From: Seonamhaeicola sp.
Lineage (GTDB): Bacteria; Bacteroidota; Bacteroidia; Flavobacteriales; Flavobacteriaceae
Direction of reading: 5' to 3'
Assembly: GCF_028281565.1 (NCBI RefSeq)
Contig: NZ_JANQJQ010000041.1
Coordinates: 124,001 to 188,000, forward strand
Length of the DNA: 64,000 nucleotides
Positions 1-64,000 of this stretch are shown here, piece after piece (the first letter of the stretch is position 1; each line of letters opens with the position of its first letter). The notes beneath the pieces were generated by a model. The model was not told the DNA's origin. It searched no databases and worked only from the letters and a program-made list of their open reading frames with translations. Made by a program: the position numbers and the translations under genes.

Positions 1-1416
1 TATGGTTATTATTTCTCCCGGCCATTCTAAAACAGTAGCATAAAGAATATTATTTTCCTTATTTCTGGTAAAACGGATGTCTTCTTTTGTAGCAATGTAT
101 AATTGGTTGTTGTTTTCATTTCTTTCCTCCCATTTGCTTCCAATTTCACCAAAGACTTTATAGGGCCTTGTTTTATAAACGGCTTCTCCACAAACTTTCA
201 ACCAATCTCCTAACTCGTACATCATTTGTTTTTGTTCTTCTGGGAAAGTACCATCGGCTTTTGGAGCGAATGATAACATTAAAACACCTCTTTTACTTAT
301 GATGTCCATTAATTGGTCAACAATCATATTGGTTGGTTTAATAGGTGTTCCAGCTACAAATCCCCAGTTGTGGTCATCATAAACGCAATCGTCGGTTTGC
401 CAAACCATATCTGCTATGGTTTTCATACCGCCTCTTTCAAAATCCTTTACGGCAGTGCCAGCTTTAAAAGCGTTGCTTTTGTAATTAAGAACAACACCGG
501 GATTCCCAAAAGTACCTTGTCCTGTTTCCACTGCATGGTTATAATAGAAAGCCCCAAATGCTTGTTTTCTAGAATCCCATATAGACGGGTTGAACCCCCA
601 ATCGAAATAGTACAGATCTGGGCTGTACATTCCAGCTAATTCTTTGGTTCTTTCTAACCATCTATCCATATCGCGCTTGCTGGGTCTAATAAAATTTTCA
701 TTTCGTTTGGTTTTTTTTACCCAAGAAGCTTTAGTGTCTTTTGCGGTATATCTTACGGTATCGGCGCTTTTTTGAATGATAGGGTTGCCATATAAATCTT
801 CATTTTCTTTATTTATAGCATCGTATCTATTAATATGATTCCAGGAAAAGAAATCATAGTTCCAAGCGGTATGGTTGGAAACCCCAAATTTTAAGCCTTT
901 TTTTCGAACAGCTTCTGCAATTTCACCAACCAAGTCTTTTTTTGGGCCCATATTAACCGAATTCCATTTTGATAATTTGGTGTCCCACATACAAAATGAG
1001 TCATGGTGAGCTCCCATCATGGTAAAAAACTTGGCGCCTCCTCTGACGCATAGTTCTGCCCATTCATTGGCATTAAAGTTTTCGGCTTTGAACATCGGAA
1101 TGAAATCCTTATATCCAAATTCATCTGGACTGCCATAGGTTTTATTATGGTACAGATGCGTTGCCAACCCCTTACTGTTGTTAGAGCTTTGGCCTAGTTG
1201 AGAATACATCCATCGGCCATACCATTCTGCTGCATGATTACCTTTAAAAGCTGGAACAGAGTATACGCCCCAATGTACCCAAAACCCTAACTTGGCATCT
1301 TCATACCATTCTGGGGCCGTGTAGTTTTGTAAAGACTCCCAATTTGCCTCATACTTTTGGGCATTTATTGTTAGTGATAACAGGATTACGCTTATGGTTA
1401 ATAACTTTTTTCTCAT
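1..1416 (-). CDS. GH29 alpha-L-fucosidase-like glycoside hydrolase, C-terminus cut by window edge
   Basis: Reading the minus strand from the ATG at 1416 gives an open frame of 472 codons that leaves the window without a stop. It starts with a Sec signal peptide ending near INAQ. The family pattern of GH29 is clear: an early PEWYEDAKLGFWVHWG block, the AHHDSF block, and PDLYYFDWGF, where the Asp is the expected catalytic nucleophile. GH29 enzymes are retaining exo-enzymes that release alpha-L-fucose; some members act on alpha-L-galactose, which suits a red-algal galactan. It lies 22 nt after the sulfatase at 1439-2938 and is probably co-transcribed with it. Two further GH29 genes (17038 and 52953) are only distant paralogues. 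Family assignment is firm; the sugar specificity is not visible. Confidence 0.9.
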   Translation of the reverse strand, partial: MRKKLLTISVILLSLTINAQKYEANWESLQNYTAPEWYEDAKLGFWVHWGVYSVPAFKGNHAAEWYGRWMYSQLGQSSNNSKGLATHLYHNKTYGSPDEFGYKDFIPMFKAENFNANEWAELCVRGGAKFFTMMGAHHDSFCMWDTKLSKWNSVNMGPKKDLVGEIAEAVRKKGLKFGVSNHTAWNYDFFSWNHINRYDAINKENEDLYGNPIIQKSADTVRYTAKDTKASWVKKTKRNENFIRPSKRDMDRWLERTKELAGMYSPDLYYFDWGFNPSIWDSRKQAFGAFYYNHAVETGQGTFGNPGVVLNYKSNAFKAGTAVKDFERGGMKTIADMVWQTDDCVYDDHNWGFVAGTPIKPTNMIVDQLMDIISKRGVLMLSFAPKADGTFPEEQKQMMYELGDWLKVCGEAVYKTRPYKVFGEIGSKWEERNENNNQLYIATKEDIRFTRNKENNILYATVLEWPGEIITI

Positions 1417-1438
1417 GAGGTGGATGCCGGTATTTCGC

Positions 1439-2938
1439 TTATTGTTTTTGCTTCCTTTTATTTTCCGTTTTTTTTAGCTGCTGAAGCCTTCCTTTTTCAT
1501 CTAATTTATTTTTATTGGTTTCTAAGGCTTTCCAACTGTCTACTGGTTTAAAAGAGGGGTCATTATAATCGGCTCCCGAATGACTTTTTTGAATACTGTT
1601 AAAAATAGACAGTAATTCATTTTGCATTTCAATTACTTTTTTGGAGTGTTGCGAGGCAATATTATTTTTCTCTTCATAGTCATTAGACAAATCGTATAAT
1701 TCTTTATGAGGAAATACTAGTTTGTAATTGTCTTTAATTAATGAAGAAATACCACCAAAATAACGAAATGGAATAGATTTAGAGCGTTGTTTTTTATGGC
1801 CAATTATAATGGGTAGAATGTTTTCACCATCAATAGGACGGTTGTCCGGCATATCATAACCTACAATATTTTGAATGGTAGGGAAATAATCCAAAGTAGA
1901 TAGAATAACATCAGACGTAGTTTCCGATTTTATTTTTCCTGGCCATACGGCAAAGGCAGGTACTCTAACACCGCCATCATATAAGCTACGCTTTCTTCCT
2001 CTTAAACCTTTGGTGGTTCCAGCGGTTCTACCTTTTGCACTACCTCCTTCTGGACCATTGTCTGAACAAAAAAATATTAAAGTGTTATCTAATGCTCCTG
2101 TTTTTTCTAATAAGGAAACAATGCGCCCTACTTGTTCATCCAATTCGGTGATGCATCCATAAAAGTGGGCGGCTTCTCCGTAGCCCTCATACATTTTTAG
2201 ATATTCAGGGCCGGCTTCAACTTTTGCATGAGGTGCATGAAACCAAACTACAGATAAAAAGGGTTTGTTATCGTTGATGGCTTTTTCCATAAATGGAATA
2301 GCTCTGTCCATAACTACGCGCGAGACCCCTCCTAATAAGCTTGGTGAATTCGGGTCTAGGGCAACACCATTTTCGTAAAATGGATTGTTTTTTGCTTGTT
2401 TCCCTAAACTAGGATTCCAAGTGCTAATAGCAGATTCCGTTACAAAACTAGCATCGTAATTGCGTAACCAAGGTGGTGCAAAGTTGTCTGCAGGCTTTCT
2501 AGATTTTCCTTTTGCAGAAGTTGTTTTATTTAGGGTTCCTAAATGCCATTTTCCAAAATGACCTGTGGTGTAACCTTTTTCTTTTAAAACCTTGGCAAGT
2601 GTGATTTCTTGGGCTGGTAGATGGCCTTTGTTTGCGCTGTAGATACCATATCTATCATGGTGCCTTCCCGTAAGTACCGTTCCTCTTGTTGGTGAACAAA
2701 CGGAATTACCGGAGTAAAAGTGATTTAAAATCATACCTCTTTTTGCCAGGGCATCTAAATTTGGGGTTTTAATAATGGTATTACCGTTAAAACCGGTATC
2801 TCCATAACCCAAATCATCTGCCATCATTAAAATGATATTAGGTGTGCTTACTTTATTTTGTGTATTTCCAAAAATTGTTGAAAACAGACAAACAAGAAAT
2901 GGTGCAATGAATTTTAATTTATGAAATAGCATGGTCAT
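1439..2938 (-). CDS. S1-family sulfatase (formylglycine type), exported
   Basis: This 499-residue protein has a signal peptide and the S1 sulfatase layout. The metal-binding MMADDLGYG block lies near residues 38-46. The formylglycine site is C81-S-P-T-R, the canonical CxPxR form, followed by GTVLTGR. The sulfate-binding GKWHLG block and a later CSDNG block complete the active site. The enzyme is expected to remove ester sulfate from an algal polysaccharide or oligosaccharide in the periplasm after Cys-to-formylglycine maturation; no maturase gene is in this window. The Lys/Gln-rich C-terminal tail is extra. It is first in a minus-strand pair with the GH29 gene and divergent from the sulfatase at 3509. 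The subfamily and the sulfate position attacked cannot be told. Confidence 0.93.
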   Translation of the reverse strand: MTMLFHKLKFIAPFLVCLFSTIFGNTQNKVSTPNIILMMADDLGYGDTGFNGNTIIKTPNLDALAKRGMILNHFYSGNSVCSPTRGTVLTGRHHDRYGIYSANKGHLPAQEITLAKVLKEKGYTTGHFGKWHLGTLNKTTSAKGKSRKPADNFAPPWLRNYDASFVTESAISTWNPSLGKQAKNNPFYENGVALDPNSPSLLGGVSRVVMDRAIPFMEKAINDNKPFLSVVWFHAPHAKVEAGPEYLKMYEGYGEAAHFYGCITELDEQVGRIVSLLEKTGALDNTLIFFCSDNGPEGGSAKGRTAGTTKGLRGRKRSLYDGGVRVPAFAVWPGKIKSETTSDVILSTLDYFPTIQNIVGYDMPDNRPIDGENILPIIIGHKKQRSKSIPFRYFGGISSLIKDNYKLVFPHKELYDLSNDYEEKNNIASQHSKKVIEMQNELLSIFNSIQKSHSGADYNDPSFKPVDSWKALETNKNKLDEKGRLQQLKKTENKRKQKQ

Positions 2939-3508
2939 GGTGTTTTTATTTCGTTTTTTGTGTTAGATGTTCTTATATAATGTGTTTGAGAAAACGTCTT
3001 TTAAGGTGAAATTTAATTTGATAATTGTTTGATAATTAAATGATTAATTTGATTGTGGAATTTTGAATTATAAAATTATTGTTTTTGATTATATAAACTG
3101 AGGCGGCTGAACACTAAGTAGGTAAGAAATGAGTTGGATTTAATGAGAAATGAGTTTTAAATTAAAGTGAAAGGGTTATTGAGCGAAAAAACTTTCAAAA
3201 ATTTTATCTTTCTGTTTTAGGCATTGGGTAGTAATTTGAGCGTGTTCCAAATGAACTTTTATGATATAGTCAAAAGTTGCAAACCAAATTATCTTTTGGC
3301 CAAATATTGCCAGTTTAAGAGGAAATTAGTAAACCTTTGAATATTCTAATGCATAAAAAAATAATCCATCAAAATTTATATGCCCCTTGTTTCATTCGCA
3401 TAATACAGCTTTATAAAACTCATATGTGATAATATTCATTCGGTTTGATACCTCTTACTACTTAGGTCAGGATTAATTTTACACTGAACAAAAAATACAT
3501 TTTTTAAC
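2939..3508. other. 570-bp divergent intergenic region
   Basis: No convincing gene lies between the two divergent sulfatases. The stretch is very AT-rich and must carry promoters for both directions, but I found no full TTTG-N19-TAnnTTTG promoter. It holds a 10-bp palindrome TTTGGCCAAA at 3295-3304 and a direct repeat described separately. Confidence 0.5.
3125..3156. repeat. 11-bp direct repeat, AGAAATGAGTT x2, 21 bp apart
   Basis: AGAAATGAGTT occurs at 3125-3135 and again at 3146-3156. The start-to-start distance of 21 bp is two helical turns, as expected of paired regulator sites on one DNA face. It lies between two divergent sulfatase genes. A regulatory role is inference. Confidence 0.35.
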
Positions 3509-4915
3509 ATGAATAAATTAAGTGTAAAATGTTTGACTATTGGCATTATTATTATGGTGCAATTTTTTACCCTGGGCATATCTGCTCAGGATAAGCCAAA
3601 TGTGATTATAATTTTAGCGGACGATTTGGGTTATGCTACAACTGGAGCCTTTACCAATAAATCAAGTAAAGTAGATACACCAAATATAAACCGTATTGCA
3701 GAGGAAGGTGCGAAGTTTACAGATGGCTATGTTACAGCTTCGGTTTGCGGGCCATCAAGAGCAGGTTTGCTAACGGGGAGATACCAACAACGTTTTGGTA
3801 TTTATGCTAATTATGATACCCAAAGAGGCCCGGGCGTTCCCGCATCAGAGAAAGTCATTGGTACTTATTTTAAAGAAGCTGGTTATGCCACAGCGGCCAT
3901 TGGTAAATGGCATGTTGGTGTTAAGCAAAAAGGGCAGCACCCAATAGATAGAGGTTTTGACAAGTACTATGGATTTAATAGTGCACAAACCGATTACTTT
4001 AACTCCTCCATTCTTTTTGATGGAAAAACAAAAGTTAAAAAGCATAAATACTTAACATTTCAATTTACGGAAGAAGCCGTTGGTTTTATAGAAAAGCATA
4101 AACAGAAACCATTCTTCATGTATTTAGCTTATAATGCGGTTCACGGACCAAATCAAGCACCAGAAAGCTATATAAACAAATACATTAAAAAAGGAATCCC
4201 TAAGAGAATGGCAACGCAAATGGCTATGATAGATGCCTTAGATGAAGGTGTTGGGAAAGTATTGGATGCACTTAAGGCTAATGGTTTGGAAGAGAATACA
4301 CTTATATATTTCTTAAGTGATAATGGCGGTTTGCCATCTTGGTGGAAAGGAAGTAATGACCCTTGGAAAGGTTTTAAAAGAGAGCAATGGGAGGGAGGGA
4401 ACCACGTGCAGTTTTTAATGAAATGGCCAAAAGTGATTCCAGCTGGTCAAGTACGTAATGAAACCGTTTTTTCACTTGATATCCTAACCACAAGTTTGGC
4501 AGCAGCTAATATTGATTTACCCAAAAACATTGCATTGGACGGTAAAAATATCTTATCCGTATTCAAGAGTAAAAAGACTAAAGAAATTCACGAATCCATC
4601 TTTTGGGCAGGCTCTCATGTGGAAAGGTCTGGAGGCGCTCATAAAAACGCAAAAAAATTACCTTACCCTAAAGACAACGCCCCGCCGGCTTGGGCAGTAA
4701 GAAGCGGCGAATGGAAACTTGTTCAGATGATGGAATTTGGTGCGTCTAAACTTTATAATATAAGAAAAGACCCTGCTGAGTCTACAGATGTCTACGTATC
4801 AAATAAAAAAGTAGTTAAAAAACTAACCCAAAGCTTTGCAAACTGGTTTAAAGATATGTCTAAACCGGTGGCCTGGGATGACCAGTATTACGAGCAGTTA
4901 AAGAGTATAAAATAA
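3509..4915 (+). CDS. S1-family sulfatase, exported (paralogue of 13804-15201)
   Basis: This 468-residue protein has a signal peptide ending near ISAQ. It has the ILADDLGY metal site, formylglycine motif C80-G-P-S-R followed by AGLLTGRYQQRFG, the IGKWHVG sulfate-binding block and the LSDNGG block. It should hydrolyse sulfate esters on an algal glycan. It closely resembles the sulfatase at 13804-15201 along its whole length, sharing for example FNSAQTDYFNS, LTFQFTEEA and GFKREQWEGG, so the two are a duplicated pair within one locus. It is the first gene of the plus-strand train and is followed after 13 nt by the Asp-box protein. Exact regiospecificity is unknown. Confidence 0.94.
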   Translation: MNKLSVKCLTIGIIIMVQFFTLGISAQDKPNVIIILADDLGYATTGAFTNKSSKVDTPNINRIAEEGAKFTDGYVTASVCGPSRAGLLTGRYQQRFGIYANYDTQRGPGVPASEKVIGTYFKEAGYATAAIGKWHVGVKQKGQHPIDRGFDKYYGFNSAQTDYFNSSILFDGKTKVKKHKYLTFQFTEEAVGFIEKHKQKPFFMYLAYNAVHGPNQAPESYINKYIKKGIPKRMATQMAMIDALDEGVGKVLDALKANGLEENTLIYFLSDNGGLPSWWKGSNDPWKGFKREQWEGGNHVQFLMKWPKVIPAGQVRNETVFSLDILTTSLAAANIDLPKNIALDGKNILSVFKSKKTKEIHESIFWAGSHVERSGGAHKNAKKLPYPKDNAPPAWAVRSGEWKLVQMMEFGASKLYNIRKDPAESTDVYVSNKKVVKKLTQSFANWFKDMSKPVAWDDQYYEQLKSIK

Positions 4916-4928
4916 TAGCAATAAAGAC

Positions 4929-7520
4929 ATGTTAAGTAAATTAATAAAAATGAATTTTTCGAAAATAGCAGTTGTATTATTATTAGTAACGGCCAGTGCG
5001 CATTCACAAAAAATTTTTTTCAAGAAGCTTAAAACTGAAGATGTGAAATCAGACCCAGGTATGGTTTGGCAACAATTCGGCCCCGGAATGAGCGGGAATA
5101 ACAAATCGGCGTTCTGGCACCCAAACGACCCTAAAGCTTTATATATTTCTCCCAATATGGGTAATTCATATGCTTCATTTGATGGCGGTCATACCTATCA
5201 AACCGTTCTAGATGAAGATGCCAGCAATGTGAAAACAGGGTTAAGAGGACCTAATGAGTTTGGGGATATGGATTTTTCCAGACAGTCTGATTATTTTGGA
5301 TTTTCTACAGATTTAAAATTAAAAGGACTCTATGTTACAGGAAATAAGGGTAAGACATGGGTGCCTCATAAGGTATCGGCAAAAACCTTTGGAAAAGCTT
5401 ATTTGGCCTCTGTGGCCGTTGATCCTAAAGATGACAATGTTTGGTATGTAGGTGCAGGTCGTATGGGCTATATCGGTAAAATTCTATTTTCAAAGGAAAA
5501 ACCGCATGGCACCTATACAGATGATGGCAGTCAGCAAAAAATTTGGAAAAGTACAGACAAGGGACAAACTTGGTTGCTCATTAAAAAAGGATTGCATCTG
5601 AAAGCCGAAGTTCAAAAAATAATTGTAGACCCTGTTAATTCAGAAGTACTTTATGTTTCCACGAACTACGGATTTTATAAAAGTACTAATGGCGGGAAAT
5701 CCTGGAATCAAAAAACGAAAGGTTTAGATACCGATGTGATTCGATATTTAACCATCCATCATGATAAAAATACTGGCAAGAGAACCTTGTTTTTAATAGG
5801 CAGCGTGGAATGGGAAGCTGATGGGAAAACAATGAAGGACTCAGTAGGAGGTGTGTTTAAAAGTACAGATGAGGGGGAAAGCTGGCAAAAAATCAATGGT
5901 GATTTAGCTCTAGATTTAACCCAGTTTTCAAAAGATAAAAACATTAAAAAAGGCTATTACAACAATTTGGCCTATTATTTAGGGGTTAAGAGTAAGGAGG
6001 CTGTTGAAAAGTTTCCAGAATTGCCCAAAAGTATTACACAGCGTTTTACCCAAATTTCTGTAGATCCTAATGATGTGAATAACTTATATCTCATCAATAT
6101 GTACTCGAATGCCTCAAGAAACAACTTTGCCCCAGGGTCAATGTGGCGTAGTAAAGACGGAGGTAAACATTGGTATATTACCTTTAGAAATGGTAAGCGT
6201 TGGAACAAAGGAAAGGATATAGCATATTGGAAAAGCAGAAATAACCCTATTGGCACCAACGTATCATACTTGCATCTAAATCATTGGGAGAATAGAGACG
6301 ATTACGACCGTAAAGCCTGTAATTTTGCCAAGTTTAATGCAGACGGAACCATTTTGCACGCACAGGTTGCCAAAATATCACTAATGTCTTATGATAAAGG
6401 AGAAACCTGGATTGATATAGATGACGTACAAACCAATCCTAATGAAGAGAGTTACATTGGGGCTGGAAACAGTAATATGCCCGGACATGGGTTTTATCAA
6501 GACTCAAGATTTCCTGGAAAAGTATATTGTATGGCTGGTGAAAATACGTTGTGGGTTACTAATGATGAAACGAGTTCTAAAAGACCCGATGGCCAATCGG
6601 CAACATTCCATAACTTAATAGGAGCAGAGGCCTCGCTAAGTGCCTATGCCATTCATCCCAAAGATGTGAATAAACATTATGCCATGTTTTTCAGGCAACA
6701 TGAAAGAGGGAGTTTAATGCGTTCAACAGACGGCGGTAAACACTGGGAACGCCATGGTACGGCTATTCCAAAATGGGAAATAAAGGCTTATAGCGGCGAC
6801 CAACCAGTGCATCAATTAAACTTGATTTTTGATGACGGGAATCCGGAAATCATGTATTTCAACGTGCCAAAATCAGGACGGAGTATGGAGTATGTTGGCA
6901 ATAGTGAAGTAGGCTTTGGGGTCCATAAGTCTATCGACGGAGGTGCCACTTGGAAACAAACCAATACGGGCTTGCCAGATAATCCAGATGTTTCTACGGT
7001 TAGAAAAGATCCCAATAATCCAAACGTTTTGTATGCCACGGTTCAAGGTAGAAAGGGCGGATTATTTAAATCTGAAAATAAAGGTGAATCATGGAAGAAG
7101 GTGAGTGGTACGATCAAAATTGCGGCTAATACAGGAATTAATGATATTCATTTTGCCAAGGATGGAAATATTTATATCACAGCTGGTTTTAAAACTGAAG
7201 ATATGGACAATGGCGGATTATGGATGAGTGAAGATAATATGAAAACTTGGAAACGCATTTTTGATTATCCGTGGGTGAATCGCGTGGAAGTAGCTAAATA
7301 TGATACAAATGTGATCCTAATTTCAACTTTACCAAACAATGCAGTAAAAGGAAGAAATGCCGGGACGTATTTGTCAAAAGACGGTGGAAAAAATTGGATT
7401 AAAATAAATAAAGGAAACGGGCAATCTGATAGGATTAATGATATTGCTATTGATTATACGGTTCCAGGTAAATATTATGTCTCTACCTACGGAAGTGGAT
7501 TTTATGTAACCAAAGAATAA
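4929..7520 (+). CDS. Asp-box (BNR) beta-propeller secreted protein, function unknown
   Basis: This 863-residue exported protein is rich in Asp-box repeats of the S-x-D-x-G-x-T-W type. I count about eleven, including STDKGQTW, STNGGKSW, STDEGESW, SKDGGKHW, STDGGKHW and SIDGGATW, spread from about residue 90 to the C-terminus. This predicts two beta-propellers, as in GH74/sortilin-like and sialidase-like proteins. I see no diagnostic sialidase arginine motif and cannot assign a CAZy family. Sandwiched between sulfatases with gaps of 13 and 19 nt, it probably binds or cleaves the same sulfated glycan. A second in-frame ATG at 4950 gives an equally good signal peptide (MNFSKIAVVLLLVTASAHSQ); the start is therefore uncertain by seven codons. 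Confidence 0.8.
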   Translation: MLSKLIKMNFSKIAVVLLLVTASAHSQKIFFKKLKTEDVKSDPGMVWQQFGPGMSGNNKSAFWHPNDPKALYISPNMGNSYASFDGGHTYQTVLDEDASNVKTGLRGPNEFGDMDFSRQSDYFGFSTDLKLKGLYVTGNKGKTWVPHKVSAKTFGKAYLASVAVDPKDDNVWYVGAGRMGYIGKILFSKEKPHGTYTDDGSQQKIWKSTDKGQTWLLIKKGLHLKAEVQKIIVDPVNSEVLYVSTNYGFYKSTNGGKSWNQKTKGLDTDVIRYLTIHHDKNTGKRTLFLIGSVEWEADGKTMKDSVGGVFKSTDEGESWQKINGDLALDLTQFSKDKNIKKGYYNNLAYYLGVKSKEAVEKFPELPKSITQRFTQISVDPNDVNNLYLINMYSNASRNNFAPGSMWRSKDGGKHWYITFRNGKRWNKGKDIAYWKSRNNPIGTNVSYLHLNHWENRDDYDRKACNFAKFNADGTILHAQVAKISLMSYDKGETWIDIDDVQTNPNEESYIGAGNSNMPGHGFYQDSRFPGKVYCMAGENTLWVTNDETSSKRPDGQSATFHNLIGAEASLSAYAIHPKDVNKHYAMFFRQHERGSLMRSTDGGKHWERHGTAIPKWEIKAYSGDQPVHQLNLIFDDGNPEIMYFNVPKSGRSMEYVGNSEVGFGVHKSIDGGATWKQTNTGLPDNPDVSTVRKDPNNPNVLYATVQGRKGGLFKSENKGESWKKVSGTIKIAANTGINDIHFAKDGNIYITAGFKTEDMDNGGLWMSEDNMKTWKRIFDYPWVNRVEVAKYDTNVILISTLPNNAVKGRNAGTYLSKDGGKNWIKINKGNGQSDRINDIAIDYTVPGKYYVSTYGSGFYVTKE

Positions 7521-7539
7521 TTGAAAAAATTACAGCGAA

Positions 7540-9087
7540 ATGAAATCTATAAACATGAGAAATAGCATTATACTTTTGGGGTTTTATTTAAGTCTAACTT
7601 GTGCTTTACACGCTCAAGACCGTCCCAATATTATCTTTTTGTTATCCGATGATCAAACAAGTATCGCTACTGGTTGTTATGGGAATGACCAAGTGGTAAC
7701 CCCCAATATGGACAATTTAGCTGAAGATGGTGTCATGTTTAAAAACCATTACAATACCACGGCTATTTGTATGGCCAGCAGGGCCACAATAATGACAGGG
7801 ATGTATGAATACAAAACGGGCTGTAATTTTTTACACGGACCTTTACATCCAGAAAAATTTAAAAAATCGTATCCCGTTATTTTGAGAGAAGCAGGTTATT
7901 ATACTGGGTTTGCAGGTAAATTTGGCTTTGCGGTAACCGAAGGAAATGACTGGACTGAAAAAAGTATGGATGTTATTCCCAAAGATGCTTTTGATGTTTG
8001 GGGAGGAGGCCCGGGACAAACAAACTACAGTACGGCTAAAAACGAATCCATTGCCCATTATGCCGAAAAATATCCTCATAGCACTCGGGCTTATGGTGCT
8101 TGGGCGAATGATTTTATAAAGTCCGCAAAGCAATCAGGGAAACCATTTTGTATGTCCATCAGCTTTAAGGCACCGCATTTACCATTTACGCCGGATGCCT
8201 ATTTTGACTATGTATACAAAGGGAAAACATATAAAAAGCCCTTGAATTATGGAATGGAAAACGCAGCACATTTATCGCCTCAATCAAAGGCAGGGCGTCA
8301 ATATAATGAATACACGTTTTGGCGTGATTCCGAAGAAAGTTATCAAGATGCCATTAAAAAATACAATCAGTTAATTCATGGGGTAGACTATGCTTTAGGG
8401 ATGATTAGAAAGTCTCTTAAAGAGCAAGGAGTAAGTGATAATACCATCATCATTTTTACGAGTGATAATGGTTATAGTTGTGGTGCTCATAATTTTGGAG
8501 GCAAAGTGTTTCCATACGAAGAGGCCTCAAAATCACCTCTAATTGTCTACGATCCCAGGGAGCCCCAAAATAGGCGTGGTAAGGTTGTTGAAAGTATTAC
8601 GGGAAATATTGATATAGCACCAACCATTTTGGAATACGCCGGTATTAAGCCGTTGAAAAATATGGATGGGGAAAAATTACAATGCATCATTAAAAAACCT
8701 CAAAAGTATAGTAAGCGCATATTAACCTTAACTAATATGTGGGGCAATGATGAGATTCAGGAAATGTCTGTAGTAACCAAAGACTGGAAATACATTTATT
8801 GGCAATATTCAGATGATAGAATGCAACCCACTGAAGAGTTGTTTAATATTGGTAATGATAGAATTGAGATGAATAATTTAGCTAAGCTATCAACTTACGA
8901 AGGTCAGTTAAATAAGATGCGAAAGCTTTATGACAAGGAATATAACTACATGGTCAAGCATATGATGCTAGGGAATGACTATCCAAAGTATAAAGTGTTA
9001 TTTGATAGAAATGCCGTCTTAGCTGACAAGAAAGCATTCTTAATAGGAACCTATAAAGAAATGAAGGCCAAAAAGAAGAAAAAATAA
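7540..9087 (+). CDS. S1-family sulfatase with CxAxR motif and altered GKxH block
   Basis: This 515-residue exported protein has the LLSDDQ metal site and formylglycine motif C77-M-A-S-R, the CxAxR variant, followed by ATIMTGMYEYKTG. The usual GKWH sulfate-binding block reads GKFGF, so the Lys is kept but the His position is changed. The TSDNGYSCG block is normal. The N-terminal MKSINMRN gives a second possible start at 7555. It lies 19 nt after the Asp-box gene and probably shares its mRNA. Overall it resembles heparan-sulfatase-like or arylsulfatase A-like S1 members. A 236-bp gap follows before the GH28 gene. Sulfatase assignment is firm; whether the altered block changes substrate is unknown. 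Confidence 0.9.
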   Translation: MKSINMRNSIILLGFYLSLTCALHAQDRPNIIFLLSDDQTSIATGCYGNDQVVTPNMDNLAEDGVMFKNHYNTTAICMASRATIMTGMYEYKTGCNFLHGPLHPEKFKKSYPVILREAGYYTGFAGKFGFAVTEGNDWTEKSMDVIPKDAFDVWGGGPGQTNYSTAKNESIAHYAEKYPHSTRAYGAWANDFIKSAKQSGKPFCMSISFKAPHLPFTPDAYFDYVYKGKTYKKPLNYGMENAAHLSPQSKAGRQYNEYTFWRDSEESYQDAIKKYNQLIHGVDYALGMIRKSLKEQGVSDNTIIIFTSDNGYSCGAHNFGGKVFPYEEASKSPLIVYDPREPQNRRGKVVESITGNIDIAPTILEYAGIKPLKNMDGEKLQCIIKKPQKYSKRILTLTNMWGNDEIQEMSVVTKDWKYIYWQYSDDRMQPTEELFNIGNDRIEMNNLAKLSTYEGQLNKMRKLYDKEYNYMVKHMMLGNDYPKYKVLFDRNAVLADKKAFLIGTYKEMKAKKKKK

Positions 9088-9323
9088 ACTCGGGGGAAAT
9101 TCTCTATTATTAAAACTACTTATATCGTTTAGAAAATACTCGAGATGGTTTTATTCCCTCGGCTTGTTGCTCCCTTTTTCTAAGAAAAACTCATTTATGA
9201 TGTAATGCCTAACATATGTGGATAGTTTCTACCTGATAACCTAATACTTTTGGAAAAGAACGAAAACGAAGCTATAAAAAAGTTGAATGACTAACTGAAA
9301 ATATATAATAGAAATTCTGAATT

Positions 9324-10739
9324 ATGAAAAAACTATTGGTCTTAGTCTTGTTAAGCGTTGGTTGCGCCAGTGCCACTAAAGAAAAAGTTTTTAATATCAA
9401 AGATTATGGTGCTAAAGTAGATGGCAAAACAATAAATACTGAAGCCATTCAGGAAGCCATTGATGCCTGTAGTAAAGCGGGTGGAGGTACCGTACTTATT
9501 AGTGAGGGCTCGTATTTGTCAGGTACTATTTTATTAAAAGATAACGTCGACTTAAAGATTGAAGAGGGTGCTACGCTTTTAGCCAGTCTCAACCCTAATG
9601 ATTTTCCACCTGTAGAACCATTTATTGATGCTACCGGACAGTTTAGAGGGCAATGCCTTGTAGGTGTTATTGACGCGAAAAATGTGTCAATCACAGGTAA
9701 AGGGACCATAGATGGTCAAGGAAAAATGTTTGCTCCCAAAGTCCTTAAAGAACGAATCAAAAAATTAGGGATTAAGCTTAAAGAGCCAGATTTAAGTGGT
9801 TTATTAACCGATACTAACCAATACGTTAGCAAAACAGTTAAAACAAATAACAGGCCTTTCTTAGTTCGTGTGGTCCGATCAAAAAATATAAAATTGACCG
9901 ATATTAATCTCAGACAACCTGCGGCTTGGACCTTGCACTTCTTTCAAACGCACCATTTTGAAGTTGACGGTATTAGTATTTATAGTCATGCGAATAAAAA
10001 CAATGATGCCATTGATATTGATTCAAGTACCCATGGCGTTATTAAAAACTGTACACTAGATTCTGGAGATGATGCCATTTGCTTTAAGTCTACCAGCCCA
10101 GAACCAACCACCAATGTTGAGGTGTACGATTGTAAACTAAGTAGCCATTGGGGAGCCATTAAGTTTGGAACGGAGTCTATGGGAGATTTTAGGGATATTG
10201 TTGTTAGAGACTGCTTTATCCATGACACCAAAGGAGGCGGCATTAAGGTACTGAGTGCGGATGGTGCTAAGGTAGAAAATATCCTTATTGAGGATATCAA
10301 GATGGAAAATGTTGAAATGCCAATCTTTATTAGACTTTGTGAAAGGCGCTTGGTCTATAGAAATGCCAAAAGAAAGCCAACGGGCAGTATTAATAATGTC
10401 ACCATTAGAAATATTGAAGCTAAAGTTAGTGATAGGGATTCATTGAGGATGCCAGTGAGTACCGGATTTTATTTTTCAGGAACCCCAGACCACTTATTGG
10501 GGAAAATCAATATTGAAAATGTAAAAGTGGATTTACCAGGTGGCGCTACTTCAGAAGATGCTAAAAGAGTGGTTCCCGAAAATATTACCGAATATCCTGA
10601 GTTCACCAAATTAGGGCCTACTCCAGCTTACGGATTATTTGCAAGACATATTAAAAATCTAAGCATTAAAGATGTTTCTTTCTCATTACGTGATGAAGAC
10701 GCGAGAGAAGAAATCGTTGAAATAAACACCAATAAATAA
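9324..10739 (+). CDS. GH28 polygalacturonase-family glycoside hydrolase, probable lipoprotein
   Basis: This 471-residue right-handed beta-helix protein starts with a lipoprotein-like signal (LLSVGC, Cys14). It opens with the pectate-lyase-superfamily segment FNIKDYGAKVDG and shows GH28 active-site blocks in order: NND at 226-228 (family NTD), SGDD at 247-250, SSHWG near 273-277 (family GHG, His kept) and GGGIKV (family RIK, Arg replaced). GH28 enzymes invert alpha-galacturonide or rhamnogalacturonan links, so its presence among galactan enzymes is unexpected and may mean another uronic-acid-like link. The 236-bp gap before it contains a TACTTTTG sequence (9245-9252) matching the Bacteroidetes -7 element, without a good -33 element. 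A sulfatase follows 13 nt later. Confidence 0.88.
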   Translation: MKKLLVLVLLSVGCASATKEKVFNIKDYGAKVDGKTINTEAIQEAIDACSKAGGGTVLISEGSYLSGTILLKDNVDLKIEEGATLLASLNPNDFPPVEPFIDATGQFRGQCLVGVIDAKNVSITGKGTIDGQGKMFAPKVLKERIKKLGIKLKEPDLSGLLTDTNQYVSKTVKTNNRPFLVRVVRSKNIKLTDINLRQPAAWTLHFFQTHHFEVDGISIYSHANKNNDAIDIDSSTHGVIKNCTLDSGDDAICFKSTSPEPTTNVEVYDCKLSSHWGAIKFGTESMGDFRDIVVRDCFIHDTKGGGIKVLSADGAKVENILIEDIKMENVEMPIFIRLCERRLVYRNAKRKPTGSINNVTIRNIEAKVSDRDSLRMPVSTGFYFSGTPDHLLGKINIENVKVDLPGGATSEDAKRVVPENITEYPEFTKLGPTPAYGLFARHIKNLSIKDVSFSLRDEDAREEIVEINTNK

Positions 10740-10752
10740 TTAAAAAAACAAC

Positions 10753-12165
10753 ATGCGAAGCATCAAACAACTTATACAAATCACATTATTATGCTGCTCC
10801 ATACTTTGTGTGGCCCAAAAAAATGAAAGCCCCAATATCATTATTATAATTTCAGATGATCAGGGCTGGGGAGATGTTGGTTTTAATGGAGGTACAGATA
10901 TTCCAACAACCAACTTGGATCAATTAGCCAAAGAGGGCGTTGTTTTCAGTCAGGGTTACGCCTCCCATCCATACTGTAGTCCTAGTAGAGCAGGCTTGTT
11001 ATCTGGTAGATATCAGCAAAGATTCGGGCATGAAAACAATCCTGAAAATATCCATCAAGGAGAAGATACCGTTATTGGCTTGCCAACGAGTGAGTTGATG
11101 ATTTCAGAACTGTTACAACAAAACAACTATCAAACCTGCGCCATTGGAAAATGGCATTTAGGGAACGCCAGTAAATACTTGCCAATAAATAGAGGTTTTG
11201 ATGATTGGTATGGCTTTAGTGGCGGCGGTCTGAATTATTGGGGAAAAACCAAGGCGGATAAGAAAGAATTAGGAGTAAAAAGAAATGGAAAATTAGTGCC
11301 AGAGAGTGAACTCACTTACCTAACTGATGACTTTAGTAAGGAGGCTGTAAAATACATTGATGAATACACAAAAAACGATAAGCCATTTTTTATGTACTTA
11401 GCTTATAATGCACCTCATGCGCCTATTCAGGCGACCAAAGAATATACAAATATGGTAAGCCATATTGAATACGGAGATAGAGCGGCTTATGCTGCTATGG
11501 TTGTTGGAATGGATGTGGGGATAGGTAAAGTAATTAATAAATTAAAAGAAACGGGGGCATATGAAAATACCTTAATTTTCTTTTACAGTGATAACGGTGG
11601 GCATTCCCATGGTGCCAGTAGTGCGCCATATAGGGGACATAAAGGTATGCTGTTTGAAGGAGGTATTAGAGAGCCTTTCTTAATCTCGTGGCCCAAAAAA
11701 ATCAAGGGGAATCGAGTTTACGAAAAACCTATTATAGCCTTGGATATTTTCCCAACTATTCTATCGGCGGCAAATATTAAAAAACCTAAAACCAAAGAAA
11801 TCGACGGTGTAGATTTAATGCCAATTTTAGAAAACAATGATAAAACACTTCAAGAAAGAACCTTGTACTGGCGTTACTCTAATGGTGAAGGTTACGCCGT
11901 TAGAGACAAAAACTACAAATTCATACGATCCTATTACAAAAAAGCTTCTTTCCTGTTTGATATGGATAAGGATGAGTTAGAACAACACAACATCTTGGAT
12001 CAACATCCTGAAATTGCAAAAAGACTTCAGGAAAAGTACGAGCAATGGTCTAGAGATAATATAACGCCTTTATGGCCAGACGAGCACTTAGCTAATTGCG
12101 ATAGGGAAGAAGGAAAACGTCAAGCCTTTATAGATAAGGCTATTTCCGGAGACAAAAACAAATAA
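10753..12165 (+). CDS. S1-family sulfatase, exported
   Basis: This 470-residue protein has a signal peptide ending near CVAQ. It has the ISDDQGWGDVG metal site, formylglycine motif C75-S-P-S-R with AGLLSGRYQQRFG, the IGKWHLG block and YSDNGGHSHG. The pattern resembles N-acetylgalactosamine-6-sulfatase-like or galactose-sulfatase-like S1 members; that comparison is from memory of the family and does not fix the substrate. It lies 13 nt after the GH28 gene, so the two are likely co-translated, and 97 nt before the next sulfatase. It groups loosely with the 12263 sulfatase by its SHP/THP context before the Cys and its shared AYNAPH block. Confidence 0.93.
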   Translation: MRSIKQLIQITLLCCSILCVAQKNESPNIIIIISDDQGWGDVGFNGGTDIPTTNLDQLAKEGVVFSQGYASHPYCSPSRAGLLSGRYQQRFGHENNPENIHQGEDTVIGLPTSELMISELLQQNNYQTCAIGKWHLGNASKYLPINRGFDDWYGFSGGGLNYWGKTKADKKELGVKRNGKLVPESELTYLTDDFSKEAVKYIDEYTKNDKPFFMYLAYNAPHAPIQATKEYTNMVSHIEYGDRAAYAAMVVGMDVGIGKVINKLKETGAYENTLIFFYSDNGGHSHGASSAPYRGHKGMLFEGGIREPFLISWPKKIKGNRVYEKPIIALDIFPTILSAANIKKPKTKEIDGVDLMPILENNDKTLQERTLYWRYSNGEGYAVRDKNYKFIRSYYKKASFLFDMDKDELEQHNILDQHPEIAKRLQEKYEQWSRDNITPLWPDEHLANCDREEGKRQAFIDKAISGDKNK

Positions 12166-12262
12166 CAGAGCTAGAAACTCCCAATTATCAAATTTAAAAT
12201 AGTAATTACGATTACGTTCCACCTGTTTAAAAATGACATTATTTCCAAAAACATAAAAACAA

Positions 12263-13774
12263 ATGATTCACATTATGAGAAGACACTATGTACTGATTAT
12301 TTTTCTATGCCTTTTAGCCTTTCAAGGTATTAATGCCCAAGACAAAGCTGGTAGGTTGAGCGAGTCGAAGCCCAATATAATAGTTATTCTAGCAGACGAT
12401 TTAGGATACAAAGATGTAGGGTTTACAGGTTCTAAAGAAATATTCACGCCTAACCTAGACAAACTAGCTAATAACGGCGTGATTTTTAAGAACGGCTATG
12501 TTACCCATCCATTTTGCGGGCCTTCAAGAGCAGGATTGGTCACAGGTAGATACCAGGCAAGATTTGGATTGGAAATCAATTTGACCAATTCGCCTTTCGA
12601 TATGTATAATGGTTTGCCTAAAACAGAACAAACCTTTGCAAAACGTTTGCAAAAATCTGGATATAAAACAGGGATTATTGGCAAGTGGCATTTGGGAGGC
12701 TCATATGGGTTCCACCCAAATAGAAGAGGATTCGACTATTTCTATGGCTTTGTTTCGGGTGGGCATAATTACTTTCCAGAACTCACCGAAAAGTACAGGC
12801 CCTTAATTGGTAAAAAAGGAGATCCGCTTTATGCAGCCAATGAAGGCACCAAGCAACCTTTAACGAGAAATGATAAACTTGCAGAGTTTGACGAATACCT
12901 AACAACAGCCTTAAGTAAAGATGCCGCTAGGTTTATAAAGGGAAGTAAGGATCAACCATTTTGTTTGTATTTAGCGTACAATGCACCTCATAAGCCTTTA
13001 GAGGCACCTGAAGATGTTATAGCCAAATACAAACACATCAAGGATCCAAATCGTAGAACTTATGCAGCTATGATTGACGTTATGGATCAAGGTATTGGTA
13101 CTGTTGTGGATGCCTTGAAAAAAACAGGCAAACTTGAAAACACCCTTATTTTCTTTTTATCTGATAATGGGGGACATAGACCAGATAAGAAAGGATACAC
13201 CTTTGCCGATAATGGGCCTTTTAAAGAAGGCAAAGGTAGTATGCATGAAGGTGGTAGCCATGTGCCGTTTATTTTACATTGGCCAGGAGGTAACCTAAAA
13301 ACAGGGGAATTTGATGGCTTGGTATCGGCTTTGGATATTGCGGCTACGGCCGTGGCTTTAGGTAAAGGTGATACTTCTGGAAAACCTTTAGATGGTAAAA
13401 ACTTAATCCCTTACTTAACAGGGGAAAAGTCAGGTTCACCACATGATGCTTTATTCTGGAGAATAGAAACCAACAAAGCTTTTGCCGTACGAACAGAACA
13501 AGCCAAGTTTTTATTGGAAAACTGGGGGAAAGACCCAAACCCTAAATTATACGATATGGAGAAAGATCCGTACGAGTCTACAGATTTATCTAATAAAGCA
13601 AAAAAAACAAGAGCTGAGCTAGCAAAATTATGGAATGATTGGAATAAGGGTAATAAAGCAAACATCTTCTTGCAAGCTGGAAAGTATCAAAAAACCAGAT
13701 TGGAGCTGTATAAAAAACTTTATGAGGATTTGGTAAAAGAAGCTGAAAAGAAAAAAACACTCATTGTTGAGTAA
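12263..13774 (+). CDS. S1-family sulfatase, exported
   Basis: This 503-residue protein has a signal peptide ending near GINAQ; an ATG five codons in (12275) is an alternative start. It has the ILADDLGYKDVG metal site, formylglycine motif C85-G-P-S-R with AGLVTGRYQARFG, IGKWHLGG, and LSDNGGHRPD near the second metal half-site. The C-terminal tail after about residue 440 is rich in Lys and aromatic residues and looks helical. It should be periplasmic and act on sulfate esters of the same glycan as its neighbours. The 29-nt gap to the next sulfatase suggests one mRNA. Confidence 0.93.
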   Translation: MIHIMRRHYVLIIFLCLLAFQGINAQDKAGRLSESKPNIIVILADDLGYKDVGFTGSKEIFTPNLDKLANNGVIFKNGYVTHPFCGPSRAGLVTGRYQARFGLEINLTNSPFDMYNGLPKTEQTFAKRLQKSGYKTGIIGKWHLGGSYGFHPNRRGFDYFYGFVSGGHNYFPELTEKYRPLIGKKGDPLYAANEGTKQPLTRNDKLAEFDEYLTTALSKDAARFIKGSKDQPFCLYLAYNAPHKPLEAPEDVIAKYKHIKDPNRRTYAAMIDVMDQGIGTVVDALKKTGKLENTLIFFLSDNGGHRPDKKGYTFADNGPFKEGKGSMHEGGSHVPFILHWPGGNLKTGEFDGLVSALDIAATAVALGKGDTSGKPLDGKNLIPYLTGEKSGSPHDALFWRIETNKAFAVRTEQAKFLLENWGKDPNPKLYDMEKDPYESTDLSNKAKKTRAELAKLWNDWNKGNKANIFLQAGKYQKTRLELYKKLYEDLVKEAEKKKTLIVE

Positions 13775-13803
13775 AATATCGGTGACTTAATAAAGGGATA
13801 AAA

Positions 13804-15201
13804 ATGAATACATCACTATTAAAGCTTTCAATGTTGCTTGCGCTTACAAGCTTGGTAGCCGTGGCTCAAAGCAAACAAACCAATATTTTGGTCATTTTAA
13901 CAGATGACTTGGGCTACTCCACAACTAGTGCTTTTGCAAATCAAAAGAACGTAAGAATAGAGACGCCCAATATTGACCGAATTGCCAATGAAGGGGCAAA
14001 ATTCACCAACGGATATGTCACCGCTAACGTATGTGGACCTTCAAGGTCTGGCTTATTAACGGGTAAGTACCAACAAAGATTTGGAGTGTATGCCAACCTT
14101 GATACCCAAAAAGGTCCTGGGGTTCCTGGTTCAGAAAAAGTAATGCATACCTATTTTAAGGAAGCAGGATATAGAACTGCGGCTATAGGAAAATGGCATA
14201 TTGGAACAAAACAAAAAGGACAACATCCATTAGATCGAGGCATAGATACCTATTATGGTTTTAATAGCGCTCAAACCGATTATTTTAATTCCCCTATACT
14301 ATTTAATGGCAAGGAGAAAGTTAAAAAACACGATTACCTAACATTTCAATTTACAGAAGAGGCCATTAAATTCATAGAACAAGATAAAAAGACACCCTTC
14401 TTTATGTATTTAGCATACAACGCCGTACACAGCCCTATGCAAGCACCTAAAGCCTATATTGAAAAATATTCAAAACAAGGATTCCCTGGTAGTGAAGCTA
14501 AACAAATGGCCATGGTCGAGGCTTTGGATGAAAGTATTGGAAAGCTATTGAATACACTTGAAAAAAACAATTTAGATAAAAACACATTAATCTTCTTTAT
14601 GAGTGATAATGGTGGTTTGCCCGGATGGTGGATTGGTAATAATGCCCCCTGGAAAGGATTTAAAAGAGAACAATGGGAAGGTGGATACCACGTACAATTT
14701 ATGATGAAATGGCCCGGAAAAATTCCTGCTGGTCAAGTACGTTCAGAAATGGTGTTTTCTTTAGATGTACTGACCACCAGTTTAGCAGCTGCCAATATTG
14801 AAAAACCTAAAAACACTGCGCTCGATGGTAAAAATATTCTACCCGTATTCAAGAGTAAAAAGAAAAAAGAAATCCATGAGTGTCTATTCTGGGCAGGTAC
14901 CCATGTCGCAAGAAAAGCAGGTGGTAAGGAGAACATTAAAAAATTGCCATATAAAAAATCAGATGCCCCAGCAGCTTGGTCCGTTAGAACGGGAAAATGG
15001 AAATTGGTTCAAATGATGGAATATGGAAATGCCAAACTTTATGATTTAGATAAAGACCCTGCCGAAAACAATGATGTTTATAAGGACAATCCAAAAATTG
15101 TGAAACAATTATCTAAAGAATTCGCTAATTGGTTTAAAGATTTGGCAGAACCTTTTGAATGGAATAAAAAATATTATAACGAATTAAAGCAAATACAATA
15201 A
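13804..15201 (+). CDS. S1-family sulfatase, exported (paralogue of 3509-4915)
   Basis: This 465-residue protein has a signal peptide ending near AVAQ. It has the LTDDLGYST metal site, formylglycine motif C77-G-P-S-R with SGLLTGKYQQRFG, the IGKWHIG block and MSDNGG. It matches the sulfatase at 3509-4915 over the full length, including the same DTQKGPGVPGSEK-type segment and the WKGFKREQWEGG segment. The pair is best explained by duplication, with later divergence in the C-terminal third. It is the last gene before a Rho-independent-type terminator at 15209, so it likely ends the first sulfatase transcript. Confidence 0.94.
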   Translation: MNTSLLKLSMLLALTSLVAVAQSKQTNILVILTDDLGYSTTSAFANQKNVRIETPNIDRIANEGAKFTNGYVTANVCGPSRSGLLTGKYQQRFGVYANLDTQKGPGVPGSEKVMHTYFKEAGYRTAAIGKWHIGTKQKGQHPLDRGIDTYYGFNSAQTDYFNSPILFNGKEKVKKHDYLTFQFTEEAIKFIEQDKKTPFFMYLAYNAVHSPMQAPKAYIEKYSKQGFPGSEAKQMAMVEALDESIGKLLNTLEKNNLDKNTLIFFMSDNGGLPGWWIGNNAPWKGFKREQWEGGYHVQFMMKWPGKIPAGQVRSEMVFSLDVLTTSLAAANIEKPKNTALDGKNILPVFKSKKKKEIHECLFWAGTHVARKAGGKENIKKLPYKKSDAPAAWSVRTGKWKLVQMMEYGNAKLYDLDKDPAENNDVYKDNPKIVKQLSKEFANWFKDLAEPFEWNKKYYNELKQIQ

Positions 15202-15208
15202 TTGATAG

Positions 15209-15253
15209 ACACCCTTTATTTATGAAACTTTTAAAGATTGTGAGGGTGTTTTT
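15209..15253 (+). terminator. Rho-independent-type terminator
   Basis: ACACCCT at 15209-15215 pairs with AGGGTGT at 15243-15249, and the right arm runs into a T-tract. It begins 8 nt after the sulfatase stop codon. The loop is long (27 nt), with an inner AAACTTTT/AAAG segment that may pair further. It separates the 3509-15201 gene train from the next sulfatase. Confidence 0.65.
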
Positions 15254-15381
15254 AGTAATGAAGTCAATCTTGTAAAAATATATTCTTTACAAAACCTATT
15301 TGTGATATTTTTAAATTCTTTTGTGGCGTTTCTTCTTAGGTATAATAAGGAAATTTGCTTTACTCAAGTAAATTTTTAGAT

Positions 15382-16932
15382 ATGAAGATGAAAACCTGTT
15401 TCTCCGCTTTACTTTTAGTCCTTTTTACTTTAGGACTTATAAGTGCGCAAAACCCCTCTAACGCAAAACCAAACATTATAGTTGTATTGGCAGATGATGT
15501 AGGTGTTGGTGACATTTCAAAATATAGAAGATTACACAATCCTAAAATCATTATTGAAACACCAAATATTGATAAGTTAGCCGAAAACGGCATGATGTTT
15601 ACCAATGCCCATGCGCCGGCGGCTTTATGTGCTACGTCCAGGTATTCCATCATGACCGGGAATTATAATTATCGTAGTCCGTTACCATGGGGCGTTTGGG
15701 GTGGCTATTCCAAAGGTGTTTTTACTGAAGAGACGCTAACCCTGGGCAGATTGATGAAAAATGCCAATTACAATACCGCTTTTATTGGAAAATGGCATTT
15801 AGGAACAGGTTTTAGGGATAAAAGAAACCCTGAAGAAATCTACAACCCAAAATCAGATAAAGATAAATTCAGTATTAATGTGGATATTACAAAAATTGTA
15901 AGTGATGGCCCTATGCAAAATGGTTTTGATTATAGTTTTAATTTACCATCAGGAATTCAAAATGTACCTTATGCAGCTTACGAAAATGATGAATGGTACC
16001 CTTTAAATAAACATTCTTTGATAGGAATTATAGATAAGGAGTACGCTAACAGACATGGTTTTACCTTTGATAAGAAAGAAGGTTACGGAGATTCCATGTG
16101 GCAGCCTAGCGAAATAGGACCACTTATAGCCAATAAAGCTGTGAAATTTATTAAGGATAACTCCAATAAGGATAAGCCGTTCTTTATGTATTACTGTTCT
16201 CAGGCAGTTCATGGTCCGCATGCTGCACCAGAAGAAATTGACGGAATAAAGATAAAAGGAACCACACCATCAAAACATCTAGATATGGTTAAGGAGTTGG
16301 ATGTTCAAATAAAAATGTTAGTAGATGAATTAAAGCGACAAGGTGTTTATGAAAATACCGTATTCATCTTTACTTCTGATAACGGCGGACTCCATATAGA
16401 CGGAGATACTTGGAATGCCAGACACGAGTCCAGTGACATTTATAGAGGATGTAAAAATGATCCTTATGAGGGCGGGAGCAGAGTGCCATTCATCGTGTCC
16501 TGGCCTATTAAAATTAAAGGGCAAACTAAATCCGATGTACCGGTATTGGGAACTGATATCTTGGCAACCATTGCGGCCATTTCGGAAACCAAAATTGAAA
16601 AAGGCCAGGCTTTAGATTCCTATAATTTATTGCCTTTCCTTAGTCAAAGTAAAAGAACCAAATCACGTGCTCACATCATGCTACAAGGAGGTTCTCATAA
16701 AGAAGTGATGATTATTAAAGACGGTTGGAAATTAATCATTCAGGTAGATAAAAAAGATAAAACCAATAAAACACGAACGCCTATAGCTTTGTTCAATTTA
16801 AATAAAAACATTTGGGAACATGAGGAATTCAATTATATCAATAATCCAAAATATATAAAAAAAGTAAAGAGTCTTCTTGAATTATACAGTGATACAAGGG
16901 ATAGTGGCGTGTTCACTGGAGCTCATTTTTAA
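15382..16932 (+). CDS. S1-family sulfatase with non-canonical C-A-T-S-R site
   Basis: The frame is open from a TTG at 15355, but the ATG at 15382 directly precedes a clean signal peptide (MKMKTCFSALLLVLFTLG, cleavage near ISAQ), so I start there; 516 residues. It has the VLADDVGVGD metal site, FIGKWHLG and TSDNGGLH. The formylglycine site is C83-A-T-S-R (TGT GCT ACG TCC AGG), where position three is Thr rather than Pro or Ala. The downstream YSIMTGNYNYRS segment is typical of a known S1 group. Whether a maturase converts this Cys is a real question. It lies alone between a terminator and the GH29 gene. Confidence 0.9.
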   Translation: MKMKTCFSALLLVLFTLGLISAQNPSNAKPNIIVVLADDVGVGDISKYRRLHNPKIIIETPNIDKLAENGMMFTNAHAPAALCATSRYSIMTGNYNYRSPLPWGVWGGYSKGVFTEETLTLGRLMKNANYNTAFIGKWHLGTGFRDKRNPEEIYNPKSDKDKFSINVDITKIVSDGPMQNGFDYSFNLPSGIQNVPYAAYENDEWYPLNKHSLIGIIDKEYANRHGFTFDKKEGYGDSMWQPSEIGPLIANKAVKFIKDNSNKDKPFFMYYCSQAVHGPHAAPEEIDGIKIKGTTPSKHLDMVKELDVQIKMLVDELKRQGVYENTVFIFTSDNGGLHIDGDTWNARHESSDIYRGCKNDPYEGGSRVPFIVSWPIKIKGQTKSDVPVLGTDILATIAAISETKIEKGQALDSYNLLPFLSQSKRTKSRAHIMLQGGSHKEVMIIKDGWKLIIQVDKKDKTNKTRTPIALFNLNKNIWEHEEFNYINNPKYIKKVKSLLELYSDTRDSGVFTGAHF

Positions 16933-17012
16933 GTAAAAAAGCCTATTTAACCTATTTGTTATAGTTTTTGAATCTTTTGTCACATTCCAATTAAAGAGAA
17001 TTCAACAATTTT

Positions 17013-17030
17013 GTTTAAGTCAACTTAAAC
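17013..17030. promoter_or_regulatory. Palindrome GTTTAAGT-CA-ACTTAAAC just upstream of GH29 start
   Basis: Two perfect 8-bp inverted arms (17013-17020 and 17023-17030) are separated by 2 bp and end 7 nt before the ATG at 17038. The position suits an operator or a small hairpin covering the ribosome-binding region. I did not notice another copy of it elsewhere in the window. Confidence 0.45.
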
Positions 17031-17037
17031 AGTACAC

Positions 17038-18567
17038 ATGAAATCATTAAAATTGCTTTTAAAATTGTTTGCTTTCCTATTTGTTATAGGGAACCTAACG
17101 GCTCAGGAAAACTACAAACCAACCTGGGAATCTTTAAAAAAACACAGAGCCGTACCCCAGTGGTTCGCTAACGCCAAACTGGGTGTGTACTTTCATTGGG
17201 GGGTGTACTCGGTACCGGCTACAGATGGCGAATGGTATCCTCGTTGGATGTATGTTCCGGACCGTGACCCTAACCTTTGGGGAGGCAAAGTATATAAAAA
17301 GCACCGCGAGCATTACGGGGAAGACTTCCATTATCATGATTTTATTCCTATGTGGAAAGCCCCTAAGTTTGATGCCAAAGAATGGGTAGATATGTTTGAA
17401 GGGATGGGGGCTAAATTCATTGGGTCTATTGCAGAACATCACGATGGTTTTTCCCTCTGGAATAGTGAGGTGAATGAATGGAATTCAGTAGGTATGGGAC
17501 CGGGAATTGATGTAGTAAAAGCCATTGGGGACGAAACCCAAAAAAGAGGCCTGAAGTTTATGGCGACCTTTCACCACGGGTTTCATAACATGTTCTATCC
17601 TAAACCTAATCAATCCTACTTACGTCCGGTAACCATAAATAAATACAATTACGTATACGAAAATTGTGAAGTGCCTCAAGACGAAAAATACAGGAACCTG
17701 TATTGTAACATGGATTATGCCGAAGCTCAGGATTTATGGCTAGGAAAGCTTAATGAGGTGATCGATGCCCATTGTCCGGATTATATCTGGATGGATTTCG
17801 GACAACGATTTATAACGGAAGATTATAGAAAGCAGTTCTTAGTAAACTATTTTAATAAGGCTAAAGCCGAAAACAAAGAAGTAGTTGTGAATACTAAGGG
17901 GGATTTCTTTCCAACGGAATTGGCGGTAGTGAATGTAGAACGTGCCACTATGGAAGACATCACTTCAGAAGTTTGGATTACCGATTTCATTTTGGGAAGC
18001 AGCTGGTGTTACAATAAAGAAAAAAGAACCGCTATAGATCCTGCCCAGGCTATTAGAATGTTAGCTGAGGTGGTTAGTAAAAATGGTGTGATGCTATTGT
18101 CTGCCGGCCCTATGGCAGATGGCACTATACCCGAAGAACAAGTAAAAGCCATGGAGGGTATTGGGGCCTGGATGAAACTGTATGGAGAATCCATTTATGA
18201 TACCAAACCGTTTGTAACCTTTGGTGAAGGTATCACCGTTTTAAAACGAGATGAGGCCGATGCCTGGAATGAATATGGAGCCATTAAAAAAGGATTGAAC
18301 CAGTTAAATGCTTCAGATATCAGGTACACTCGAAAAGGAGATGTGGTATACGCCATTCAACTCGGGTGGAATGAAAAAGAACCGGAAAGAACCTTGGGAG
18401 TTTTTGCCAATAAAGCCAAAGATTTAAAAATTAAATCTGTTTCAGTGTTAGGAAGTAAAGAGAAAATCAAATGGAAAAAAACTAAAGAAGGCTTACTTTT
18501 AAGACAGCCAAAACAAAAACCTGCGGAAGCTGACAAAGCTTTAGTTTATAAAATTGTGACAAAATAG
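17038..18567 (+). CDS. GH29 alpha-L-fucosidase-like glycoside hydrolase, exported
   Basis: This 509-residue protein has a signal peptide ending near NLTAQ. The GH29 blocks are PQWFANAKLGVYFHWG near residue 42, AEHHDGFSLW, and PDYIWMDFG, whose Asp is the expected nucleophile. A C-terminal beta-sandwich domain follows, as is usual for the family. It should remove a terminal alpha-L-fucose or alpha-L-galactose residue. A near-perfect palindrome sits just before its start codon, suggesting its own control. A dispersed palindromic repeat fills the gap to the next sulfatase. Base composition and spelling from here to about 22.7 kb look slightly more GC-rich than the 3.5-16.9 kb genes, which hints at a different history. 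Confidence 0.92.
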   Translation: MKSLKLLLKLFAFLFVIGNLTAQENYKPTWESLKKHRAVPQWFANAKLGVYFHWGVYSVPATDGEWYPRWMYVPDRDPNLWGGKVYKKHREHYGEDFHYHDFIPMWKAPKFDAKEWVDMFEGMGAKFIGSIAEHHDGFSLWNSEVNEWNSVGMGPGIDVVKAIGDETQKRGLKFMATFHHGFHNMFYPKPNQSYLRPVTINKYNYVYENCEVPQDEKYRNLYCNMDYAEAQDLWLGKLNEVIDAHCPDYIWMDFGQRFITEDYRKQFLVNYFNKAKAENKEVVVNTKGDFFPTELAVVNVERATMEDITSEVWITDFILGSSWCYNKEKRTAIDPAQAIRMLAEVVSKNGVMLLSAGPMADGTIPEEQVKAMEGIGAWMKLYGESIYDTKPFVTFGEGITVLKRDEADAWNEYGAIKKGLNQLNASDIRYTRKGDVVYAIQLGWNEKEPERTLGVFANKAKDLKIKSVSVLGSKEKIKWKKTKEGLLLRQPKQKPAEADKALVYKIVTK

Positions 18568-18571
18568 TATT

Positions 18572-18635
18572 GTCACCCTGAACTTGTTTCAGGGTCTCAC
18601 TAAAAAAATAGATGCTGAAACGAGTTCAGCATGAC
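18572..18635. repeat. Dispersed palindromic repeat (CCTGAACTTGTTTCAGG type)
   Basis: GTCACCCTGAACTTGTTTCAGGGTCTC is followed by GATGCTGAAACGAGTTCAGCATGAC. Each half is itself a hairpin and the outer GTCA/TGAC ends pair. Related elements occur at 20168, 38925 and 54598 in this window. They lie only between genes, right after a stop codon. Confidence 0.8.
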
Positions 18636-18661
18636 AGGTATTAACGAATTTCAAATAATAA

Positions 18662-20155
18662 ATGAGAACCAAACTATTTCCACTTTTATTGATCCTATTA
18701 AGTTTAACTGCATATGCGCAGGAAAAGCCTAATATCATCTGGATCTTTACCGATGACCATTCCTACCAAACCATCGGCGCTTATGGAGGCCGGTTACAAG
18801 ACCTGAATCCGACCCCAAACTTAGATAAGCTGGCCTCAGAAGGTATGATTTTCAATAAATGCTATGTTGAAAATTCTATTTGTGCCCCCAGTAGAGCTGC
18901 CTTATTAACCGGGAAGATGAGTCATATGAACGGCAAGTTCACCAATACCAAAAAGCATCCGTTTGACCATGACCAGCAGCAATTCCAAAAGATCCTTAGG
19001 AAGAATGGGTACCAAACCGCTATGATTGGTAAAATCCATTTAGATGGCAATATGCAAGGCTTTGATTATTGGGAAGTGTTATTGGGGCAAGGCTCGTATG
19101 TGGATCCGGTATTGCTGTCCGATAACGGAAAAAACCAGTATAAAGGCTATACCACAGATATTATAACAGATAAATCTTTGGATTGGTTAGAGAATAAAAG
19201 GGATAAAAGCAAACCATTTATGATGATGTTACATCACAAAGCACCTCATAGGGCGTGGGTGCCAAGTAGAGAACACATGAACTTGTATGAAGATATTGAG
19301 ATTCCGGAGCCAGATAATTTATTCGATAATTACGATACCCGGACTACAGCGGCACATGGTCAAACCATGAGTATCTTAAGGGATATGAATCTGCATCGTG
19401 ATTTAAAGATGACCGAACCGGAAAATGAATTTTGGGTCAAAAGAGGTATAGATGACAGGTTTGATGCCAGGCGTGAAAAATATAAAGACCTGGATTTAAA
19501 AGATGATGAACTACTTAAATTGAAGTACCAGATTTACATGAAAGATTATTTGAGATGTATATGGAGTGTTGACCAAAATATTGGCCGTGTAATGGCTTAT
19601 TTAAAAGAAACAGGTTTAGATAAAAACACAATTGTTATGTACTCCTCAGATCAAGGGTTTTATATGGGTGAGCATGGTTGGTTTGACAAGCGTTTTATGT
19701 ATGAAGAATCCTTTAGAACGCCTTTAATTGTGAAGTGGCCGGGACAAACCAAACCGGGAAGTGTCAATTCGGATTTGGTTCAGAATATCGATTTTGCCGA
19801 AACCTTTTTGGATATAGCCGGAGCGCCCATCCCGGATGATATGCAAGGGAAAAGTTTAGTGCCCATTTTAAAGGGCAAAACGCCTAAGGACTGGAGAGAG
19901 AGCCTTTACTATCACTATTATGAGTACCCCGGAGCACATTCGGTACGGCGTCATGAAGGTATCGCCAATAAGCGTTATAAACTGATCAGGTTCTATGGTA
20001 CAGATGTGAAAGGTGAAGAAGAATGGGAGTTTTATGATTTGAAGAAAGATCCATCGGAAATGAATAATCTATACCTTCAACTTAAGGATAGCGGTAAAAT
20101 TTCAGAAATGAAAAAGGAATTGTTACGGTTGAAAAAACACTATAAAGTCATATAA
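18662..20155 (+). CDS. S1-family sulfatase, exported
   Basis: This 497-residue protein has a signal peptide ending near AYAQ. It has the FTDDHSYQTIG metal site, formylglycine motif C74-A-P-S-R with AALLTGK, a GKIHLDG version of the GKWH block, and SSDQGFYMGEHGWFDKR. That last segment and the long insert around residues 220-280 are typical of the S1 branch that includes iduronate-2-sulfatase-like and heparan-6-sulfatase-like enzymes of Bacteroidetes, distinct from the other sulfatases here. It should act on a sulfated mono- or oligosaccharide in the periplasm. Palindromic repeats flank it on both sides. Confidence 0.93.
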   Translation: MRTKLFPLLLILLSLTAYAQEKPNIIWIFTDDHSYQTIGAYGGRLQDLNPTPNLDKLASEGMIFNKCYVENSICAPSRAALLTGKMSHMNGKFTNTKKHPFDHDQQQFQKILRKNGYQTAMIGKIHLDGNMQGFDYWEVLLGQGSYVDPVLLSDNGKNQYKGYTTDIITDKSLDWLENKRDKSKPFMMMLHHKAPHRAWVPSREHMNLYEDIEIPEPDNLFDNYDTRTTAAHGQTMSILRDMNLHRDLKMTEPENEFWVKRGIDDRFDARREKYKDLDLKDDELLKLKYQIYMKDYLRCIWSVDQNIGRVMAYLKETGLDKNTIVMYSSDQGFYMGEHGWFDKRFMYEESFRTPLIVKWPGQTKPGSVNSDLVQNIDFAETFLDIAGAPIPDDMQGKSLVPILKGKTPKDWRESLYYHYYEYPGAHSVRRHEGIANKRYKLIRFYGTDVKGEEEWEFYDLKKDPSEMNNLYLQLKDSGKISEMKKELLRLKKHYKVI

Positions 20156-20167
20156 GAACAAGTCCTT

Positions 20168-20245
20168 GTCACACTGAGCGCAGTCGAAGTGTTTTCAGCA
20201 TCCTATAAACAGAAAGTAGAGACTCTGAAACGAGTTCAGAGTGAC
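20168..20245. repeat. Dispersed palindromic repeat (CACTGAGCGCAGTCGAAGTG type)
   Basis: The left part is GTCACACTGAGCGCAGTCGAAGTG and the right part GACTCTGAAACGAGTTCAGAGTGAC, a self-complementary hairpin. The same two parts in the same order occur inside the element at 54571-54714. It lies between the sulfatase stop and the GH2 start. Confidence 0.8.
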
Positions 20246-20296
20246 AAATTTTTAATATTTAAAAGGGATAAACAATAAATTAAATCAACTAATAAA

Positions 20297-22750
20297 ATGA
20301 ATAAACTATTAAGTTTACTGGTTGTTGTAGCATGGGGCTTAAGTAGTCTAAATGCACAAAATCAAAATTTCAATGAGTCGTGGAAGTTCTATAATGATAA
20401 AGCAGAAGGCGCGGAAAAAGTGTCCTTTGACGATTCAAAATGGCGCAATCTAGATTTACCACACGATTGGGCTATAGAAGGTCCCTTTGATGTAAAATAC
20501 AATGCCCGGGCGGGTGGACTGCCATTTCACGGCACCGGTTGGTACAGAAAGCATTTTAAAATGAATGCCGAAGCCAAAGGAAAAGTGGTGCGTTTGGAGT
20601 TTGAAGGGGCCATGTACAATGCCCATGTTTGGATCAATGGCGAATTTGTTGGAAAACGCCCGTATGGATACATCGGATTTGAATTTGATGTTAGTAAATA
20701 TCTAAAATATGACGGGTCAGATAATGTTGTGGCCGTAAGATTGACGCCGGAAGATTTATCCTCCAGATGGTATCCAGGGGCGGGTATCTATCGTTCCGTA
20801 TGGCTGAAAATTGATAACCCAATACACGTTGGGCAATGGGGCACCTTTATAACGACGCCAACAGTTACAAAGGAAATCGGGGTGATTCAAAACGAAACCA
20901 CGGTGGTAAATAAAAGTGGTAAAGCCGAAACTGTTACCGTGAAGCAAGCATATTATAATTCAGAAAACATACTGATTGCTTCAGAAAGTGAAGAACTAAC
21001 TATAAAAGCAAAGGGTTCTGCAATTTCAGCACTATACACTAAAATAAAAAAGCCCTTGATCTGGGATATGGAGACACCACATTTATATCATGCGGTGACC
21101 ACTATTTCAAAAGGAGACGAGGTACTTGATACCTATAAAACCCGTTTCGGAATGCGAACCATTGCTTATACCAAAGATGGGTTCTTTTTAAACAACAAAC
21201 CGGTCCGTTTTAATGGCGTTTGTTTACATCATGATAATGGGGCTTTAGGGGCTGCGGTTTACAGAAGAGCCGATGAACGCAAACTTCAAATTATGAAAAG
21301 TATGGGGGTCAATGCCATCCGTACCAGTCATAATCCGCCGTCCAGGGAGTTTTTAGAATTATGCGATGAATTGGGACTTTTGGTTCAGGATGAAGCCTTC
21401 GACGTTTGGAAAATGGAAAAAGTGCCCAATGGCTATAACAAGTTTTTTGAAGAATGGGGTGAACGCGATATCAAGGATATGGTACTAAGGGATAGAAATC
21501 ACCCATCCATAGTTATGTGGAGTATTGGTAATGAGATCATTGAACAAAAAGATAAAAAGAATGGCTGGCGAACCGCAAAAGTCCTTAATGATTATGTCAA
21601 GGAATTGGATAGGACCAGGCCAACCTCGGCAGGTTTCAATAACTATTCGGGGCCTTACGATAATAATATGGCGCAACAAGTGGATATTGCCGGTGTAAAC
21701 TATAAACCAACCAAATACAGCGAGATTAGAGGAAATTACCCGGAGTTGCCGTTATATGGATCGGAAACGTCTAGCTGTACCAGTAGTAGAGGGGTTTATC
21801 ATTTGCCTATTGAAAAGTATAAAACCCATGAGTCCAAACATGTGACCAGCTACGATTTAATAGGACCACCATGGGCCTATCCTCCGGATGTGGAGTTTCA
21901 TTTTCAGGAGCTAAACCCACATAGTATGGGTGAGTTTATCTGGACAGGTTTTGATTATTTAGGAGAACCAACACCCTATGGAGGAAAGGATAACTCCACT
22001 AATGGGTATTGGAATGCCGATTGGCCGTCACACAGCTCTTATTTTGGTGCGGTGGATTTATGTGGTTTCCCGAAAGATCGATTCTTCCTGTATCAAAGTC
22101 AGTGGACGACGGAGCCTATGATTCACCTGTTGCCACACTGGAACTGGAAAGGTATGGAAGGACAAACCATTCCGGTGTACTGTTACACCAACTGTGATAG
22201 TGCCGAACTTTTCGTGAATGGAAAGTCTATGGGTAGAAAGGTGAAAGGGAAAGACTTAACAGAACTTAAGGTTAACTTTTTAAGATACGAACCAAAAACC
22301 TTTCAATCTAAATACAGATTGTCCTGGGAGGTACCCTATGAAGCAGGAAACATCAAAGTGGTAGGTTACAAAAACGGCAAACAAATTCTGGAAAAACAAA
22401 TCAACACTGCCGGAAAACCGGCTAAAATAAGCTTATCAGTTGACCGAAAGGACATCAATGCTGATGGTGTGGATTTAGCCTATGTAACCGTTAGAATTGA
22501 AGATAAAAACGGAAACCTTTGTCCGAATGCCGAAAATCTTGTGCATTTTTCAGTTAAAGGCACCGGTGAGTTATTAGCTGTTGATAATGGCAATCAAACC
22601 AGTGTAGAGTCTTTTCAGGCTAGTCACAGAAAAGCCTTTAGTGGTATGTGTTTAGCCATTGTAAAAGCAGATGCCATTTCCGGAAAGATTACGCTGTATG
22701 CAAAATCTAAAGGATTGAAATCGTCTAAAATTGAAATGGTTTCAAAGTAA
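20297..22750 (+). CDS. GH2 beta-galactosidase-family glycoside hydrolase, exported
   Basis: This 817-residue protein has a signal peptide ending near SLNAQ. It has the three usual GH2 domains: jelly-roll sugar-binding domain (NFNESWKFY to about 180), immunoglobulin-like domain, and TIM barrel starting near NNKPVRFNGVCLHHD. The acid/base is E413 in WSIGNE and the nucleophile candidate is E490 in YGSETS. An additional C-terminal beta-sandwich pair (about 630-817, with NADGVDLAYVTV) matches the DUF4982 plus Ig-like tail common in PUL GH2 enzymes. It should release a beta-linked galactose or a related residue. It is the last gene before the LacI-family regulator on the opposite strand. Confidence 0.92.
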   Translation: MNKLLSLLVVVAWGLSSLNAQNQNFNESWKFYNDKAEGAEKVSFDDSKWRNLDLPHDWAIEGPFDVKYNARAGGLPFHGTGWYRKHFKMNAEAKGKVVRLEFEGAMYNAHVWINGEFVGKRPYGYIGFEFDVSKYLKYDGSDNVVAVRLTPEDLSSRWYPGAGIYRSVWLKIDNPIHVGQWGTFITTPTVTKEIGVIQNETTVVNKSGKAETVTVKQAYYNSENILIASESEELTIKAKGSAISALYTKIKKPLIWDMETPHLYHAVTTISKGDEVLDTYKTRFGMRTIAYTKDGFFLNNKPVRFNGVCLHHDNGALGAAVYRRADERKLQIMKSMGVNAIRTSHNPPSREFLELCDELGLLVQDEAFDVWKMEKVPNGYNKFFEEWGERDIKDMVLRDRNHPSIVMWSIGNEIIEQKDKKNGWRTAKVLNDYVKELDRTRPTSAGFNNYSGPYDNNMAQQVDIAGVNYKPTKYSEIRGNYPELPLYGSETSSCTSSRGVYHLPIEKYKTHESKHVTSYDLIGPPWAYPPDVEFHFQELNPHSMGEFIWTGFDYLGEPTPYGGKDNSTNGYWNADWPSHSSYFGAVDLCGFPKDRFFLYQSQWTTEPMIHLLPHWNWKGMEGQTIPVYCYTNCDSAELFVNGKSMGRKVKGKDLTELKVNFLRYEPKTFQSKYRLSWEVPYEAGNIKVVGYKNGKQILEKQINTAGKPAKISLSVDRKDINADGVDLAYVTVRIEDKNGNLCPNAENLVHFSVKGTGELLAVDNGNQTSVESFQASHRKAFSGMCLAIVKADAISGKITLYAKSKGLKSSKIEMVSK

Positions 22751-22758
22751 ATTTTAAC

Positions 22759-22834
22759 GTCTCTGCGAGGGAAACATGACCGTGGCAGTCTGTTTAATGA
22801 ACTGCATGAGATTGCTTCGTTCCTCGCAATGACA
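22759..22834. repeat. Dispersed palindromic repeat (CTCTGCGAGG ... TTCCTCGCAATGAC type)
   Basis: The element contains TCTGCGAGGGAAACATGACCG, an internal GCAGTCTG...ACTGC inverted pair, and TTCCTCGCAATGACA. It is different in sequence from the CTGAAAC-type elements but similar in size and location, in the gap after the GH2 gene. Confidence 0.65.
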
Positions 22835-22855
22835 CTTTAACTCAAATTGAAACAT

Positions 22856-22909
22856 GTCATTCTGAGCCCTTCGACTACGCTCAGGACAGGCTCAAGCGAA
22901 GAATCTCGA
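22856..22909. repeat. Dispersed palindromic repeat (CATTCTGAGCCCTTCGACTACG type)
   Basis: GTCATTCTGAGCCCTTCGACTACGCTCAGGACAGGCTCAAGCGAAGAATCTCG contains CTGAGC/GCTCAG inverted arms. It is related to the CACTGAGCGCAGTCGAAG elements at 20168 and 54598. It is the second element in the same 196-bp gap. Confidence 0.7.
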
Positions 22910-22918
22910 TAATAATTT

Positions 22919-22948
22919 AAGCCAATAATTAACCTTATCGGCTTTTTT
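22919..22948 (+). terminator. Terminator between convergent GH2 and lacI-family genes
   Basis: AAGCC (22919-22923) and ATAA pair with TTAT and GGCTT (22940-22944) with one mismatch and a 6-nt loop; TTTTTT follows on the plus strand. It overlaps the last codons of the regulator gene on the minus strand and can end the GH2 transcript. Confidence 0.65.
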
Positions 22949-23969
22949 ATAAAATAGAACTTTCCCTAACCGAAGACTGCCTAATATTAAACTCCCCGTT
23001 CATTACTATGGTTTCAATAGGAGCATTTTCATCTTCAATGCGTTCTATAAGCAACTCGCCGGCTTTTTTAGCCATCTTAAAAGTAGGTTGTTTAACACTG
23101 CTCAATTGAGGGGTTACCAATTCGGCCATACGGGTTTCGGTAAAACCAACAAAAGCAACATCTTCAGGGACCTTATAACCATTGTCTTTTAACTTTCTAA
23201 TAGCACCCAGCGCCACCATATCGTTCACACAGAAAAAGGCATCGGGAACATCATGATGATAGATGAGGTCTTCAATAACTTCCATACCCTCTTTAGCCAG
23301 TAAACCGGTTTCAATGATTTTATAATTTTCTTTTGGAATGTGATGTTTATTCATAGCCTTTTTAAAGCCTTGAATACGTTCATAAGACACCGATAGATCC
23401 TTATATCCGGATAAGTGATAGATTTTCTTGTAACCTTGCCTTATCAAGTGTTCCGTAGCAAAAAAACTCCACTTCATATTATTAAAAACCACTTTTGAAA
23501 CAGGAACGGATTCTTCAATCCGATTTAAAAAGACAATGGGGTAGCCTTCCTTAATTCTATCCTGGTAGTATTTCATATTCCGATTTCCCGTAGTTGGAGC
23601 TACAATTAAACCGTCAACCATATTATTGATAAGTGTCTGAGCATTGATAAGTTCCTGTTCTTCGTTTTCATCCGATTGCATGACCAGTACCTGATACCCT
23701 TTTGAGATTAAAAACTCCTGTAATGCTATCACAATCTCAGAATAATACTCGTTTATAAATTCAGGAACAACCACACCAATATTCAAAGAACGCTTTTGAC
23801 TCAATTTTTTCGCGATAGGATTGGGAATATAACCCATGTCTTCGGCTGTTTTTAGAATAAGCTCTTTGGTCTCTTTTTTAATGTCGTATTTATCATTAAA
23901 GGCCCTGGAAACTGTAGAAATTGATACGTTCAATTTTTTGGCAATATCTTTTATGGTGTAGTGCTTCAT
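22947..23969 (-). CDS. LacI-family transcriptional regulator
   Basis: This 340-residue protein has an N-terminal LacI helix-turn-helix (YTIKDIAKKLNVSISTVSRA, residues 3-22) and the hinge-helix segment NPIAKKLSQKRS. A periplasmic-binding-protein-like ligand domain follows (NIGVVVPEF onwards) and closes with VAFVGFTE...TPQLSSVKQP. It is divergent from the symporter operon, and three near-copies of a CGTTTCCG-based palindrome lie in the 138-bp gap, so it most likely represses that operon (and perhaps itself). The inducer would be a small sugar released by the locus. Regulators of this type are less usual in Bacteroidetes PULs than hybrid two-component or SusR systems. Confidence 0.93.
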   Translation of the reverse strand: MKHYTIKDIAKKLNVSISTVSRAFNDKYDIKKETKELILKTAEDMGYIPNPIAKKLSQKRSLNIGVVVPEFINEYYSEIVIALQEFLISKGYQVLVMQSDENEEQELINAQTLINNMVDGLIVAPTTGNRNMKYYQDRIKEGYPIVFLNRIEESVPVSKVVFNNMKWSFFATEHLIRQGYKKIYHLSGYKDLSVSYERIQGFKKAMNKHHIPKENYKIIETGLLAKEGMEVIEDLIYHHDVPDAFFCVNDMVALGAIRKLKDNGYKVPEDVAFVGFTETRMAELVTPQLSSVKQPTFKMAKKAGELLIERIEDENAPIETIVMNGEFNIRQSSVRESSIL

Positions 23970-23988
23970 AAGACAAATGTAGTCATTT

Positions 23989-24053
23989 CGGAAACGTTTT
24001 CGGTATTTTTTGTTGTTTTCGGTATCGTTTCCGAGGATATATTTCGCGTTTCC
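23989..24053. promoter_or_regulatory. LacI-type operator cluster (CGGAAACG palindromes)
   Basis: CGGAAACGTTTTCG at 23989-24002 is a palindrome with one mismatched pair. CGGTATCGTTTCCG at 24020-24033 is a weaker one, and CGCGTTTCCG at 24044-24053 gives a half-site. The centres of the first two are 31 bp apart, about three helical turns. TATATTTC at 24038-24045 may be the -7 element of the symporter promoter, lying between the second and third sites. The central CG and GGAAACG arms are typical of LacI-family operators. Confidence 0.75.
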
Positions 24054-24107
24054 GATTAATCATATATTATCAAGCAGTATCTTTAAAAGAATTTCAACCT
24101 TTTCCTG

Positions 24108-25757
24108 ATGAACAATATTGATATCATAGTCATTTTAGTATTCACCGCCCTGGTTTTTGTATGCGGAATGAGTTTCTCTAAAGCAGGTAAAAACATGAAG
24201 TCGTTTTTTGCAGCCGGAGGCGCTTTACCCTGGTGGATGAGTGGTCTGTCTTTATTCATGAGTTTCTTTTCTGCCGGTACTTTTGTAGTATGGGGTTCCA
24301 TAGCATATTCCAGTGGCTGGGTAGCGGTGAGTATTCAATGGACCATGTGTATTGCAGGGGTTATTATAGGATTTTTTATTGCGCCCAAATGGCAAAAAAC
24401 CAAAGCTTTGACAGCTGCGGAGTTTATCTCAGACAGATTGGGCATATCCACCCAAAAGATCTACACATATCTGTTTTTGTTTATTTCTATATTTACTACA
24501 GGCGCCTTTTTATATCCGGTGGCCAAAATAGTTGAAGTATCTACAGGGATCCCTATTTCAACCAGTATTATTGTTTTGGGGATCCTTATATTGATTTATA
24601 CCGCGGTGGGCGGACTTTGGGCCGTAATTGTTACCGATGTGCTACAGTTTATTGTACTGACAGCTGCAGTTTTAATCGTACTGCCTTTATCGTTCGATAA
24701 AATAGGCGGTATTGACAATTTCATTGCGAATGCTCCGGAACATTTCTTTGAGTTTACCAATTCAGAATACACCGGAGTATTTATGGTGGCTTTTGGTCTG
24801 TATAATTTGTTTTTTATTGCAGGGAATTGGGCTTATGTACAACGTTATACCAGTGTGGCTACACCCAAAGATGCTAAAAAAGTAGGATGGTTATTCGGTG
24901 CACTATATACTATTAGTCCTCTTGTTTGGATGTTGCCGCCCATGATCTATAAAGTTTTAAATCCGGATTTAGGAAATCTGGCTGATGAAGGTGCTTACCT
25001 TTTAATGTGTAAAGAAGTATTACCGGTAGGTATGTTAGGATTAATGTTGGGAGGCATGGTATTCGCTACATCCAGTTCTGTGAACACCACACTGAATATA
25101 TCGGCGGGTGTGTTGGCAAATGATATTTACAAGAATATGTTTCCAAAAACTACCAACCAGGGTTTGGTTAGAGTAGGGCGTATAGCCACAGTTTCCTTGG
25201 GTATTCTCACAATTATAATTGCTTTGATGGTGCCATATTTTGGTGGTATTGTGGAGGTAGTTATGAGTGTGGCAGCCTTAACCGGAGGTGCCATGTTTTT
25301 ACCGCCTTTGTGGGCCTTGTTCTCGAAACATCAAACCGGAAAGTCTGTGCTTTCAGTAACTATTATTTCGCTCGTTATTAATGCATTTTTTAAATTTTTA
25401 GCTCCGGATTTAATAGGAGTTACACTAGGTCGTGCCATGGAAATGGTAGTGGGCATGGGGATTCCTATTGTCTTGTTGGCTATTCTTGAACTTTACTTTA
25501 TACAATCTAAGAGTAGAACCACTCAATATGACAATTATATGGAATTGCTGGAATCTAAAAAAGAGACAAGCAATATAGAAGAAGATGCCAGTAGCAATAA
25601 AAAGGGAATAAGAGTTATTGGTCTTGGAGTAGCATCAACAGGAGTACTAATTATTATATTATCATTTATGGCAGAATCGGCTAAAACACTTGTTTGGGGT
25701 ATGGGGACTGCTATTCTGGTTTTAGGATTATATATTATAAGAAAGTCTAAAAAATAA
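24108..25757 (+). CDS. SSS-family sodium:solute symporter (sugar transporter)
   Basis: This 549-residue integral membrane protein has about 13-14 hydrophobic helices and begins directly with a helix (IDIIVILVFTALVFVCG). The family signature is visible around VGGLWAVIVTDVLQFIVL and in GNWAYVQRYTSV, resembling SGLT-type sodium/glucose and galactose symporters. It is the first gene after the LacI operators, so it should import the monosaccharide or an aglycone-like product released in the periplasm by the enzymes encoded downstream. A hydrophilic Ser/Glu/Lys-rich loop (about 475-500) precedes the last two helices. A cytoplasmic FAD oxidoreductase follows 16 nt later, suggesting uptake followed by oxidation. 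Confidence 0.92.
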   Translation: MNNIDIIVILVFTALVFVCGMSFSKAGKNMKSFFAAGGALPWWMSGLSLFMSFFSAGTFVVWGSIAYSSGWVAVSIQWTMCIAGVIIGFFIAPKWQKTKALTAAEFISDRLGISTQKIYTYLFLFISIFTTGAFLYPVAKIVEVSTGIPISTSIIVLGILILIYTAVGGLWAVIVTDVLQFIVLTAAVLIVLPLSFDKIGGIDNFIANAPEHFFEFTNSEYTGVFMVAFGLYNLFFIAGNWAYVQRYTSVATPKDAKKVGWLFGALYTISPLVWMLPPMIYKVLNPDLGNLADEGAYLLMCKEVLPVGMLGLMLGGMVFATSSSVNTTLNISAGVLANDIYKNMFPKTTNQGLVRVGRIATVSLGILTIIIALMVPYFGGIVEVVMSVAALTGGAMFLPPLWALFSKHQTGKSVLSVTIISLVINAFFKFLAPDLIGVTLGRAMEMVVGMGIPIVLLAILELYFIQSKSRTTQYDNYMELLESKKETSNIEEDASSNKKGIRVIGLGVASTGVLIIILSFMAESAKTLVWGMGTAILVLGLYIIRKSKK

Positions 25758-25773
25758 AAACAGTTTTGTTTTA

Positions 25774-28053
25774 ATGATAAAAGAATCATTTCATAAAGAA
25801 AAAAGAACTAGTAAAACCGTAACACTGGGATGTGATTTAAGTATTACCGGTGGTGGTACGGCTGGCGTTTGTGCTGCTATTACAGCAGCCAGAAAAGGTA
25901 TTAAAGTGGTATTGATCCAGGACCGCCCCGTTTTAGGAGGGAATGCCTCCTCAGAAGTCAGGTTGTGGATTTTAGGAGCCACTTCCCACATGGGGAATAA
26001 TAACCGATGGTCACGCGAAGGCGGTGTCATGGATGAGATTCTGGTAGAGAATCTGTATAGAAACCCGGAAGGGAACGCCGTTATTTTTGATACTGTTTTA
26101 TTGGAAAAGGTACTAAACGAAGACAATATCACCTTGCTTTTAAATACCAGTGTTTACGACGTTACTAAATCAAGCGATACACAGATTGAATCCGTAAAGG
26201 CCTTTAATTCGCAAAATTCAACAGAATATATTGTAAAAGCACCCTTATTCTGTGATGCTTCCGGTGATGGTATTGTAGCCTTTAAGGCGGGCGCATCCTT
26301 TAGAATGGGGGCAGAACCCAAGGAAGAGTTTGGGGAGTTGTTTGCGCCTGATAAATCTTATGGAGAACTTTTGGGGCACTCCATGTATTTCTACAGTAAA
26401 AATACCGATAAGCCGGTCAAGTTTAAGGCACCGGAGTTTGCTTTAAAGGATATAAAACAAATACCGCGTTATAAGGCCATCGGAAAAGATGACAAAGGGT
26501 GTCGGTTTTGGTGGTTTGAGTATGGCGGGCGGCATGATACCATTCATGATACGGAACATATTAAATACGAGCTATGGAAAGTGATTTATGGCGTTTGGGA
26601 TTACATTAAAAATTCAGGAGAATTTGATGATGTAGATAATATGACTTTAGAATGGGTAGGGACTATCCCGGGAAAACGTGAAAGTCGCCGATTTGAAGGT
26701 TTATATATGATGAAGCAGCAAGATGTGATTGAGCAACAAGCGTTTGATGATGCCATAGCGCATGGTGGATGGGCTATAGATTTACATCCGGCCGATGGTG
26801 TTTACAGCAAACTGTCGGCCTGTACCCAATGGCATTCCAAAGGGGTGTATCAGATTCCGTACCGTTCGTTTGTAAGTAAGGATATTGAGAACTTGTTTTT
26901 AGCCGGTAGAATTATAAGTGCCACACATGTGGCATTTGGTTCAACACGTGTGATGGGCACCACAGGACTATGTGCCCAGGCGGTTGGTATGGCCGCAGCT
27001 TTATGTACTGACAAAAACTTAAAGCCTACAGATATATTGAGCAATGGCACTATTGAAGAACTCCAGAACGAGTTGAATATTGTTGGGCAAAGCATTCCGA
27101 ACATCCCCATAAAACCTGCTTCTAATCTAATCAATCAGGCTGCGGTTGAAGCTTCTTCAACTTTAGAGGTTTCGGAAATTCCTTTTGACGGTGATTGGTT
27201 TAGACTGAACATTTCGGCAGCACAATTATTGCCTTTAAATGCAGATGAAAACTATCGGTTTAAAGTGTTGATAAATGCAGATGAAGCCACTACTTTGGAA
27301 GTGCAATTGCGAACCTCGGAAAAATCAAAAAACTACGCACCGGAGGTTATTTTAGAAACGCAATCGTTTCAATTAGGAAAGGGTGAACAATATATGTCAA
27401 TTGACTTTTCGATTGGTGTGCCGACAAATCAATATGGTTTTGTGACGTTTTTAGCGAACGATAAGGTAAGTTTAAAAACAAGCAATAAGCGTTATACAGG
27501 AGTACTTTCGGTGTTTAATGGTGTAAATAAAGCAGTATCTAATAATGGCAAACAAGTACCGCCACCAAATATTGGGGTGGACGAGTTTGAATTTTGGACG
27601 CCACATAGAAGGCCTGACGGTCAAAATATAGCTATGGAAATTTCACCGGCTATAAAATCTTTTAATAGTGATAATATTGGTAATGGTTATGTTCGCCCCT
27701 GGGGAGCAGTGAATGCCTGGGTAGCCGATTTAAATGATGAAAACCCAACCCTAAAAATAGAATGGGATAAGGCCAAGACTATTTCAGAGATTAAACTGTT
27801 CCTAGACCCGGATTATGACCACCCAATGGAATCTACTTTAATGGGACATCCCGAGGAAGTCGTGCCATTCTGTGTGCGTAATTATGTGATAAGAGATCTA
27901 AGTGGTAAGGTACTTCATCAAGTTGAAGGCAATTATCAAACCATTAATAGTTTTAAGCCAAGTGAACCTTTGAATTTAAAAGGGTTTACCGTTGAATTAG
28001 GACATCCTTCAAAAGATGTTCCGGCGGCTATATTTGAAATAGTATGCAAGTAA
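25774..28053 (+). CDS. FAD-dependent oxidoreductase (FAD_oxidored family) with C-terminal beta-sandwich
   Basis: This 759-residue protein has no signal peptide, unlike most neighbours, so it should be cytoplasmic. An FAD-binding Rossmann motif SITGGGTAGVCAA lies near residues 25-37, with VVLIQDRPVLGGNASSEVRL after it and AGRIISATHVAFGSTRVMGT near 370-390, the C-terminal part of the flavin site. Together these match the FAD_oxidored family. Residues from about 450 form extra beta-rich segments, the last resembling a discoidin-like fold. It overlaps the next gene by 10 nt and follows the symporter by 16 nt, so it belongs to the LacI-controlled operon. It might oxidise an imported sugar or release a modification; the reaction is not known to me. 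Confidence 0.85.
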   Translation: MIKESFHKEKRTSKTVTLGCDLSITGGGTAGVCAAITAARKGIKVVLIQDRPVLGGNASSEVRLWILGATSHMGNNNRWSREGGVMDEILVENLYRNPEGNAVIFDTVLLEKVLNEDNITLLLNTSVYDVTKSSDTQIESVKAFNSQNSTEYIVKAPLFCDASGDGIVAFKAGASFRMGAEPKEEFGELFAPDKSYGELLGHSMYFYSKNTDKPVKFKAPEFALKDIKQIPRYKAIGKDDKGCRFWWFEYGGRHDTIHDTEHIKYELWKVIYGVWDYIKNSGEFDDVDNMTLEWVGTIPGKRESRRFEGLYMMKQQDVIEQQAFDDAIAHGGWAIDLHPADGVYSKLSACTQWHSKGVYQIPYRSFVSKDIENLFLAGRIISATHVAFGSTRVMGTTGLCAQAVGMAAALCTDKNLKPTDILSNGTIEELQNELNIVGQSIPNIPIKPASNLINQAAVEASSTLEVSEIPFDGDWFRLNISAAQLLPLNADENYRFKVLINADEATTLEVQLRTSEKSKNYAPEVILETQSFQLGKGEQYMSIDFSIGVPTNQYGFVTFLANDKVSLKTSNKRYTGVLSVFNGVNKAVSNNGKQVPPPNIGVDEFEFWTPHRRPDGQNIAMEISPAIKSFNSDNIGNGYVRPWGAVNAWVADLNDENPTLKIEWDKAKTISEIKLFLDPDYDHPMESTLMGHPEEVVPFCVRNYVIRDLSGKVLHQVEGNYQTINSFKPSEPLNLKGFTVELGHPSKDVPAAIFEIVCK

Positions 28054-29222
28054 AATGTAAAATATCATTTTTAGTGGTAACTCTTTTTTCTTTTATGGCA
28101 TTAGTGTCATGTAAAGAAAAAAACAAAGAGCAAGTCATAGAAGCACACAAAGAACTAAATCTTGGAGCCATGGTACAACCGGTTTCCGAGAAGCACAAAT
28201 TTATTAGTGAAGACTATCATATATGGGGAGCTTCAGTGGTAAAAGGTGATGATGGAAAATACCATATGTATTATTCCAGATGGGAATATGAATTGGGACA
28301 TATGGGTTGGGTAACAGATTCTGAGATTGCCTATGCGGTGGCAGATAAAGCTGAAGGCCCTTATAAACATGTAAATGTGGCATTGCCTGCTCGTGGGGAA
28401 CAATTCTGGGACGGTACAACCACACATAACCCTAACATCATTAGAAAAAACGGAAGGTATTACCTGTATTACATGGGCTGCACATCTTCTGTTAAAGCTG
28501 TGCAGCCTACTTCAATGAAACATAAGGACTGGTGGATTTATAGAAATAATCAAAGGATTGGAGTGGCATGGTCAGATAATCCTGAAGGGCCGTGGAATAG
28601 ACTTGATGAGCCAGTCATCACTGTAGATGAAGACCCGAATGCTCCGGACGCACTTGTGGTTACTAATCCGGCTGTAAATGTGGGACCTGATGGAAAAATG
28701 TTCGCAGTATACAAAGTGGTAGCTAAAACCGAAGATTGGAAACCTGTAGATATGGAGAGTGATGACACCTGGGTGGTATCAAAGGGGGGGAATGTACGAT
28801 ATATGGCTGCATCTGCTGATAGTCCGCTAGGACCATTCACTAAGTACAAAGAGACCATTTTCGAATTAAAAGGAGAGGAAGAAACACATATGATCGCCGA
28901 AGACCCCTATGTATGGAGTCAGGATGGGAAATACTATGCTTTAGTGACTGATATAAAAGGTTCGTTTACAGGTGATTATGGGGCTATTGCTTTGATGGAA
29001 TCAGATAATGGACATGATTGGGTGCAATCAAAACATCCGATGGTGGTTCCTGGAAAAATTCTGAAAGAAGATGGTACCAGAACGGAGTATAAAATTGAGC
29101 GTCCTCAATTATTGGTAGAAGATGGCAAACCCACTTTCTTATTTGGTGCATTAGGTATAACAGTAGACGGAGTTCACAGAGGGCATGCATGCAACCTTAG
29201 AATTCCACTTAAACAAAATTAA
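28044..29222 (+). CDS. GH43-like five-bladed beta-propeller lipoprotein
   Basis: This 392-residue lipoprotein (lipobox MALVSC) overlaps the FAD gene by 10 nt. It has the repeating blade pattern of the GH43/GH32/GH117/GH130-type propellers: WGASVVKGDDGKYHMYYSRW, THNPNIIRKNGRYYLYYMG, and IAEDPYVWSQDGKYYALVTD. It resembles the proteins at 32406, 33517 and the N-terminal half of 40580, so this family occurs four times in the locus. I cannot match it to a numbered CAZy family, so activity and linkage are open. The acidic residues in the EDP block and the N-terminal aromatic-rich loop are candidate active-site elements. It is anchored by lipid, likely facing the periplasm or the outside. Confidence 0.8.
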   Translation: MQVKCKISFLVVTLFSFMALVSCKEKNKEQVIEAHKELNLGAMVQPVSEKHKFISEDYHIWGASVVKGDDGKYHMYYSRWEYELGHMGWVTDSEIAYAVADKAEGPYKHVNVALPARGEQFWDGTTTHNPNIIRKNGRYYLYYMGCTSSVKAVQPTSMKHKDWWIYRNNQRIGVAWSDNPEGPWNRLDEPVITVDEDPNAPDALVVTNPAVNVGPDGKMFAVYKVVAKTEDWKPVDMESDDTWVVSKGGNVRYMAASADSPLGPFTKYKETIFELKGEEETHMIAEDPYVWSQDGKYYALVTDIKGSFTGDYGAIALMESDNGHDWVQSKHPMVVPGKILKEDGTRTEYKIERPQLLVEDGKPTFLFGALGITVDGVHRGHACNLRIPLKQN

Positions 29223-29223
29223 T

Positions 29224-32200
29224 ATGAGACACGTTTTTTTAGTTTTAATAGTATTATTACTTGTAAGTTGTAATTCTGAAGAGGAGCTTATAACAAATGA
29301 TGCACTTTCATTAAATGGCCATTGGAAATTCCACACCATTTATGGTGAAGGCTCAAATTATTTAAATATTAAAGAAACTGAAAGTGATATTGTTATTGAT
29401 AATAATGATAACAATGTTAAAACCCAGGGTAAATGGAGCAGCAAAAAAACGGCAGCTCGCTTTTCAAAATTATACGGGGAAGATTATTTGCAGCACAATT
29501 TTACCCTAACAGAACTGAAGGGTGGTAATAAAACCGATAGCTCGTATGTTAGGTTCTATCCCAATTTTAAGAATTCCGGTTATTATGAGGTATTTACAAT
29601 ATTCCCATTTGCATCGCACCTTACCACTCAATACAACGTCAAGCACGCAGAAGGTATTACCACCAAGTATGTAAGCCAAAGAACTTATTGTAATGAGTGG
29701 ATAAGTTTGGGTATTTACAATTTTAACAGTGAAGATGAAAATTACGTAGAGCTTACGGCCATTGTAAGCGGAGCCGTTGCGGCCGATGCTGTTATGTTCA
29801 GGGAAATCTCCGAAGAGAAATATTTAACCGCCAAAGAAGAACCAAAACAGGTATTTAAGACTGATTTTGATGATTCTGACTGGTATGACTTAAAGGTACC
29901 CGGGCATTGGGGCATGATCAACGATTTTTCAAATTATACGGGAAAAGGTTGGTACAGAAAAACTATTGATACTCCCGAAGGTTGGACTAAAGCTTCAGGT
30001 AACCGGTATTATTTAAAATTTGGTGGGGTGTATCACCTTTCAAAAGTTTACCTCAATGGAAAATTCATTGGGAAAAACAGGGGCGGATTTACACCTTTTG
30101 AGTTCGATGTAACTGGAGCCTTAAATTTTAATGGAAAAAATGTCATTGCGGTTCAGGCCGATAATAGTGCTATTGTGGGAGCTACCTGGAATTGGGGCGG
30201 CATTATAAGAGATGTAACGTTAACAAAAAACAAAGATGTTAGGATAGATTATCAATACATGCATGCGGAACCGGATTTGGAAAAAGGAACGGCTCAGTTA
30301 AAATTAAAAGTGAGGATTGAAAATAATGCTCCGGAAAAAAGAACAGTTAATGTTAATTCTAAGATAGTTGATACGGACGAAATAGCTGGCCTTAGCGGAA
30401 CCATGGAAATTGATGCAAACTCGGTTAAGGACATACATTTGGAAACTACGTTATCAGCCGAAAATGTTAAGCTCTGGCATTTTGATCACCCCAACCTTTA
30501 TAAGCTCGAAACTTCAGTATCTGATTCTAATGGTCAAGTTGATGCCAGGCAGGATAACTTCGGGATTAGAAAAATTGAATTGACAGATTCTCAAATGCTA
30601 TTGAATGGCGAACCGGTACGACTGGCAGGTTTCAACAGGGTAAGTGAGAGCAGATTTTGGGGCTCTTCTGAGCCTGTTGCCATTTTAGAAAAGGACGTAG
30701 ATCTTATGAAAGAAGCAGGCGCCAATTTTATGAGAATCATGCATGGCACGCAAAATGAAAAACTGATGGAACTGTGTGATAAAAAGGGAATTCTATTGTT
30801 TGAAGAAGTTAATGTAAGGGATTTAGATAATGACGAGTTCAGGGCCAATTATTATCCGCTTTCAAAACTTGAAAAAGAAACAGGAATTAAAGTAAACCCC
30901 GAAGATGAAGAGATTTTAATGTTGGATGAACCTTATATAAAAGTAACCGAAAAACATAATCTGAAAATTTCTGAAAAGAACTATTTCCTATCCAAATATT
31001 GGCTTAAGGGTATGATTGAACGGGACATTAATCACCCGAGTATTATTGGCTGGAGTGTGGGGAATGAACTAAACAATCATATGGCCTATGGTAAAGCCGC
31101 CATGGCATATGTAAAGAACGAAATCGATCCTTACAGGTTAGTTACCTGTGTGAGTAATTCAGGCCAGAAAGAACAGTACACGCCTGAAACAGACCCTAAT
31201 ACCTATGTAGACCTGATCATGCATAATATGTATCGCTGGCAGGGGAAACCTCAGGAAATTTTAAATGCCTTAAGAACCAAATGGCCCGATAAACCGGTCT
31301 TTATTTCGGAATATGGATTTGATCCTTTCCCATCAACAGAAATAGATGGTGATAAAGAAATATTTTCCGAATGGATGAACCATTACAGGCATAAAAATGA
31401 GTTTGTGATCGGGACTTCCATGTGGACCTTCAATGACTACCGAAGTGGTTATGCGGCTACCACAGCCGAAGAAAACAGAGTCTGGGGTATCATCACGTCA
31501 TGGAGGCACAAAAGGCGCTTATTTGACCGTATTAAAAAAGAGCATGCCCCTATAGAGAATCTTGAAATATTAAATGTTGATTTTAAAAAGAAATCGGCGG
31601 ACATTCTAATACCTATTAAAAGCAGAAGTGACTATCCAAGTCATACCATGACAGGGTATCAGTTGAAGTATCAATTTACAGATACGGCCGGCGCCATAGT
31701 TTTAAATAAGGCTATGGATTTACCGGCTTTAAGACCAGAGGACAACTATTGGAAAGGTTCCATCACCTGGGACGATTTACCGGATAATGTTTTAGATTTA
31801 AAGGTTAGTCTGGTAACACCAACAAACCATTCGAGATTTGACCAAACCCTTTCATTTCAAAAAGCCATAACGCCGGAAATAAACGAAGTAATTCCAGGAA
31901 AAAATGCTGTTAGAATACTATTTGATAAAGTGCCTAATGCTACTGAATATTTTGTGACTTATAAAAATGATACAGGACAAGAGACTAAATCATATAGAAC
32001 CATAACCAACGCCATTAATGTTGACAGCCTGGGTAATGGCAAAGCGTACGGCTTCAAACTTTATGCGGTAAATGATAAAGGGATCAGCAACCCTTCCGAA
32101 GAAGTGAAAGCCACAACTAACCAAAAGGCATTACCGCCAGTTATCTGGGATGCCTTTATCACTGATAATAAACTGGTTATTGGCTATTCCAGTGATTTTG

Positions 32201-32382
32201 ATGATGGCGATTATACGATTAAATATGGAACTTCCAGAGATAATTTAGATAAAGAATTCGTCTCAAATGTAAGAGGTATGGTATCTATTGATTTAAATGG
32301 AGAGCAAATGGTTTATTGCAAATTGAAGCGAAAAACAGAAACAGGAGACAGTGGGTGGTCCAATAGTGTAGAAGCAAAATAA
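29224..32382 (+). CDS. GH2-family lipoprotein with golvesin-like insert and C-terminal Fn3 domain
   Basis: I start at the ATG at 29224, 1 nt after the previous stop, because it gives a clean lipoprotein signal (MRHVFLVLIVLLLVSC, lipid Cys16); 1052 residues. The GH2 jelly roll begins with LSLNGHWKF (29-36) but is interrupted by about 150 residues before DFDDSDWYDLKVPGHWG. The insert (about 45-200; SGYYEVFTIFP, YVSQ, WISLGIYNF) resembles the golvesin C-terminal or xanthan-lyase CBM-like domain. The TIM barrel has E615 in WSVGNE (acid/base) and E696 in FISEYG (nucleophile). The C-terminus carries a fibronectin-III-like domain (about 895-985) and another small beta domain. It should be a beta-glycosidase that also grips a polymer. 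Confidence 0.88.
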   Translation: MRHVFLVLIVLLLVSCNSEEELITNDALSLNGHWKFHTIYGEGSNYLNIKETESDIVIDNNDNNVKTQGKWSSKKTAARFSKLYGEDYLQHNFTLTELKGGNKTDSSYVRFYPNFKNSGYYEVFTIFPFASHLTTQYNVKHAEGITTKYVSQRTYCNEWISLGIYNFNSEDENYVELTAIVSGAVAADAVMFREISEEKYLTAKEEPKQVFKTDFDDSDWYDLKVPGHWGMINDFSNYTGKGWYRKTIDTPEGWTKASGNRYYLKFGGVYHLSKVYLNGKFIGKNRGGFTPFEFDVTGALNFNGKNVIAVQADNSAIVGATWNWGGIIRDVTLTKNKDVRIDYQYMHAEPDLEKGTAQLKLKVRIENNAPEKRTVNVNSKIVDTDEIAGLSGTMEIDANSVKDIHLETTLSAENVKLWHFDHPNLYKLETSVSDSNGQVDARQDNFGIRKIELTDSQMLLNGEPVRLAGFNRVSESRFWGSSEPVAILEKDVDLMKEAGANFMRIMHGTQNEKLMELCDKKGILLFEEVNVRDLDNDEFRANYYPLSKLEKETGIKVNPEDEEILMLDEPYIKVTEKHNLKISEKNYFLSKYWLKGMIERDINHPSIIGWSVGNELNNHMAYGKAAMAYVKNEIDPYRLVTCVSNSGQKEQYTPETDPNTYVDLIMHNMYRWQGKPQEILNALRTKWPDKPVFISEYGFDPFPSTEIDGDKEIFSEWMNHYRHKNEFVIGTSMWTFNDYRSGYAATTAEENRVWGIITSWRHKRRLFDRIKKEHAPIENLEILNVDFKKKSADILIPIKSRSDYPSHTMTGYQLKYQFTDTAGAIVLNKAMDLPALRPEDNYWKGSITWDDLPDNVLDLKVSLVTPTNHSRFDQTLSFQKAITPEINEVIPGKNAVRILFDKVPNATEYFVTYKNDTGQETKSYRTITNAINVDSLGNGKAYGFKLYAVNDKGISNPSEEVKATTNQKALPPVIWDAFITDNKLVIGYSSDFDDGDYTIKYGTSRDNLDKEFVSNVRGMVSIDLNGEQMVYCKLKRKTETGDSGWSNSVEAK

Positions 32383-32405
32383 CAGTTACTAATAAAGCCT
32401 TATTT

Positions 32406-33509
32406 ATGGTAAAAAAAATAATATACCTAATAGTAGTAACCTGTTTTATTTTTTCTTGTGGTAAGGGAAAAAATGAGACTATGGAACCTGTAAAGGACGA
32501 TAATTATAAATTAGAGTTCGATAAAGTAGCCTTAAAATCTAAGTTTGAGAGTGATTCCATAACCATATGGGGTGCTTCAATAATAAAAGGGCAGGATAGC
32601 TTGTACCATATGTTTTATTCAAGATGGAAAAAAGACCTTGGATGGGCATGGGTTACGCATTCCGAAATTGCTCATGCGACATCTAAATCTCCGTTTGGCC
32701 CATTTATTCATAAAGATGTAACTCTTGGAGTCAGAGGTGCTGAATTTTGGGATGGACTTTGCACTCATAACCCAACAGTACATAAATTCGATGGTAAGTA
32801 TTACCTGTACTATATGGGTAACACAGGAGATGGTGTCAACCCGTGTGTACCTGGAAAGATCAAATACAATTGGACACACAGAAACAATCAACGAATTGGT
32901 GTTGCAGTGGCTGATGATCCTAATGGTCCTTGGAAACGTTTCGACACACCATTAATTGATGCGAGTTCTGATGAAAATGCCTTGGATGCTCTGTTGGCTA
33001 ATAATCCTTCCATCACAAAACGTCCGGATGGAGGGTATTTAATGGTGTATAAAGCAGTTGGGAAAAAAATCAAGAAAATTTCAGGAGGGCCGGTAGTACA
33101 TTGTGTAGCTACATCAGATAGTCCAACGGGACCTTTTAAGAAATATGATAAACCCGTATTTACGGCTAAAGGACATGATTTTCCCGCAGAGGACCCTTTT
33201 ATTTGGTATGAAAAAGGCAAGTATAGAGCCATTGTAAAAGATATGCATGGTGCTTTTACTGATGCAGGTCAAGCTTTGGTATTATTTGAATCTGAAGATG
33301 GATTTGATTGGAACTTATCTAAAAACGGTTTAGTCTCTAAACTGGAAATAAATTGGGAAGACGGGACTACGCAGAAGGTAGACCATTTAGAAAGGCCCCA
33401 GTTATATATAGAAAATGGAAAACCAATAGCACTTTTATGTGCTTCGGATGTTAAAGATGAAAAAGGTGTATTGCATGCTTTTAATGTTCAAATACCTATT
33501 AAAAATTAA
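32406..33509 (+). CDS. GH43-like five-bladed beta-propeller lipoprotein (second copy)
   Basis: This 367-residue lipoprotein (lipobox IFSC) is a paralogue of 28044 and is even closer to 33517. Shared blocks are WGASIIKGQDSLYHMFYSRW, GAEFWDGLCTHNPTV, YYLYYMGNTGDG, HRNNQRIGVAVADDPNGPW and PAEDPFIWYEKGKYRAIVKD. It lies 23 nt after the GH2 gene and 7 nt before the next copy. Tandem duplication with divergence suggests each copy handles a different substituent on one backbone. The enzymatic family is uncertain; the five-bladed propeller fold is well supported by the repeated Y-x-x-Y/F and D-G-K-Y patterns. Confidence 0.8.
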   Translation: MVKKIIYLIVVTCFIFSCGKGKNETMEPVKDDNYKLEFDKVALKSKFESDSITIWGASIIKGQDSLYHMFYSRWKKDLGWAWVTHSEIAHATSKSPFGPFIHKDVTLGVRGAEFWDGLCTHNPTVHKFDGKYYLYYMGNTGDGVNPCVPGKIKYNWTHRNNQRIGVAVADDPNGPWKRFDTPLIDASSDENALDALLANNPSITKRPDGGYLMVYKAVGKKIKKISGGPVVHCVATSDSPTGPFKKYDKPVFTAKGHDFPAEDPFIWYEKGKYRAIVKDMHGAFTDAGQALVLFESEDGFDWNLSKNGLVSKLEINWEDGTTQKVDHLERPQLYIENGKPIALLCASDVKDEKGVLHAFNVQIPIKN

Positions 33510-33516
33510 TATAAAT

Positions 33517-34647
33517 ATGTTAAAAATAAAACAGCTTATAGGCTTAGTGGTCATTGCACTTGTTATTGGTGCCTGTGGAAAAAAAGAAAACAAACAGGAC
33601 CCAAAAAAGAAAGCGGTTATTGATTATAAAATTGAGTTTGAGAAGGTCGCTCCCCAATCGGTATTTGTTAATGATACCATGAGTATTTGGGGTGGCTCTT
33701 TGGTAAAAGGGGAAGATAATCTGTACCATATGTTTTATTCCATTTGGCCCAAAAAAATTGGCTGGGAGTGGGTGAATTACTCCATAATTGCCCATGCAAC
33801 ATCAGAGTCACCATTCGGTCCTTTTAAGTATAAAGACGATGCGCTTCCGGACAGAGGTCCTGAATTTTGGGATGGTTCAACCACACATAATCCAACGGTT
33901 CATAAATTCAATGGTAAGTACTACCTATATTATATGGGCAATACAGGTGATAAAAAAATAGTAAGTGCCCCCGGTAAACAAAAGATAAATTGGGTGCATA
34001 GAAACAACCAGCGTATTGGTGTGGCGGTTGCTGATAGTCCAAACGGCCCGTGGAAACGTTTTGATAAACCTGTTCTGAATATCACTGAAAATGATTCACT
34101 GGCACATGATGCTTTAATGACCTCCAATCCATCCGTTTGTCAAATGGCAGATGGAAAGATCTTGATGGTATATAAAGCTGTAGGGAAAAAGTTTCCTTTG
34201 CCACAAGGCGGGCCCGTGGTGCACATGGTGGCCATTGCAGACTCTCCAACAGGGCCCTTTAAAAAGTATCCGGATCCCGTTTTTACATTTGAAGGGGAGC
34301 GTTTTCCCGCTGAAGACCCTTATATCTGGTACCAGGAAGGGAAATACCGTGCTATTGTGAAACGCATTAAGCACGAGGGTAAAAAACGTGTATTTTCTTT
34401 GGTGCATTATGATTCTGAGGACGGCATCAATTGGAACCAGGCCAAACATTTTGAAATATCAGATAAAACAGTAACCTGGGAAGATGGTTCAACCACTAAA
34501 TTTAATCATTTGGAACGTCCGCAGGTTTTTATTGAAAACGGAGAACCGGTGGCACTTTTATGTGCTGCGGATACTATTGATGCGAATAATGTACGGCATT
34601 CGTATAATATTCAAATTCCATTAAAAATTACAAAACACAAAAACTAA
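33517..34647 (+). CDS. GH43-like five-bladed beta-propeller lipoprotein (third copy)
   Basis: The open frame extends upstream to 33439 inside the previous gene, but the ATG at 33517 precedes a proper lipoprotein signal (LVVIALVIGACG), so I start there; 376 residues. It parallels 32406 block by block: WGGSLVKGEDNLYHMFYS, GPEFWDGSTTHNPTVHKF, YYLYYMGNTGD, HRNNQRIGVAVADSPNGPW and PAEDPYIWYQEGKYRAIVK. The two genes are 7 nt apart and clearly arose by tandem duplication. It is followed by a GH2 gene after 5 nt. The role is presumably removal of a terminal sugar from the galactan; no family number can be given. Confidence 0.8.
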   Translation: MLKIKQLIGLVVIALVIGACGKKENKQDPKKKAVIDYKIEFEKVAPQSVFVNDTMSIWGGSLVKGEDNLYHMFYSIWPKKIGWEWVNYSIIAHATSESPFGPFKYKDDALPDRGPEFWDGSTTHNPTVHKFNGKYYLYYMGNTGDKKIVSAPGKQKINWVHRNNQRIGVAVADSPNGPWKRFDKPVLNITENDSLAHDALMTSNPSVCQMADGKILMVYKAVGKKFPLPQGGPVVHMVAIADSPTGPFKKYPDPVFTFEGERFPAEDPYIWYQEGKYRAIVKRIKHEGKKRVFSLVHYDSEDGINWNQAKHFEISDKTVTWEDGSTTKFNHLERPQVFIENGEPVALLCAADTIDANNVRHSYNIQIPLKITKHKN

Positions 34648-34652
34648 TAACA

Positions 34653-36374
34653 ATGAGGAGCGTAGCGTGCTTTCTATTACTTTTTATAACTATTTGTTCC
34701 TGTGGGGATAAATCAAAAGATCATATTTCAAATGAATTGTCACTTAATGGAGTTTGGCAACTTTTGGTCAATAATGATATAGGGTTGGAGAATATTTTCT
34801 ATGAAGATTATAGTAAGTGGGACACCATAAAAGTGCCGGGTAATTGGGATACCAGAGAACGCTATTCGGAATATGTTGGAAAGGGCTATTATCAAAAAGG
34901 ATTTGAATTACCTAAAACCTGGAAAGGAAAACAAATCAGATTAAAATTCGATGCAGTTTATGAAACTGCAAAGGTTTGGCTGAACGGGAGCTTATTAGGG
35001 GAGCATGTTGGAGGCTACACGCCATTTGAGTTCAACATCACCGATAAAGTAGATTTTAAAAATGAAAACTCAGTCATAGTAATGGCTGATAATACCTATA
35101 AACGAGGCGCCTGGTGGGCCTGGGGCGGTATTAGTAGAAACGTCTCGCTTATAGCCAATGAAGATGTTAGGATGGTCTATCAGCACATTACATCAGAACC
35201 CGATTTTGATAATAACAAAGTAAGTTTCACTATTAAATATAAGCTCGAAAATAATGGCGAAAGACCGGCCTTAACTCAAATTTATTCTGAGATAGAAGGG
35301 GTTCATAAAGATTCTGTCGCTATTGCTATTGAAAAAGGATCAACCGCTGTTTCTTATTTAAAATTTGAAAAGAACTTATCCGATGTTAATCTATGGCATT
35401 TTGATTCACCGAATCTTTATGAGTTGAATAGTTCTATTATCGTTAATGATAAAGAGGTCGATTCCGCTTCTGATAAATTCGGCATCAGAAAGTTTGAAGT
35501 TAAAGGAGAGCAATTCTACTTAAATAATGAAGCTGTTAGGATGAATGGTGTTAACCGAGTGCATGACCACCCGGATTATGGGAATACAGAACCGAACCAT
35601 TTAGTGAAGGAGGATATGTTCGATATTAAATACAATCTGGGCTGTAATTTCTCCAGGTTAATGCATGCACCATTGCCTAAAAATTTATTAAAATTATGCG
35701 ATAGTATCGGATTTTTAGTAGTTGAAGAAATACCTGTTTGGGGCGATGATGACCCTCAGGCATTTCCCAATAACCCTCGAACCAAGCAATGGCTGAAAGA
35801 GATGATAGAACGCGATTATAATCATCCCTCGGTGGTGGCCTGGAGTGTAGGGAACGAGTTAAGGGATACTATTAACCCATGGCCCAAAAAAGCCATGACC
35901 CCTGAGCAATACGGGTACGTTAATTCTATGTTAGACTATACAGAGGAGCTGGACCCAGCAAGGTTGAAAACATACGTCACTATAACGTCATACAGAGAAG
36001 GAGTTATTGGAAGCGAACCTTATGAAAAAGTCGATTTTATTTCTATGAATTCTTATGGTCCGGCAGTAGAACTGACAAAGAAAACACATGATAAGTTTCC
36101 CGGGAAACCCATTTTCATTTCAGAAATTGGTAAAGGTCAAATAGGTCCTGCTCCTGGTGCTAAGTTAAGTGATGAGTTAGTCGGTTATATGAAAGAGCTT
36201 AAAAACCTTCCGTATGTCACAGGCGTTTCCATTTGGAGTTATAATGATTACCGAAGTAACTACAAAGGCACCCCGGAATCAGGATTTAGAGAATGGGGTG
36301 TGGTTGATGAACGTCGAAATAAAAAGGAGGCTTATAATCAGTTAAAAGAAATTTACAAAGCATGGCAAGATTAA
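34653..36374 (+). CDS. GH2-family glycoside hydrolase, lipoprotein, compact form
   Basis: This 573-residue lipoprotein (lipobox ICSC) ends at the TIM barrel without the extra C-terminal domains of the other GH2 enzymes. Its order is jelly roll (LSLNGVWQL to about 170), Ig-like domain, then barrel from LNNEAVRMNGVNRVHDHP. E402 in WSVGNE is the expected acid/base and E491 in FISEIG the nucleophile. It resembles the barrel of 29224 (for example the VSIWSYNDYRS / TSMWTFNDYRS block), so the two are related, but it lacks the golvesin-like insert. It overlaps the GH16 gene by 13 nt. It should be a beta-galactosidase, beta-glucuronidase or similar. Confidence 0.88.
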   Translation: MRSVACFLLLFITICSCGDKSKDHISNELSLNGVWQLLVNNDIGLENIFYEDYSKWDTIKVPGNWDTRERYSEYVGKGYYQKGFELPKTWKGKQIRLKFDAVYETAKVWLNGSLLGEHVGGYTPFEFNITDKVDFKNENSVIVMADNTYKRGAWWAWGGISRNVSLIANEDVRMVYQHITSEPDFDNNKVSFTIKYKLENNGERPALTQIYSEIEGVHKDSVAIAIEKGSTAVSYLKFEKNLSDVNLWHFDSPNLYELNSSIIVNDKEVDSASDKFGIRKFEVKGEQFYLNNEAVRMNGVNRVHDHPDYGNTEPNHLVKEDMFDIKYNLGCNFSRLMHAPLPKNLLKLCDSIGFLVVEEIPVWGDDDPQAFPNNPRTKQWLKEMIERDYNHPSVVAWSVGNELRDTINPWPKKAMTPEQYGYVNSMLDYTEELDPARLKTYVTITSYREGVIGSEPYEKVDFISMNSYGPAVELTKKTHDKFPGKPIFISEIGKGQIGPAPGAKLSDELVGYMKELKNLPYVTGVSIWSYNDYRSNYKGTPESGFREWGVVDERRNKKEAYNQLKEIYKAWQD

Positions 36375-37609
36375 AAGGCATACATATTGTTTACGCTTTA
36401 ATTTTTCTGATATCAGGCACAATCACCGCCCAATTACCAGAAGTAGTTAAGGAGCATTATAAATTGGTTTGGGAAGATCAATTTGATTATCCCGATAAAA
36501 AACTTGATAAACAATGGGCGTCTCAAAACGGACCAAGTGGACATATACTTTGTAGTCGCTGGAGAGAAAATGTTGTTGTTAAAAATGGCCTGCTATACCT
36601 TGTAAACAAAAAGGAAAAACGTGCCGGTCAGGAGTGGACCTCAGGAAGCATCTGGACTAAAAAGAGATTCAAATACGGTTATTTTGAATGTCGTTATAAG
36701 TACGCTGGTGCTGAGGCTACCAATAATTCTTTTTGGTTAATGACTAAAGGAGGCGGGCAACCAGAAGAAGGAAAACGCTTTGAGATTGATATTAACGAAG
36801 GTCATTATCCAAATGAAGTCAATACCAATATTCACAATTGGTCTGATATCACTATAACAAAAGATGGGAAAAGAAAGCATCCTTCTAGTCATAAAGGGTT
36901 TGCTTATGGAGCCAAAAGTGGTTATTCTATTCAGTTAGAAATTCCGGTGAACACTAAAAAGATTCGATTCCAATCAAATAATAATGGGCGCTTTCATTTA
37001 GGAGAGTTCAGGGTATATGGTTTAAATGACGGAAATTACCCCGATGTGCTTTCTAAAACTGCTGATAGAGATATTCCAAATCTGAAAAATTTAGCAGCTT
37101 TTAAAGATGTAACAATAACGTCTAGTGGTTCGTATAAAAATAATAATTCGGAAAAAAACCTGATTGATGGTAATCCGAAATCCCGATGGAATACACAAGA
37201 TGAAGGGAATAAATGGTTGAAGTTTGAGTGGAAAGATGACATTACCATTGGTTGTATTCAATTTTTAAACGGTTGGCAATCTGCAAATGGTGACTGGCAT
37301 GATTTAATTAAAGATTATAAAATTCAATATTTAGATGATGGTGAATGGAAGGATATTTCCGTTTTAAACGTAACTGATAGTTATGATTTTGCAAACAAGT
37401 TTCATACGTATGGTTTATTATGGAACGAAAAGGAGATTGTATTTTACTTTGACGGCGAAGAAATCAGAAGAGAAAAAAATGAGTTTTGTTTCAGTGAAAC
37501 GCCAATTTGGTTGAGTTTAGCCATTATAAAATGGGCAGGTCCCGTAAAAGATAATATTGATGGGACCAGTATGCAAGTAGATTATGTTAAATATTACCAG
37601 AAAAAATAA
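36362..37609 (+). CDS. GH16-family endo-glycanase with nested discoidin-like domain
   Basis: This 415-residue protein has a signal peptide ending near ITAQ. Residues about 31-180 are the first half of a GH16 jelly roll: LVWEDQFDY, SGSIWTKKRFKYGYFECRYKY, and the catalytic block E141-I-D-I-N-E146. The fold then stops, and residues about 180-345 read as discoidin (F5/8 type C) material. This is a fragment ending in LGEFRVYG followed by a nearly full copy with NLIDGNPKSRWNT and WLKFEWKDD. GH16 resumes at FHTYGLLWNEKEIVFYFDGEEIR (348-369) and ends with the family's last strand. It overlaps the upstream GH2 gene by 13 nt. It should cut a beta-linked galactan internally; the insert may bind it. Confidence 0.87.
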   Translation: MARLKGIHIVYALIFLISGTITAQLPEVVKEHYKLVWEDQFDYPDKKLDKQWASQNGPSGHILCSRWRENVVVKNGLLYLVNKKEKRAGQEWTSGSIWTKKRFKYGYFECRYKYAGAEATNNSFWLMTKGGGQPEEGKRFEIDINEGHYPNEVNTNIHNWSDITITKDGKRKHPSSHKGFAYGAKSGYSIQLEIPVNTKKIRFQSNNNGRFHLGEFRVYGLNDGNYPDVLSKTADRDIPNLKNLAAFKDVTITSSGSYKNNNSEKNLIDGNPKSRWNTQDEGNKWLKFEWKDDITIGCIQFLNGWQSANGDWHDLIKDYKIQYLDDGEWKDISVLNVTDSYDFANKFHTYGLLWNEKEIVFYFDGEEIRREKNEFCFSETPIWLSLAIIKWAGPVKDNIDGTSMQVDYVKYYQKK

Positions 37610-37622
37610 ATAGATAATCAGG

Positions 37623-38909
37623 ATGAAAAAATTACTGTTACCATTGCTTTTAATTGGTTTGGTTAGTTGCCAAAAGCAATCAAAAGAAGAAACTATAAAA
37701 AATAGCAACCAGGGAGCATTTCCTTATACCATAACGGATAGCACTAAAAATCGAAAATTGAGTGCTGCTATGGATAGAAGTTTTAATCATTACAGCGCTA
37801 TCCATCCACGTAATAACGAATTGTATTCTCAGTTTAAATATACAGCGTTAAAGGGATTTGATTACAATGATCACGATGGCACTATTTCAAGAAGAGACCC
37901 ATCGAAAGTGATTTTTGAAAACGGAAAATACTACGTTTGGTACACAAAAAGAGATACGCCGGTAATTCCTGTGGGAGCAAGAAATGCCGATAAAAGTAAT
38001 GATACTATTCCATCTACAGATTGGGATTTAGCAGAAATTTGGTATGCTACCAGTGAAGATGGCTTTACCTGGGAAGAACAAGGCGTGGCAGTTCCAAGGC
38101 CTCCAAAACCTGAAGTAGGCTGGCGGGCCGTAACCACAACAGATATTTTAAAATGGAAAGGGAAGTACTATCTCTATTATCAAGGCTTTATGGAAGCCAG
38201 TGGAAAGCGAGGAGACTATTGTCCCGTAACCGCATCCTGGGCAGATTCCCCTGACGGTCCATGGACACCGGCCGGAAAGATTGTCATTGAAAACGGACCT
38301 GAAGGTTCCTGGGATCAATATGCTATTCACGATCCTTATCCTTTAGTGCATGATGGTAAAATTTATATTTACTATAAGTCAGCTTTCAATAGGCCAAACC
38401 CAGTTTGGGTTGGTGGTGGGCTTGTTATAGGAGATGATCCTTTAGGGCCTTTTGAAAAGCACCCTTTAAATCCTTTAACCAGCTCCGGTCATGAAGTGAG
38501 TTTATTTCCGTTTAAAGAGGGCGTGGCCGCTATCACTGTCAAAGACGGCACAGAACATTTTACCATTCAATATGCTAAAGATTGGGTGAATTTTGAAATT
38601 GCTTCGGTTTGTGAATTAGTACCAATTGCTCCCGGACCTTATGTACCGGATGCTTTTACAGATACTAAAGATGGCCGTGGTATTACCTGGGGCATGTCCC
38701 ATTTTGTAAATGCCGGGAAATATGGCGTGAATCCGCACTCCATCCTCGTACGTTTCGATTGTGATTTGAGTTTGGATGTGGATGACCCGGATATGAAACA
38801 CACCGGTATCCGTCACGATTTGGATGTCTATTATAAACAAGGCCTTAACAAAAAGCAACGTAAGCGCATTGCAGAGCAGAATAAAAAATTAAAGGAGTCA
38901 GGTAGCTAA
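37623..38909 (+). CDS. GH117-family alpha-3,6-anhydro-galactosidase-like lipoprotein
   Basis: This 428-residue lipoprotein (lipobox LVSC) has the GH117 pattern known from neoagarobiose hydrolases: ISRRDPSKVIFENGKYYVWYTKR, AEIWYATSEDGFTWEEQG, IHDPYPLVHDGKIYIYYK, and NPLTSSGHEVSLFPF. The three acidic residues of the family's active site appear in RRDP, HDP and SGHE. GH117 enzymes are five-bladed propellers that release 3,6-anhydro-alpha-L-galactose from the non-reducing end of agar oligosaccharides. It lies 13 nt after the GH16 gene. Paralogues are at 39052, 51609 and in the C-terminal half of 40580. Exact specificity within the family is not visible. Confidence 0.9.
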   Translation: MKKLLLPLLLIGLVSCQKQSKEETIKNSNQGAFPYTITDSTKNRKLSAAMDRSFNHYSAIHPRNNELYSQFKYTALKGFDYNDHDGTISRRDPSKVIFENGKYYVWYTKRDTPVIPVGARNADKSNDTIPSTDWDLAEIWYATSEDGFTWEEQGVAVPRPPKPEVGWRAVTTTDILKWKGKYYLYYQGFMEASGKRGDYCPVTASWADSPDGPWTPAGKIVIENGPEGSWDQYAIHDPYPLVHDGKIYIYYKSAFNRPNPVWVGGGLVIGDDPLGPFEKHPLNPLTSSGHEVSLFPFKEGVAAITVKDGTEHFTIQYAKDWVNFEIASVCELVPIAPGPYVPDAFTDTKDGRGITWGMSHFVNAGKYGVNPHSILVRFDCDLSLDVDDPDMKHTGIRHDLDVYYKQGLNKKQRKRIAEQNKKLKESGS

Positions 38910-38924
38910 TTCTATAAAATAGTT

Positions 38925-38952
38925 GTCACCCTGAACTGGTTTCAGGGTCTCA
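38925..38952. repeat. Half of a dispersed palindromic repeat, right half degenerate
   Basis: GTCACCCTGAACTGGTTTCAGGGTCTCA matches the left arm of the element at 18572. The expected right arm is only loosely recognisable as GCGGAAACATGTTTCAATTTCAG downstream. It lies just after the GH117 stop codon. Confidence 0.65.
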
Positions 38953-39051
38953 AAGATAATATTGTTCATGCGGAAACATGTTTCAATTTCAGTCCGAAAC
39001 CATTCAAATAGTGAAATGATAAATGAAACGATACTAATAATTAATAAAATC

Positions 39052-40332
39052 ATGAAGTTTAAAACATTCATCTGTGTTAGTCTGGCACTAGGTTTCGTAT
39101 GGTCATGTAAACAGGCTGAACCCAAAGAACAAAAAGAAATAATTGCTAACCAGGTGTTTCCCCATAAAATGCCAGAGGAAAAACCCAATTTTCCAATAAG
39201 CTCAGCTGCTGAAAGGATGTTTGACTATCCAGCACCAAGAGTACAGGATAATGAATTGTTTTCGCAATTCAAATACACGCGTTTAGAAGGATTGGATTAT
39301 AATGGCGGTGATGGCACCATTACCCGTCGGGATCCGTCCCGTCCTGTTTTTGTCAATGGCAAATACTATATGTGGTATACCAAAAGGCATACTAAGGTGC
39401 CACCAATTGGTTGGAACCGGGCGGACGAAGCCACAGATGAAATCCCATCAACCGATTGGGATTTATGTGACCTCTGGTATGCCACCAGTGAAGACGGCTT
39501 TACATGGGAAGAACAAGGTGTAGCAGTTGCCAGGCCAGGAAAGCCTGCTTTAGGCTGGCGATCTGTGGCAACCCCCGATATTCTGGTTTGGAAAGGAAAG
39601 TACTATCTCTATTTCCAAGCCTTTAATGAACCTAGTGGAACCCGTGGGGATTGGTGCCCTATATCCATGGCTTACGCCGATTCACCCGATGGCCCATGGA
39701 CCCATGTTGGAAAAATAGTGGTGCCGTTCGGGAAAAAAGGGGAATGGGATCAGGATCAAACCCAGGATCCCCATCCTATAGTTTATAATGGAAAAATCTA
39801 TCTGTATTATAAAGCTGCCTATAACAAATGGCCGGATGTTAGGGATAAATACGCCGTTGCTCATGGTTTAGCCATTGCCGAAGATCCCTTTGGCCCCTTT
39901 GAAAAACATCCTTTAAATCCGGTATTGAACTCAGGGCACGAGACTACCTATTTTCCATTTAAGGAGGGTATTGCTGCCCTGGCTATTAAAGATGGCAATG
40001 AAGCACAAACCATGCAATATGCCGAAGATGGCGTGAATTTTAAAATTGCTTCCACAGTAGAGTTAACGCCAACGGCCTGCGGTTTTTACACCCCCGATGC
40101 CTTTACAGGAACAAAAGACGGAAGAGGGGTTACCTGGGGTGTTTGCCATTTTATAAATGCCGCGAATTCGAAAGATAAAAAGCATTCTATAATAGCACGT
40201 GTAGATTGTGATTTAAGTCTAGATGTACACGAACCATGGCTGAAAAGTACCGGGGTTTGGCACCGACCGGAAGTTTATTTTAAACAAGGACTGGGGAACT
40301 TAAAAGCGAAACGCAAAGGATTACCTGAATAA
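39052..40332 (+). CDS. GH117-family alpha-3,6-anhydro-galactosidase-like lipoprotein
   Basis: The frame is open from 38962, but that start lies in repeat-derived sequence. The ATG at 39052 gives a lipoprotein signal (LALGFVWSC), so the protein has 426 residues. It has TITRRDPSRPVFVNGKYYMW, LCDLWYATSEDGFTWEEQG, TQDPHPIVYNGKIYLYYK and LNSGHETTYFPF, so all three family acidic residues are present; the usual HDP is QDP. It is a paralogue of 37623. The 142-nt gap with a palindromic repeat may mark a weak transcription boundary or RNA-processing site. It is followed by a pseudogene fragment. Confidence 0.9.
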   Translation: MKFKTFICVSLALGFVWSCKQAEPKEQKEIIANQVFPHKMPEEKPNFPISSAAERMFDYPAPRVQDNELFSQFKYTRLEGLDYNGGDGTITRRDPSRPVFVNGKYYMWYTKRHTKVPPIGWNRADEATDEIPSTDWDLCDLWYATSEDGFTWEEQGVAVARPGKPALGWRSVATPDILVWKGKYYLYFQAFNEPSGTRGDWCPISMAYADSPDGPWTHVGKIVVPFGKKGEWDQDQTQDPHPIVYNGKIYLYYKAAYNKWPDVRDKYAVAHGLAIAEDPFGPFEKHPLNPVLNSGHETTYFPFKEGIAALAIKDGNEAQTMQYAEDGVNFKIASTVELTPTACGFYTPDAFTGTKDGRGVTWGVCHFINAANSKDKKHSIIARVDCDLSLDVHEPWLKSTGVWHRPEVYFKQGLGNLKAKRKGLPE

Positions 40333-40338
40333 ATAAAT

Positions 40339-40554
40339 ATGAAAAACATCTCAATATTTAAAGCTATCAGGACTTTTGGTACTGTCATTTCATATGACAA
40401 CTTCATGTTCAGAAGAAAAGGAGCAAACGGTATCAAAAAAACTATATGCAAAATATGCACTGGATTATTTCCAACGGCTATTTCGGTCATAAAAATGGAT
40501 CGGATAAAGACTCATGGTTTGATGTGGACTATTTTCATTATTACCCTTTGAACA
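40339..40554 (+). pseudogene. Remnant of a small lipoprotein gene, frameshifted
   Basis: The longest frame from the ATG at 40339 looks meaningless. Shifting by one base after the initial A-run gives KTSQYLKLSGLLVLSFHM followed by TTSCSEEKEQ, a perfect lipoprotein signal and lipobox, which runs on to a stop at 40490. A third frame then reads WIISNGYFGHKNGSDKDSW and on to HYYPLNN and a stop near 40554. The pattern fits one frameshift in the A-run and another near 40460, probably with an internal deletion of a larger lipoprotein gene. It sits between two GH117-containing genes on the same strand. I cannot name the ancestor. Confidence 0.6.
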
Positions 40555-40579
40555 ACTAAAAAACTAAACTTAAATAGAG

Positions 40580-42958
40580 ATGAAATTTAAATTAATTACA
40601 TGTTTTGTGTTCCTGATGGTCGGATTGAACTATTCACGAGCACAGGAAGATTTTAATTTTGCCGAACTACTCCCAGAAAAGTTCGATAAAGCAAATATTA
40701 TTGAAGAAGCAGATTATAATGTCTGGGGAACCAACATTCTAAAAGGAAGGGATGGGAAATACCATGCTATTTATTCGCGTTGGCCAAAATCCAGAGGCCA
40801 TCACGGTTGGGTAACACATTCTGAAATTGCCCACGCCGTATCTGAAAATCTAACGGGACCTTATAAATTTAAAAATGTGGTGTTGCCAGCTAGAGGAAAT
40901 GAATTTTGGGATGGGGAATGCACCCATAATCCACACGTACTTGAGCAGGATGGAAAGTATTATTTATACCATATGGGTAACCGAGGAAGTGGTTATTGGG
41001 ATACTACTCCAGATGACCAAATGCCTTCTATAAAAAACGATTTTGAATGGTGGGTGAATAGGAATAACCAACGTGTAGGTGTTGCGGTAACTGATGACCT
41101 GAATGGCGAATGGCAACGATTTGATAAACCTTTAATTGATGTTAAAGAAGGGCAATTAATGACTTCTACACCAACCATCACGCGTAGAAACGATGGGAGA
41201 TATCTTTTAGCTTACAAATATGTTACAAAAGATGAGAATCCTCCGGCTAATAAAATGCTTCGAAAAGGAAATGAGACCATACAAAAAGGGAAAAGAGTAA
41301 TTCATGTCACTGCTACCTCACGGTCGCCTTTGGGACCATTTGAGGATACCAATATTCCTTTTATAACACATCCAACCGCGTCTTTCGCTATTGATGACCA
41401 CGTTGAATGGGTTTTCAATGGGAATTACTATTGTTTGGCCAAAGATTCCCGTGGTGCATGGAGCGATTATCCGGAAGGATCTACAATGTTGTTTGAAGGT
41501 GATGATATGGGCTTTGATTGGAAACCTGCCAAGAACTTTTTGGTCATAAAAGCAGGTAAAATTGAATGGACCGATGGTACCGTTACAAAAACACAACGGA
41601 CTGCCGATATGCCAAAATTCTATATGGAAGACGGCATTCCAAAAGCACTGATTATAGCTATACTTCCGAAAGACAGTGAAGATTCGTATGCTTTGGTAAT
41701 TCCATTAAAAACGCCAAAACCCGGAACAAAAGCCTTTCCATATCAGGTCACTGAGTACTCAGATGATTATAAGTTGAGTGCGGCCTTAGACCGAAGTTTT
41801 AATCAGTACCCATCACATGTCAATGCAGAGAACGAATTATATAGTCAGTTTAAGTATACCAAATTAACCGGATTGGATTATAATGATGGGGATGCCACGG
41901 TTACAAGACGTGATCCTTCCAAGGTTTTATTTGAAAATGGTAAATACTACGTTTGGTACACCAAGCGTGAAACGCCTATTCCGCCCGTAGGGACCTTTTC
42001 TAAAGATTATAAAGTCATGGAAACCGAAGGCGATAAGATCATTTGGAATGACACCATTCCAACAACCGATTGGGATTTGGGAGAAGTATGGTATGCCACA
42101 AGTAACGATGGCTTTCATTGGGAAGAACAAGGGGTAGCCGTAACAAGACCGGAATATCCAACACCGGGTTGGCGGGCTGTAGCTACTCCCGATATCCTAA
42201 AGTTTAAAGGTAAATACTATTTATACTATCAGGCCTTTACGGAACCCAGTGGTGTAAGAGGTGATTATTGTCCGGTAGGGGTAGCTTATGCCGATAATAT
42301 TAACGGACCCTGGACTCATGTGAATGACGTGGTCATTCCAACAGGAGCCAAAGGGGAGTGGGATCAGTTTGCCATACAAGCGCCGACGCCTTTGGTGCAT
42401 GACGGTAAAATTTATGTGTATTATAAAGCAGCCTTTAACAGACCGGGAACGGTTTGGAGTGGTATTGGGTTGGCCATTGCTGATGATCCCTTAGGCCCGT
42501 TTAAAAAACATGAGCTAAATCCGGTACAAAATTCGGGGCATGAGATTTGTTTCTTTCCGTGGAAGGAAGGCGTAGCCTCTTTGACCATTCGTGATGGCTC
42601 TGAGCATTTCACCATCCAATATGCCAAAGATTGGGTGAATTTCGATGTCATGGCCATTACAGAGTTTATGCCAACAGGGCCTAACGCCTATATTCCCGAT
42701 GCCTTTTCAGATAATAATAACGGACGCGGTATCACCTGGGGTATTGGACATTTTATAAATTTCAAAGGGAAAAACAGTAAGAGGTGGCATTCAGAACTGT
42801 ATCGCTTTGATTGCGATCTTAGCTTAGATGTGCACGATCCTGAAATGAAGTACCACAATTATCGCTTAGATCCCCAGTTCTATTTTAATTTAGGGTTAAG
42901 TGATAAACAAAAGCAACGCATTAAGGCTCAAAACGAAAAACTTCAAAACAATGAATAG
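40580..42958 (+). CDS. Fusion of a GH43-like propeller and a GH117-like propeller
   Basis: This 792-residue protein has a signal peptide ending near SRAQ. Residues about 25-385 match the GH43-like propellers at 28044, 32406 and 33517 (WGTNILKGRDGKYHAIYSRW, CTHNPHVLEQDGKYYLYHMG). Residues about 395-792 match the GH117 proteins (VTRRDPSKVLFENGKYYVWY, WYATSNDGFHWEEQG, NSGHEICFFPW). The families are encoded separately elsewhere in the locus, so this is a true domain fusion. Two changes stand out. The GH117 HDP block reads Q600-A601-P602, removing one of three conserved acids, and the N-terminal EDP block reads DDH. The product may be bifunctional, narrowed to one activity, or a binding protein. 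The next sulfatase overlaps its end by 8 nt. Confidence 0.88.
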   Translation: MKFKLITCFVFLMVGLNYSRAQEDFNFAELLPEKFDKANIIEEADYNVWGTNILKGRDGKYHAIYSRWPKSRGHHGWVTHSEIAHAVSENLTGPYKFKNVVLPARGNEFWDGECTHNPHVLEQDGKYYLYHMGNRGSGYWDTTPDDQMPSIKNDFEWWVNRNNQRVGVAVTDDLNGEWQRFDKPLIDVKEGQLMTSTPTITRRNDGRYLLAYKYVTKDENPPANKMLRKGNETIQKGKRVIHVTATSRSPLGPFEDTNIPFITHPTASFAIDDHVEWVFNGNYYCLAKDSRGAWSDYPEGSTMLFEGDDMGFDWKPAKNFLVIKAGKIEWTDGTVTKTQRTADMPKFYMEDGIPKALIIAILPKDSEDSYALVIPLKTPKPGTKAFPYQVTEYSDDYKLSAALDRSFNQYPSHVNAENELYSQFKYTKLTGLDYNDGDATVTRRDPSKVLFENGKYYVWYTKRETPIPPVGTFSKDYKVMETEGDKIIWNDTIPTTDWDLGEVWYATSNDGFHWEEQGVAVTRPEYPTPGWRAVATPDILKFKGKYYLYYQAFTEPSGVRGDYCPVGVAYADNINGPWTHVNDVVIPTGAKGEWDQFAIQAPTPLVHDGKIYVYYKAAFNRPGTVWSGIGLAIADDPLGPFKKHELNPVQNSGHEICFFPWKEGVASLTIRDGSEHFTIQYAKDWVNFDVMAITEFMPTGPNAYIPDAFSDNNNGRGITWGIGHFINFKGKNSKRWHSELYRFDCDLSLDVHDPEMKYHNYRLDPQFYFNLGLSDKQKQRIKAQNEKLQNNE

Positions 42959-44417
42959 CATAATGAAATGTTTTTTATTCAGTTTATCAATGATTTTTTT
43001 ATTTGGCTGTAAAGAAGTCAAAGAAGAAAAACCTGCAGAACCGTTAAACATTCTTTGGATCAATGCTGACGATTTGGGAAGGGAATTAGCATGTTATGGC
43101 AACCCTGATATAAAAACACCGCATATTGATAAGTTAGCCCAACAAGGGACCTTATACGCCAATGCCTATGCCAATGCGCCCATATGTTCATCCAGTAGGT
43201 CTTCGCAAATTACAGGAATGTATCCTACAACAATTAATTGTTTAGATCACAGGACCATTAATATGACCGAACTGCCGGATGGGATTAAACCCATAACGGA
43301 ATACTTTAAGGAAGCGGGCTATTTTATTTCTAATGGAAGTGGTAGGGACTACCTAAAAAAAGGTGGTAAACGGGACTATAACTTTATACCGGACATTAAA
43401 TACCCGGCCAAGGATTGGAGCGAACGCGCCGAAGGACAACCGTTCTTTGCCCAGGTACAGATTAAATATCCGCACAGGGTTTTCGAAGGACATGAGCAAA
43501 ACCCGATTAATCCTGAAACGGTTACACTGCCGGGATGCTACCCGGATCATCCTTTATTAAAAGCCGATTGGGCCTTATATTTAGAATCCGTTCAAAAATG
43601 TGACGACATAGTGGGCTGGGTGATGAAACGCTTAGAAGATGAAGGTTTAGCCAATAATACCGCTGTTTTCTTTTTTGGAGACCATGGGCGTCCGCATTTA
43701 AGGGATAAGCAGTTCTTGTATGAAGGTGGACTTCAAATTCCTTTGATCGTTAGATATCCTAAGCATGTGGAAACCGGCAAAATTGATAAACGTTTGGTGA
43801 GTTTAGTGGATGTGGCAGCTACGAGTTTAAAACTGGCTGGTGTAGAATCAAAACATAACCTGCATGGCAAGGTATTTATTGGTGAGGAACAGGAAAACAG
43901 GGATTATGTTTTCGGATTCCGCCAACGAGCAGGGGATGCGCCAGACGCCATAAGGAGTATCACCGATGGCCGTTATAAATTGATCTGGAATCAGGAACCC
44001 GAAAGGCCCTGGATGCAATTATCAAGCTATAAACGCAGTGAATATCCTGCTTTTACGGTTTATAGAGTACTCCATAAAAATGGTGAATTGGCGGCACCAT
44101 ACAACCAATTTATGGCCGATAGCAGACCGGAGTTTGAGTTCTTCGATTTAGAGGAAGATCCAAACGAATTCAATAATCTGGCTAACAATGAGGACTATCA
44201 AGAACACTTTAACAGATTGAAATCAGTCCTTCAAACGAATTTAAAGGCTTATGATAAAAACAGAATTCCTGAGTCTGAAGCAACCATTCAAAAAGGAAAA
44301 GATGGATCGCAAAACTACTTTAAAAAGAAGATGAAAAAACTCGGATTGCCAGAAGCACCTTCGGATGAAGAACTGCTGGAATACTGGAATAAGACGTTAT
44401 TGGGTAAAATAAAATAG
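42951..44417 (+). CDS. S1-family sulfatase lipoprotein with C-S-S-S-R site
   Basis: The frame is open from 42900, but the ATG at 42951 (or 42963) gives a good lipoprotein signal (FLFSLSMIFLFGC, Cys20). With 42951 it has 488 residues and overlaps the preceding fusion gene by 8 nt. The INADDLGRELACYG metal site and the GDHGR block are present. The modified-Cys motif is C79-S-S-S-R, with Ser at position three where Pro or Ala is usual. The GKWH block is replaced by GSGRDYLKKGGKRDY. This set resembles the S1 branch close to N-sulfoglucosamine sulfohydrolase, although the substrate here is unknown. It is the last gene of the LacI-side gene train and convergent with the regulator at 44420, only 2 nt apart. 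Confidence 0.88.
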   Translation: MNSIMKCFLFSLSMIFLFGCKEVKEEKPAEPLNILWINADDLGRELACYGNPDIKTPHIDKLAQQGTLYANAYANAPICSSSRSSQITGMYPTTINCLDHRTINMTELPDGIKPITEYFKEAGYFISNGSGRDYLKKGGKRDYNFIPDIKYPAKDWSERAEGQPFFAQVQIKYPHRVFEGHEQNPINPETVTLPGCYPDHPLLKADWALYLESVQKCDDIVGWVMKRLEDEGLANNTAVFFFGDHGRPHLRDKQFLYEGGLQIPLIVRYPKHVETGKIDKRLVSLVDVAATSLKLAGVESKHNLHGKVFIGEEQENRDYVFGFRQRAGDAPDAIRSITDGRYKLIWNQEPERPWMQLSSYKRSEYPAFTVYRVLHKNGELAAPYNQFMADSRPEFEFFDLEEDPNEFNNLANNEDYQEHFNRLKSVLQTNLKAYDKNRIPESEATIQKGKDGSQNYFKKKMKKLGLPEAPSDEELLEYWNKTLLGKIK

Positions 44418-44419
44418 AA

Positions 44420-45568
44420 CTAAAAAGGCACCACCATATTCAGTTTTAAAGACGTATTTGTCCTGTCTTGTCCTTTGACTTCGAATACGGCCGTAAAGTA
44501 GTCATTATCTTTTAGGTAGGTCTCATTAAATTTTCTAATACTATCTTGATTTGTAAAGTATTCAACCGTGGCACTTACGCCAATATCATGCTGCGAAAAA
44601 AACACAAAATGTTCGGCATGATCTACCGGATATTTAGATACCACAGCATATTCGTTGGTAACATCACCTGAATTTAAGTTAAAAATAGTATCCTTTTGAG
44701 TTGGGTGATCCAGTAATTTTAAATTAGTATCCGATATTTCAAAGTAAGGGTTTGCTTCATTAAAAAAATAAAGGAACTGATTATTATTTTTACTGGGGCC
44801 GGCGTACACAGCGAAGCCCTCTTTTATTTCGGAAGTTGATGTTTGCGTTGAGAATCTAACCGAAAAGTTTTTATTATAATCCTGAAAAAACGCCTGGAAT
44901 TTTTGAGTAGATAAGGCAGCCATTCTGGTGGAGTAGGAGTAATTAGCTGGTTTTATGCTATCTCTTAAATTGGGGTTGCTGTCAATAAAATTGTAGAATT
45001 CATCACTACTGTTAATTGAAAAATCACGGGTCCAGCCATTATTTTTGGTAATGGTTTTTCCTGTCATACCAAAATGATCACCTATGTAGAGATTTGTTGG
45101 TGTGTTCTTTAAGAGAAATGATTTCCATAGGTCCGGTTTGGGTTTTGGAATACTCATCTTAACAATGATCAATAGAGAAGCAAATAACAGGGTATAAGGA
45201 AGCACTGTAGTCCACTTGAGTTTTTTAAGAACGGTATGGCCTTGTTCATTCTTATAAAAACTTACCTGATATTGACCTTTGTTTATGGTTAATCGCCATA
45301 GATCACCCTTCCCTTCCGTTTCATAAAACCGGGCAATTTTCTTTCTTAGGTTATGAACGTTGACCCGTACTCTTGGATTGCTTCTGTCGCCGGCATTTTC
45401 ACTTTTAAAAAAGTCGATATCAATAACACTTTCTTTTAGATGGGTGCCTTTTTTTGTCGCTTCATACAAATACTTCAATAAGGCGATACTTGTGGGGGCA
45501 TTTTTAAAAGTATCACTATCGATAATCTTTTGAGTAATTTTATCTTTCTGATATTCAGCTAATTTCAT
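44420..45568 (-). CDS. Membrane-anchored one-component regulator: cytoplasmic DNA-binding-like domain, one TM, periplasmic sensor
   Basis: This 382-residue protein has no signal peptide. Residues 1-105 resemble the N-terminal DNA-binding-like domain found before membrane or adenylate-cyclase/TPR modules in other bacteria, with the pattern SNPRVRVNVHNLRKKIARFY and then WRLTINKGQYQVSF. One hydrophobic helix (about 119-140) follows, then about 240 residues predicted to be periplasmic, which I do not recognise. The layout is like ToxR or CadC: a signal in the periplasm would be passed through the membrane to DNA. It is divergent from the GH2-GH117-GH29-GH16 operon, whose promoter carries three phased direct repeats, so it most likely controls that operon. 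Function is inferred from architecture. Confidence 0.72.
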   Translation of the reverse strand: MKLAEYQKDKITQKIIDSDTFKNAPTSIALLKYLYEATKKGTHLKESVIDIDFFKSENAGDRSNPRVRVNVHNLRKKIARFYETEGKGDLWRLTINKGQYQVSFYKNEQGHTVLKKLKWTTVLPYTLLFASLLIIVKMSIPKPKPDLWKSFLLKNTPTNLYIGDHFGMTGKTITKNNGWTRDFSINSSDEFYNFIDSNPNLRDSIKPANYSYSTRMAALSTQKFQAFFQDYNKNFSVRFSTQTSTSEIKEGFAVYAGPSKNNNQFLYFFNEANPYFEISDTNLKLLDHPTQKDTIFNLNSGDVTNEYAVVSKYPVDHAEHFVFFSQHDIGVSATVEYFTNQDSIRKFNETYLKDNDYFTAVFEVKGQDRTNTSLKLNMVVPF

Positions 45569-45593
45569 CTAGGTCACGTCCGTTGTTAAAAAT

Positions 45594-45665
45594 CAGCTTT
45601 AACCGTTATAGCTACCGTTAAAGCTGCGTTAAAGTTATAAAAACAACGCCGTATAATTAAATTTG
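45594..45665 (+). promoter_or_regulatory. Promoter with three phased CGTTAWAG direct repeats
   Basis: CGTTATAG at 45604-45611, CGTTAAAG at 45616-45623 and CGTTAAAG at 45627-45634 are 12 and 11 bp apart, one helical turn each. The first two overlap a 10-bp inverted repeat, CAGCTTTAAC (45594-45603) and GTTAAAGCTG (45617-45626). TAAATTTG at 45658-45665 is a perfect Bacteroidetes -7 element, but no TTTG -33 element precedes it; the last repeat lies 23 bp upstream of it instead. This is the layout of an activator-dependent promoter. The likely regulator is the divergent membrane protein. Confidence 0.65.
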
Positions 45666-45740
45666 AAGGAGCGTTTTTTAAATCATATATAATAGTGTAT
45701 GATGGCACTAATTTCGAATCCTTTAACTAAAAATTTAAGT

Positions 45741-48572
45741 ATGAAGACTTTAAGGTTAGTTCTAATAACACTTGTTGTACTCTCACATCAAATAAGTCAA
45801 GCTCAAAAAGAAACCGAAAGAATATACCTGTCCGGAACCGATAAGGATCATTTGGTGGCATGGGATTTCTTCTGTTCAGATGGGAGGAATAGTGGCAAAT
45901 GGACTAAAATAGGTGTGCCTTCATGTTGGGAGCAGCAAGGCTTTGGTACTTATGATTATGGCTATAGTTCGGGGAAATTAGAGGGTATGTCATCCGAACA
46001 CGGATTGTACAAGTATCAGTTTGAGGTACCCAAAGACTGGAAAGACAGGGATGTTAAAATTGTATTTGAAGGTGTCATGACCGATGCTGTTGTTAAGATT
46101 AATGGGAAAAAGGTTGGAGAAAAACATCAGGGTTCCTTTTATGAATTTAAATTTTCTATTTCGAAACTTTTAAAGTATGGACAAAATAACCTGTTAGAAG
46201 TTAAGGTAGACAAAATGTCCTCCAATGCATCCATCAATCAGGCAGAGCGGGCAGCAGACTTTTGGGTTTTTGGAGGGATTTATCGTCCCGTGTACTTAAG
46301 TGTGACTCCTAAAGATAATATAGATAGAGTGGCTATTGATGCCAAAGCAGATGGGCAAATTATCGCTGATGTATTTATAGATTCCAGGAAAGCCGATGAT
46401 GTGCAACTTGACCTTTTTGACTTGGCAGATAACAAAATACAAGCCATTAAAGCTGATGTAACTAAAGAAAATGATAAATGGCGCATAAAAGGTAAAGCAG
46501 CTAATGTTAAGGCCTGGAATCCCGAGTTTCCAAATCTGTACAAACTTCAAATTTCATTATTGAGCAAAAACAAAGAGGTGCTACATCAGATTGAAGAACA
46601 TATCGGTTTTAGAACGGTTGAAGTTTTAGAAGGTGATGGGATTTACGTTAATGGTGAGCGTATCAAGTTTAAGGGGGTAAACAGGCATGCCTTTCATCCG
46701 GCATCCGGAAGAACCACTTCAAAAAAGATCAGTATAGAACATGTGCAGCTCATGAAAGATATGAATATGAATGCCGTTCGTATGTCGCATTACCCGCCGG
46801 ATATACACTTTTTGGATGTATGTGACTCCCTCGGACTTTTTGTGCTTGATGAGATCTGTACCTGGCATAATCCTATGCTGGATACTGAAGTAGCCACTAA
46901 AATTGTTAAGGAAACAGTAGTACGAGATGTCAACCACCCGTCCATTTTGATGTGGGGTAATGGCAATGAACAAGGATGGAACCCTGAGGTGGATGACGAT
47001 TTCGGAAAATGGGATATTCAAAAACGAGAGGTGATCCATCCGTGGAGTATTTATAATAAGACGAATACCATTCATTATAGTCATTATCATTCCTTGATCA
47101 ATGATGCCTATTCAAAGGAGAAGATCTTATTTCCTACGGAATTTTTACATGGTTTATACGATGGCGGTCACGGCGCAGGATTGGAGGACTATTGGTTAAG
47201 AATGTGGAATTTACCCTTAAGTGCTGGCGGTTTCCTTTGGGATTTTGCCGATGAGGGTGTTGAAAGAACCGACAGGAATAATGAAATCGATTTACAGGGT
47301 AATAAGGCCAACGATGGTATTGTGGGGCCGTATTTGGAAAAAGAAGCCAGTTACTTTACTATCAAAGAAGTATGGTCGCCAATATATATAGAAGATAGGT
47401 TTATTAAGGATGATTTCAACGGTATTTTCAGATTAGAAAACCGGTACCATTATACCAATTTGAATCAATGTGCCATGACCGCTAAGTGGATAAAGTTTGA
47501 AGGGCCGGAAGGCGATAAAAAACATGTAATACTTTCTGAAGACAAAGTGGAGTTACCAAATCTGTCTCCAGGAGGAAAAGGAAAGTTCCATGTTGAAAAA
47601 CCATCAAATTGGAGATCGGCCGATGCTTTGCATCTTACTGCTGTTGATGTCTATGGAAAAGAGATTTTCACTTGGTCTTATCCTGTTTCCACTCCTGGTA
47701 AGGTGAGTGAGCCTTTAGTAGTATATGCAGGTGGTGGCGCTATTAAAACAGAAACAACAGACCAAAAAATTAAGGTGGAAGCAAATGATATGATCTATGT
47801 ATTCTCAAAGGAAACCGGTGTGCTTTTAGAGGTGAAGAAGGGCCATCAGGTCATTCCGCTTAAAGATGGGCCTGTCATTCTAAAACAGAAAGCAAAAATT
47901 GAGAACATTACCGTAACCGCTCTGGAAGATAAAGTTGAAATACTGACCGTTTTTGAAAAAACAGATAGGTCCCCAGGGTGGTCAACCATTAAAGAATATG
48001 CTTCAGATATATTTAAATGGACTGTTCATCCTAATGGCTTGTTGGATTTGAGGGTGGAATTTAAAGGGTATAGAAACTTGAAAGGTTATAGGGGGATTAC
48101 CTTTTCATTCCCTGAAGAAGAAGTTGCAGGCATGAAATGGTTGGGAGACGGGCCTTACCGTGTTTGGAGAAATAGAATGAAAGGCACACGTTTTCAGGTT
48201 TGGGAAAACGATTATAACAATACGGTAACCGGGGAAGCAGGAGAAGACCAATTTGTGTACCCGGAATTTAAAGGCTTCTTTTCAAGTGTATACTGGTCTA
48301 AGGTGAAAGGAAATCACAATAACGGATTCACCGTGTATTGCAGAACGCCGCATACTTATTTAAGAATGTTGACGCCTCAGGAACCTAAGGTAAATAAAAA
48401 AGGAAAAACACATCCTACATTTCCTGAAGGAGACATTTCTTTTGTAATGAATGTTCCCGGGATTGGAACTAAATTTCAGTTCCCTGAAAGCATGGGGCCA
48501 CAAGGAAACCCGGAACACTATTTTGGAAATGACGATGCCCCCATCGTACTGGACTTAACTTTTGAGTTTTGA
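45741..48572 (+). CDS. GH2-family glycoside hydrolase, exported, large form
   Basis: The frame is open from 45699, but the ATG at 45741 precedes a normal signal peptide (MKTLRLVLITLVVLSHQISQ), so the protein has 943 residues. The GH2 domains are a jelly roll with IGVPSCWEQQGFGTYDYG, an Ig-like domain, and a barrel with FKGVNRHAFHP, E410 in GNGNEQGWN (acid/base) and E467 in FPTEFLHG (likely nucleophile). The C-terminal 300 residues resemble the beta-galactosidase small-chain-type domain, including EEEVAGMKWLGDGPYRVWRNR. It is first after the phased-repeat promoter. The next gene is its tandem paralogue. It should be a beta-galactosidase-like exo-enzyme on galactan oligosaccharides. Confidence 0.92.
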   Translation: MKTLRLVLITLVVLSHQISQAQKETERIYLSGTDKDHLVAWDFFCSDGRNSGKWTKIGVPSCWEQQGFGTYDYGYSSGKLEGMSSEHGLYKYQFEVPKDWKDRDVKIVFEGVMTDAVVKINGKKVGEKHQGSFYEFKFSISKLLKYGQNNLLEVKVDKMSSNASINQAERAADFWVFGGIYRPVYLSVTPKDNIDRVAIDAKADGQIIADVFIDSRKADDVQLDLFDLADNKIQAIKADVTKENDKWRIKGKAANVKAWNPEFPNLYKLQISLLSKNKEVLHQIEEHIGFRTVEVLEGDGIYVNGERIKFKGVNRHAFHPASGRTTSKKISIEHVQLMKDMNMNAVRMSHYPPDIHFLDVCDSLGLFVLDEICTWHNPMLDTEVATKIVKETVVRDVNHPSILMWGNGNEQGWNPEVDDDFGKWDIQKREVIHPWSIYNKTNTIHYSHYHSLINDAYSKEKILFPTEFLHGLYDGGHGAGLEDYWLRMWNLPLSAGGFLWDFADEGVERTDRNNEIDLQGNKANDGIVGPYLEKEASYFTIKEVWSPIYIEDRFIKDDFNGIFRLENRYHYTNLNQCAMTAKWIKFEGPEGDKKHVILSEDKVELPNLSPGGKGKFHVEKPSNWRSADALHLTAVDVYGKEIFTWSYPVSTPGKVSEPLVVYAGGGAIKTETTDQKIKVEANDMIYVFSKETGVLLEVKKGHQVIPLKDGPVILKQKAKIENITVTALEDKVEILTVFEKTDRSPGWSTIKEYASDIFKWTVHPNGLLDLRVEFKGYRNLKGYRGITFSFPEEEVAGMKWLGDGPYRVWRNRMKGTRFQVWENDYNNTVTGEAGEDQFVYPEFKGFFSSVYWSKVKGNHNNGFTVYCRTPHTYLRMLTPQEPKVNKKGKTHPTFPEGDISFVMNVPGIGTKFQFPESMGPQGNPEHYFGNDDAPIVLDLTFEF

Positions 48573-48652
48573 CAATATCCCCTTGAGGATTATCGAAACG
48601 GAAATATATTTTCGTTGAAGATACCGAGCGTAGCTCAATAGGGGTGTTTTGA
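48573..48652. repeat. Palindromic repeat (ATATCCCCTTGAGGATTATCGAAA type)
   Basis: AATATCCCCTTGAGGATTATCGAAACG and GAGCGTAGCTCAATAGGGGTGTTTT can pair end to end (ATCCCCT with AGGGGTG) and contain a GAGC/GCTC inner arm. The right end runs into T residues, so it can also act as a terminator. A second copy is at about 63787-63836. Confidence 0.7.
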
Positions 48653-48679
48653 CACTATTGACAATACAACTAAACTATT

Positions 48680-51505
48680 ATGAGACAATTTTTTTCATTC
48701 TTATTACTGATAACTTCTTTTTTTAGTTCGGTTTTAATATATGCCCAAAGTAAAACCGAAATTAAATACCTTTCGGGAACCGATAAGGACCATACCGTGG
48801 CATGGAACTTCTTTTGTTCCGATGGTATGCAAAGTGGCAAATGGGCTAAAATTGGCGTGCCTTCCTGCTGGGAATTACAAGGCTTTGGGAACTACAATTA
48901 CGGTCGTGATTATAAGGCGAATAAACCATCTCATGATGAACACGGGCTTTATAAACACAAGTTCAGGATTCCGGCCGACTGGAAAGGCAAACAAATAAAA
49001 ATTGTCTTTGAAGGAGTGATGACCGATGCTCAGGTAAAGATCAACGGCAAGTTGGCCGGCGCTAAACATCAGGGTGCCTTTTATGAGTTCAAATACAATA
49101 TTACCAAACTCTTAAAATTCGGAGCAGAGAACTTATTAGAGGTTAGAGTAGATAAAATGTCCTCGAACAGATCCATTAATGCCGCAGAGCGAAACACAGA
49201 CTTTTGGATTTTTGGAGGCATTTACCGCCCGGTATATTTAGAGGTTTTACCAAAGGAGCATATTGAGCGAGTAGCTATTGATGCCAAAGCTAATGGCCAA
49301 TTAACTACCGAAATATATACCCCTTCAAAGAAGGCGGCATCCGCACAAATAGTATTAGCAGATTTAAAAGGGAATAAGGTTCAGGACTTAGATGCCAAAA
49401 TTGATAAACAGGAAGGAAAACTGACCCTTTCTGCTAAAGCTGCTAATATAAAAACATGGACGGCAGAAAAGCCCAATCTATACCAACTAAAAATTAACCT
49501 GCTGGATAAGAAGGGGAATAGCTTACATGAAATTTCTAAGCGTATTGGTTTCCGAACCGTTGAAATCCGTGAAAGTGACGGTATTTATGTCAACGACAAA
49601 AAAATCAAATTTAAAGGTGTTAACAGGCATAGTTTTCACCCGGAGTCGGGACGTACCACTTCCAAAGCATTGAGTATTGAACATGTGAAAATGATGAAAG
49701 ACATGAACATGAATGCCGTGAGAATGTCACATTATCCACCTGATGTGCATTTCCTGGACGTTTGTGATTCCCTGGGCTTATTTGTTCTGGATGAGCTTTG
49801 TACCTGGCATGTGCCGTACCTTGATACGGATGTTGGGAAGAAACTTATTAAGGAACTCGTGGTGCGTGATGTCAATCACCCTTCCATTCTAATATGGGAC
49901 AACGGTAATGAAACCGGATGGAACCTGGAATTGGATGATGAATTTGCAAAATGGGACATTCAAAAGCGGGAAGTCATTCACCCATGGAACTCATTCAAAA
50001 AAATGAATACCATGCATTATCCGGATTATTATATGTTCGCTTTTGATGCTCCCGTAAAGGATAAAATCTATTTTCCAACAGAATTTTTGCATGGATTATA
50101 TGATGGTGGTCACGGCGCAGGACTGGATGACTACTGGAAGCAAATATGGAACATGCCTTTGGCTGCGGGAGGCTTTTTATGGGATTTCGCTGATGAAGGT
50201 GTTATTAGAACAGACAAAGGCGGCATTATTGATGTGGATGGCAACCATGCTCCGGACGGCATTGTAGGACCCTATGGCGAAAAAGAAGGAAGCTATTTTA
50301 CCATTAAGGAAGTATGGTCGCCCATTTATATTGCAGACCGCTATATAAGGGATGATTTTTCAGGAGTGTTCCGGGTGGAAAATCGTTACCATTTCACCAA
50401 TTTAAATGAGTGTAACATGACGGCCAAATGGGTTAATTTCCATGGGCCAAATGGAACAACCGATATTACAGTATTGTCTGAAAGTCAGGTGGAGTTGCCG
50501 GCCTTAGTACCTGGAGCAAAAGGAAACTTCAGTGTTAAGAAACCATCCAATTGGAAATTGGCCGATGCCCTGTTTTTAACGGCAATAGATATTCACGGTA
50601 TGGAAATCTTCACCTGGACATATCCAGTAAAAACGGCTAAGCAACTTAATAGTACGAATGTGAGTTATAGTGGTGATAGCAGTGTTCAGACGGTTACCAC
50701 TGGAGATATCATAACCTTAAATGCCGGTGCCAATGAATATAAGTTTTCTGCCAAAACAGGCTTATTAAAAGCCGTTACAAAAAACGGAACGCTGATTCCT
50801 TTAACGGAGGGGCCTGTATTTTTAGGAAATAAGACAGCCCTGGAATCAGTTCAGGTGAATACTTTGGATGATAAAGTTGAAATCACCGGTTTGTTCAAAA
50901 AAAGAAAAAAGTATCATGATTGGAAGGATAACAAGGAAATGACTCAGGATTTCTTTAAGTGGACCGTATATCCCAATGGCTTACTTCATTTAAGAGCAGC
51001 ACTGAGAAACCAGAAAATAGTAGAAGGTTATATGGGGATTACTTTCTCATTTCCCGAAGAAGAAGTTAAAGGAATGAAGTGGTTAGGCGATGGTCCGTAT
51101 CGCGTATGGAGAAATCGTATGAAAGGCACCAAATTCCAGGTTTGGGAAAACGATTATAACAATACCATAACAGGGGAATCCGGTTGGGTGTATCCCGAGT
51201 TTAAAGGGTTCTTTTCAAGTATCCATTGGGTGAAATTGCACGGTAAGAAAGATAATGGCTTTACAGTCTACTGCCATTCAGATTTAACCTTTTTAAGAAT
51301 GCTAACCCCTGACCAACCGGCGGAGCCTATGCGTGGGGCTACCGTAAAAGAATTTCCAAAGGGCGATATTTCATTTGTGAAAAATATTCCGGCTATGGGT
51401 ACCAAATTTATGCCGGCTACCTCGTCGGGCCCACAAGGAAGCTCAAAGAACTATTTTGGAAATGTTGATGAGCCTATTGTGATTGAATTAACTTTTGAAT
51501 TTTAG
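48680..51505 (+). CDS. GH2-family glycoside hydrolase, exported, tandem paralogue of 45741
   Basis: This 941-residue protein has a signal peptide ending near LIYAQ. It matches 45741 throughout: YLSGTDKDHTVAW, IGVPSCWELQGFGNYNYG, FKGVNRHSFHPESGRTTSK, E411 in WDNGNETGWN, E468 in FPTEFLHGLYDGGHGAG, and KGMKWLGDGPYRVWRNRMKG. The two are clearly a tandem duplication. The acid/base region differs (GNGNEQ against DNGNET) and the loop before the nucleophile differs strongly, which points to different aglycone specificities. It follows 107 nt after its paralogue, across a palindromic repeat that could attenuate read-through. Confidence 0.92.
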   Translation: MRQFFSFLLLITSFFSSVLIYAQSKTEIKYLSGTDKDHTVAWNFFCSDGMQSGKWAKIGVPSCWELQGFGNYNYGRDYKANKPSHDEHGLYKHKFRIPADWKGKQIKIVFEGVMTDAQVKINGKLAGAKHQGAFYEFKYNITKLLKFGAENLLEVRVDKMSSNRSINAAERNTDFWIFGGIYRPVYLEVLPKEHIERVAIDAKANGQLTTEIYTPSKKAASAQIVLADLKGNKVQDLDAKIDKQEGKLTLSAKAANIKTWTAEKPNLYQLKINLLDKKGNSLHEISKRIGFRTVEIRESDGIYVNDKKIKFKGVNRHSFHPESGRTTSKALSIEHVKMMKDMNMNAVRMSHYPPDVHFLDVCDSLGLFVLDELCTWHVPYLDTDVGKKLIKELVVRDVNHPSILIWDNGNETGWNLELDDEFAKWDIQKREVIHPWNSFKKMNTMHYPDYYMFAFDAPVKDKIYFPTEFLHGLYDGGHGAGLDDYWKQIWNMPLAAGGFLWDFADEGVIRTDKGGIIDVDGNHAPDGIVGPYGEKEGSYFTIKEVWSPIYIADRYIRDDFSGVFRVENRYHFTNLNECNMTAKWVNFHGPNGTTDITVLSESQVELPALVPGAKGNFSVKKPSNWKLADALFLTAIDIHGMEIFTWTYPVKTAKQLNSTNVSYSGDSSVQTVTTGDIITLNAGANEYKFSAKTGLLKAVTKNGTLIPLTEGPVFLGNKTALESVQVNTLDDKVEITGLFKKRKKYHDWKDNKEMTQDFFKWTVYPNGLLHLRAALRNQKIVEGYMGITFSFPEEEVKGMKWLGDGPYRVWRNRMKGTKFQVWENDYNNTITGESGWVYPEFKGFFSSIHWVKLHGKKDNGFTVYCHSDLTFLRMLTPDQPAEPMRGATVKEFPKGDISFVKNIPAMGTKFMPATSSGPQGSSKNYFGNVDEPIVIELTFEF

Positions 51506-51509
51506 TAAG

Positions 51510-51566
51510 TCTCTCGCAAAGACGCAAAGAAGAAATAAGTTTTGTGACTTAGCGTCTTAGCGAGAA
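51510..51566. repeat. Palindromic repeat (TCTCGCAAAGACGC ... GCGTCTTAGCGAGA)
   Basis: TCTCGCAAAGACGC near the left end pairs with GCGTCTTAGCGAGA near the right end with few mismatches, giving a long stem. Its left arm recurs at about 63710-63733 (TCTCGCAAAGGCGCGAAGACGC). It fills the gap between the GH2 and GH117 genes. Confidence 0.75.
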
Positions 51567-51608
51567 AAATAGAACGAGTATTAACAGCTTAAATAAAGAT
51601 CTTTATAC

Positions 51609-52925
51609 ATGAAAAAAATTCTATACATCTTAAGTGTGTGCATAATTTTACTATCATGCCAACAAAAAGTAACACCGGAACAAAAAGAAAAAGAAAGTAC
51701 TGAAGAAACCGCTAATGAAGAGTTTCCATTTTTTGTTCCTTCTGAAAAGCCAGACCGTCCGTTGAGCGCTGCCGTAGTGCGTAACTATGACGCTTACGAG
51801 AGTTTACGTCCGGAGCAAACCGAACTGTACACCCAATTTAAATATACCAAACTAAAGGGCTTTGATTACAATGGGGGTGATGGTACAATTACCCGACGCG
51901 ACCCGTCAAAAGTCATTTATGAAAACGGAAAATACTATGTATGGTATACCGGTCGTAAAAGTCCTATAAAGCCTGTTGGGATGTCCCGGGCCAAAGAAGC
52001 TACGGACGTTATCCCCTCATCAGATTGGGATTTAGCCGATATCTGGTACGCCACATCAGAAGATGGTTTTACATGGGAAGAGCAGGGGATCGCCGTACCC
52101 CGTCCACCAAAACCACAACCGGGCTGGCGTTCGGTTACAACCACAGATATCTTAAAGTGGAAAGGTAAATACTATCTATACTTCCAGGCCTTTATGGAGG
52201 CCAGTGGATTACGCGGTGATTTTTGTCCGGTTTCAGTGGCTTATGCCGATTCTCCTGACGGCCCCTGGACACATACCAGAAAAGTCGTTTTGCCTAATGG
52301 GCCGGAAGGATCCTGGGACCAATACTCCATTCATGATCCCTATCCCTTGGTACATGATGGGAAAATCTATCTGTATTATAAAGGCGACTTCGACAAGCGT
52401 CCGGAGTTAAAACCATCAAAAATTAGAATGCAGGGATTAGCTATTGCCGAAGACCCGCTGGGGCCATTTGAAAAGCATCCGTTAAACCCAGTTATCAATT
52501 CAGGCCATGAAACCACCTTGTTCCCTTTTAGAGAAGGGGTGGCGGCTATTGTACAACGGGATGGTCAGGAACACAATACCATTCAATATGCCAAAGACTG
52601 GGTGAATTTTGAAATTGCTTCCATCACCGAATTGATGCCATTAGCAGCAGGGCCTTATGTGCCGGATGCGTTTACAGATACCAAAGACGGCAGAGGGATC
52701 ACCTGGGGGATATCGCATTTTATCAATGCCGATGGCAATTGGAACCATACGGTATTAACGCGCTTTGATTGTGACTTAAGCCTGGATGTCCATGATGATA
52801 ATATGAAAAAACATTACTATACCTATCCTCAGGATTTTTACTATACGGAACACGGTTTGAGTGCGAAGCAAAAGGAACGTATAAAAAAAGAAAACCAAAG
52901 ATTAAAAGAGCAATCAACAAACTAA
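51609..52925 (+). CDS. GH117-family alpha-3,6-anhydro-galactosidase-like lipoprotein
   Basis: This 438-residue lipoprotein (lipobox LLSC) has the full GH117 set: TITRRDPSKVIYENGKYYVW, LADIWYATSEDGFTWEEQG, IHDPYPLVHDGKIYLYYK and INSGHETTLFPF. All three conserved acidic residues are present. It is closest to 37623 in the region around PRPPKPQPGWRSVTTTDILKW. It belongs to the second galactan operon, behind the tandem GH2 genes, and is followed by a GH29 gene after 27 nt. Expected role: release of 3,6-anhydro-galactose from the non-reducing end of oligosaccharides, alternating with GH2 trimming. Confidence 0.9.
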   Translation: MKKILYILSVCIILLSCQQKVTPEQKEKESTEETANEEFPFFVPSEKPDRPLSAAVVRNYDAYESLRPEQTELYTQFKYTKLKGFDYNGGDGTITRRDPSKVIYENGKYYVWYTGRKSPIKPVGMSRAKEATDVIPSSDWDLADIWYATSEDGFTWEEQGIAVPRPPKPQPGWRSVTTTDILKWKGKYYLYFQAFMEASGLRGDFCPVSVAYADSPDGPWTHTRKVVLPNGPEGSWDQYSIHDPYPLVHDGKIYLYYKGDFDKRPELKPSKIRMQGLAIAEDPLGPFEKHPLNPVINSGHETTLFPFREGVAAIVQRDGQEHNTIQYAKDWVNFEIASITELMPLAAGPYVPDAFTDTKDGRGITWGISHFINADGNWNHTVLTRFDCDLSLDVHDDNMKKHYYTYPQDFYYTEHGLSAKQKERIKKENQRLKEQSTN

Positions 52926-52952
52926 AAACTTACAATGTAAACGGCATTTAAT

Positions 52953-54476
52953 ATGAAACTAACTAAATTATTTATGGTTGTACTATTGGTAAGTTCTGCG
53001 GCTTGCAAACAAGAGGTAAAAAAAACGGAAACTGTAGCCTTTAAATACGAACCTAATTTTGAATCCCTTTCAATAAAGGAAGCGGCTCCGGAGTGGTTTG
53101 CCGATGCCAAATTGGGGATGTATTTCCACTGGGGTCCTTATAGTGTGCCGGCCTATGGCAGTGCCTGGTACCCATGCAATATGTATATAAAAGCAAGTGA
53201 TGTCAACAAGTTTCATGAAAAGAACTATGGGCCTATTGAAGAATTTGGATACGAAGATTTTATCCCTATGTTTACAGCAGAGCATTTTGATGCCGAAGAT
53301 TGGGCAGACCTCTTTGAAATGACGGGAGCTAAATTTGCCGGGCCCGTGGCTCAGCATCACGATGGATTCGCTATGTGGGATAGTGAAATTAATCCTTGGA
53401 ATGCCGGTGATATGGGGCCTAAAAGAGATATTGTAGGTGAGTTATTCGAATCTCTTAAAAAACGAAACATCAAAACATTGGCGACCTTCCATCATGCCAG
53501 AAACGGACAGCGTAACGCTAAGGTTCCGGAGCGTTGGGGAAGAAATGGTTTTAATAGTCACTACCCTTACCATCCGGATTTACCAACGGCTACTACCGAC
53601 CCTAAGCTTCGTAAGTTATTCGGAAACTGGGAAAAGATTGAGGATTTTAACCAATATTGGTATGACCAGGCTGTGGAGGTTGTAGATAAGTACAATCCCG
53701 ATATTCTGTGGTACGATTCCTGGCTAAATATGATTCCGGAACAAAAGATAAACGAGATGGTGGCTTATCATTTTAATAGTGGGCTTAAGCATGATAAAGA
53801 GGTTGTGGTCTGTAGTAAACATCAGGATATCCCTTTAGAATATGGCATTGACGACCTTGAACAGGGCGGACGTAGGGACATTTATCCCTTGCCCTGGATG
53901 ACTGATATCACCTTAAGTGATAAACGCTGGATGTACGTGGAGGGTGAAAAATACAAGGATGCGGCCCTGGTGGTAAGGAACATGATCGACGTTTGGAGTA
54001 AAAACGGCACCGTTTTATTAAACATATCCCCACGAGCCGACGGTGTCATCAATCAGGAACAGAGGGACATTTTAAAGGAAATAGGAGCCTGGATGAAAGT
54101 GCATGGCGAAGCCGTTTATGGGACGCGTCCGTTTAAAATTTTCGGATATGGTACCGCTAATGCCTCCGATGCTTCCCATGACGGGCAATCGGCTAAGGTA
54201 AAATACACGGCTTCAGACGTACGTTATACCGTCGCAAAAGACAAAAAATCCATGTATGTTTTCTTTTTGGGAGTTCCTAAGGGTGGAAAGCAAATAAAAA
54301 TGAGAGCGATTGGTGGGCTTCATAGAAACCTGCCACCATCACCTATAAAGGATATTAAGTTGATAGGCTCCGACGCTAAGGTAGCATGGGAGCTTACCAC
54401 GCAAACCTTGCTCATTAAATTCCCGGAAGTGGAGTATAACCCTATCGCTACGGTTTTAAAATTGGAGTTAGAATAG
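52953..54476 (+). CDS. GH29 alpha-L-fucosidase-like lipoprotein
   Basis: This 507-residue lipoprotein (lipobox SSAAC) has the GH29 blocks APEWFADAKLGMYFHWG, AQHHDGFAMW, TFHHARNG and PDILWYDSWL, whose Asp is the expected nucleophile. A C-terminal beta-sandwich follows. It is lipid-anchored, unlike the GH29 protein at 17038. In red-algal galactan loci, GH29 enzymes can act as alpha-L-galactosidases after sulfate removal; whether this one prefers fucose or L-galactose cannot be read from the sequence. It is followed by an inverted-repeat element and a GH16 gene. Confidence 0.92.
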   Translation: MKLTKLFMVVLLVSSAACKQEVKKTETVAFKYEPNFESLSIKEAAPEWFADAKLGMYFHWGPYSVPAYGSAWYPCNMYIKASDVNKFHEKNYGPIEEFGYEDFIPMFTAEHFDAEDWADLFEMTGAKFAGPVAQHHDGFAMWDSEINPWNAGDMGPKRDIVGELFESLKKRNIKTLATFHHARNGQRNAKVPERWGRNGFNSHYPYHPDLPTATTDPKLRKLFGNWEKIEDFNQYWYDQAVEVVDKYNPDILWYDSWLNMIPEQKINEMVAYHFNSGLKHDKEVVVCSKHQDIPLEYGIDDLEQGGRRDIYPLPWMTDITLSDKRWMYVEGEKYKDAALVVRNMIDVWSKNGTVLLNISPRADGVINQEQRDILKEIGAWMKVHGEAVYGTRPFKIFGYGTANASDASHDGQSAKVKYTASDVRYTVAKDKKSMYVFFLGVPKGGKQIKMRAIGGLHRNLPPSPIKDIKLIGSDAKVAWELTTQTLLIKFPEVEYNPIATVLKLELE

Positions 54477-54570
54477 TAGCGGATTTTTTTTATACAATCC
54501 TTAGACAAAACACATTTGTTCCATCAAGAAACACATATGTAGTTTAGTCTCGTTTTAGGAATAGATACCT

Positions 54571-54714
54571 TTGAGACTGTCTAAAAAGTATGACCTTGTC
54601 ACACTGAGCGCAGTCGAAGTGCATTGCAGGTTCTAATGACACCTGATAATTAATTAGGTAAGATTCTGAAACGAGTTCAGAATGACAGAACAAAGTGCTT
54701 TTAGACAGTCTCAA
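54571..54714. mobile_element. MITE-like 144-bp element with a palindromic repeat nested inside
   Basis: TTGAGACTGTCTAAAAAG (54571-54588) and CTTTTAGACAGTCTCAA (54698-54714) are 17-bp terminal inverted repeats with a single-base indel. Between them lies a dispersed palindromic element (54598-54685: GTCACACTGAGCGCAGTCGAAGTG ... GATTCTGAAACGAGTTCAGAATGAC). There is no coding capacity. GAGACTGTCTAAAA-type ends recall insertion-sequence ends in Bacteroidetes, so a non-autonomous transposon is likely. I see no clear target-site duplication. Confidence 0.6.
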
Positions 54715-54765
54715 TTATTTTATGCGTATCAAATTAAAACTCTAATAATACTTTTAATACGAATC

Positions 54766-55638
54766 ATGAAAACATTTAAACAACTTTCAATTATAGTTTT
54801 GCTTCTAACGGTTGGCGTAACCTATGCTCAGGATGCCCCTTATTTCTCTGATGGCGAAGATCCCAAACCAGCAGGTAAAAGTTGGAAGCTGATAAAAGGT
54901 ATGTCTGATGAATTCAACGGCAAAAAGGTAAATGAAAAGAAATGGCAAATTTCTGGCCAGGGGTGGATCGGAAGAGCTCCGGGCTTGTTTTTGGCGGACA
55001 ATATTAAAGTAGAGGGTGGTAACCTACAGATTACCTCAACTAAATTACCGAAACCAGTAGTGAAACAAGGCAAGACCTTTACGCATGGCGGTGGTTATGT
55101 GGGATCCTGGAAAGGTATGACCTATGGATATTATGAATGTAGAATGAAAGCCAATAAAACCTTTATGTCGTCTACCTTTTGGCTTATAAATGACCGAAAT
55201 GAAACCACTGGTTGCGATAAAAGAACCACCGAGTTGGATATACAGGAATGTGTAGGGCAGATGTCGGGCGATCAGGAGTTTATCAAAAAAATGTTGAATC
55301 ATATGAATTCCAATACCCATAGTCGCGGTATTAAAGAAGGGTGTGATATACCTGCTGGTTCATTAGGAGCTAAGGCACCGTTAGGAGGATTGGCATCAGA
55401 TGACTATCACGTCTATGGCGTATGGTGGAAAAGTAAGGATGAGGTATTATTCTTCTTAGACGGTAAATTCCAATCTAAAGTAAAACCTAAAGCGGACTTT
55501 AGTATCCCAATGCATTTAAGAATGGTTGTTGAAACTTATAATTGGAATCCGGTTCCGGCTGATGGCGGGATGACCGGCTCAAAGGAAGATAGAACAACGT
55601 TATACGATTGGGTGCGTTCCTGGAAGTTGGTGAACTAA
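54766..55638 (+). CDS. GH16-family agarase/porphyranase-like endo-glycanase, exported
   Basis: The frame opens at 54682 inside the MITE-like element, but the ATG at 54766 precedes a normal signal peptide (LSIIVLLLTVGVTYAQ); 290 residues. The GH16 features are GMSDEFNGKKVNEKKW, YGYYECRMKANKTFMSSTFWL and the catalytic block E156-L-D-I-Q-E161-C-V-G. The latter is the form seen in beta-agarases and beta-porphyranases rather than laminarinases. It lacks extra modules. It should make the endo-cuts in the galactan backbone that feed the GH117, GH2 and GH29 enzymes encoded upstream. A strong terminator follows 23 nt after its stop, closing the operon. Confidence 0.9.
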   Translation: MKTFKQLSIIVLLLTVGVTYAQDAPYFSDGEDPKPAGKSWKLIKGMSDEFNGKKVNEKKWQISGQGWIGRAPGLFLADNIKVEGGNLQITSTKLPKPVVKQGKTFTHGGGYVGSWKGMTYGYYECRMKANKTFMSSTFWLINDRNETTGCDKRTTELDIQECVGQMSGDQEFIKKMLNHMNSNTHSRGIKEGCDIPAGSLGAKAPLGGLASDDYHVYGVWWKSKDEVLFFLDGKFQSKVKPKADFSIPMHLRMVVETYNWNPVPADGGMTGSKEDRTTLYDWVRSWKLVN

Positions 55639-55661
55639 TAACTTAATATAGAATTGATTTT

Positions 55662-55695
55662 AAGGCTATCTGATTTTAGATAGCCTTTTCTTTTT
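55662..55695 (+). terminator. Rho-independent terminator after GH16 gene
   Basis: AAGGCTATCT (55662-55671) pairs perfectly with AGATAGCCTT (55678-55687) around a 6-nt loop and is followed by TTCTTTTT. It ends the 45741-55638 operon and separates it from the lyase operon. Confidence 0.9.
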
Positions 55696-55730
55696 CAATA
55701 AGTGATGCTTCCGACTTTAGTGTTAAAAGT

Positions 55731-55761
55731 TTTGGTCATTCCAAAATAATATGTATTTTTG
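55731..55761 (+). promoter_or_regulatory. Bacteroidetes promoter TTTG-N19-TATTTTTG
   Basis: TTTG at 55731-55734 and TATTTTTG at 55754-55761 are separated by exactly 19 bp, a full match to the Bacteroidetes -33/-7 consensus. It should start transcription near 55768 for the PL6 operon, giving a leader of about 175 nt. A near-identical promoter is at 63901-63931. Confidence 0.88.
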
Positions 55762-55794
55762 GAAAACCAAATTGGTTAACCAGATTGGTTTTCC
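55761..55794. promoter_or_regulatory. Operator: nested palindromes GGAAAACCAA...TTGGTTTTCC around TGGTTAACCA
   Basis: GGAAAACCAA (55761-55770) and TTGGTTTTCC (55785-55794) are perfect inverted arms. Inside is the perfect 10-bp palindrome TGGTTAACCA (55773-55782). The operator starts at the last base of the -7 element and covers the expected transcription start, so a repressor bound here would block initiation. TGGT-N2-ACCA fits GntR/FadR-type operators. No GntR-family gene is in this window. Confidence 0.75.
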
Positions 55795-55875
55795 AGAAGT
55801 AAATGACCTGTCATAGTCCTTTTAAGGAATGATTAATAGTTGTGTTGATAGTTTTTTGAATTGTTGTTTAGTTGT

Positions 55876-55912
55876 AAAAGAAAGTCTTTGTTCGTAAAGG
55901 CTTTCTTTTATT
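55876..55912 (+). promoter_or_regulatory. Terminator-like hairpin in the leader of the PL6 operon
   Basis: AAAAGAAAGTCTTT (55876-55889) pairs with AAAGGCTTTCTTTT (55896-55909), with one mismatch and a 6-nt loop, and is followed by ATT. It lies inside the transcribed leader, 33 nt before the ATG at 55943. It could be an attenuator, a stabilising stem, or a second terminator for read-through from upstream. Confidence 0.5.
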
Positions 55913-55942
55913 CATTATCTTAAATTAATTTTAAAAACCCTT

Positions 55943-58255
55943 ATGAGATCCTTTTTCCTGTTTTTTTTATTGTGTTTTGGCTTCCTGTCGTGTAATAACA
56001 ACGCGCCAGAATCTAAAATAATGGTTGATACTATGGATGCGCTGAACGAAGCCATTAAAAATGCTAAACCTGGAGATGATATCGTCATGGCCAATGGCGT
56101 TTGGAAAGATGTGCAAATTAAATTTACAGGCGAAGGGACTGAAAGTGATCCCATTACTATACAAGCAGAAACACCGGGACAAGTGTTTATTGAAGGGATC
56201 TCTGACCTTAAATTCGGAGGGAAGTATTTAGTTGTAGACGGATTACATTTCAGACAGGGCTATTCACCAGGTGAAGCTGTTGTAACTTTCAGAATAGACA
56301 AAGAAACCATAGGAAATCATTGTACATTCACTAATAGTGTTATTGAAGATTTTAATAAAATGACACGAGATGATGCCGACCGATGGATCCAATTCTGGGG
56401 AAGGCATAATACACTAAGCAATTGCTATATCACAGGGAAAACAAATCGAGGCCCCACTATCAGGGTTGATTTAAAAGGGAATGAGCATATCAATAATTAC
56501 CACCAAATTATAAATAATCATTTTGGGCCAAGACCGCCAAAAGGAGGGGCCAGTGGAGAAACCATTCAAATTGGGGATAGTTACTCGTCCATGTCGCCCA
56601 GTTATACCATGGTGGCTAATAATCTATTCGAAGAATGTAACGGCGAGGTGGAGGTCATTTCCAGTAAAACCAATTTTAATGAGTTCAGAAATAATGTATT
56701 TTATAAAAGCGAAGGATCTCTGGTAACCAGGCATGGTAACTACTGCATTATTGACGGCAACTATTTTATAGGGGATGGCGAAAATGAAAATATTGGAGGT
56801 ATCCGAATTATTAATACCGGGCATTGGGTTACCAATAATTATTTCTACAACTTAAAAGGCAAGAGTTTCAGAAGCCCGTTAGCGGTTATGAATGGTATTC
56901 CAAAATCACCGTTAAACCGCTATAACCAGGTAACCGATGTGGTTGTTGCTTATAACACTTATGTGAACTGTGATTCGCCATGGCAATTTGGAGTGGGGCA
57001 AAATTTAGCGCAAAAGGATGTATTGCCGCCTTCAGAAATTCGTTCCGCAAGGCCTCTAAGAACTATCGTAGCCAATAATGTACTTTATAATGAAACAGGA
57101 GATGAGTCGCCCATTGTAGAACATGATAAGGCAGATGGTGTCACATTTAAAAATAATGCAATTAACAATCAGGGCGTTTCATATAAGGATTATGATGGAG
57201 GACTTAAAAGCCTGGATTTTAAGTTAAAAGAAATTGGAGCCCATATTTTAGTGCCATCATCAAGTTTAGACATAAAGCCTTTTAAAGGCTTTGAGTTTGA
57301 AACCATATCAAAAGACCTTTTTGGTAATTCAAGGAGCTCAAAAAATAGCATTGGTGCCGTGGTAAACACCAATGCTAGTGCCCCTTCATTTTTAGATAAA
57401 TCCAAATATGGACCCAATTGGTATTCCAATGAGATTGAAGTCAGAGAACCAAAAACTATCGAAGTAGCTCCCGGAGACAACTTTCAATTGAAAATAGATG
57501 AAGCCGAAAATGGCGATATTATCGCTTTAGATTTAGGGCTATACCATGTTGAAGAACCCATAATAATAAACAAGCCCTTAACAATTAAAACTGTAGGTGA
57601 CGGAAAAGTTCATATTGAGTTTTCCGGAGGAGCTAACACACCTTTGTTCCAATTACAACCAAAAGGATTTCTAAAATTAGAAGGTGTTATTTTAAAAGGG
57701 AATGGAACACAGCATGCTTTTGCAACTTTAAAAGAAAACATGTATACGCATTTTGGGTTATCTGTTTCAAATTGTGAAATAAGGGATTTTAATTTCGCAT
57801 TAAAGGTGTATAAACAATCCTTTGCGGAGCGCATCACTTTTAAAAACACAGCTGTTTCTAACTGTGAAAATGGATTAGAACTGTCAGAAGAAACCAATGA
57901 CAAAGGGGATTATAATACAGAATATTTAACCGTTAGCAATTGTCAATTTACAAATGTAAAACAGAACGTTATCGATTACTACAGAGGTGGTTATGACGAG
58001 TCTACTATAGGAGGAAATCTTATCCTTAACAACAGTATATTTACAAACTGTGGATCTAAAGAACAAAACGGTATTTTAATTAATACAAGAGGTATTGTGA
58101 ATGTAGATATTTCAAATAATACCTTTAAAAACAATCCTGTAAAACTAGTGGCTTTGTTGTGGGGCGCTAAAAACAATTCACATACAAATAACGCTATTTC
58201 TAACTCCGGAAAAATTGTGGTGGAACAGAATTTAAAACAGACCTTAATGTATTAA
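55943..58255 (+). CDS. PL6-family polysaccharide lyase lipoprotein (alginate lyase-like)
   Basis: This 770-residue lipoprotein (lipobox FLSC) has the PL6 beta-helix layout. DALNEAIKNAKPGDDIVMANG opens the fold near residue 30. The catalytic Lys and Arg are in SSKTNFNEFRNN (K242) and TRHGN (R263), matching the base and acid of the family. A second beta-helix domain (about 500-770) follows, as in the long two-domain PL6 enzymes. PL6 members cleave alginate or dermatan-type chondroitin by beta-elimination; alginate fits a marine flavobacterium. It is the first gene behind the 55731 promoter and operator. The next gene, a second lyase, is 12 nt away. Confidence 0.92.
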   Translation: MRSFFLFFLLCFGFLSCNNNAPESKIMVDTMDALNEAIKNAKPGDDIVMANGVWKDVQIKFTGEGTESDPITIQAETPGQVFIEGISDLKFGGKYLVVDGLHFRQGYSPGEAVVTFRIDKETIGNHCTFTNSVIEDFNKMTRDDADRWIQFWGRHNTLSNCYITGKTNRGPTIRVDLKGNEHINNYHQIINNHFGPRPPKGGASGETIQIGDSYSSMSPSYTMVANNLFEECNGEVEVISSKTNFNEFRNNVFYKSEGSLVTRHGNYCIIDGNYFIGDGENENIGGIRIINTGHWVTNNYFYNLKGKSFRSPLAVMNGIPKSPLNRYNQVTDVVVAYNTYVNCDSPWQFGVGQNLAQKDVLPPSEIRSARPLRTIVANNVLYNETGDESPIVEHDKADGVTFKNNAINNQGVSYKDYDGGLKSLDFKLKEIGAHILVPSSSLDIKPFKGFEFETISKDLFGNSRSSKNSIGAVVNTNASAPSFLDKSKYGPNWYSNEIEVREPKTIEVAPGDNFQLKIDEAENGDIIALDLGLYHVEEPIIINKPLTIKTVGDGKVHIEFSGGANTPLFQLQPKGFLKLEGVILKGNGTQHAFATLKENMYTHFGLSVSNCEIRDFNFALKVYKQSFAERITFKNTAVSNCENGLELSEETNDKGDYNTEYLTVSNCQFTNVKQNVIDYYRGGYDESTIGGNLILNNSIFTNCGSKEQNGILINTRGIVNVDISNNTFKNNPVKLVALLWGAKNNSHTNNAISNSGKIVVEQNLKQTLMY

Positions 58256-58267
58256 GATATCTTGTTT

Positions 58268-60499
58268 ATGAAAGGGCTTGGAACCATATTAGTATTCACA
58301 ATTTTTATCACGATCAATTCCGGTATTGCTCAAAATATACCATCACATGAAGTAGTATCTGTCAGTGAACTTTCAACATTTTTAAAACCTGAGGTAAAAC
58401 AAACGTTAGCTCAAAAGGGAAAGATCTCAACGTCAGATTTAGCACAATATTTTAGAGAGACATTCTCTGAACGCTATTTCTACGATTGGAAAAATTTCGA
58501 TAAGCGTTTTCAATTGTACAAAACCATTTATCCCGAAGCAGAAAAAAATCATGAAACGCGCGCTTTAGACCATATGGCCAAATATTCGGGAACCACAAAA
58601 TGGAAACTACCGTTCAATTATTTATTTGGAGACCCTGTAAATGCTTATGCCTTACGTCATTTGGCACGTCAGCATAAAATGGTAGACATTGCTTTTTATA
58701 GTCATTATCAAGATCAAGGGTCAAAATATGTTGCATATTTTAAAGATCAACAGAAATCTTTAAATGCAGCTTTAGAATCCGGTAATTACGAAAAAATTGA
58801 AGATGGTAACGGAGTTTATGAAGCTTTTCGTTCCGGGTATCGCGTATTAAACTGGTTACAGATCCATAATATGTTTTTGGGTGAGGATGCCTATACCGAT
58901 GAGGACCAATTAAGAACCATTGCTACTTTGCTACAACACGGTTCCCATTTATATGAGACCAACCGGGAATTTCATTCCGGGAATCATCAAACCAGGGGGG
59001 TATCGGCCTTAGCTATGATTTCTATTTTGTTGAGAGATTTTGTCGATACAGATCTGTGGTACGATCGTGCGATGCAACTGTTGGAAGCGCATTTATCAAA
59101 AGAAATAAATGAAGATGGTTTTCAGTTTGAACGAACAGTACACTATCATATGAGCGATATTGGTAATTATTATTACGTATATCAGTTGGCTCAGATCAGT
59201 AACATTAAAGTGGGTGATTTTTGGGAAAATCGTTTAAGATCGTTGTTCTCCACATTGATAAAGATAGCTTATCCGGATAAATCGGCACCGGTACTTTCCG
59301 ATGATACCGATAGGCCCTGGGCAGAAAAAAATGATATTTCAGGAGCACTTACGTTAGGGTATTTACTTTTCAATGATCCTGAAATGGGCTATTTCGCCAA
59401 TGATCATGTGGAGGCTAAAATGTACTGGTATTTAAATGAACAACAATTAGGAATGCTCAGTAATATTCAATCTAAAAAACCGGAATATCAGTCACTGCAT
59501 TTCCCTGAAACCGGGTATTATGTTATGCGTGATGGCTGGAATGACAGGGATAATATGATGATCATTTCAGCGGGATTGGATGATCTAAAACCAGACCATC
59601 AGCATGGTGATATGTTAGGCATTCAGGCCATGGCTAATGGAAACGTTATATTACCCAATTACCAGGTGCGCTACTACTTAAAGGACCTGGAATTATTCAA
59701 AAATTCTTTGACCAAAAATGTTGCTTTGGTAGATGATGAACTTCAAGGTAAGCAATATACATCCAATAAAGGGGGGAGTGGCTTTGGAAAGTTTAAAGCA
59801 TTACCGAACCCTGAAGTTATTACATGGCATTCAGATGACAATGTTGATGTATTTGTTGGAACTCATGACGGTTTCGAAAATATTGGCGTAAACTATTCGC
59901 GACAGGTCATTTATTTAAAAAATGATTTTTGGATAGTAAAAGATAATTTTAGTTCTGAAGAGGAGCATATTTACAAACAGATATGGCAAGGTCATTTTAG
60001 TACTGAGAATGGGCCAAATCTGATCAGAACCACATTTGATGATGGTTCCGGGCTGGATATTTTTCAACTTGAAAGTGTAGATGGGGTTAAAACGGATGGG
60101 CGAAGAGGAAAAGAATGGGCTATTGTTTCTAAGGATGCCGCTCAAAAGTATAGTTTCATTACACTGGTTTTTCCCTTCAGTACTTTCGATAAACGAATTG
60201 ATGAAAACCTGGATAGCCCGAACCTGAAAGGCTGGAAATTGAATGCTTCAAAATGGAAAAATGATTCCGGGCATGGCATGTCATTGACCAAAGAAGAAAC
60301 CTCAATTTACTTTTCGGTTAGCTCCTTGGAATTTGCGGATACCAGAATAAGTTTCAGCGATACTGTGGATGTTTTGGTGAACACCGGGAACAACCGTCTG
60401 AAAGTACAATTGTTAAGTGGTGATAAAATCAATGGTATAATTACTAGAAAAGGTGTTGCACAATCTGTTATTTTTACATCAACTATTAATACATTTTAA
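58268..60499 (+). CDS. Heparinase II/III-fold polysaccharide lyase, exported
   Basis: The frame is open from a TTG at 58262, but the ATG at 58268 is the better start: MKGLGTILVFTIFITINSG, cleavage near IAQ; 743 residues. The N-terminal half is an alpha-barrel with GNHQTRGVSALAM (Asn-His pair) and INEDGFQFERTVHYHMSDIG (Tyr-His pair). The C-terminal half is a beta-sandwich opening with DHQHGDMLGIQAM and NVILPNYQVRYY, the usual metal/His-rich transition. This is the heparinase II/III superfamily (PL12, 15, 17, 21 and others); I cannot choose the number. Paired with PL6, the most likely role is exo-cleavage of alginate oligosaccharides to unsaturated monouronate. Confidence 0.85.
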   Translation: MKGLGTILVFTIFITINSGIAQNIPSHEVVSVSELSTFLKPEVKQTLAQKGKISTSDLAQYFRETFSERYFYDWKNFDKRFQLYKTIYPEAEKNHETRALDHMAKYSGTTKWKLPFNYLFGDPVNAYALRHLARQHKMVDIAFYSHYQDQGSKYVAYFKDQQKSLNAALESGNYEKIEDGNGVYEAFRSGYRVLNWLQIHNMFLGEDAYTDEDQLRTIATLLQHGSHLYETNREFHSGNHQTRGVSALAMISILLRDFVDTDLWYDRAMQLLEAHLSKEINEDGFQFERTVHYHMSDIGNYYYVYQLAQISNIKVGDFWENRLRSLFSTLIKIAYPDKSAPVLSDDTDRPWAEKNDISGALTLGYLLFNDPEMGYFANDHVEAKMYWYLNEQQLGMLSNIQSKKPEYQSLHFPETGYYVMRDGWNDRDNMMIISAGLDDLKPDHQHGDMLGIQAMANGNVILPNYQVRYYLKDLELFKNSLTKNVALVDDELQGKQYTSNKGGSGFGKFKALPNPEVITWHSDDNVDVFVGTHDGFENIGVNYSRQVIYLKNDFWIVKDNFSSEEEHIYKQIWQGHFSTENGPNLIRTTFDDGSGLDIFQLESVDGVKTDGRRGKEWAIVSKDAAQKYSFITLVFPFSTFDKRIDENLDSPNLKGWKLNASKWKNDSGHGMSLTKEETSIYFSVSSLEFADTRISFSDTVDVLVNTGNNRLKVQLLSGDKINGIITRKGVAQSVIFTSTINTF

Positions 60500-60501
60500 T
60501 A

Positions 60502-62400
60502 ATGACTGTAAAAAAGAACAACGTGATTTTCATTATGGGAGTTTCCGGTTGCGGAAAGACCACTATTGGAAACTTGCTTGCGGAATCCCTTAGAATACCA
60601 TTTTTTGACGGTGATGATTTTCACTCACAAGCTAACGTAGATAAAATGAGCAACGGTATACCGCTTAATGATGAAGACCGGTATGGCTGGCTGCAAACCT
60701 TAAATGGCCTGGCCAAAGAACAATTGGAAAAGCAATCTTGTATTATCGTTTGTTCGGCCCTGAAACAAAGTTACCGGGATCTATTATCCCAGGGTATTGA
60801 AAAGCATACCAAATGGGTACATCTGGCTGGGACATTCGATCAAATAGAAGCACGTATCAATAACCGTTCAGATCATTTTATGAGTTCTGCTTTGTTGCAA
60901 TCCCAGTTTGATACTTTAGAACAGCCAACAGATGCTTTAACCATTGATATCAGTTTAAAACCGGAAGATATTGTTGAAAAAATACGAGAAGAAATAGACA
61001 TGAAATCAGAATTTGGCCTATTTGGTTTGGGGGTCATGGGTAAAAGTTTAAGTAGAAACTTGGCTAATAATGGTTTCAGGGTGTCTTTGTTTAACAGGCA
61101 TGTTGACGGTTTGGAAGAAGATGTAGCCGTCAATTTTAAAAATGAACATGAAGAATTGGCATCAGCCCTGGCTTTTGATGATATCGAAGCCTTTGTCAAT
61201 TCGCTGCAACGACCAAGAAAGATCATGCTCATGGTTAATGCGGGAAAAACCATTGATATTGTTATCGATTTGCTCATGCCGCATTTGTCAGAAGGCGATA
61301 TTATTATTGATGGCGGAAACTCAAATTATAACAAGACCAAAGCGCGGTTTGAGTACTTAAAAGCAAAGCAAATGCATTTTATAGGTACAGGTGTTTCGGG
61401 TGGAGAAGAAGGTGCGTTAAAAGGGCCTTCTATTATGCCAAGCGGTGCTAAGGAGGCTTATAAAAACGTACAGCCGTATTTAGAAACCATTGCTGCAAAA
61501 GATGAAAACAAGCTGCCTTGTTGTACCTATGTTGGACCGGAAGGCAGCGGGCATTTTGTTAAGATGGTACATAATGGTATTGAATATGCCGAAATGCAAT
61601 TGCTGGCCGAGGTGTTCAGCATCCTTTCGGCCACAGGAAAAGATCCGGATGAGATAGCCGATATATTGGAAGGTTGGAAAGTTACGGCTAACAGTTATTT
61701 ACTGGAAATTACTGTTGATATCCTTCGGAAAAAAGAAAATAAAGATTGGTTGATCCATAAGATCCTGGATAAAGCCGGTAATAAAGGAACCGGTAATTGG
61801 GCAACTATTGCCACGGCTCAGTTGGGTGCTCCAAGTACCATGATGGCGTCAGCATTATTTGCCCGTTATATATCCTTTTATAAAGACGATAGGGTAGAAG
61901 CACAGCAGCATTATGGAAGCCATAATGATTTGAGTTTAGAGGTTTCGTCAGAAGCGTTATTGAATACCTATCAGTTTGCCAGAATTATTAATCATCATCA
62001 GGGGTTTGGTTTAATTCAGCAGGCATCAGGAACGTATCATTGGAATATCAATTTAAGCGAATTGGCGCGTATCTGGACAGGCGGCTGTATTATCAAATCG
62101 AGCCTGATGGTTGAACTGGTAGAAATCCTTAAAGACACCGATTCAATTTTAAAAAGTGAAACTATAATTAAACAAATAAAGGCTTTAAAACCGGATGCCA
62201 ACAAAGTAGTTTCTGAATGTATTTTAAATGAATTACCGGTGCCCTGTTTAAGTGAGGCGCTGAATTTCTTTAATGCCTTTACTACGGCTGATTCATCGGC
62301 AAATATCATTCAGGCGCAACGTGATTATTTCGGAGCGCATACCTATCAAAGAACAGATGATGGCTCCGGAAAATTTTACCATACCAACTGGAGTGAATAA
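60502..62400 (+). CDS. gntK-gnd: Fusion of gluconokinase and 6-phosphogluconate dehydrogenase
   Basis: This 632-residue cytoplasmic protein has two complete enzymes. Residues 1-165 are a GntK-type gluconokinase with P-loop GVSGCGKT (13-20) and FFDGDDFHSQANVDKM. Residues about 167-632 are 6-phosphogluconate dehydrogenase: GLFGLGVMG nucleotide-binding motif, the GTGVSGGEEGALKGPSIMPSG segment and the family signature DKAGNKGTGNW. A Met lies exactly at the junction (residue 167, codon at 61000), as if the start codon of the second gene had been kept. The product would convert gluconate to ribulose 5-phosphate, CO2 and NADPH. It starts 2 nt after the lyase stop. This is not the KDG kinase/aldolase route expected for alginate. 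Confidence 0.9.
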   Translation: MTVKKNNVIFIMGVSGCGKTTIGNLLAESLRIPFFDGDDFHSQANVDKMSNGIPLNDEDRYGWLQTLNGLAKEQLEKQSCIIVCSALKQSYRDLLSQGIEKHTKWVHLAGTFDQIEARINNRSDHFMSSALLQSQFDTLEQPTDALTIDISLKPEDIVEKIREEIDMKSEFGLFGLGVMGKSLSRNLANNGFRVSLFNRHVDGLEEDVAVNFKNEHEELASALAFDDIEAFVNSLQRPRKIMLMVNAGKTIDIVIDLLMPHLSEGDIIIDGGNSNYNKTKARFEYLKAKQMHFIGTGVSGGEEGALKGPSIMPSGAKEAYKNVQPYLETIAAKDENKLPCCTYVGPEGSGHFVKMVHNGIEYAEMQLLAEVFSILSATGKDPDEIADILEGWKVTANSYLLEITVDILRKKENKDWLIHKILDKAGNKGTGNWATIATAQLGAPSTMMASALFARYISFYKDDRVEAQQHYGSHNDLSLEVSSEALLNTYQFARIINHHQGFGLIQQASGTYHWNINLSELARIWTGGCIIKSSLMVELVEILKDTDSILKSETIIKQIKALKPDANKVVSECILNELPVPCLSEALNFFNAFTTADSSANIIQAQRDYFGAHTYQRTDDGSGKFYHTNWSE

Positions 62401-62416
62401 CCATTAAAACCACCAC

Positions 62417-63694
62417 ATGATGCCAACATCCGAAACTAAAAAGTCGCTATTGAAAAAGATCATTGCTTTAGTCTTAAGTTTTGGCCCCGGCATATTTGCA
62501 ATTGGCTATACTATCGGAACCGGAAGTGTAACCTCCATGATTGTGGCAGGAAGTACTTATGGTATGCAACTGCTTTGGGTGCTTTTATTGAGCTGTTTGT
62601 TCTCCGGGATCTTAATGTTTGCTTATGGGAACTATGGTTTGATAACCGGTGAAACAGGACTATATGGTTTCAAAAAGTATATCAAAGGAGGCAAGGTTTT
62701 GGCTATCATGGTGATTATTGGTATTTCTTTTGGACAGTGGAACTCGTTAATGGGTATTTTGGGTATTTCGGCCAATATGCTCTACGAGATTTTTGCTATG
62801 AATTTTGACGGACTGGAACATTATAAATATGAAACCGTTTTGATCATAGCTATAGTTATCATAGCTGTTTTTTACGGATTATTGCTAGTTGGTAAATATA
62901 CCTTCTTTGAAAAAATATTGGTCATTTTTGTGACGTTTATGGCACTGTCCTTTATAGTGTCATTGTTTTTTGTGTATCCGTTACCAAAAGATGTGGTCAT
63001 GGGATTAATACCTTCCATACCGGATGTTCCGGGAGGTAAAATGATGGTAGCGGCTTTTGTGGGCACCACCATGGCGGCAGCTACGTTTTTGTCGCGCCCG
63101 CTCTTTGTAAAAGGAAAAGGTTGGACTATGGACCACTTACAGCAGCAAAAGAAAGATGCCATTACAGCGGCCATTTTAGTGTTTATAATTAGCGGTACAG
63201 TCATGGCAGTAGCCTGCGGTGCTTTGTTTCACCAGGGGAATCCGGTAACCAAAGTGCTTGATATGGCAAATACCTTAGAACCCGTTGCAGGAAATCTGGC
63301 CGTTAGCATTTTCTTTTTCGGAACACTCAGTGCGGGTTTATCATCCATATTCCCCTGTTTATTAATTGCCCCTTTGTTATTGGCAGATTACCAATCCGGT
63401 ACTTTAGACACTAGTTCCCGCCAATTTAAGATCATCACGTTTATTGCCTGTTTAGTGGCTTTGATCGTTCCCGTATTTGGAGCTAACCCCATTGAAATGC
63501 AAATATTGTCCCAGGTATTCAATGTGTTTGTGTTGCCGATAGTTATACTGGGGATCATATTACTGGTTAATAATAAAAAAGTGATGAAAGGGTATAAAAC
63601 CGGTGTTTTTGTGAATGTAGGTTTAGCAGCGTCACTACTTTTCGCCTGTATTATTTCCTATAACGGGGTTCTAGCGCTTTTTGAGTATTTCTAA
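62417..63694 (+). CDS. Nramp-related membrane transporter without the metal-binding motifs
   Basis: This 425-residue protein has 11-12 hydrophobic helices and the Nramp/LeuT-like layout (SFGPGIFAIGY opens TM1). The TM1 DPGN motif of true metal transporters is replaced by IGTGS (33-37), and the TM6 MPHN segment by TTMAAATF (217-224). Mn/Fe transport is therefore unlikely. In a lyase operon right after the gluconokinase-6PGDH fusion (16 nt gap), it may import an organic acid such as gluconate or an unsaturated uronate. Most TM segments are easy to see, but the substrate is inference. It is the last gene of the operon. Confidence 0.78.
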   Translation: MMPTSETKKSLLKKIIALVLSFGPGIFAIGYTIGTGSVTSMIVAGSTYGMQLLWVLLLSCLFSGILMFAYGNYGLITGETGLYGFKKYIKGGKVLAIMVIIGISFGQWNSLMGILGISANMLYEIFAMNFDGLEHYKYETVLIIAIVIIAVFYGLLLVGKYTFFEKILVIFVTFMALSFIVSLFFVYPLPKDVVMGLIPSIPDVPGGKMMVAAFVGTTMAAATFLSRPLFVKGKGWTMDHLQQQKKDAITAAILVFIISGTVMAVACGALFHQGNPVTKVLDMANTLEPVAGNLAVSIFFFGTLSAGLSSIFPCLLIAPLLLADYQSGTLDTSSRQFKIITFIACLVALIVPVFGANPIEMQILSQVFNVFVLPIVILGIILLVNNKKVMKGYKTGVFVNVGLAASLLFACIISYNGVLALFEYF

Positions 63695-63705
63695 AACCCA
63701 TACAT

Positions 63706-63845
63706 GGGTCTCTCGCAAAGGCGCGAAGACGCAAAGTTTTAACGACTTCAATATCCCTTTGAGGGGATCATAGGGGTGTTTTTCTTCCCTTTGAGGATTA
63801 TCGAAATGAAAATAACGAGCGCAGCTCTATAGGAGTATCACCTTC
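63706..63845. repeat. Cluster of palindromic repeats after the transporter gene
   Basis: Three elements follow one another: TCTCGCAAAGGCGCGAAGACGC, like the left arm at 51510; ATATCCCTTTGAGGGGATCATAGGGGTGTTTTT, a hairpin with a T-tract that can terminate the operon; and CCCTTTGAGGATTATCGAAATG ... GAGCGCAGCTCTATAGGAG, a copy of the 48573 element. Confidence 0.7.
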
Positions 63846-63879
63846 TTCGTACTTCCAACTTCGTACTTCTAACTTCAAT
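63846..63879. repeat. Short tandem repeat CTTCGTACTTCYAA
   Basis: CTTCGTACTTCCAA and CTTCGTACTTCTAA lie head to tail (14-bp unit) followed by a partial third unit, CTTC. It is close to the downstream promoter but has no evident role. Confidence 0.6.
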
Positions 63880-63900
63880 CAAACATTTTAACACTATTTA

Positions 63901-63953
63901 TTTGTATACTAAATAATTATATGTATTTTTGGTAAACCAAACTGGTTAACCAA
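63901..63953 (+). promoter_or_regulatory. Promoter TTTG-N19-TATTTTTG with operator GGTAAACCAAACTGGTTAACCAA
   Basis: TTTG at 63901-63904 and TATTTTTG at 63924-63931 are spaced by 19 bp. The operator at 63931-63953 again contains the perfect TGGTTAACCA palindrome (63943-63952). About 38 bp across the -7 element and operator match the 55731-55794 module with only a few differences. It should drive the gene starting at 63962 under the same regulator. Confidence 0.85.
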
Positions 63954-63961
63954 TTTAAATT

Positions 63962-64000
63962 ATGCATAAGACACCACATTTTTTATACGTTTCCTTCCTC
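63962..64000 (+). CDS. Start of a gene cut by the window edge
   Basis: An ATG 9 nt after the operator opens a frame that begins MHKTPHFLYVSFL and leaves the window after 13 codons. The basic, then hydrophobic, start looks like a signal peptide. By position it is the first gene of a co-regulated transcript; a SusC-like receptor would be a natural guess, but nothing in the visible codons shows this. Confidence 0.5.
   Translation, partial: MHKTPHFLYVSFL

Follow-up and report, generated by a model that had tools for sequence, protein, structure and literature searches.

The window, by which we mean the whole 64,000-nucleotide stretch of Seonamhaeicola sp. DNA analysed here, carries at positions 40580-42958 of the plus strand an open reading frame of 792 amino acids in which a GH43-like propeller is followed by a GH117 propeller. 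Its parts are as follows.

40580..40642, plus strand: probable signal peptide, residues ~1-21 (translation read by eye)
40640..41713, plus strand: N-terminal half, GH43-like propeller of the 'DDH' subfamily, residues ~21-378
41393..41401, plus strand: D272-D273-H274, counterpart of EDP in the paralogues; D273 is found in 53/53 rows of alignment A3
41714..41734, plus strand: short inter-propeller linker, with low pLDDT
41735..42955, plus strand: C-terminal half, GH117 domain, residues 386-792 (sequence and structure matches)
41777..41794, plus strand: S400-R405, fitting the SxAxxR GH117 dimerisation motif (read from the translation)
41906..41917, plus strand: R443-R-D445-P, counterpart of the general base Asp90 (by alignment)
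42377..42385, plus strand: Q600-A601-P602 (bases CAA GCG CCG), Ala at the counterpart of the essential Asp245
42533..42544, plus strand: S652-G-H654-E655, counterparts of His302 and Glu303 (by alignment)
42794..42796, plus strand: E739, Glu in all ten fusions (alignment A4)

No lipobox Cys was seen by eye in the fusion, unlike in the single GH117 and GH43-like proteins of the window. Each half aligned with proteins encoded separately in the window, the N-terminal half at 36-42% identity with the GH43-like proteins at 28044, 32406 and 33517 and the C-terminal half at 54-61% identity with the GH117 proteins at 37623, 39052 and 51609, which bears out the proposal of an earlier note on this DNA that two families are joined in one open reading frame. 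The predicted model of the whole protein (pTM 0.56) does not fix how the halves are placed relative to each other. The separately encoded relatives and the adjoining sulfatase gene are listed below.

28044..29222, plus strand: GH43-like EDP paralogue a
32406..33509, plus strand: GH43-like EDP paralogue b
33517..34647, plus strand: GH43-like EDP paralogue c
37623..38909, plus strand: single GH117 (HDP), grouping with the C-terminal half of the fusion in the 61-row tree
39052..40332, plus strand: single GH117 (QDP)
42954..44417, plus strand: sulfatase just downstream of the fusion
51609..52925, plus strand: single GH117 (HDP)

Up to ~55.6 kb, the window encodes nine sulfatases, GH28, two GH29, five GH2 and two GH16 proteins, together with the three single GH117 and three GH43-like proteins, a LacI regulator, a sodium:solute symporter and an FAD oxidoreductase; from 55943 onwards, genes of the polysaccharide-lyase type appear. 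Homologues of the downstream sulfatase (57-72% identity) were present in four of the nine other fusion loci (L033, L037, L039 and L040). In Lutibacter and Flavobacterium UMI-01, the fusion has GH16, GH2, EDP, GH117 and sulfatase homologues nearby; in Ochrovirga, the EDP genes are missing from this set, and the other fusion loci share fewer. Because this gene content and the shared neighbours fit a sulfated red-algal galactan, the locus is probably a red-algal galactan locus. Rfam gave no match in the window, and promoter- and terminator-like sites occurred there at chance level.

Other genes of the window have unusual features of their own. In the GH16 protein encoded at 36362-37609, an F5/8 type C domain lies between GH16 matches, resembling a binding domain inserted into the catalytic fold; homologues with 63-80% identity were found in 7 of the 14 loci examined. 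The 382-residue protein encoded at 44420-45568 on the minus strand had no Pfam match at E<=1e-5, and a homologue with 49% identity adjoins the Ochrovirga fusion. The gene at 60502-62400 encodes a 6-phosphogluconate dehydrogenase fused to a shikimate kinase-type kinase domain.

Among solved structures, the C-terminal half is closest to Zg3615 (4u6d) and Zg3597 (4u6b) of Zobellia galactanivorans, which aligned to residues 384-784 and 383-769 of the fusion, respectively, and took Foldseek ranks 1-4 at 55-57% identity. The sequence match to 4u6d spanned the propeller (E 3.6e-143). Both are single-domain proteins without the N-terminal propeller, and both read HDP rather than QAP. The alpha-1,3-(3,6-anhydro)-L-galactosidase BpGH117 (4ak5, 4ak6 and 4ak7) has the same fold as the C-terminal half, and its Asp90, His302, Glu303, Asp320 and Lys260 all have counterparts in the fusion. 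According to the accessible part of PMC11574756 (2024), single mutation of Glu303, Asp90, Asp245, Glu167 or His302 inactivates BpGH117; the same part cites work according to which the GH117 site conserves its His, Asp and Glu with only two exceptions. In the numbering of Zobellia Zg4663, the acids are Asp97, Asp252 and Glu310 (accessible part of PMC13118177).

In the fusion, QAP is in register with the HDP or QDP blocks of all three single GH117 proteins of the window and with the HDP of 4u6d, 4u6b and 4ak5. In the 4ak5 chain, the counterpart of A601 was counted two above the published numbering; because this offset was fixed by the mutants 4ak6 (H302E) and 4ak7 (E303Q), the counterpart is Asp245. 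Thus, the alignment to characterised GH117 proteins for which the earlier note had called puts QAP at the position of the HDP Asp and rules out a misalignment, and the loss of a conserved acid that it had described is at a truly equivalent position. D445 stands at the place of the general base Asp90, H654 and D672 at those of His302 and Asp320, and E655 at that of Glu303. At the Glu167 position the fusion has Asp, which is the residue in 74 of 110 GH117 sequences. Residues S400-R405 fit SxAxxR, which is named as a GH117 dimerisation motif in the accessible part of PMC13118177. RRDP and SGHE are intact, as noted earlier, and the domain shows no general decay.

To see how the Asp245 site varies, we collected GH117-like open frames of >=250 amino acids from the loci, excluding matches above E 1e-20. 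Over the resulting 110 distinct sequences, a set that represents part of the GH117 family and whose members are known here by sequence, a profile alignment gave Asp in 100, Ala in 9 and Glu in 1. After contained sequences were removed, the count was again 110 and the result was the same. Ala was found in 9 of the 10 fusions and in none of the 100 non-fused GH117 sequences (99 Asp, 1 Glu), an association that exceeds chance, although it fits one event on the tree. The substitution is therefore not widespread in the set analysed; its presence in many active GH117 enzymes was the finding that the earlier note had named as a threat to its reading. All nine Ala fusions retain the counterparts of D90, H302, E303, D320 and K260.

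The sole Glu belongs to a GH117-like protein (L120:2845-4110) in which four of the seven sites are changed (Y, E, G and E for D90, D245, E303 and D320) and whose motifs read YP for DP, HEP, GGHG and PEG. It is a divergent, possibly inactive paralogue. Two other proteins (L131:1312-3489 and L132:1574-3667) join a GH117-type domain to CBM6 and a Por secretion tail and keep the Asp. A candidate second natural loss, KSP in a GH117 protein of the same genome (L095), came from a local alignment and proved to be a misalignment; the protein reads KVHDP, which phmmer pairs with the Asp.

Following another suggestion of the earlier note, the same two-domain architecture was sought in other genomes. A scan of a genome collection (84,980 species) with the N-terminal-half alignment A1 returned 40 loci, nine of which encode the fusion; because the scan requires exact short peptide seeds, this number is a lower bound. 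The nine loci are from Bacteroidota, one Calditrichota MAG and one member of Verrucomicrobiota and bring the distinct fusions to ten with that of the window.

L031, Saccharicrinis aurantiacus: fusion, QAP
L032, Labilibacter marinus: fusion, QAP
L033, Ochrovirga pacifica: fusion, QAP; same sequence as L002 of genome G180
L034, Calditrichaeota MAG: fusion, QAP; 8.8-kb contig, binning taken as given
L036 and L037, Lutibacter: fusions, QAP
L039, Reichenbachiella versicolor: fusion, QAP
L040, Flavobacterium sp. UMI-01: fusion, QAP
L045, Pelagicoccus mobilis: fusion, QDP (Asp kept)

QAP is thus the reading in nine of the ten fusions, and QDP occurs only in Pelagicoccus, whose protein has the same architecture, DDH and ADMPK in its N-terminal half and most of the fusion-only residues described below. 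In the Pelagicoccus record (L045:9911-12225), the N-terminal half runs across two frames (ORFs 9911-10405 and 10090-12225) and the GH117 half lies in a single open frame. Among 395 genomes of the phylum, the N-terminal half reached E<=1e-90 in its own genome only, and among 397 genomes of the family, the full-length fusion was found in two, its own and G180; the fusion is therefore rare. Viral contigs scanned with the C-terminal half yielded no relative. A literature search of partial coverage returned nothing on point for a GH117 fusion, a two-domain GH117 or the family of the N-terminal half, and none on inactive glycosidase domains.

The earlier note had also pointed to DDH in place of EDP in the N-terminal half. 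The difference is real, but it is not peculiar to the fusion since unfused proteins share it. DDH retains the central Asp of EDP and changes the preceding Glu to Asp and the following Pro to His. All ten fusions and their closer unfused relatives combine DDH with ADMPK (CDMPK in L044), a farther unfused group combines it with EMPK, and the EDP paralogues form a separate group. The blocks of the DDH subfamily, a grouping made here, are DDH, THNP, RNNQR and ADMPK, and all are present in the N-terminal half of the window protein. In A3, which comprises 53 of the 74 N-type sequences then collected, hand-picked for spread, D273 is one of 37 invariant positions, many of them polar. DDH was accordingly rejected as a lesion and is better regarded as a subfamily signature, with the central Asp in 53 of 53 aligned relatives.

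Modelled alone, the N-terminal half had a mean pLDDT of 94.4. Foldseek with this model ranked GH117 structures first by E-value, followed by BT_0996 and, lower, GH159, with TM-scores to the query of 0.56-0.65 and identities of 12-17%. BT_0996 (5mt2) and GH159 (7zei) had TM-scores of 0.65 and 0.59 versus 0.56-0.60 for the GH117 structures, with identities of 12-13% to the N-terminal half, and are not of its family; BT_0996 is presumably of the GH137 type. Sequence searches for a solved relative gave weak matches only, to GH117, GH43 and other propellers. On the predicted model, the fold is a known one and the family placement is not settled. Against Pfam GH43, the N-terminal half alone scored 28.3 bits, below the cut-off of 32.2; the whole protein exceeds it, matching best over residues 501-589 of the C-terminal half. 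Pfam GH130 matched 8 of 53 members of the N-family at E<=0.01, the window protein not among them. In GH43 enzymes, blades 1, 3 and 4 carry the three catalytic acids. In a profile alignment with GH117, made without superposition, the N-terminal half has W-G in blade 1 and T-P in blade 3 where GH117 has Asp, and the EDP group has N-P at the same blade-3 position. Because the usual GH43/GH117 acids of blades 1 and 3 are absent in this alignment, catalysis by the N-terminal half stays putative.

These absences, together with the sub-threshold GH43 score, would suit a protein in which both halves are non-catalytic and which serves as a bivalent periplasmic sugar-binding protein. We consider this unlikely, as the 53 rows of the N-family share 37 invariant positions, often polar ones, and several paralogues occur per locus, both of which fit enzymes better.

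DDH propellers also occur in other combinations. In L044 (Maribellus maritimus, 8840-11047), L047 (a Bacteroidia MAG, 8867-11005) and L053 (a Mariniphaga MAG, 8879-11014), the DDH propeller is joined to a second propeller, as in the fusion, but the partner is an N-terminal EDP GH43-like propeller rather than a C-terminal GH117. DDH genes adjoin EDP genes in L035, L042, L043 and L008. It may thus be usual for the DDH propeller to act together with a second propeller. In Rhodopirellula rubra, a 995-residue protein (L063:8018-11002) combines a sulfatase with an EDP GH43-like propeller. Seonamhaeicola algicola (L043) has an unfused DDH gene, and one of its GH117 proteins is identical over the aligned part to that of G213 (L005), a genome of the same genus as the window.

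In the tree of the C-terminal half, the ten fusions formed one clade (100/100), and the nine Ala sequences stood opposite Pelagicoccus with support of 89/90, below the level that we starred. These relationships suggest that the fusion probably came first and that the Asp was lost once afterwards. A 61-row tree built by a quick method grouped the fusions with the clade of the 37623 gene and L003 (98), and in a 23-row tree the fork of the fusions with the 37623 clade was not resolved. In the tree of the N-terminal half, Pelagicoccus was placed with the Calditrichaeota MAG (93/92). Because Pelagicoccus is placed differently in the two trees, the histories of the halves are not fully congruent.

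Unfused N-type genes of Lutibacter citreus (L038_9937) and Draconibacterium (L035_9895) fell inside the fusion clade (91/97). A tree holding the ten fused N-terminal halves apart from the unfused ones was rejected (p-AU 0.0017), a test that does not separate the two unfused genes. The L. citreus gene lay among the fused Lutibacter sequences (85/86), and the L035 gene sits at an open fork. Where the fusion would be expected, L. citreus has two N-type genes without a GH117 half, next to the same sulfatase family. Given the rejected separation, the single clade of C-terminal halves and the position of L. citreus among fused Lutibacter, the simplest reading would be that, barring recombination, the GH117 half was lost at least once while the N-terminal half stayed.

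Both halves are under purifying selection. Most pairs are saturated at synonymous sites; in the closest fused pair, Lutibacter L036/L037, which is far from saturation, dN/dS was 0.054 for the N-terminal half and 0.060 for the C-terminal half. The nine computable C-terminal pairs, L036/L037 included, gave 0.039-0.091, most of them with high dS. The C-terminal halves of the eight other Ala fusions are 79-87% identical to that of the window.

These data bear on the possibility that QAP reflects recent decay or a sequencing error, for which nothing speaks beyond the change itself. The same Ala occurs in nine distinct sequences from different records, dN/dS is low, and real loss looks different, as in L120 with its four changed sites. 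We rejected this explanation as highly improbable. The retention of the other checked catalytic residues in all nine proteins, combined with dN/dS of ~0.06 in both halves of the L036/L037 pair, indicates that there is no decay, in agreement with the earlier note. Because the same altered fusion has been kept in other bacteria, QAP looks like a lasting change of role.

To find what else distinguishes the fusions, we examined A4, which contains all 34 GH117-type sequences listed at that stage, 24 of them single GH117 rows. The nine Ala fusions agree in F597, A601, T603, S627, G700, N702, E739 and H759, each found in at most 1 of the 24 single rows, and seven of these eight (all but A601) are common to Pelagicoccus. 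Since the Asp-keeping Pelagicoccus has these fusion-only residues, remodelling preceded the loss of the Asp. E739 is the sole acid among them; its position is Glu in the ten fusions only and Ile (22), Val (1) or Phe (1) in the single GH117 rows. In known GH117 structures, the C-terminus of one chain reaches the pocket of its partner, according to the accessible parts of PMC5849685 and PMC11574756, and a residue near the C-terminus could therefore act in the partner's pocket. E739 might compensate in this way for the lost acid.

The main alternative is that the C-terminal half is still an enzyme, but one of changed specificity, in which the Ala makes room for an O-methyl or O-sulfate group on the terminal sugar and the His/Asp dyad and the base, perhaps with another acid, carry out catalysis. 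The other checked catalytic residues kept in nine of nine Ala fusions, the low dN/dS, the invariance of F597, T603, S627, G700, N702, E739 and H759 in the nine and their presence in Pelagicoccus, and the nine sulfatase genes of the window all speak for it. However, the Asp is reported as essential in BpGH117 (accessible part of PMC11574756), and no replacement acid was located in the sequences, E739 being placed by sequence only. Altogether, we regard a changed specificity as a possible but minority explanation. Domain joining is typical of sequential steps, and Pelagicoccus retains the Asp in the same architecture, as would suit a bifunctional protein whose halves hydrolyse two linkages of one oligosaccharide in succession. 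The absence of the essential Asp from nine of the ten fusions makes this improbable.

The earlier note had left a choice between shifted chemistry and conversion to a binding module, and for the GH117 half we judge the latter best supported. Specifically, we see about an even chance that the fusion pairs an active N-terminal propeller with a GH117 half conserved as a pseudo-glycosidase that functions in binding and/or dimerisation. With Ala in place of the Asp245 of BpGH117, the C-terminal half would no longer be a normal 3,6-anhydro-L-galactosidase. Retained as a pseudo-glycosidase with the other checked catalytic residues and the dimerisation motif, it would have a role in binding, dimerisation or both. 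The DDH propeller at the N-terminus, with the positions that are invariant across its family, would be the likely catalytic unit and may act on an end of the same sulfated galactan oligosaccharides. Against the pseudo-enzyme reading, the strong conservation of the C-terminal half, with most catalytic residues kept, is also compatible with an active enzyme whose specificity has changed.

A more specific proposal, which we put forward tentatively, is that one ancestral loss of the acid after the fusion created a pseudo-enzyme that completes the pocket of the active propeller or presents substrate to it, as chains do in GH117 dimers, or else that the Ala admits O-substituted anhydrogalactose. We know of no GH117 that takes O-substituted anhydrogalactose. 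If the pseudo-glycosidase reading is true, the fusion would exemplify the natural conversion of a glycosidase into a helper through a single residue, and the Asp-keeping relative in Pelagicoccus and at least one species that dropped the domain would offer a ready comparison for the role of the Asp245 position. Genomic GH117 counts would then include members unlikely to release anhydrogalactose, and the DDH propeller subfamily would represent a possible new activity in galactan breakdown.
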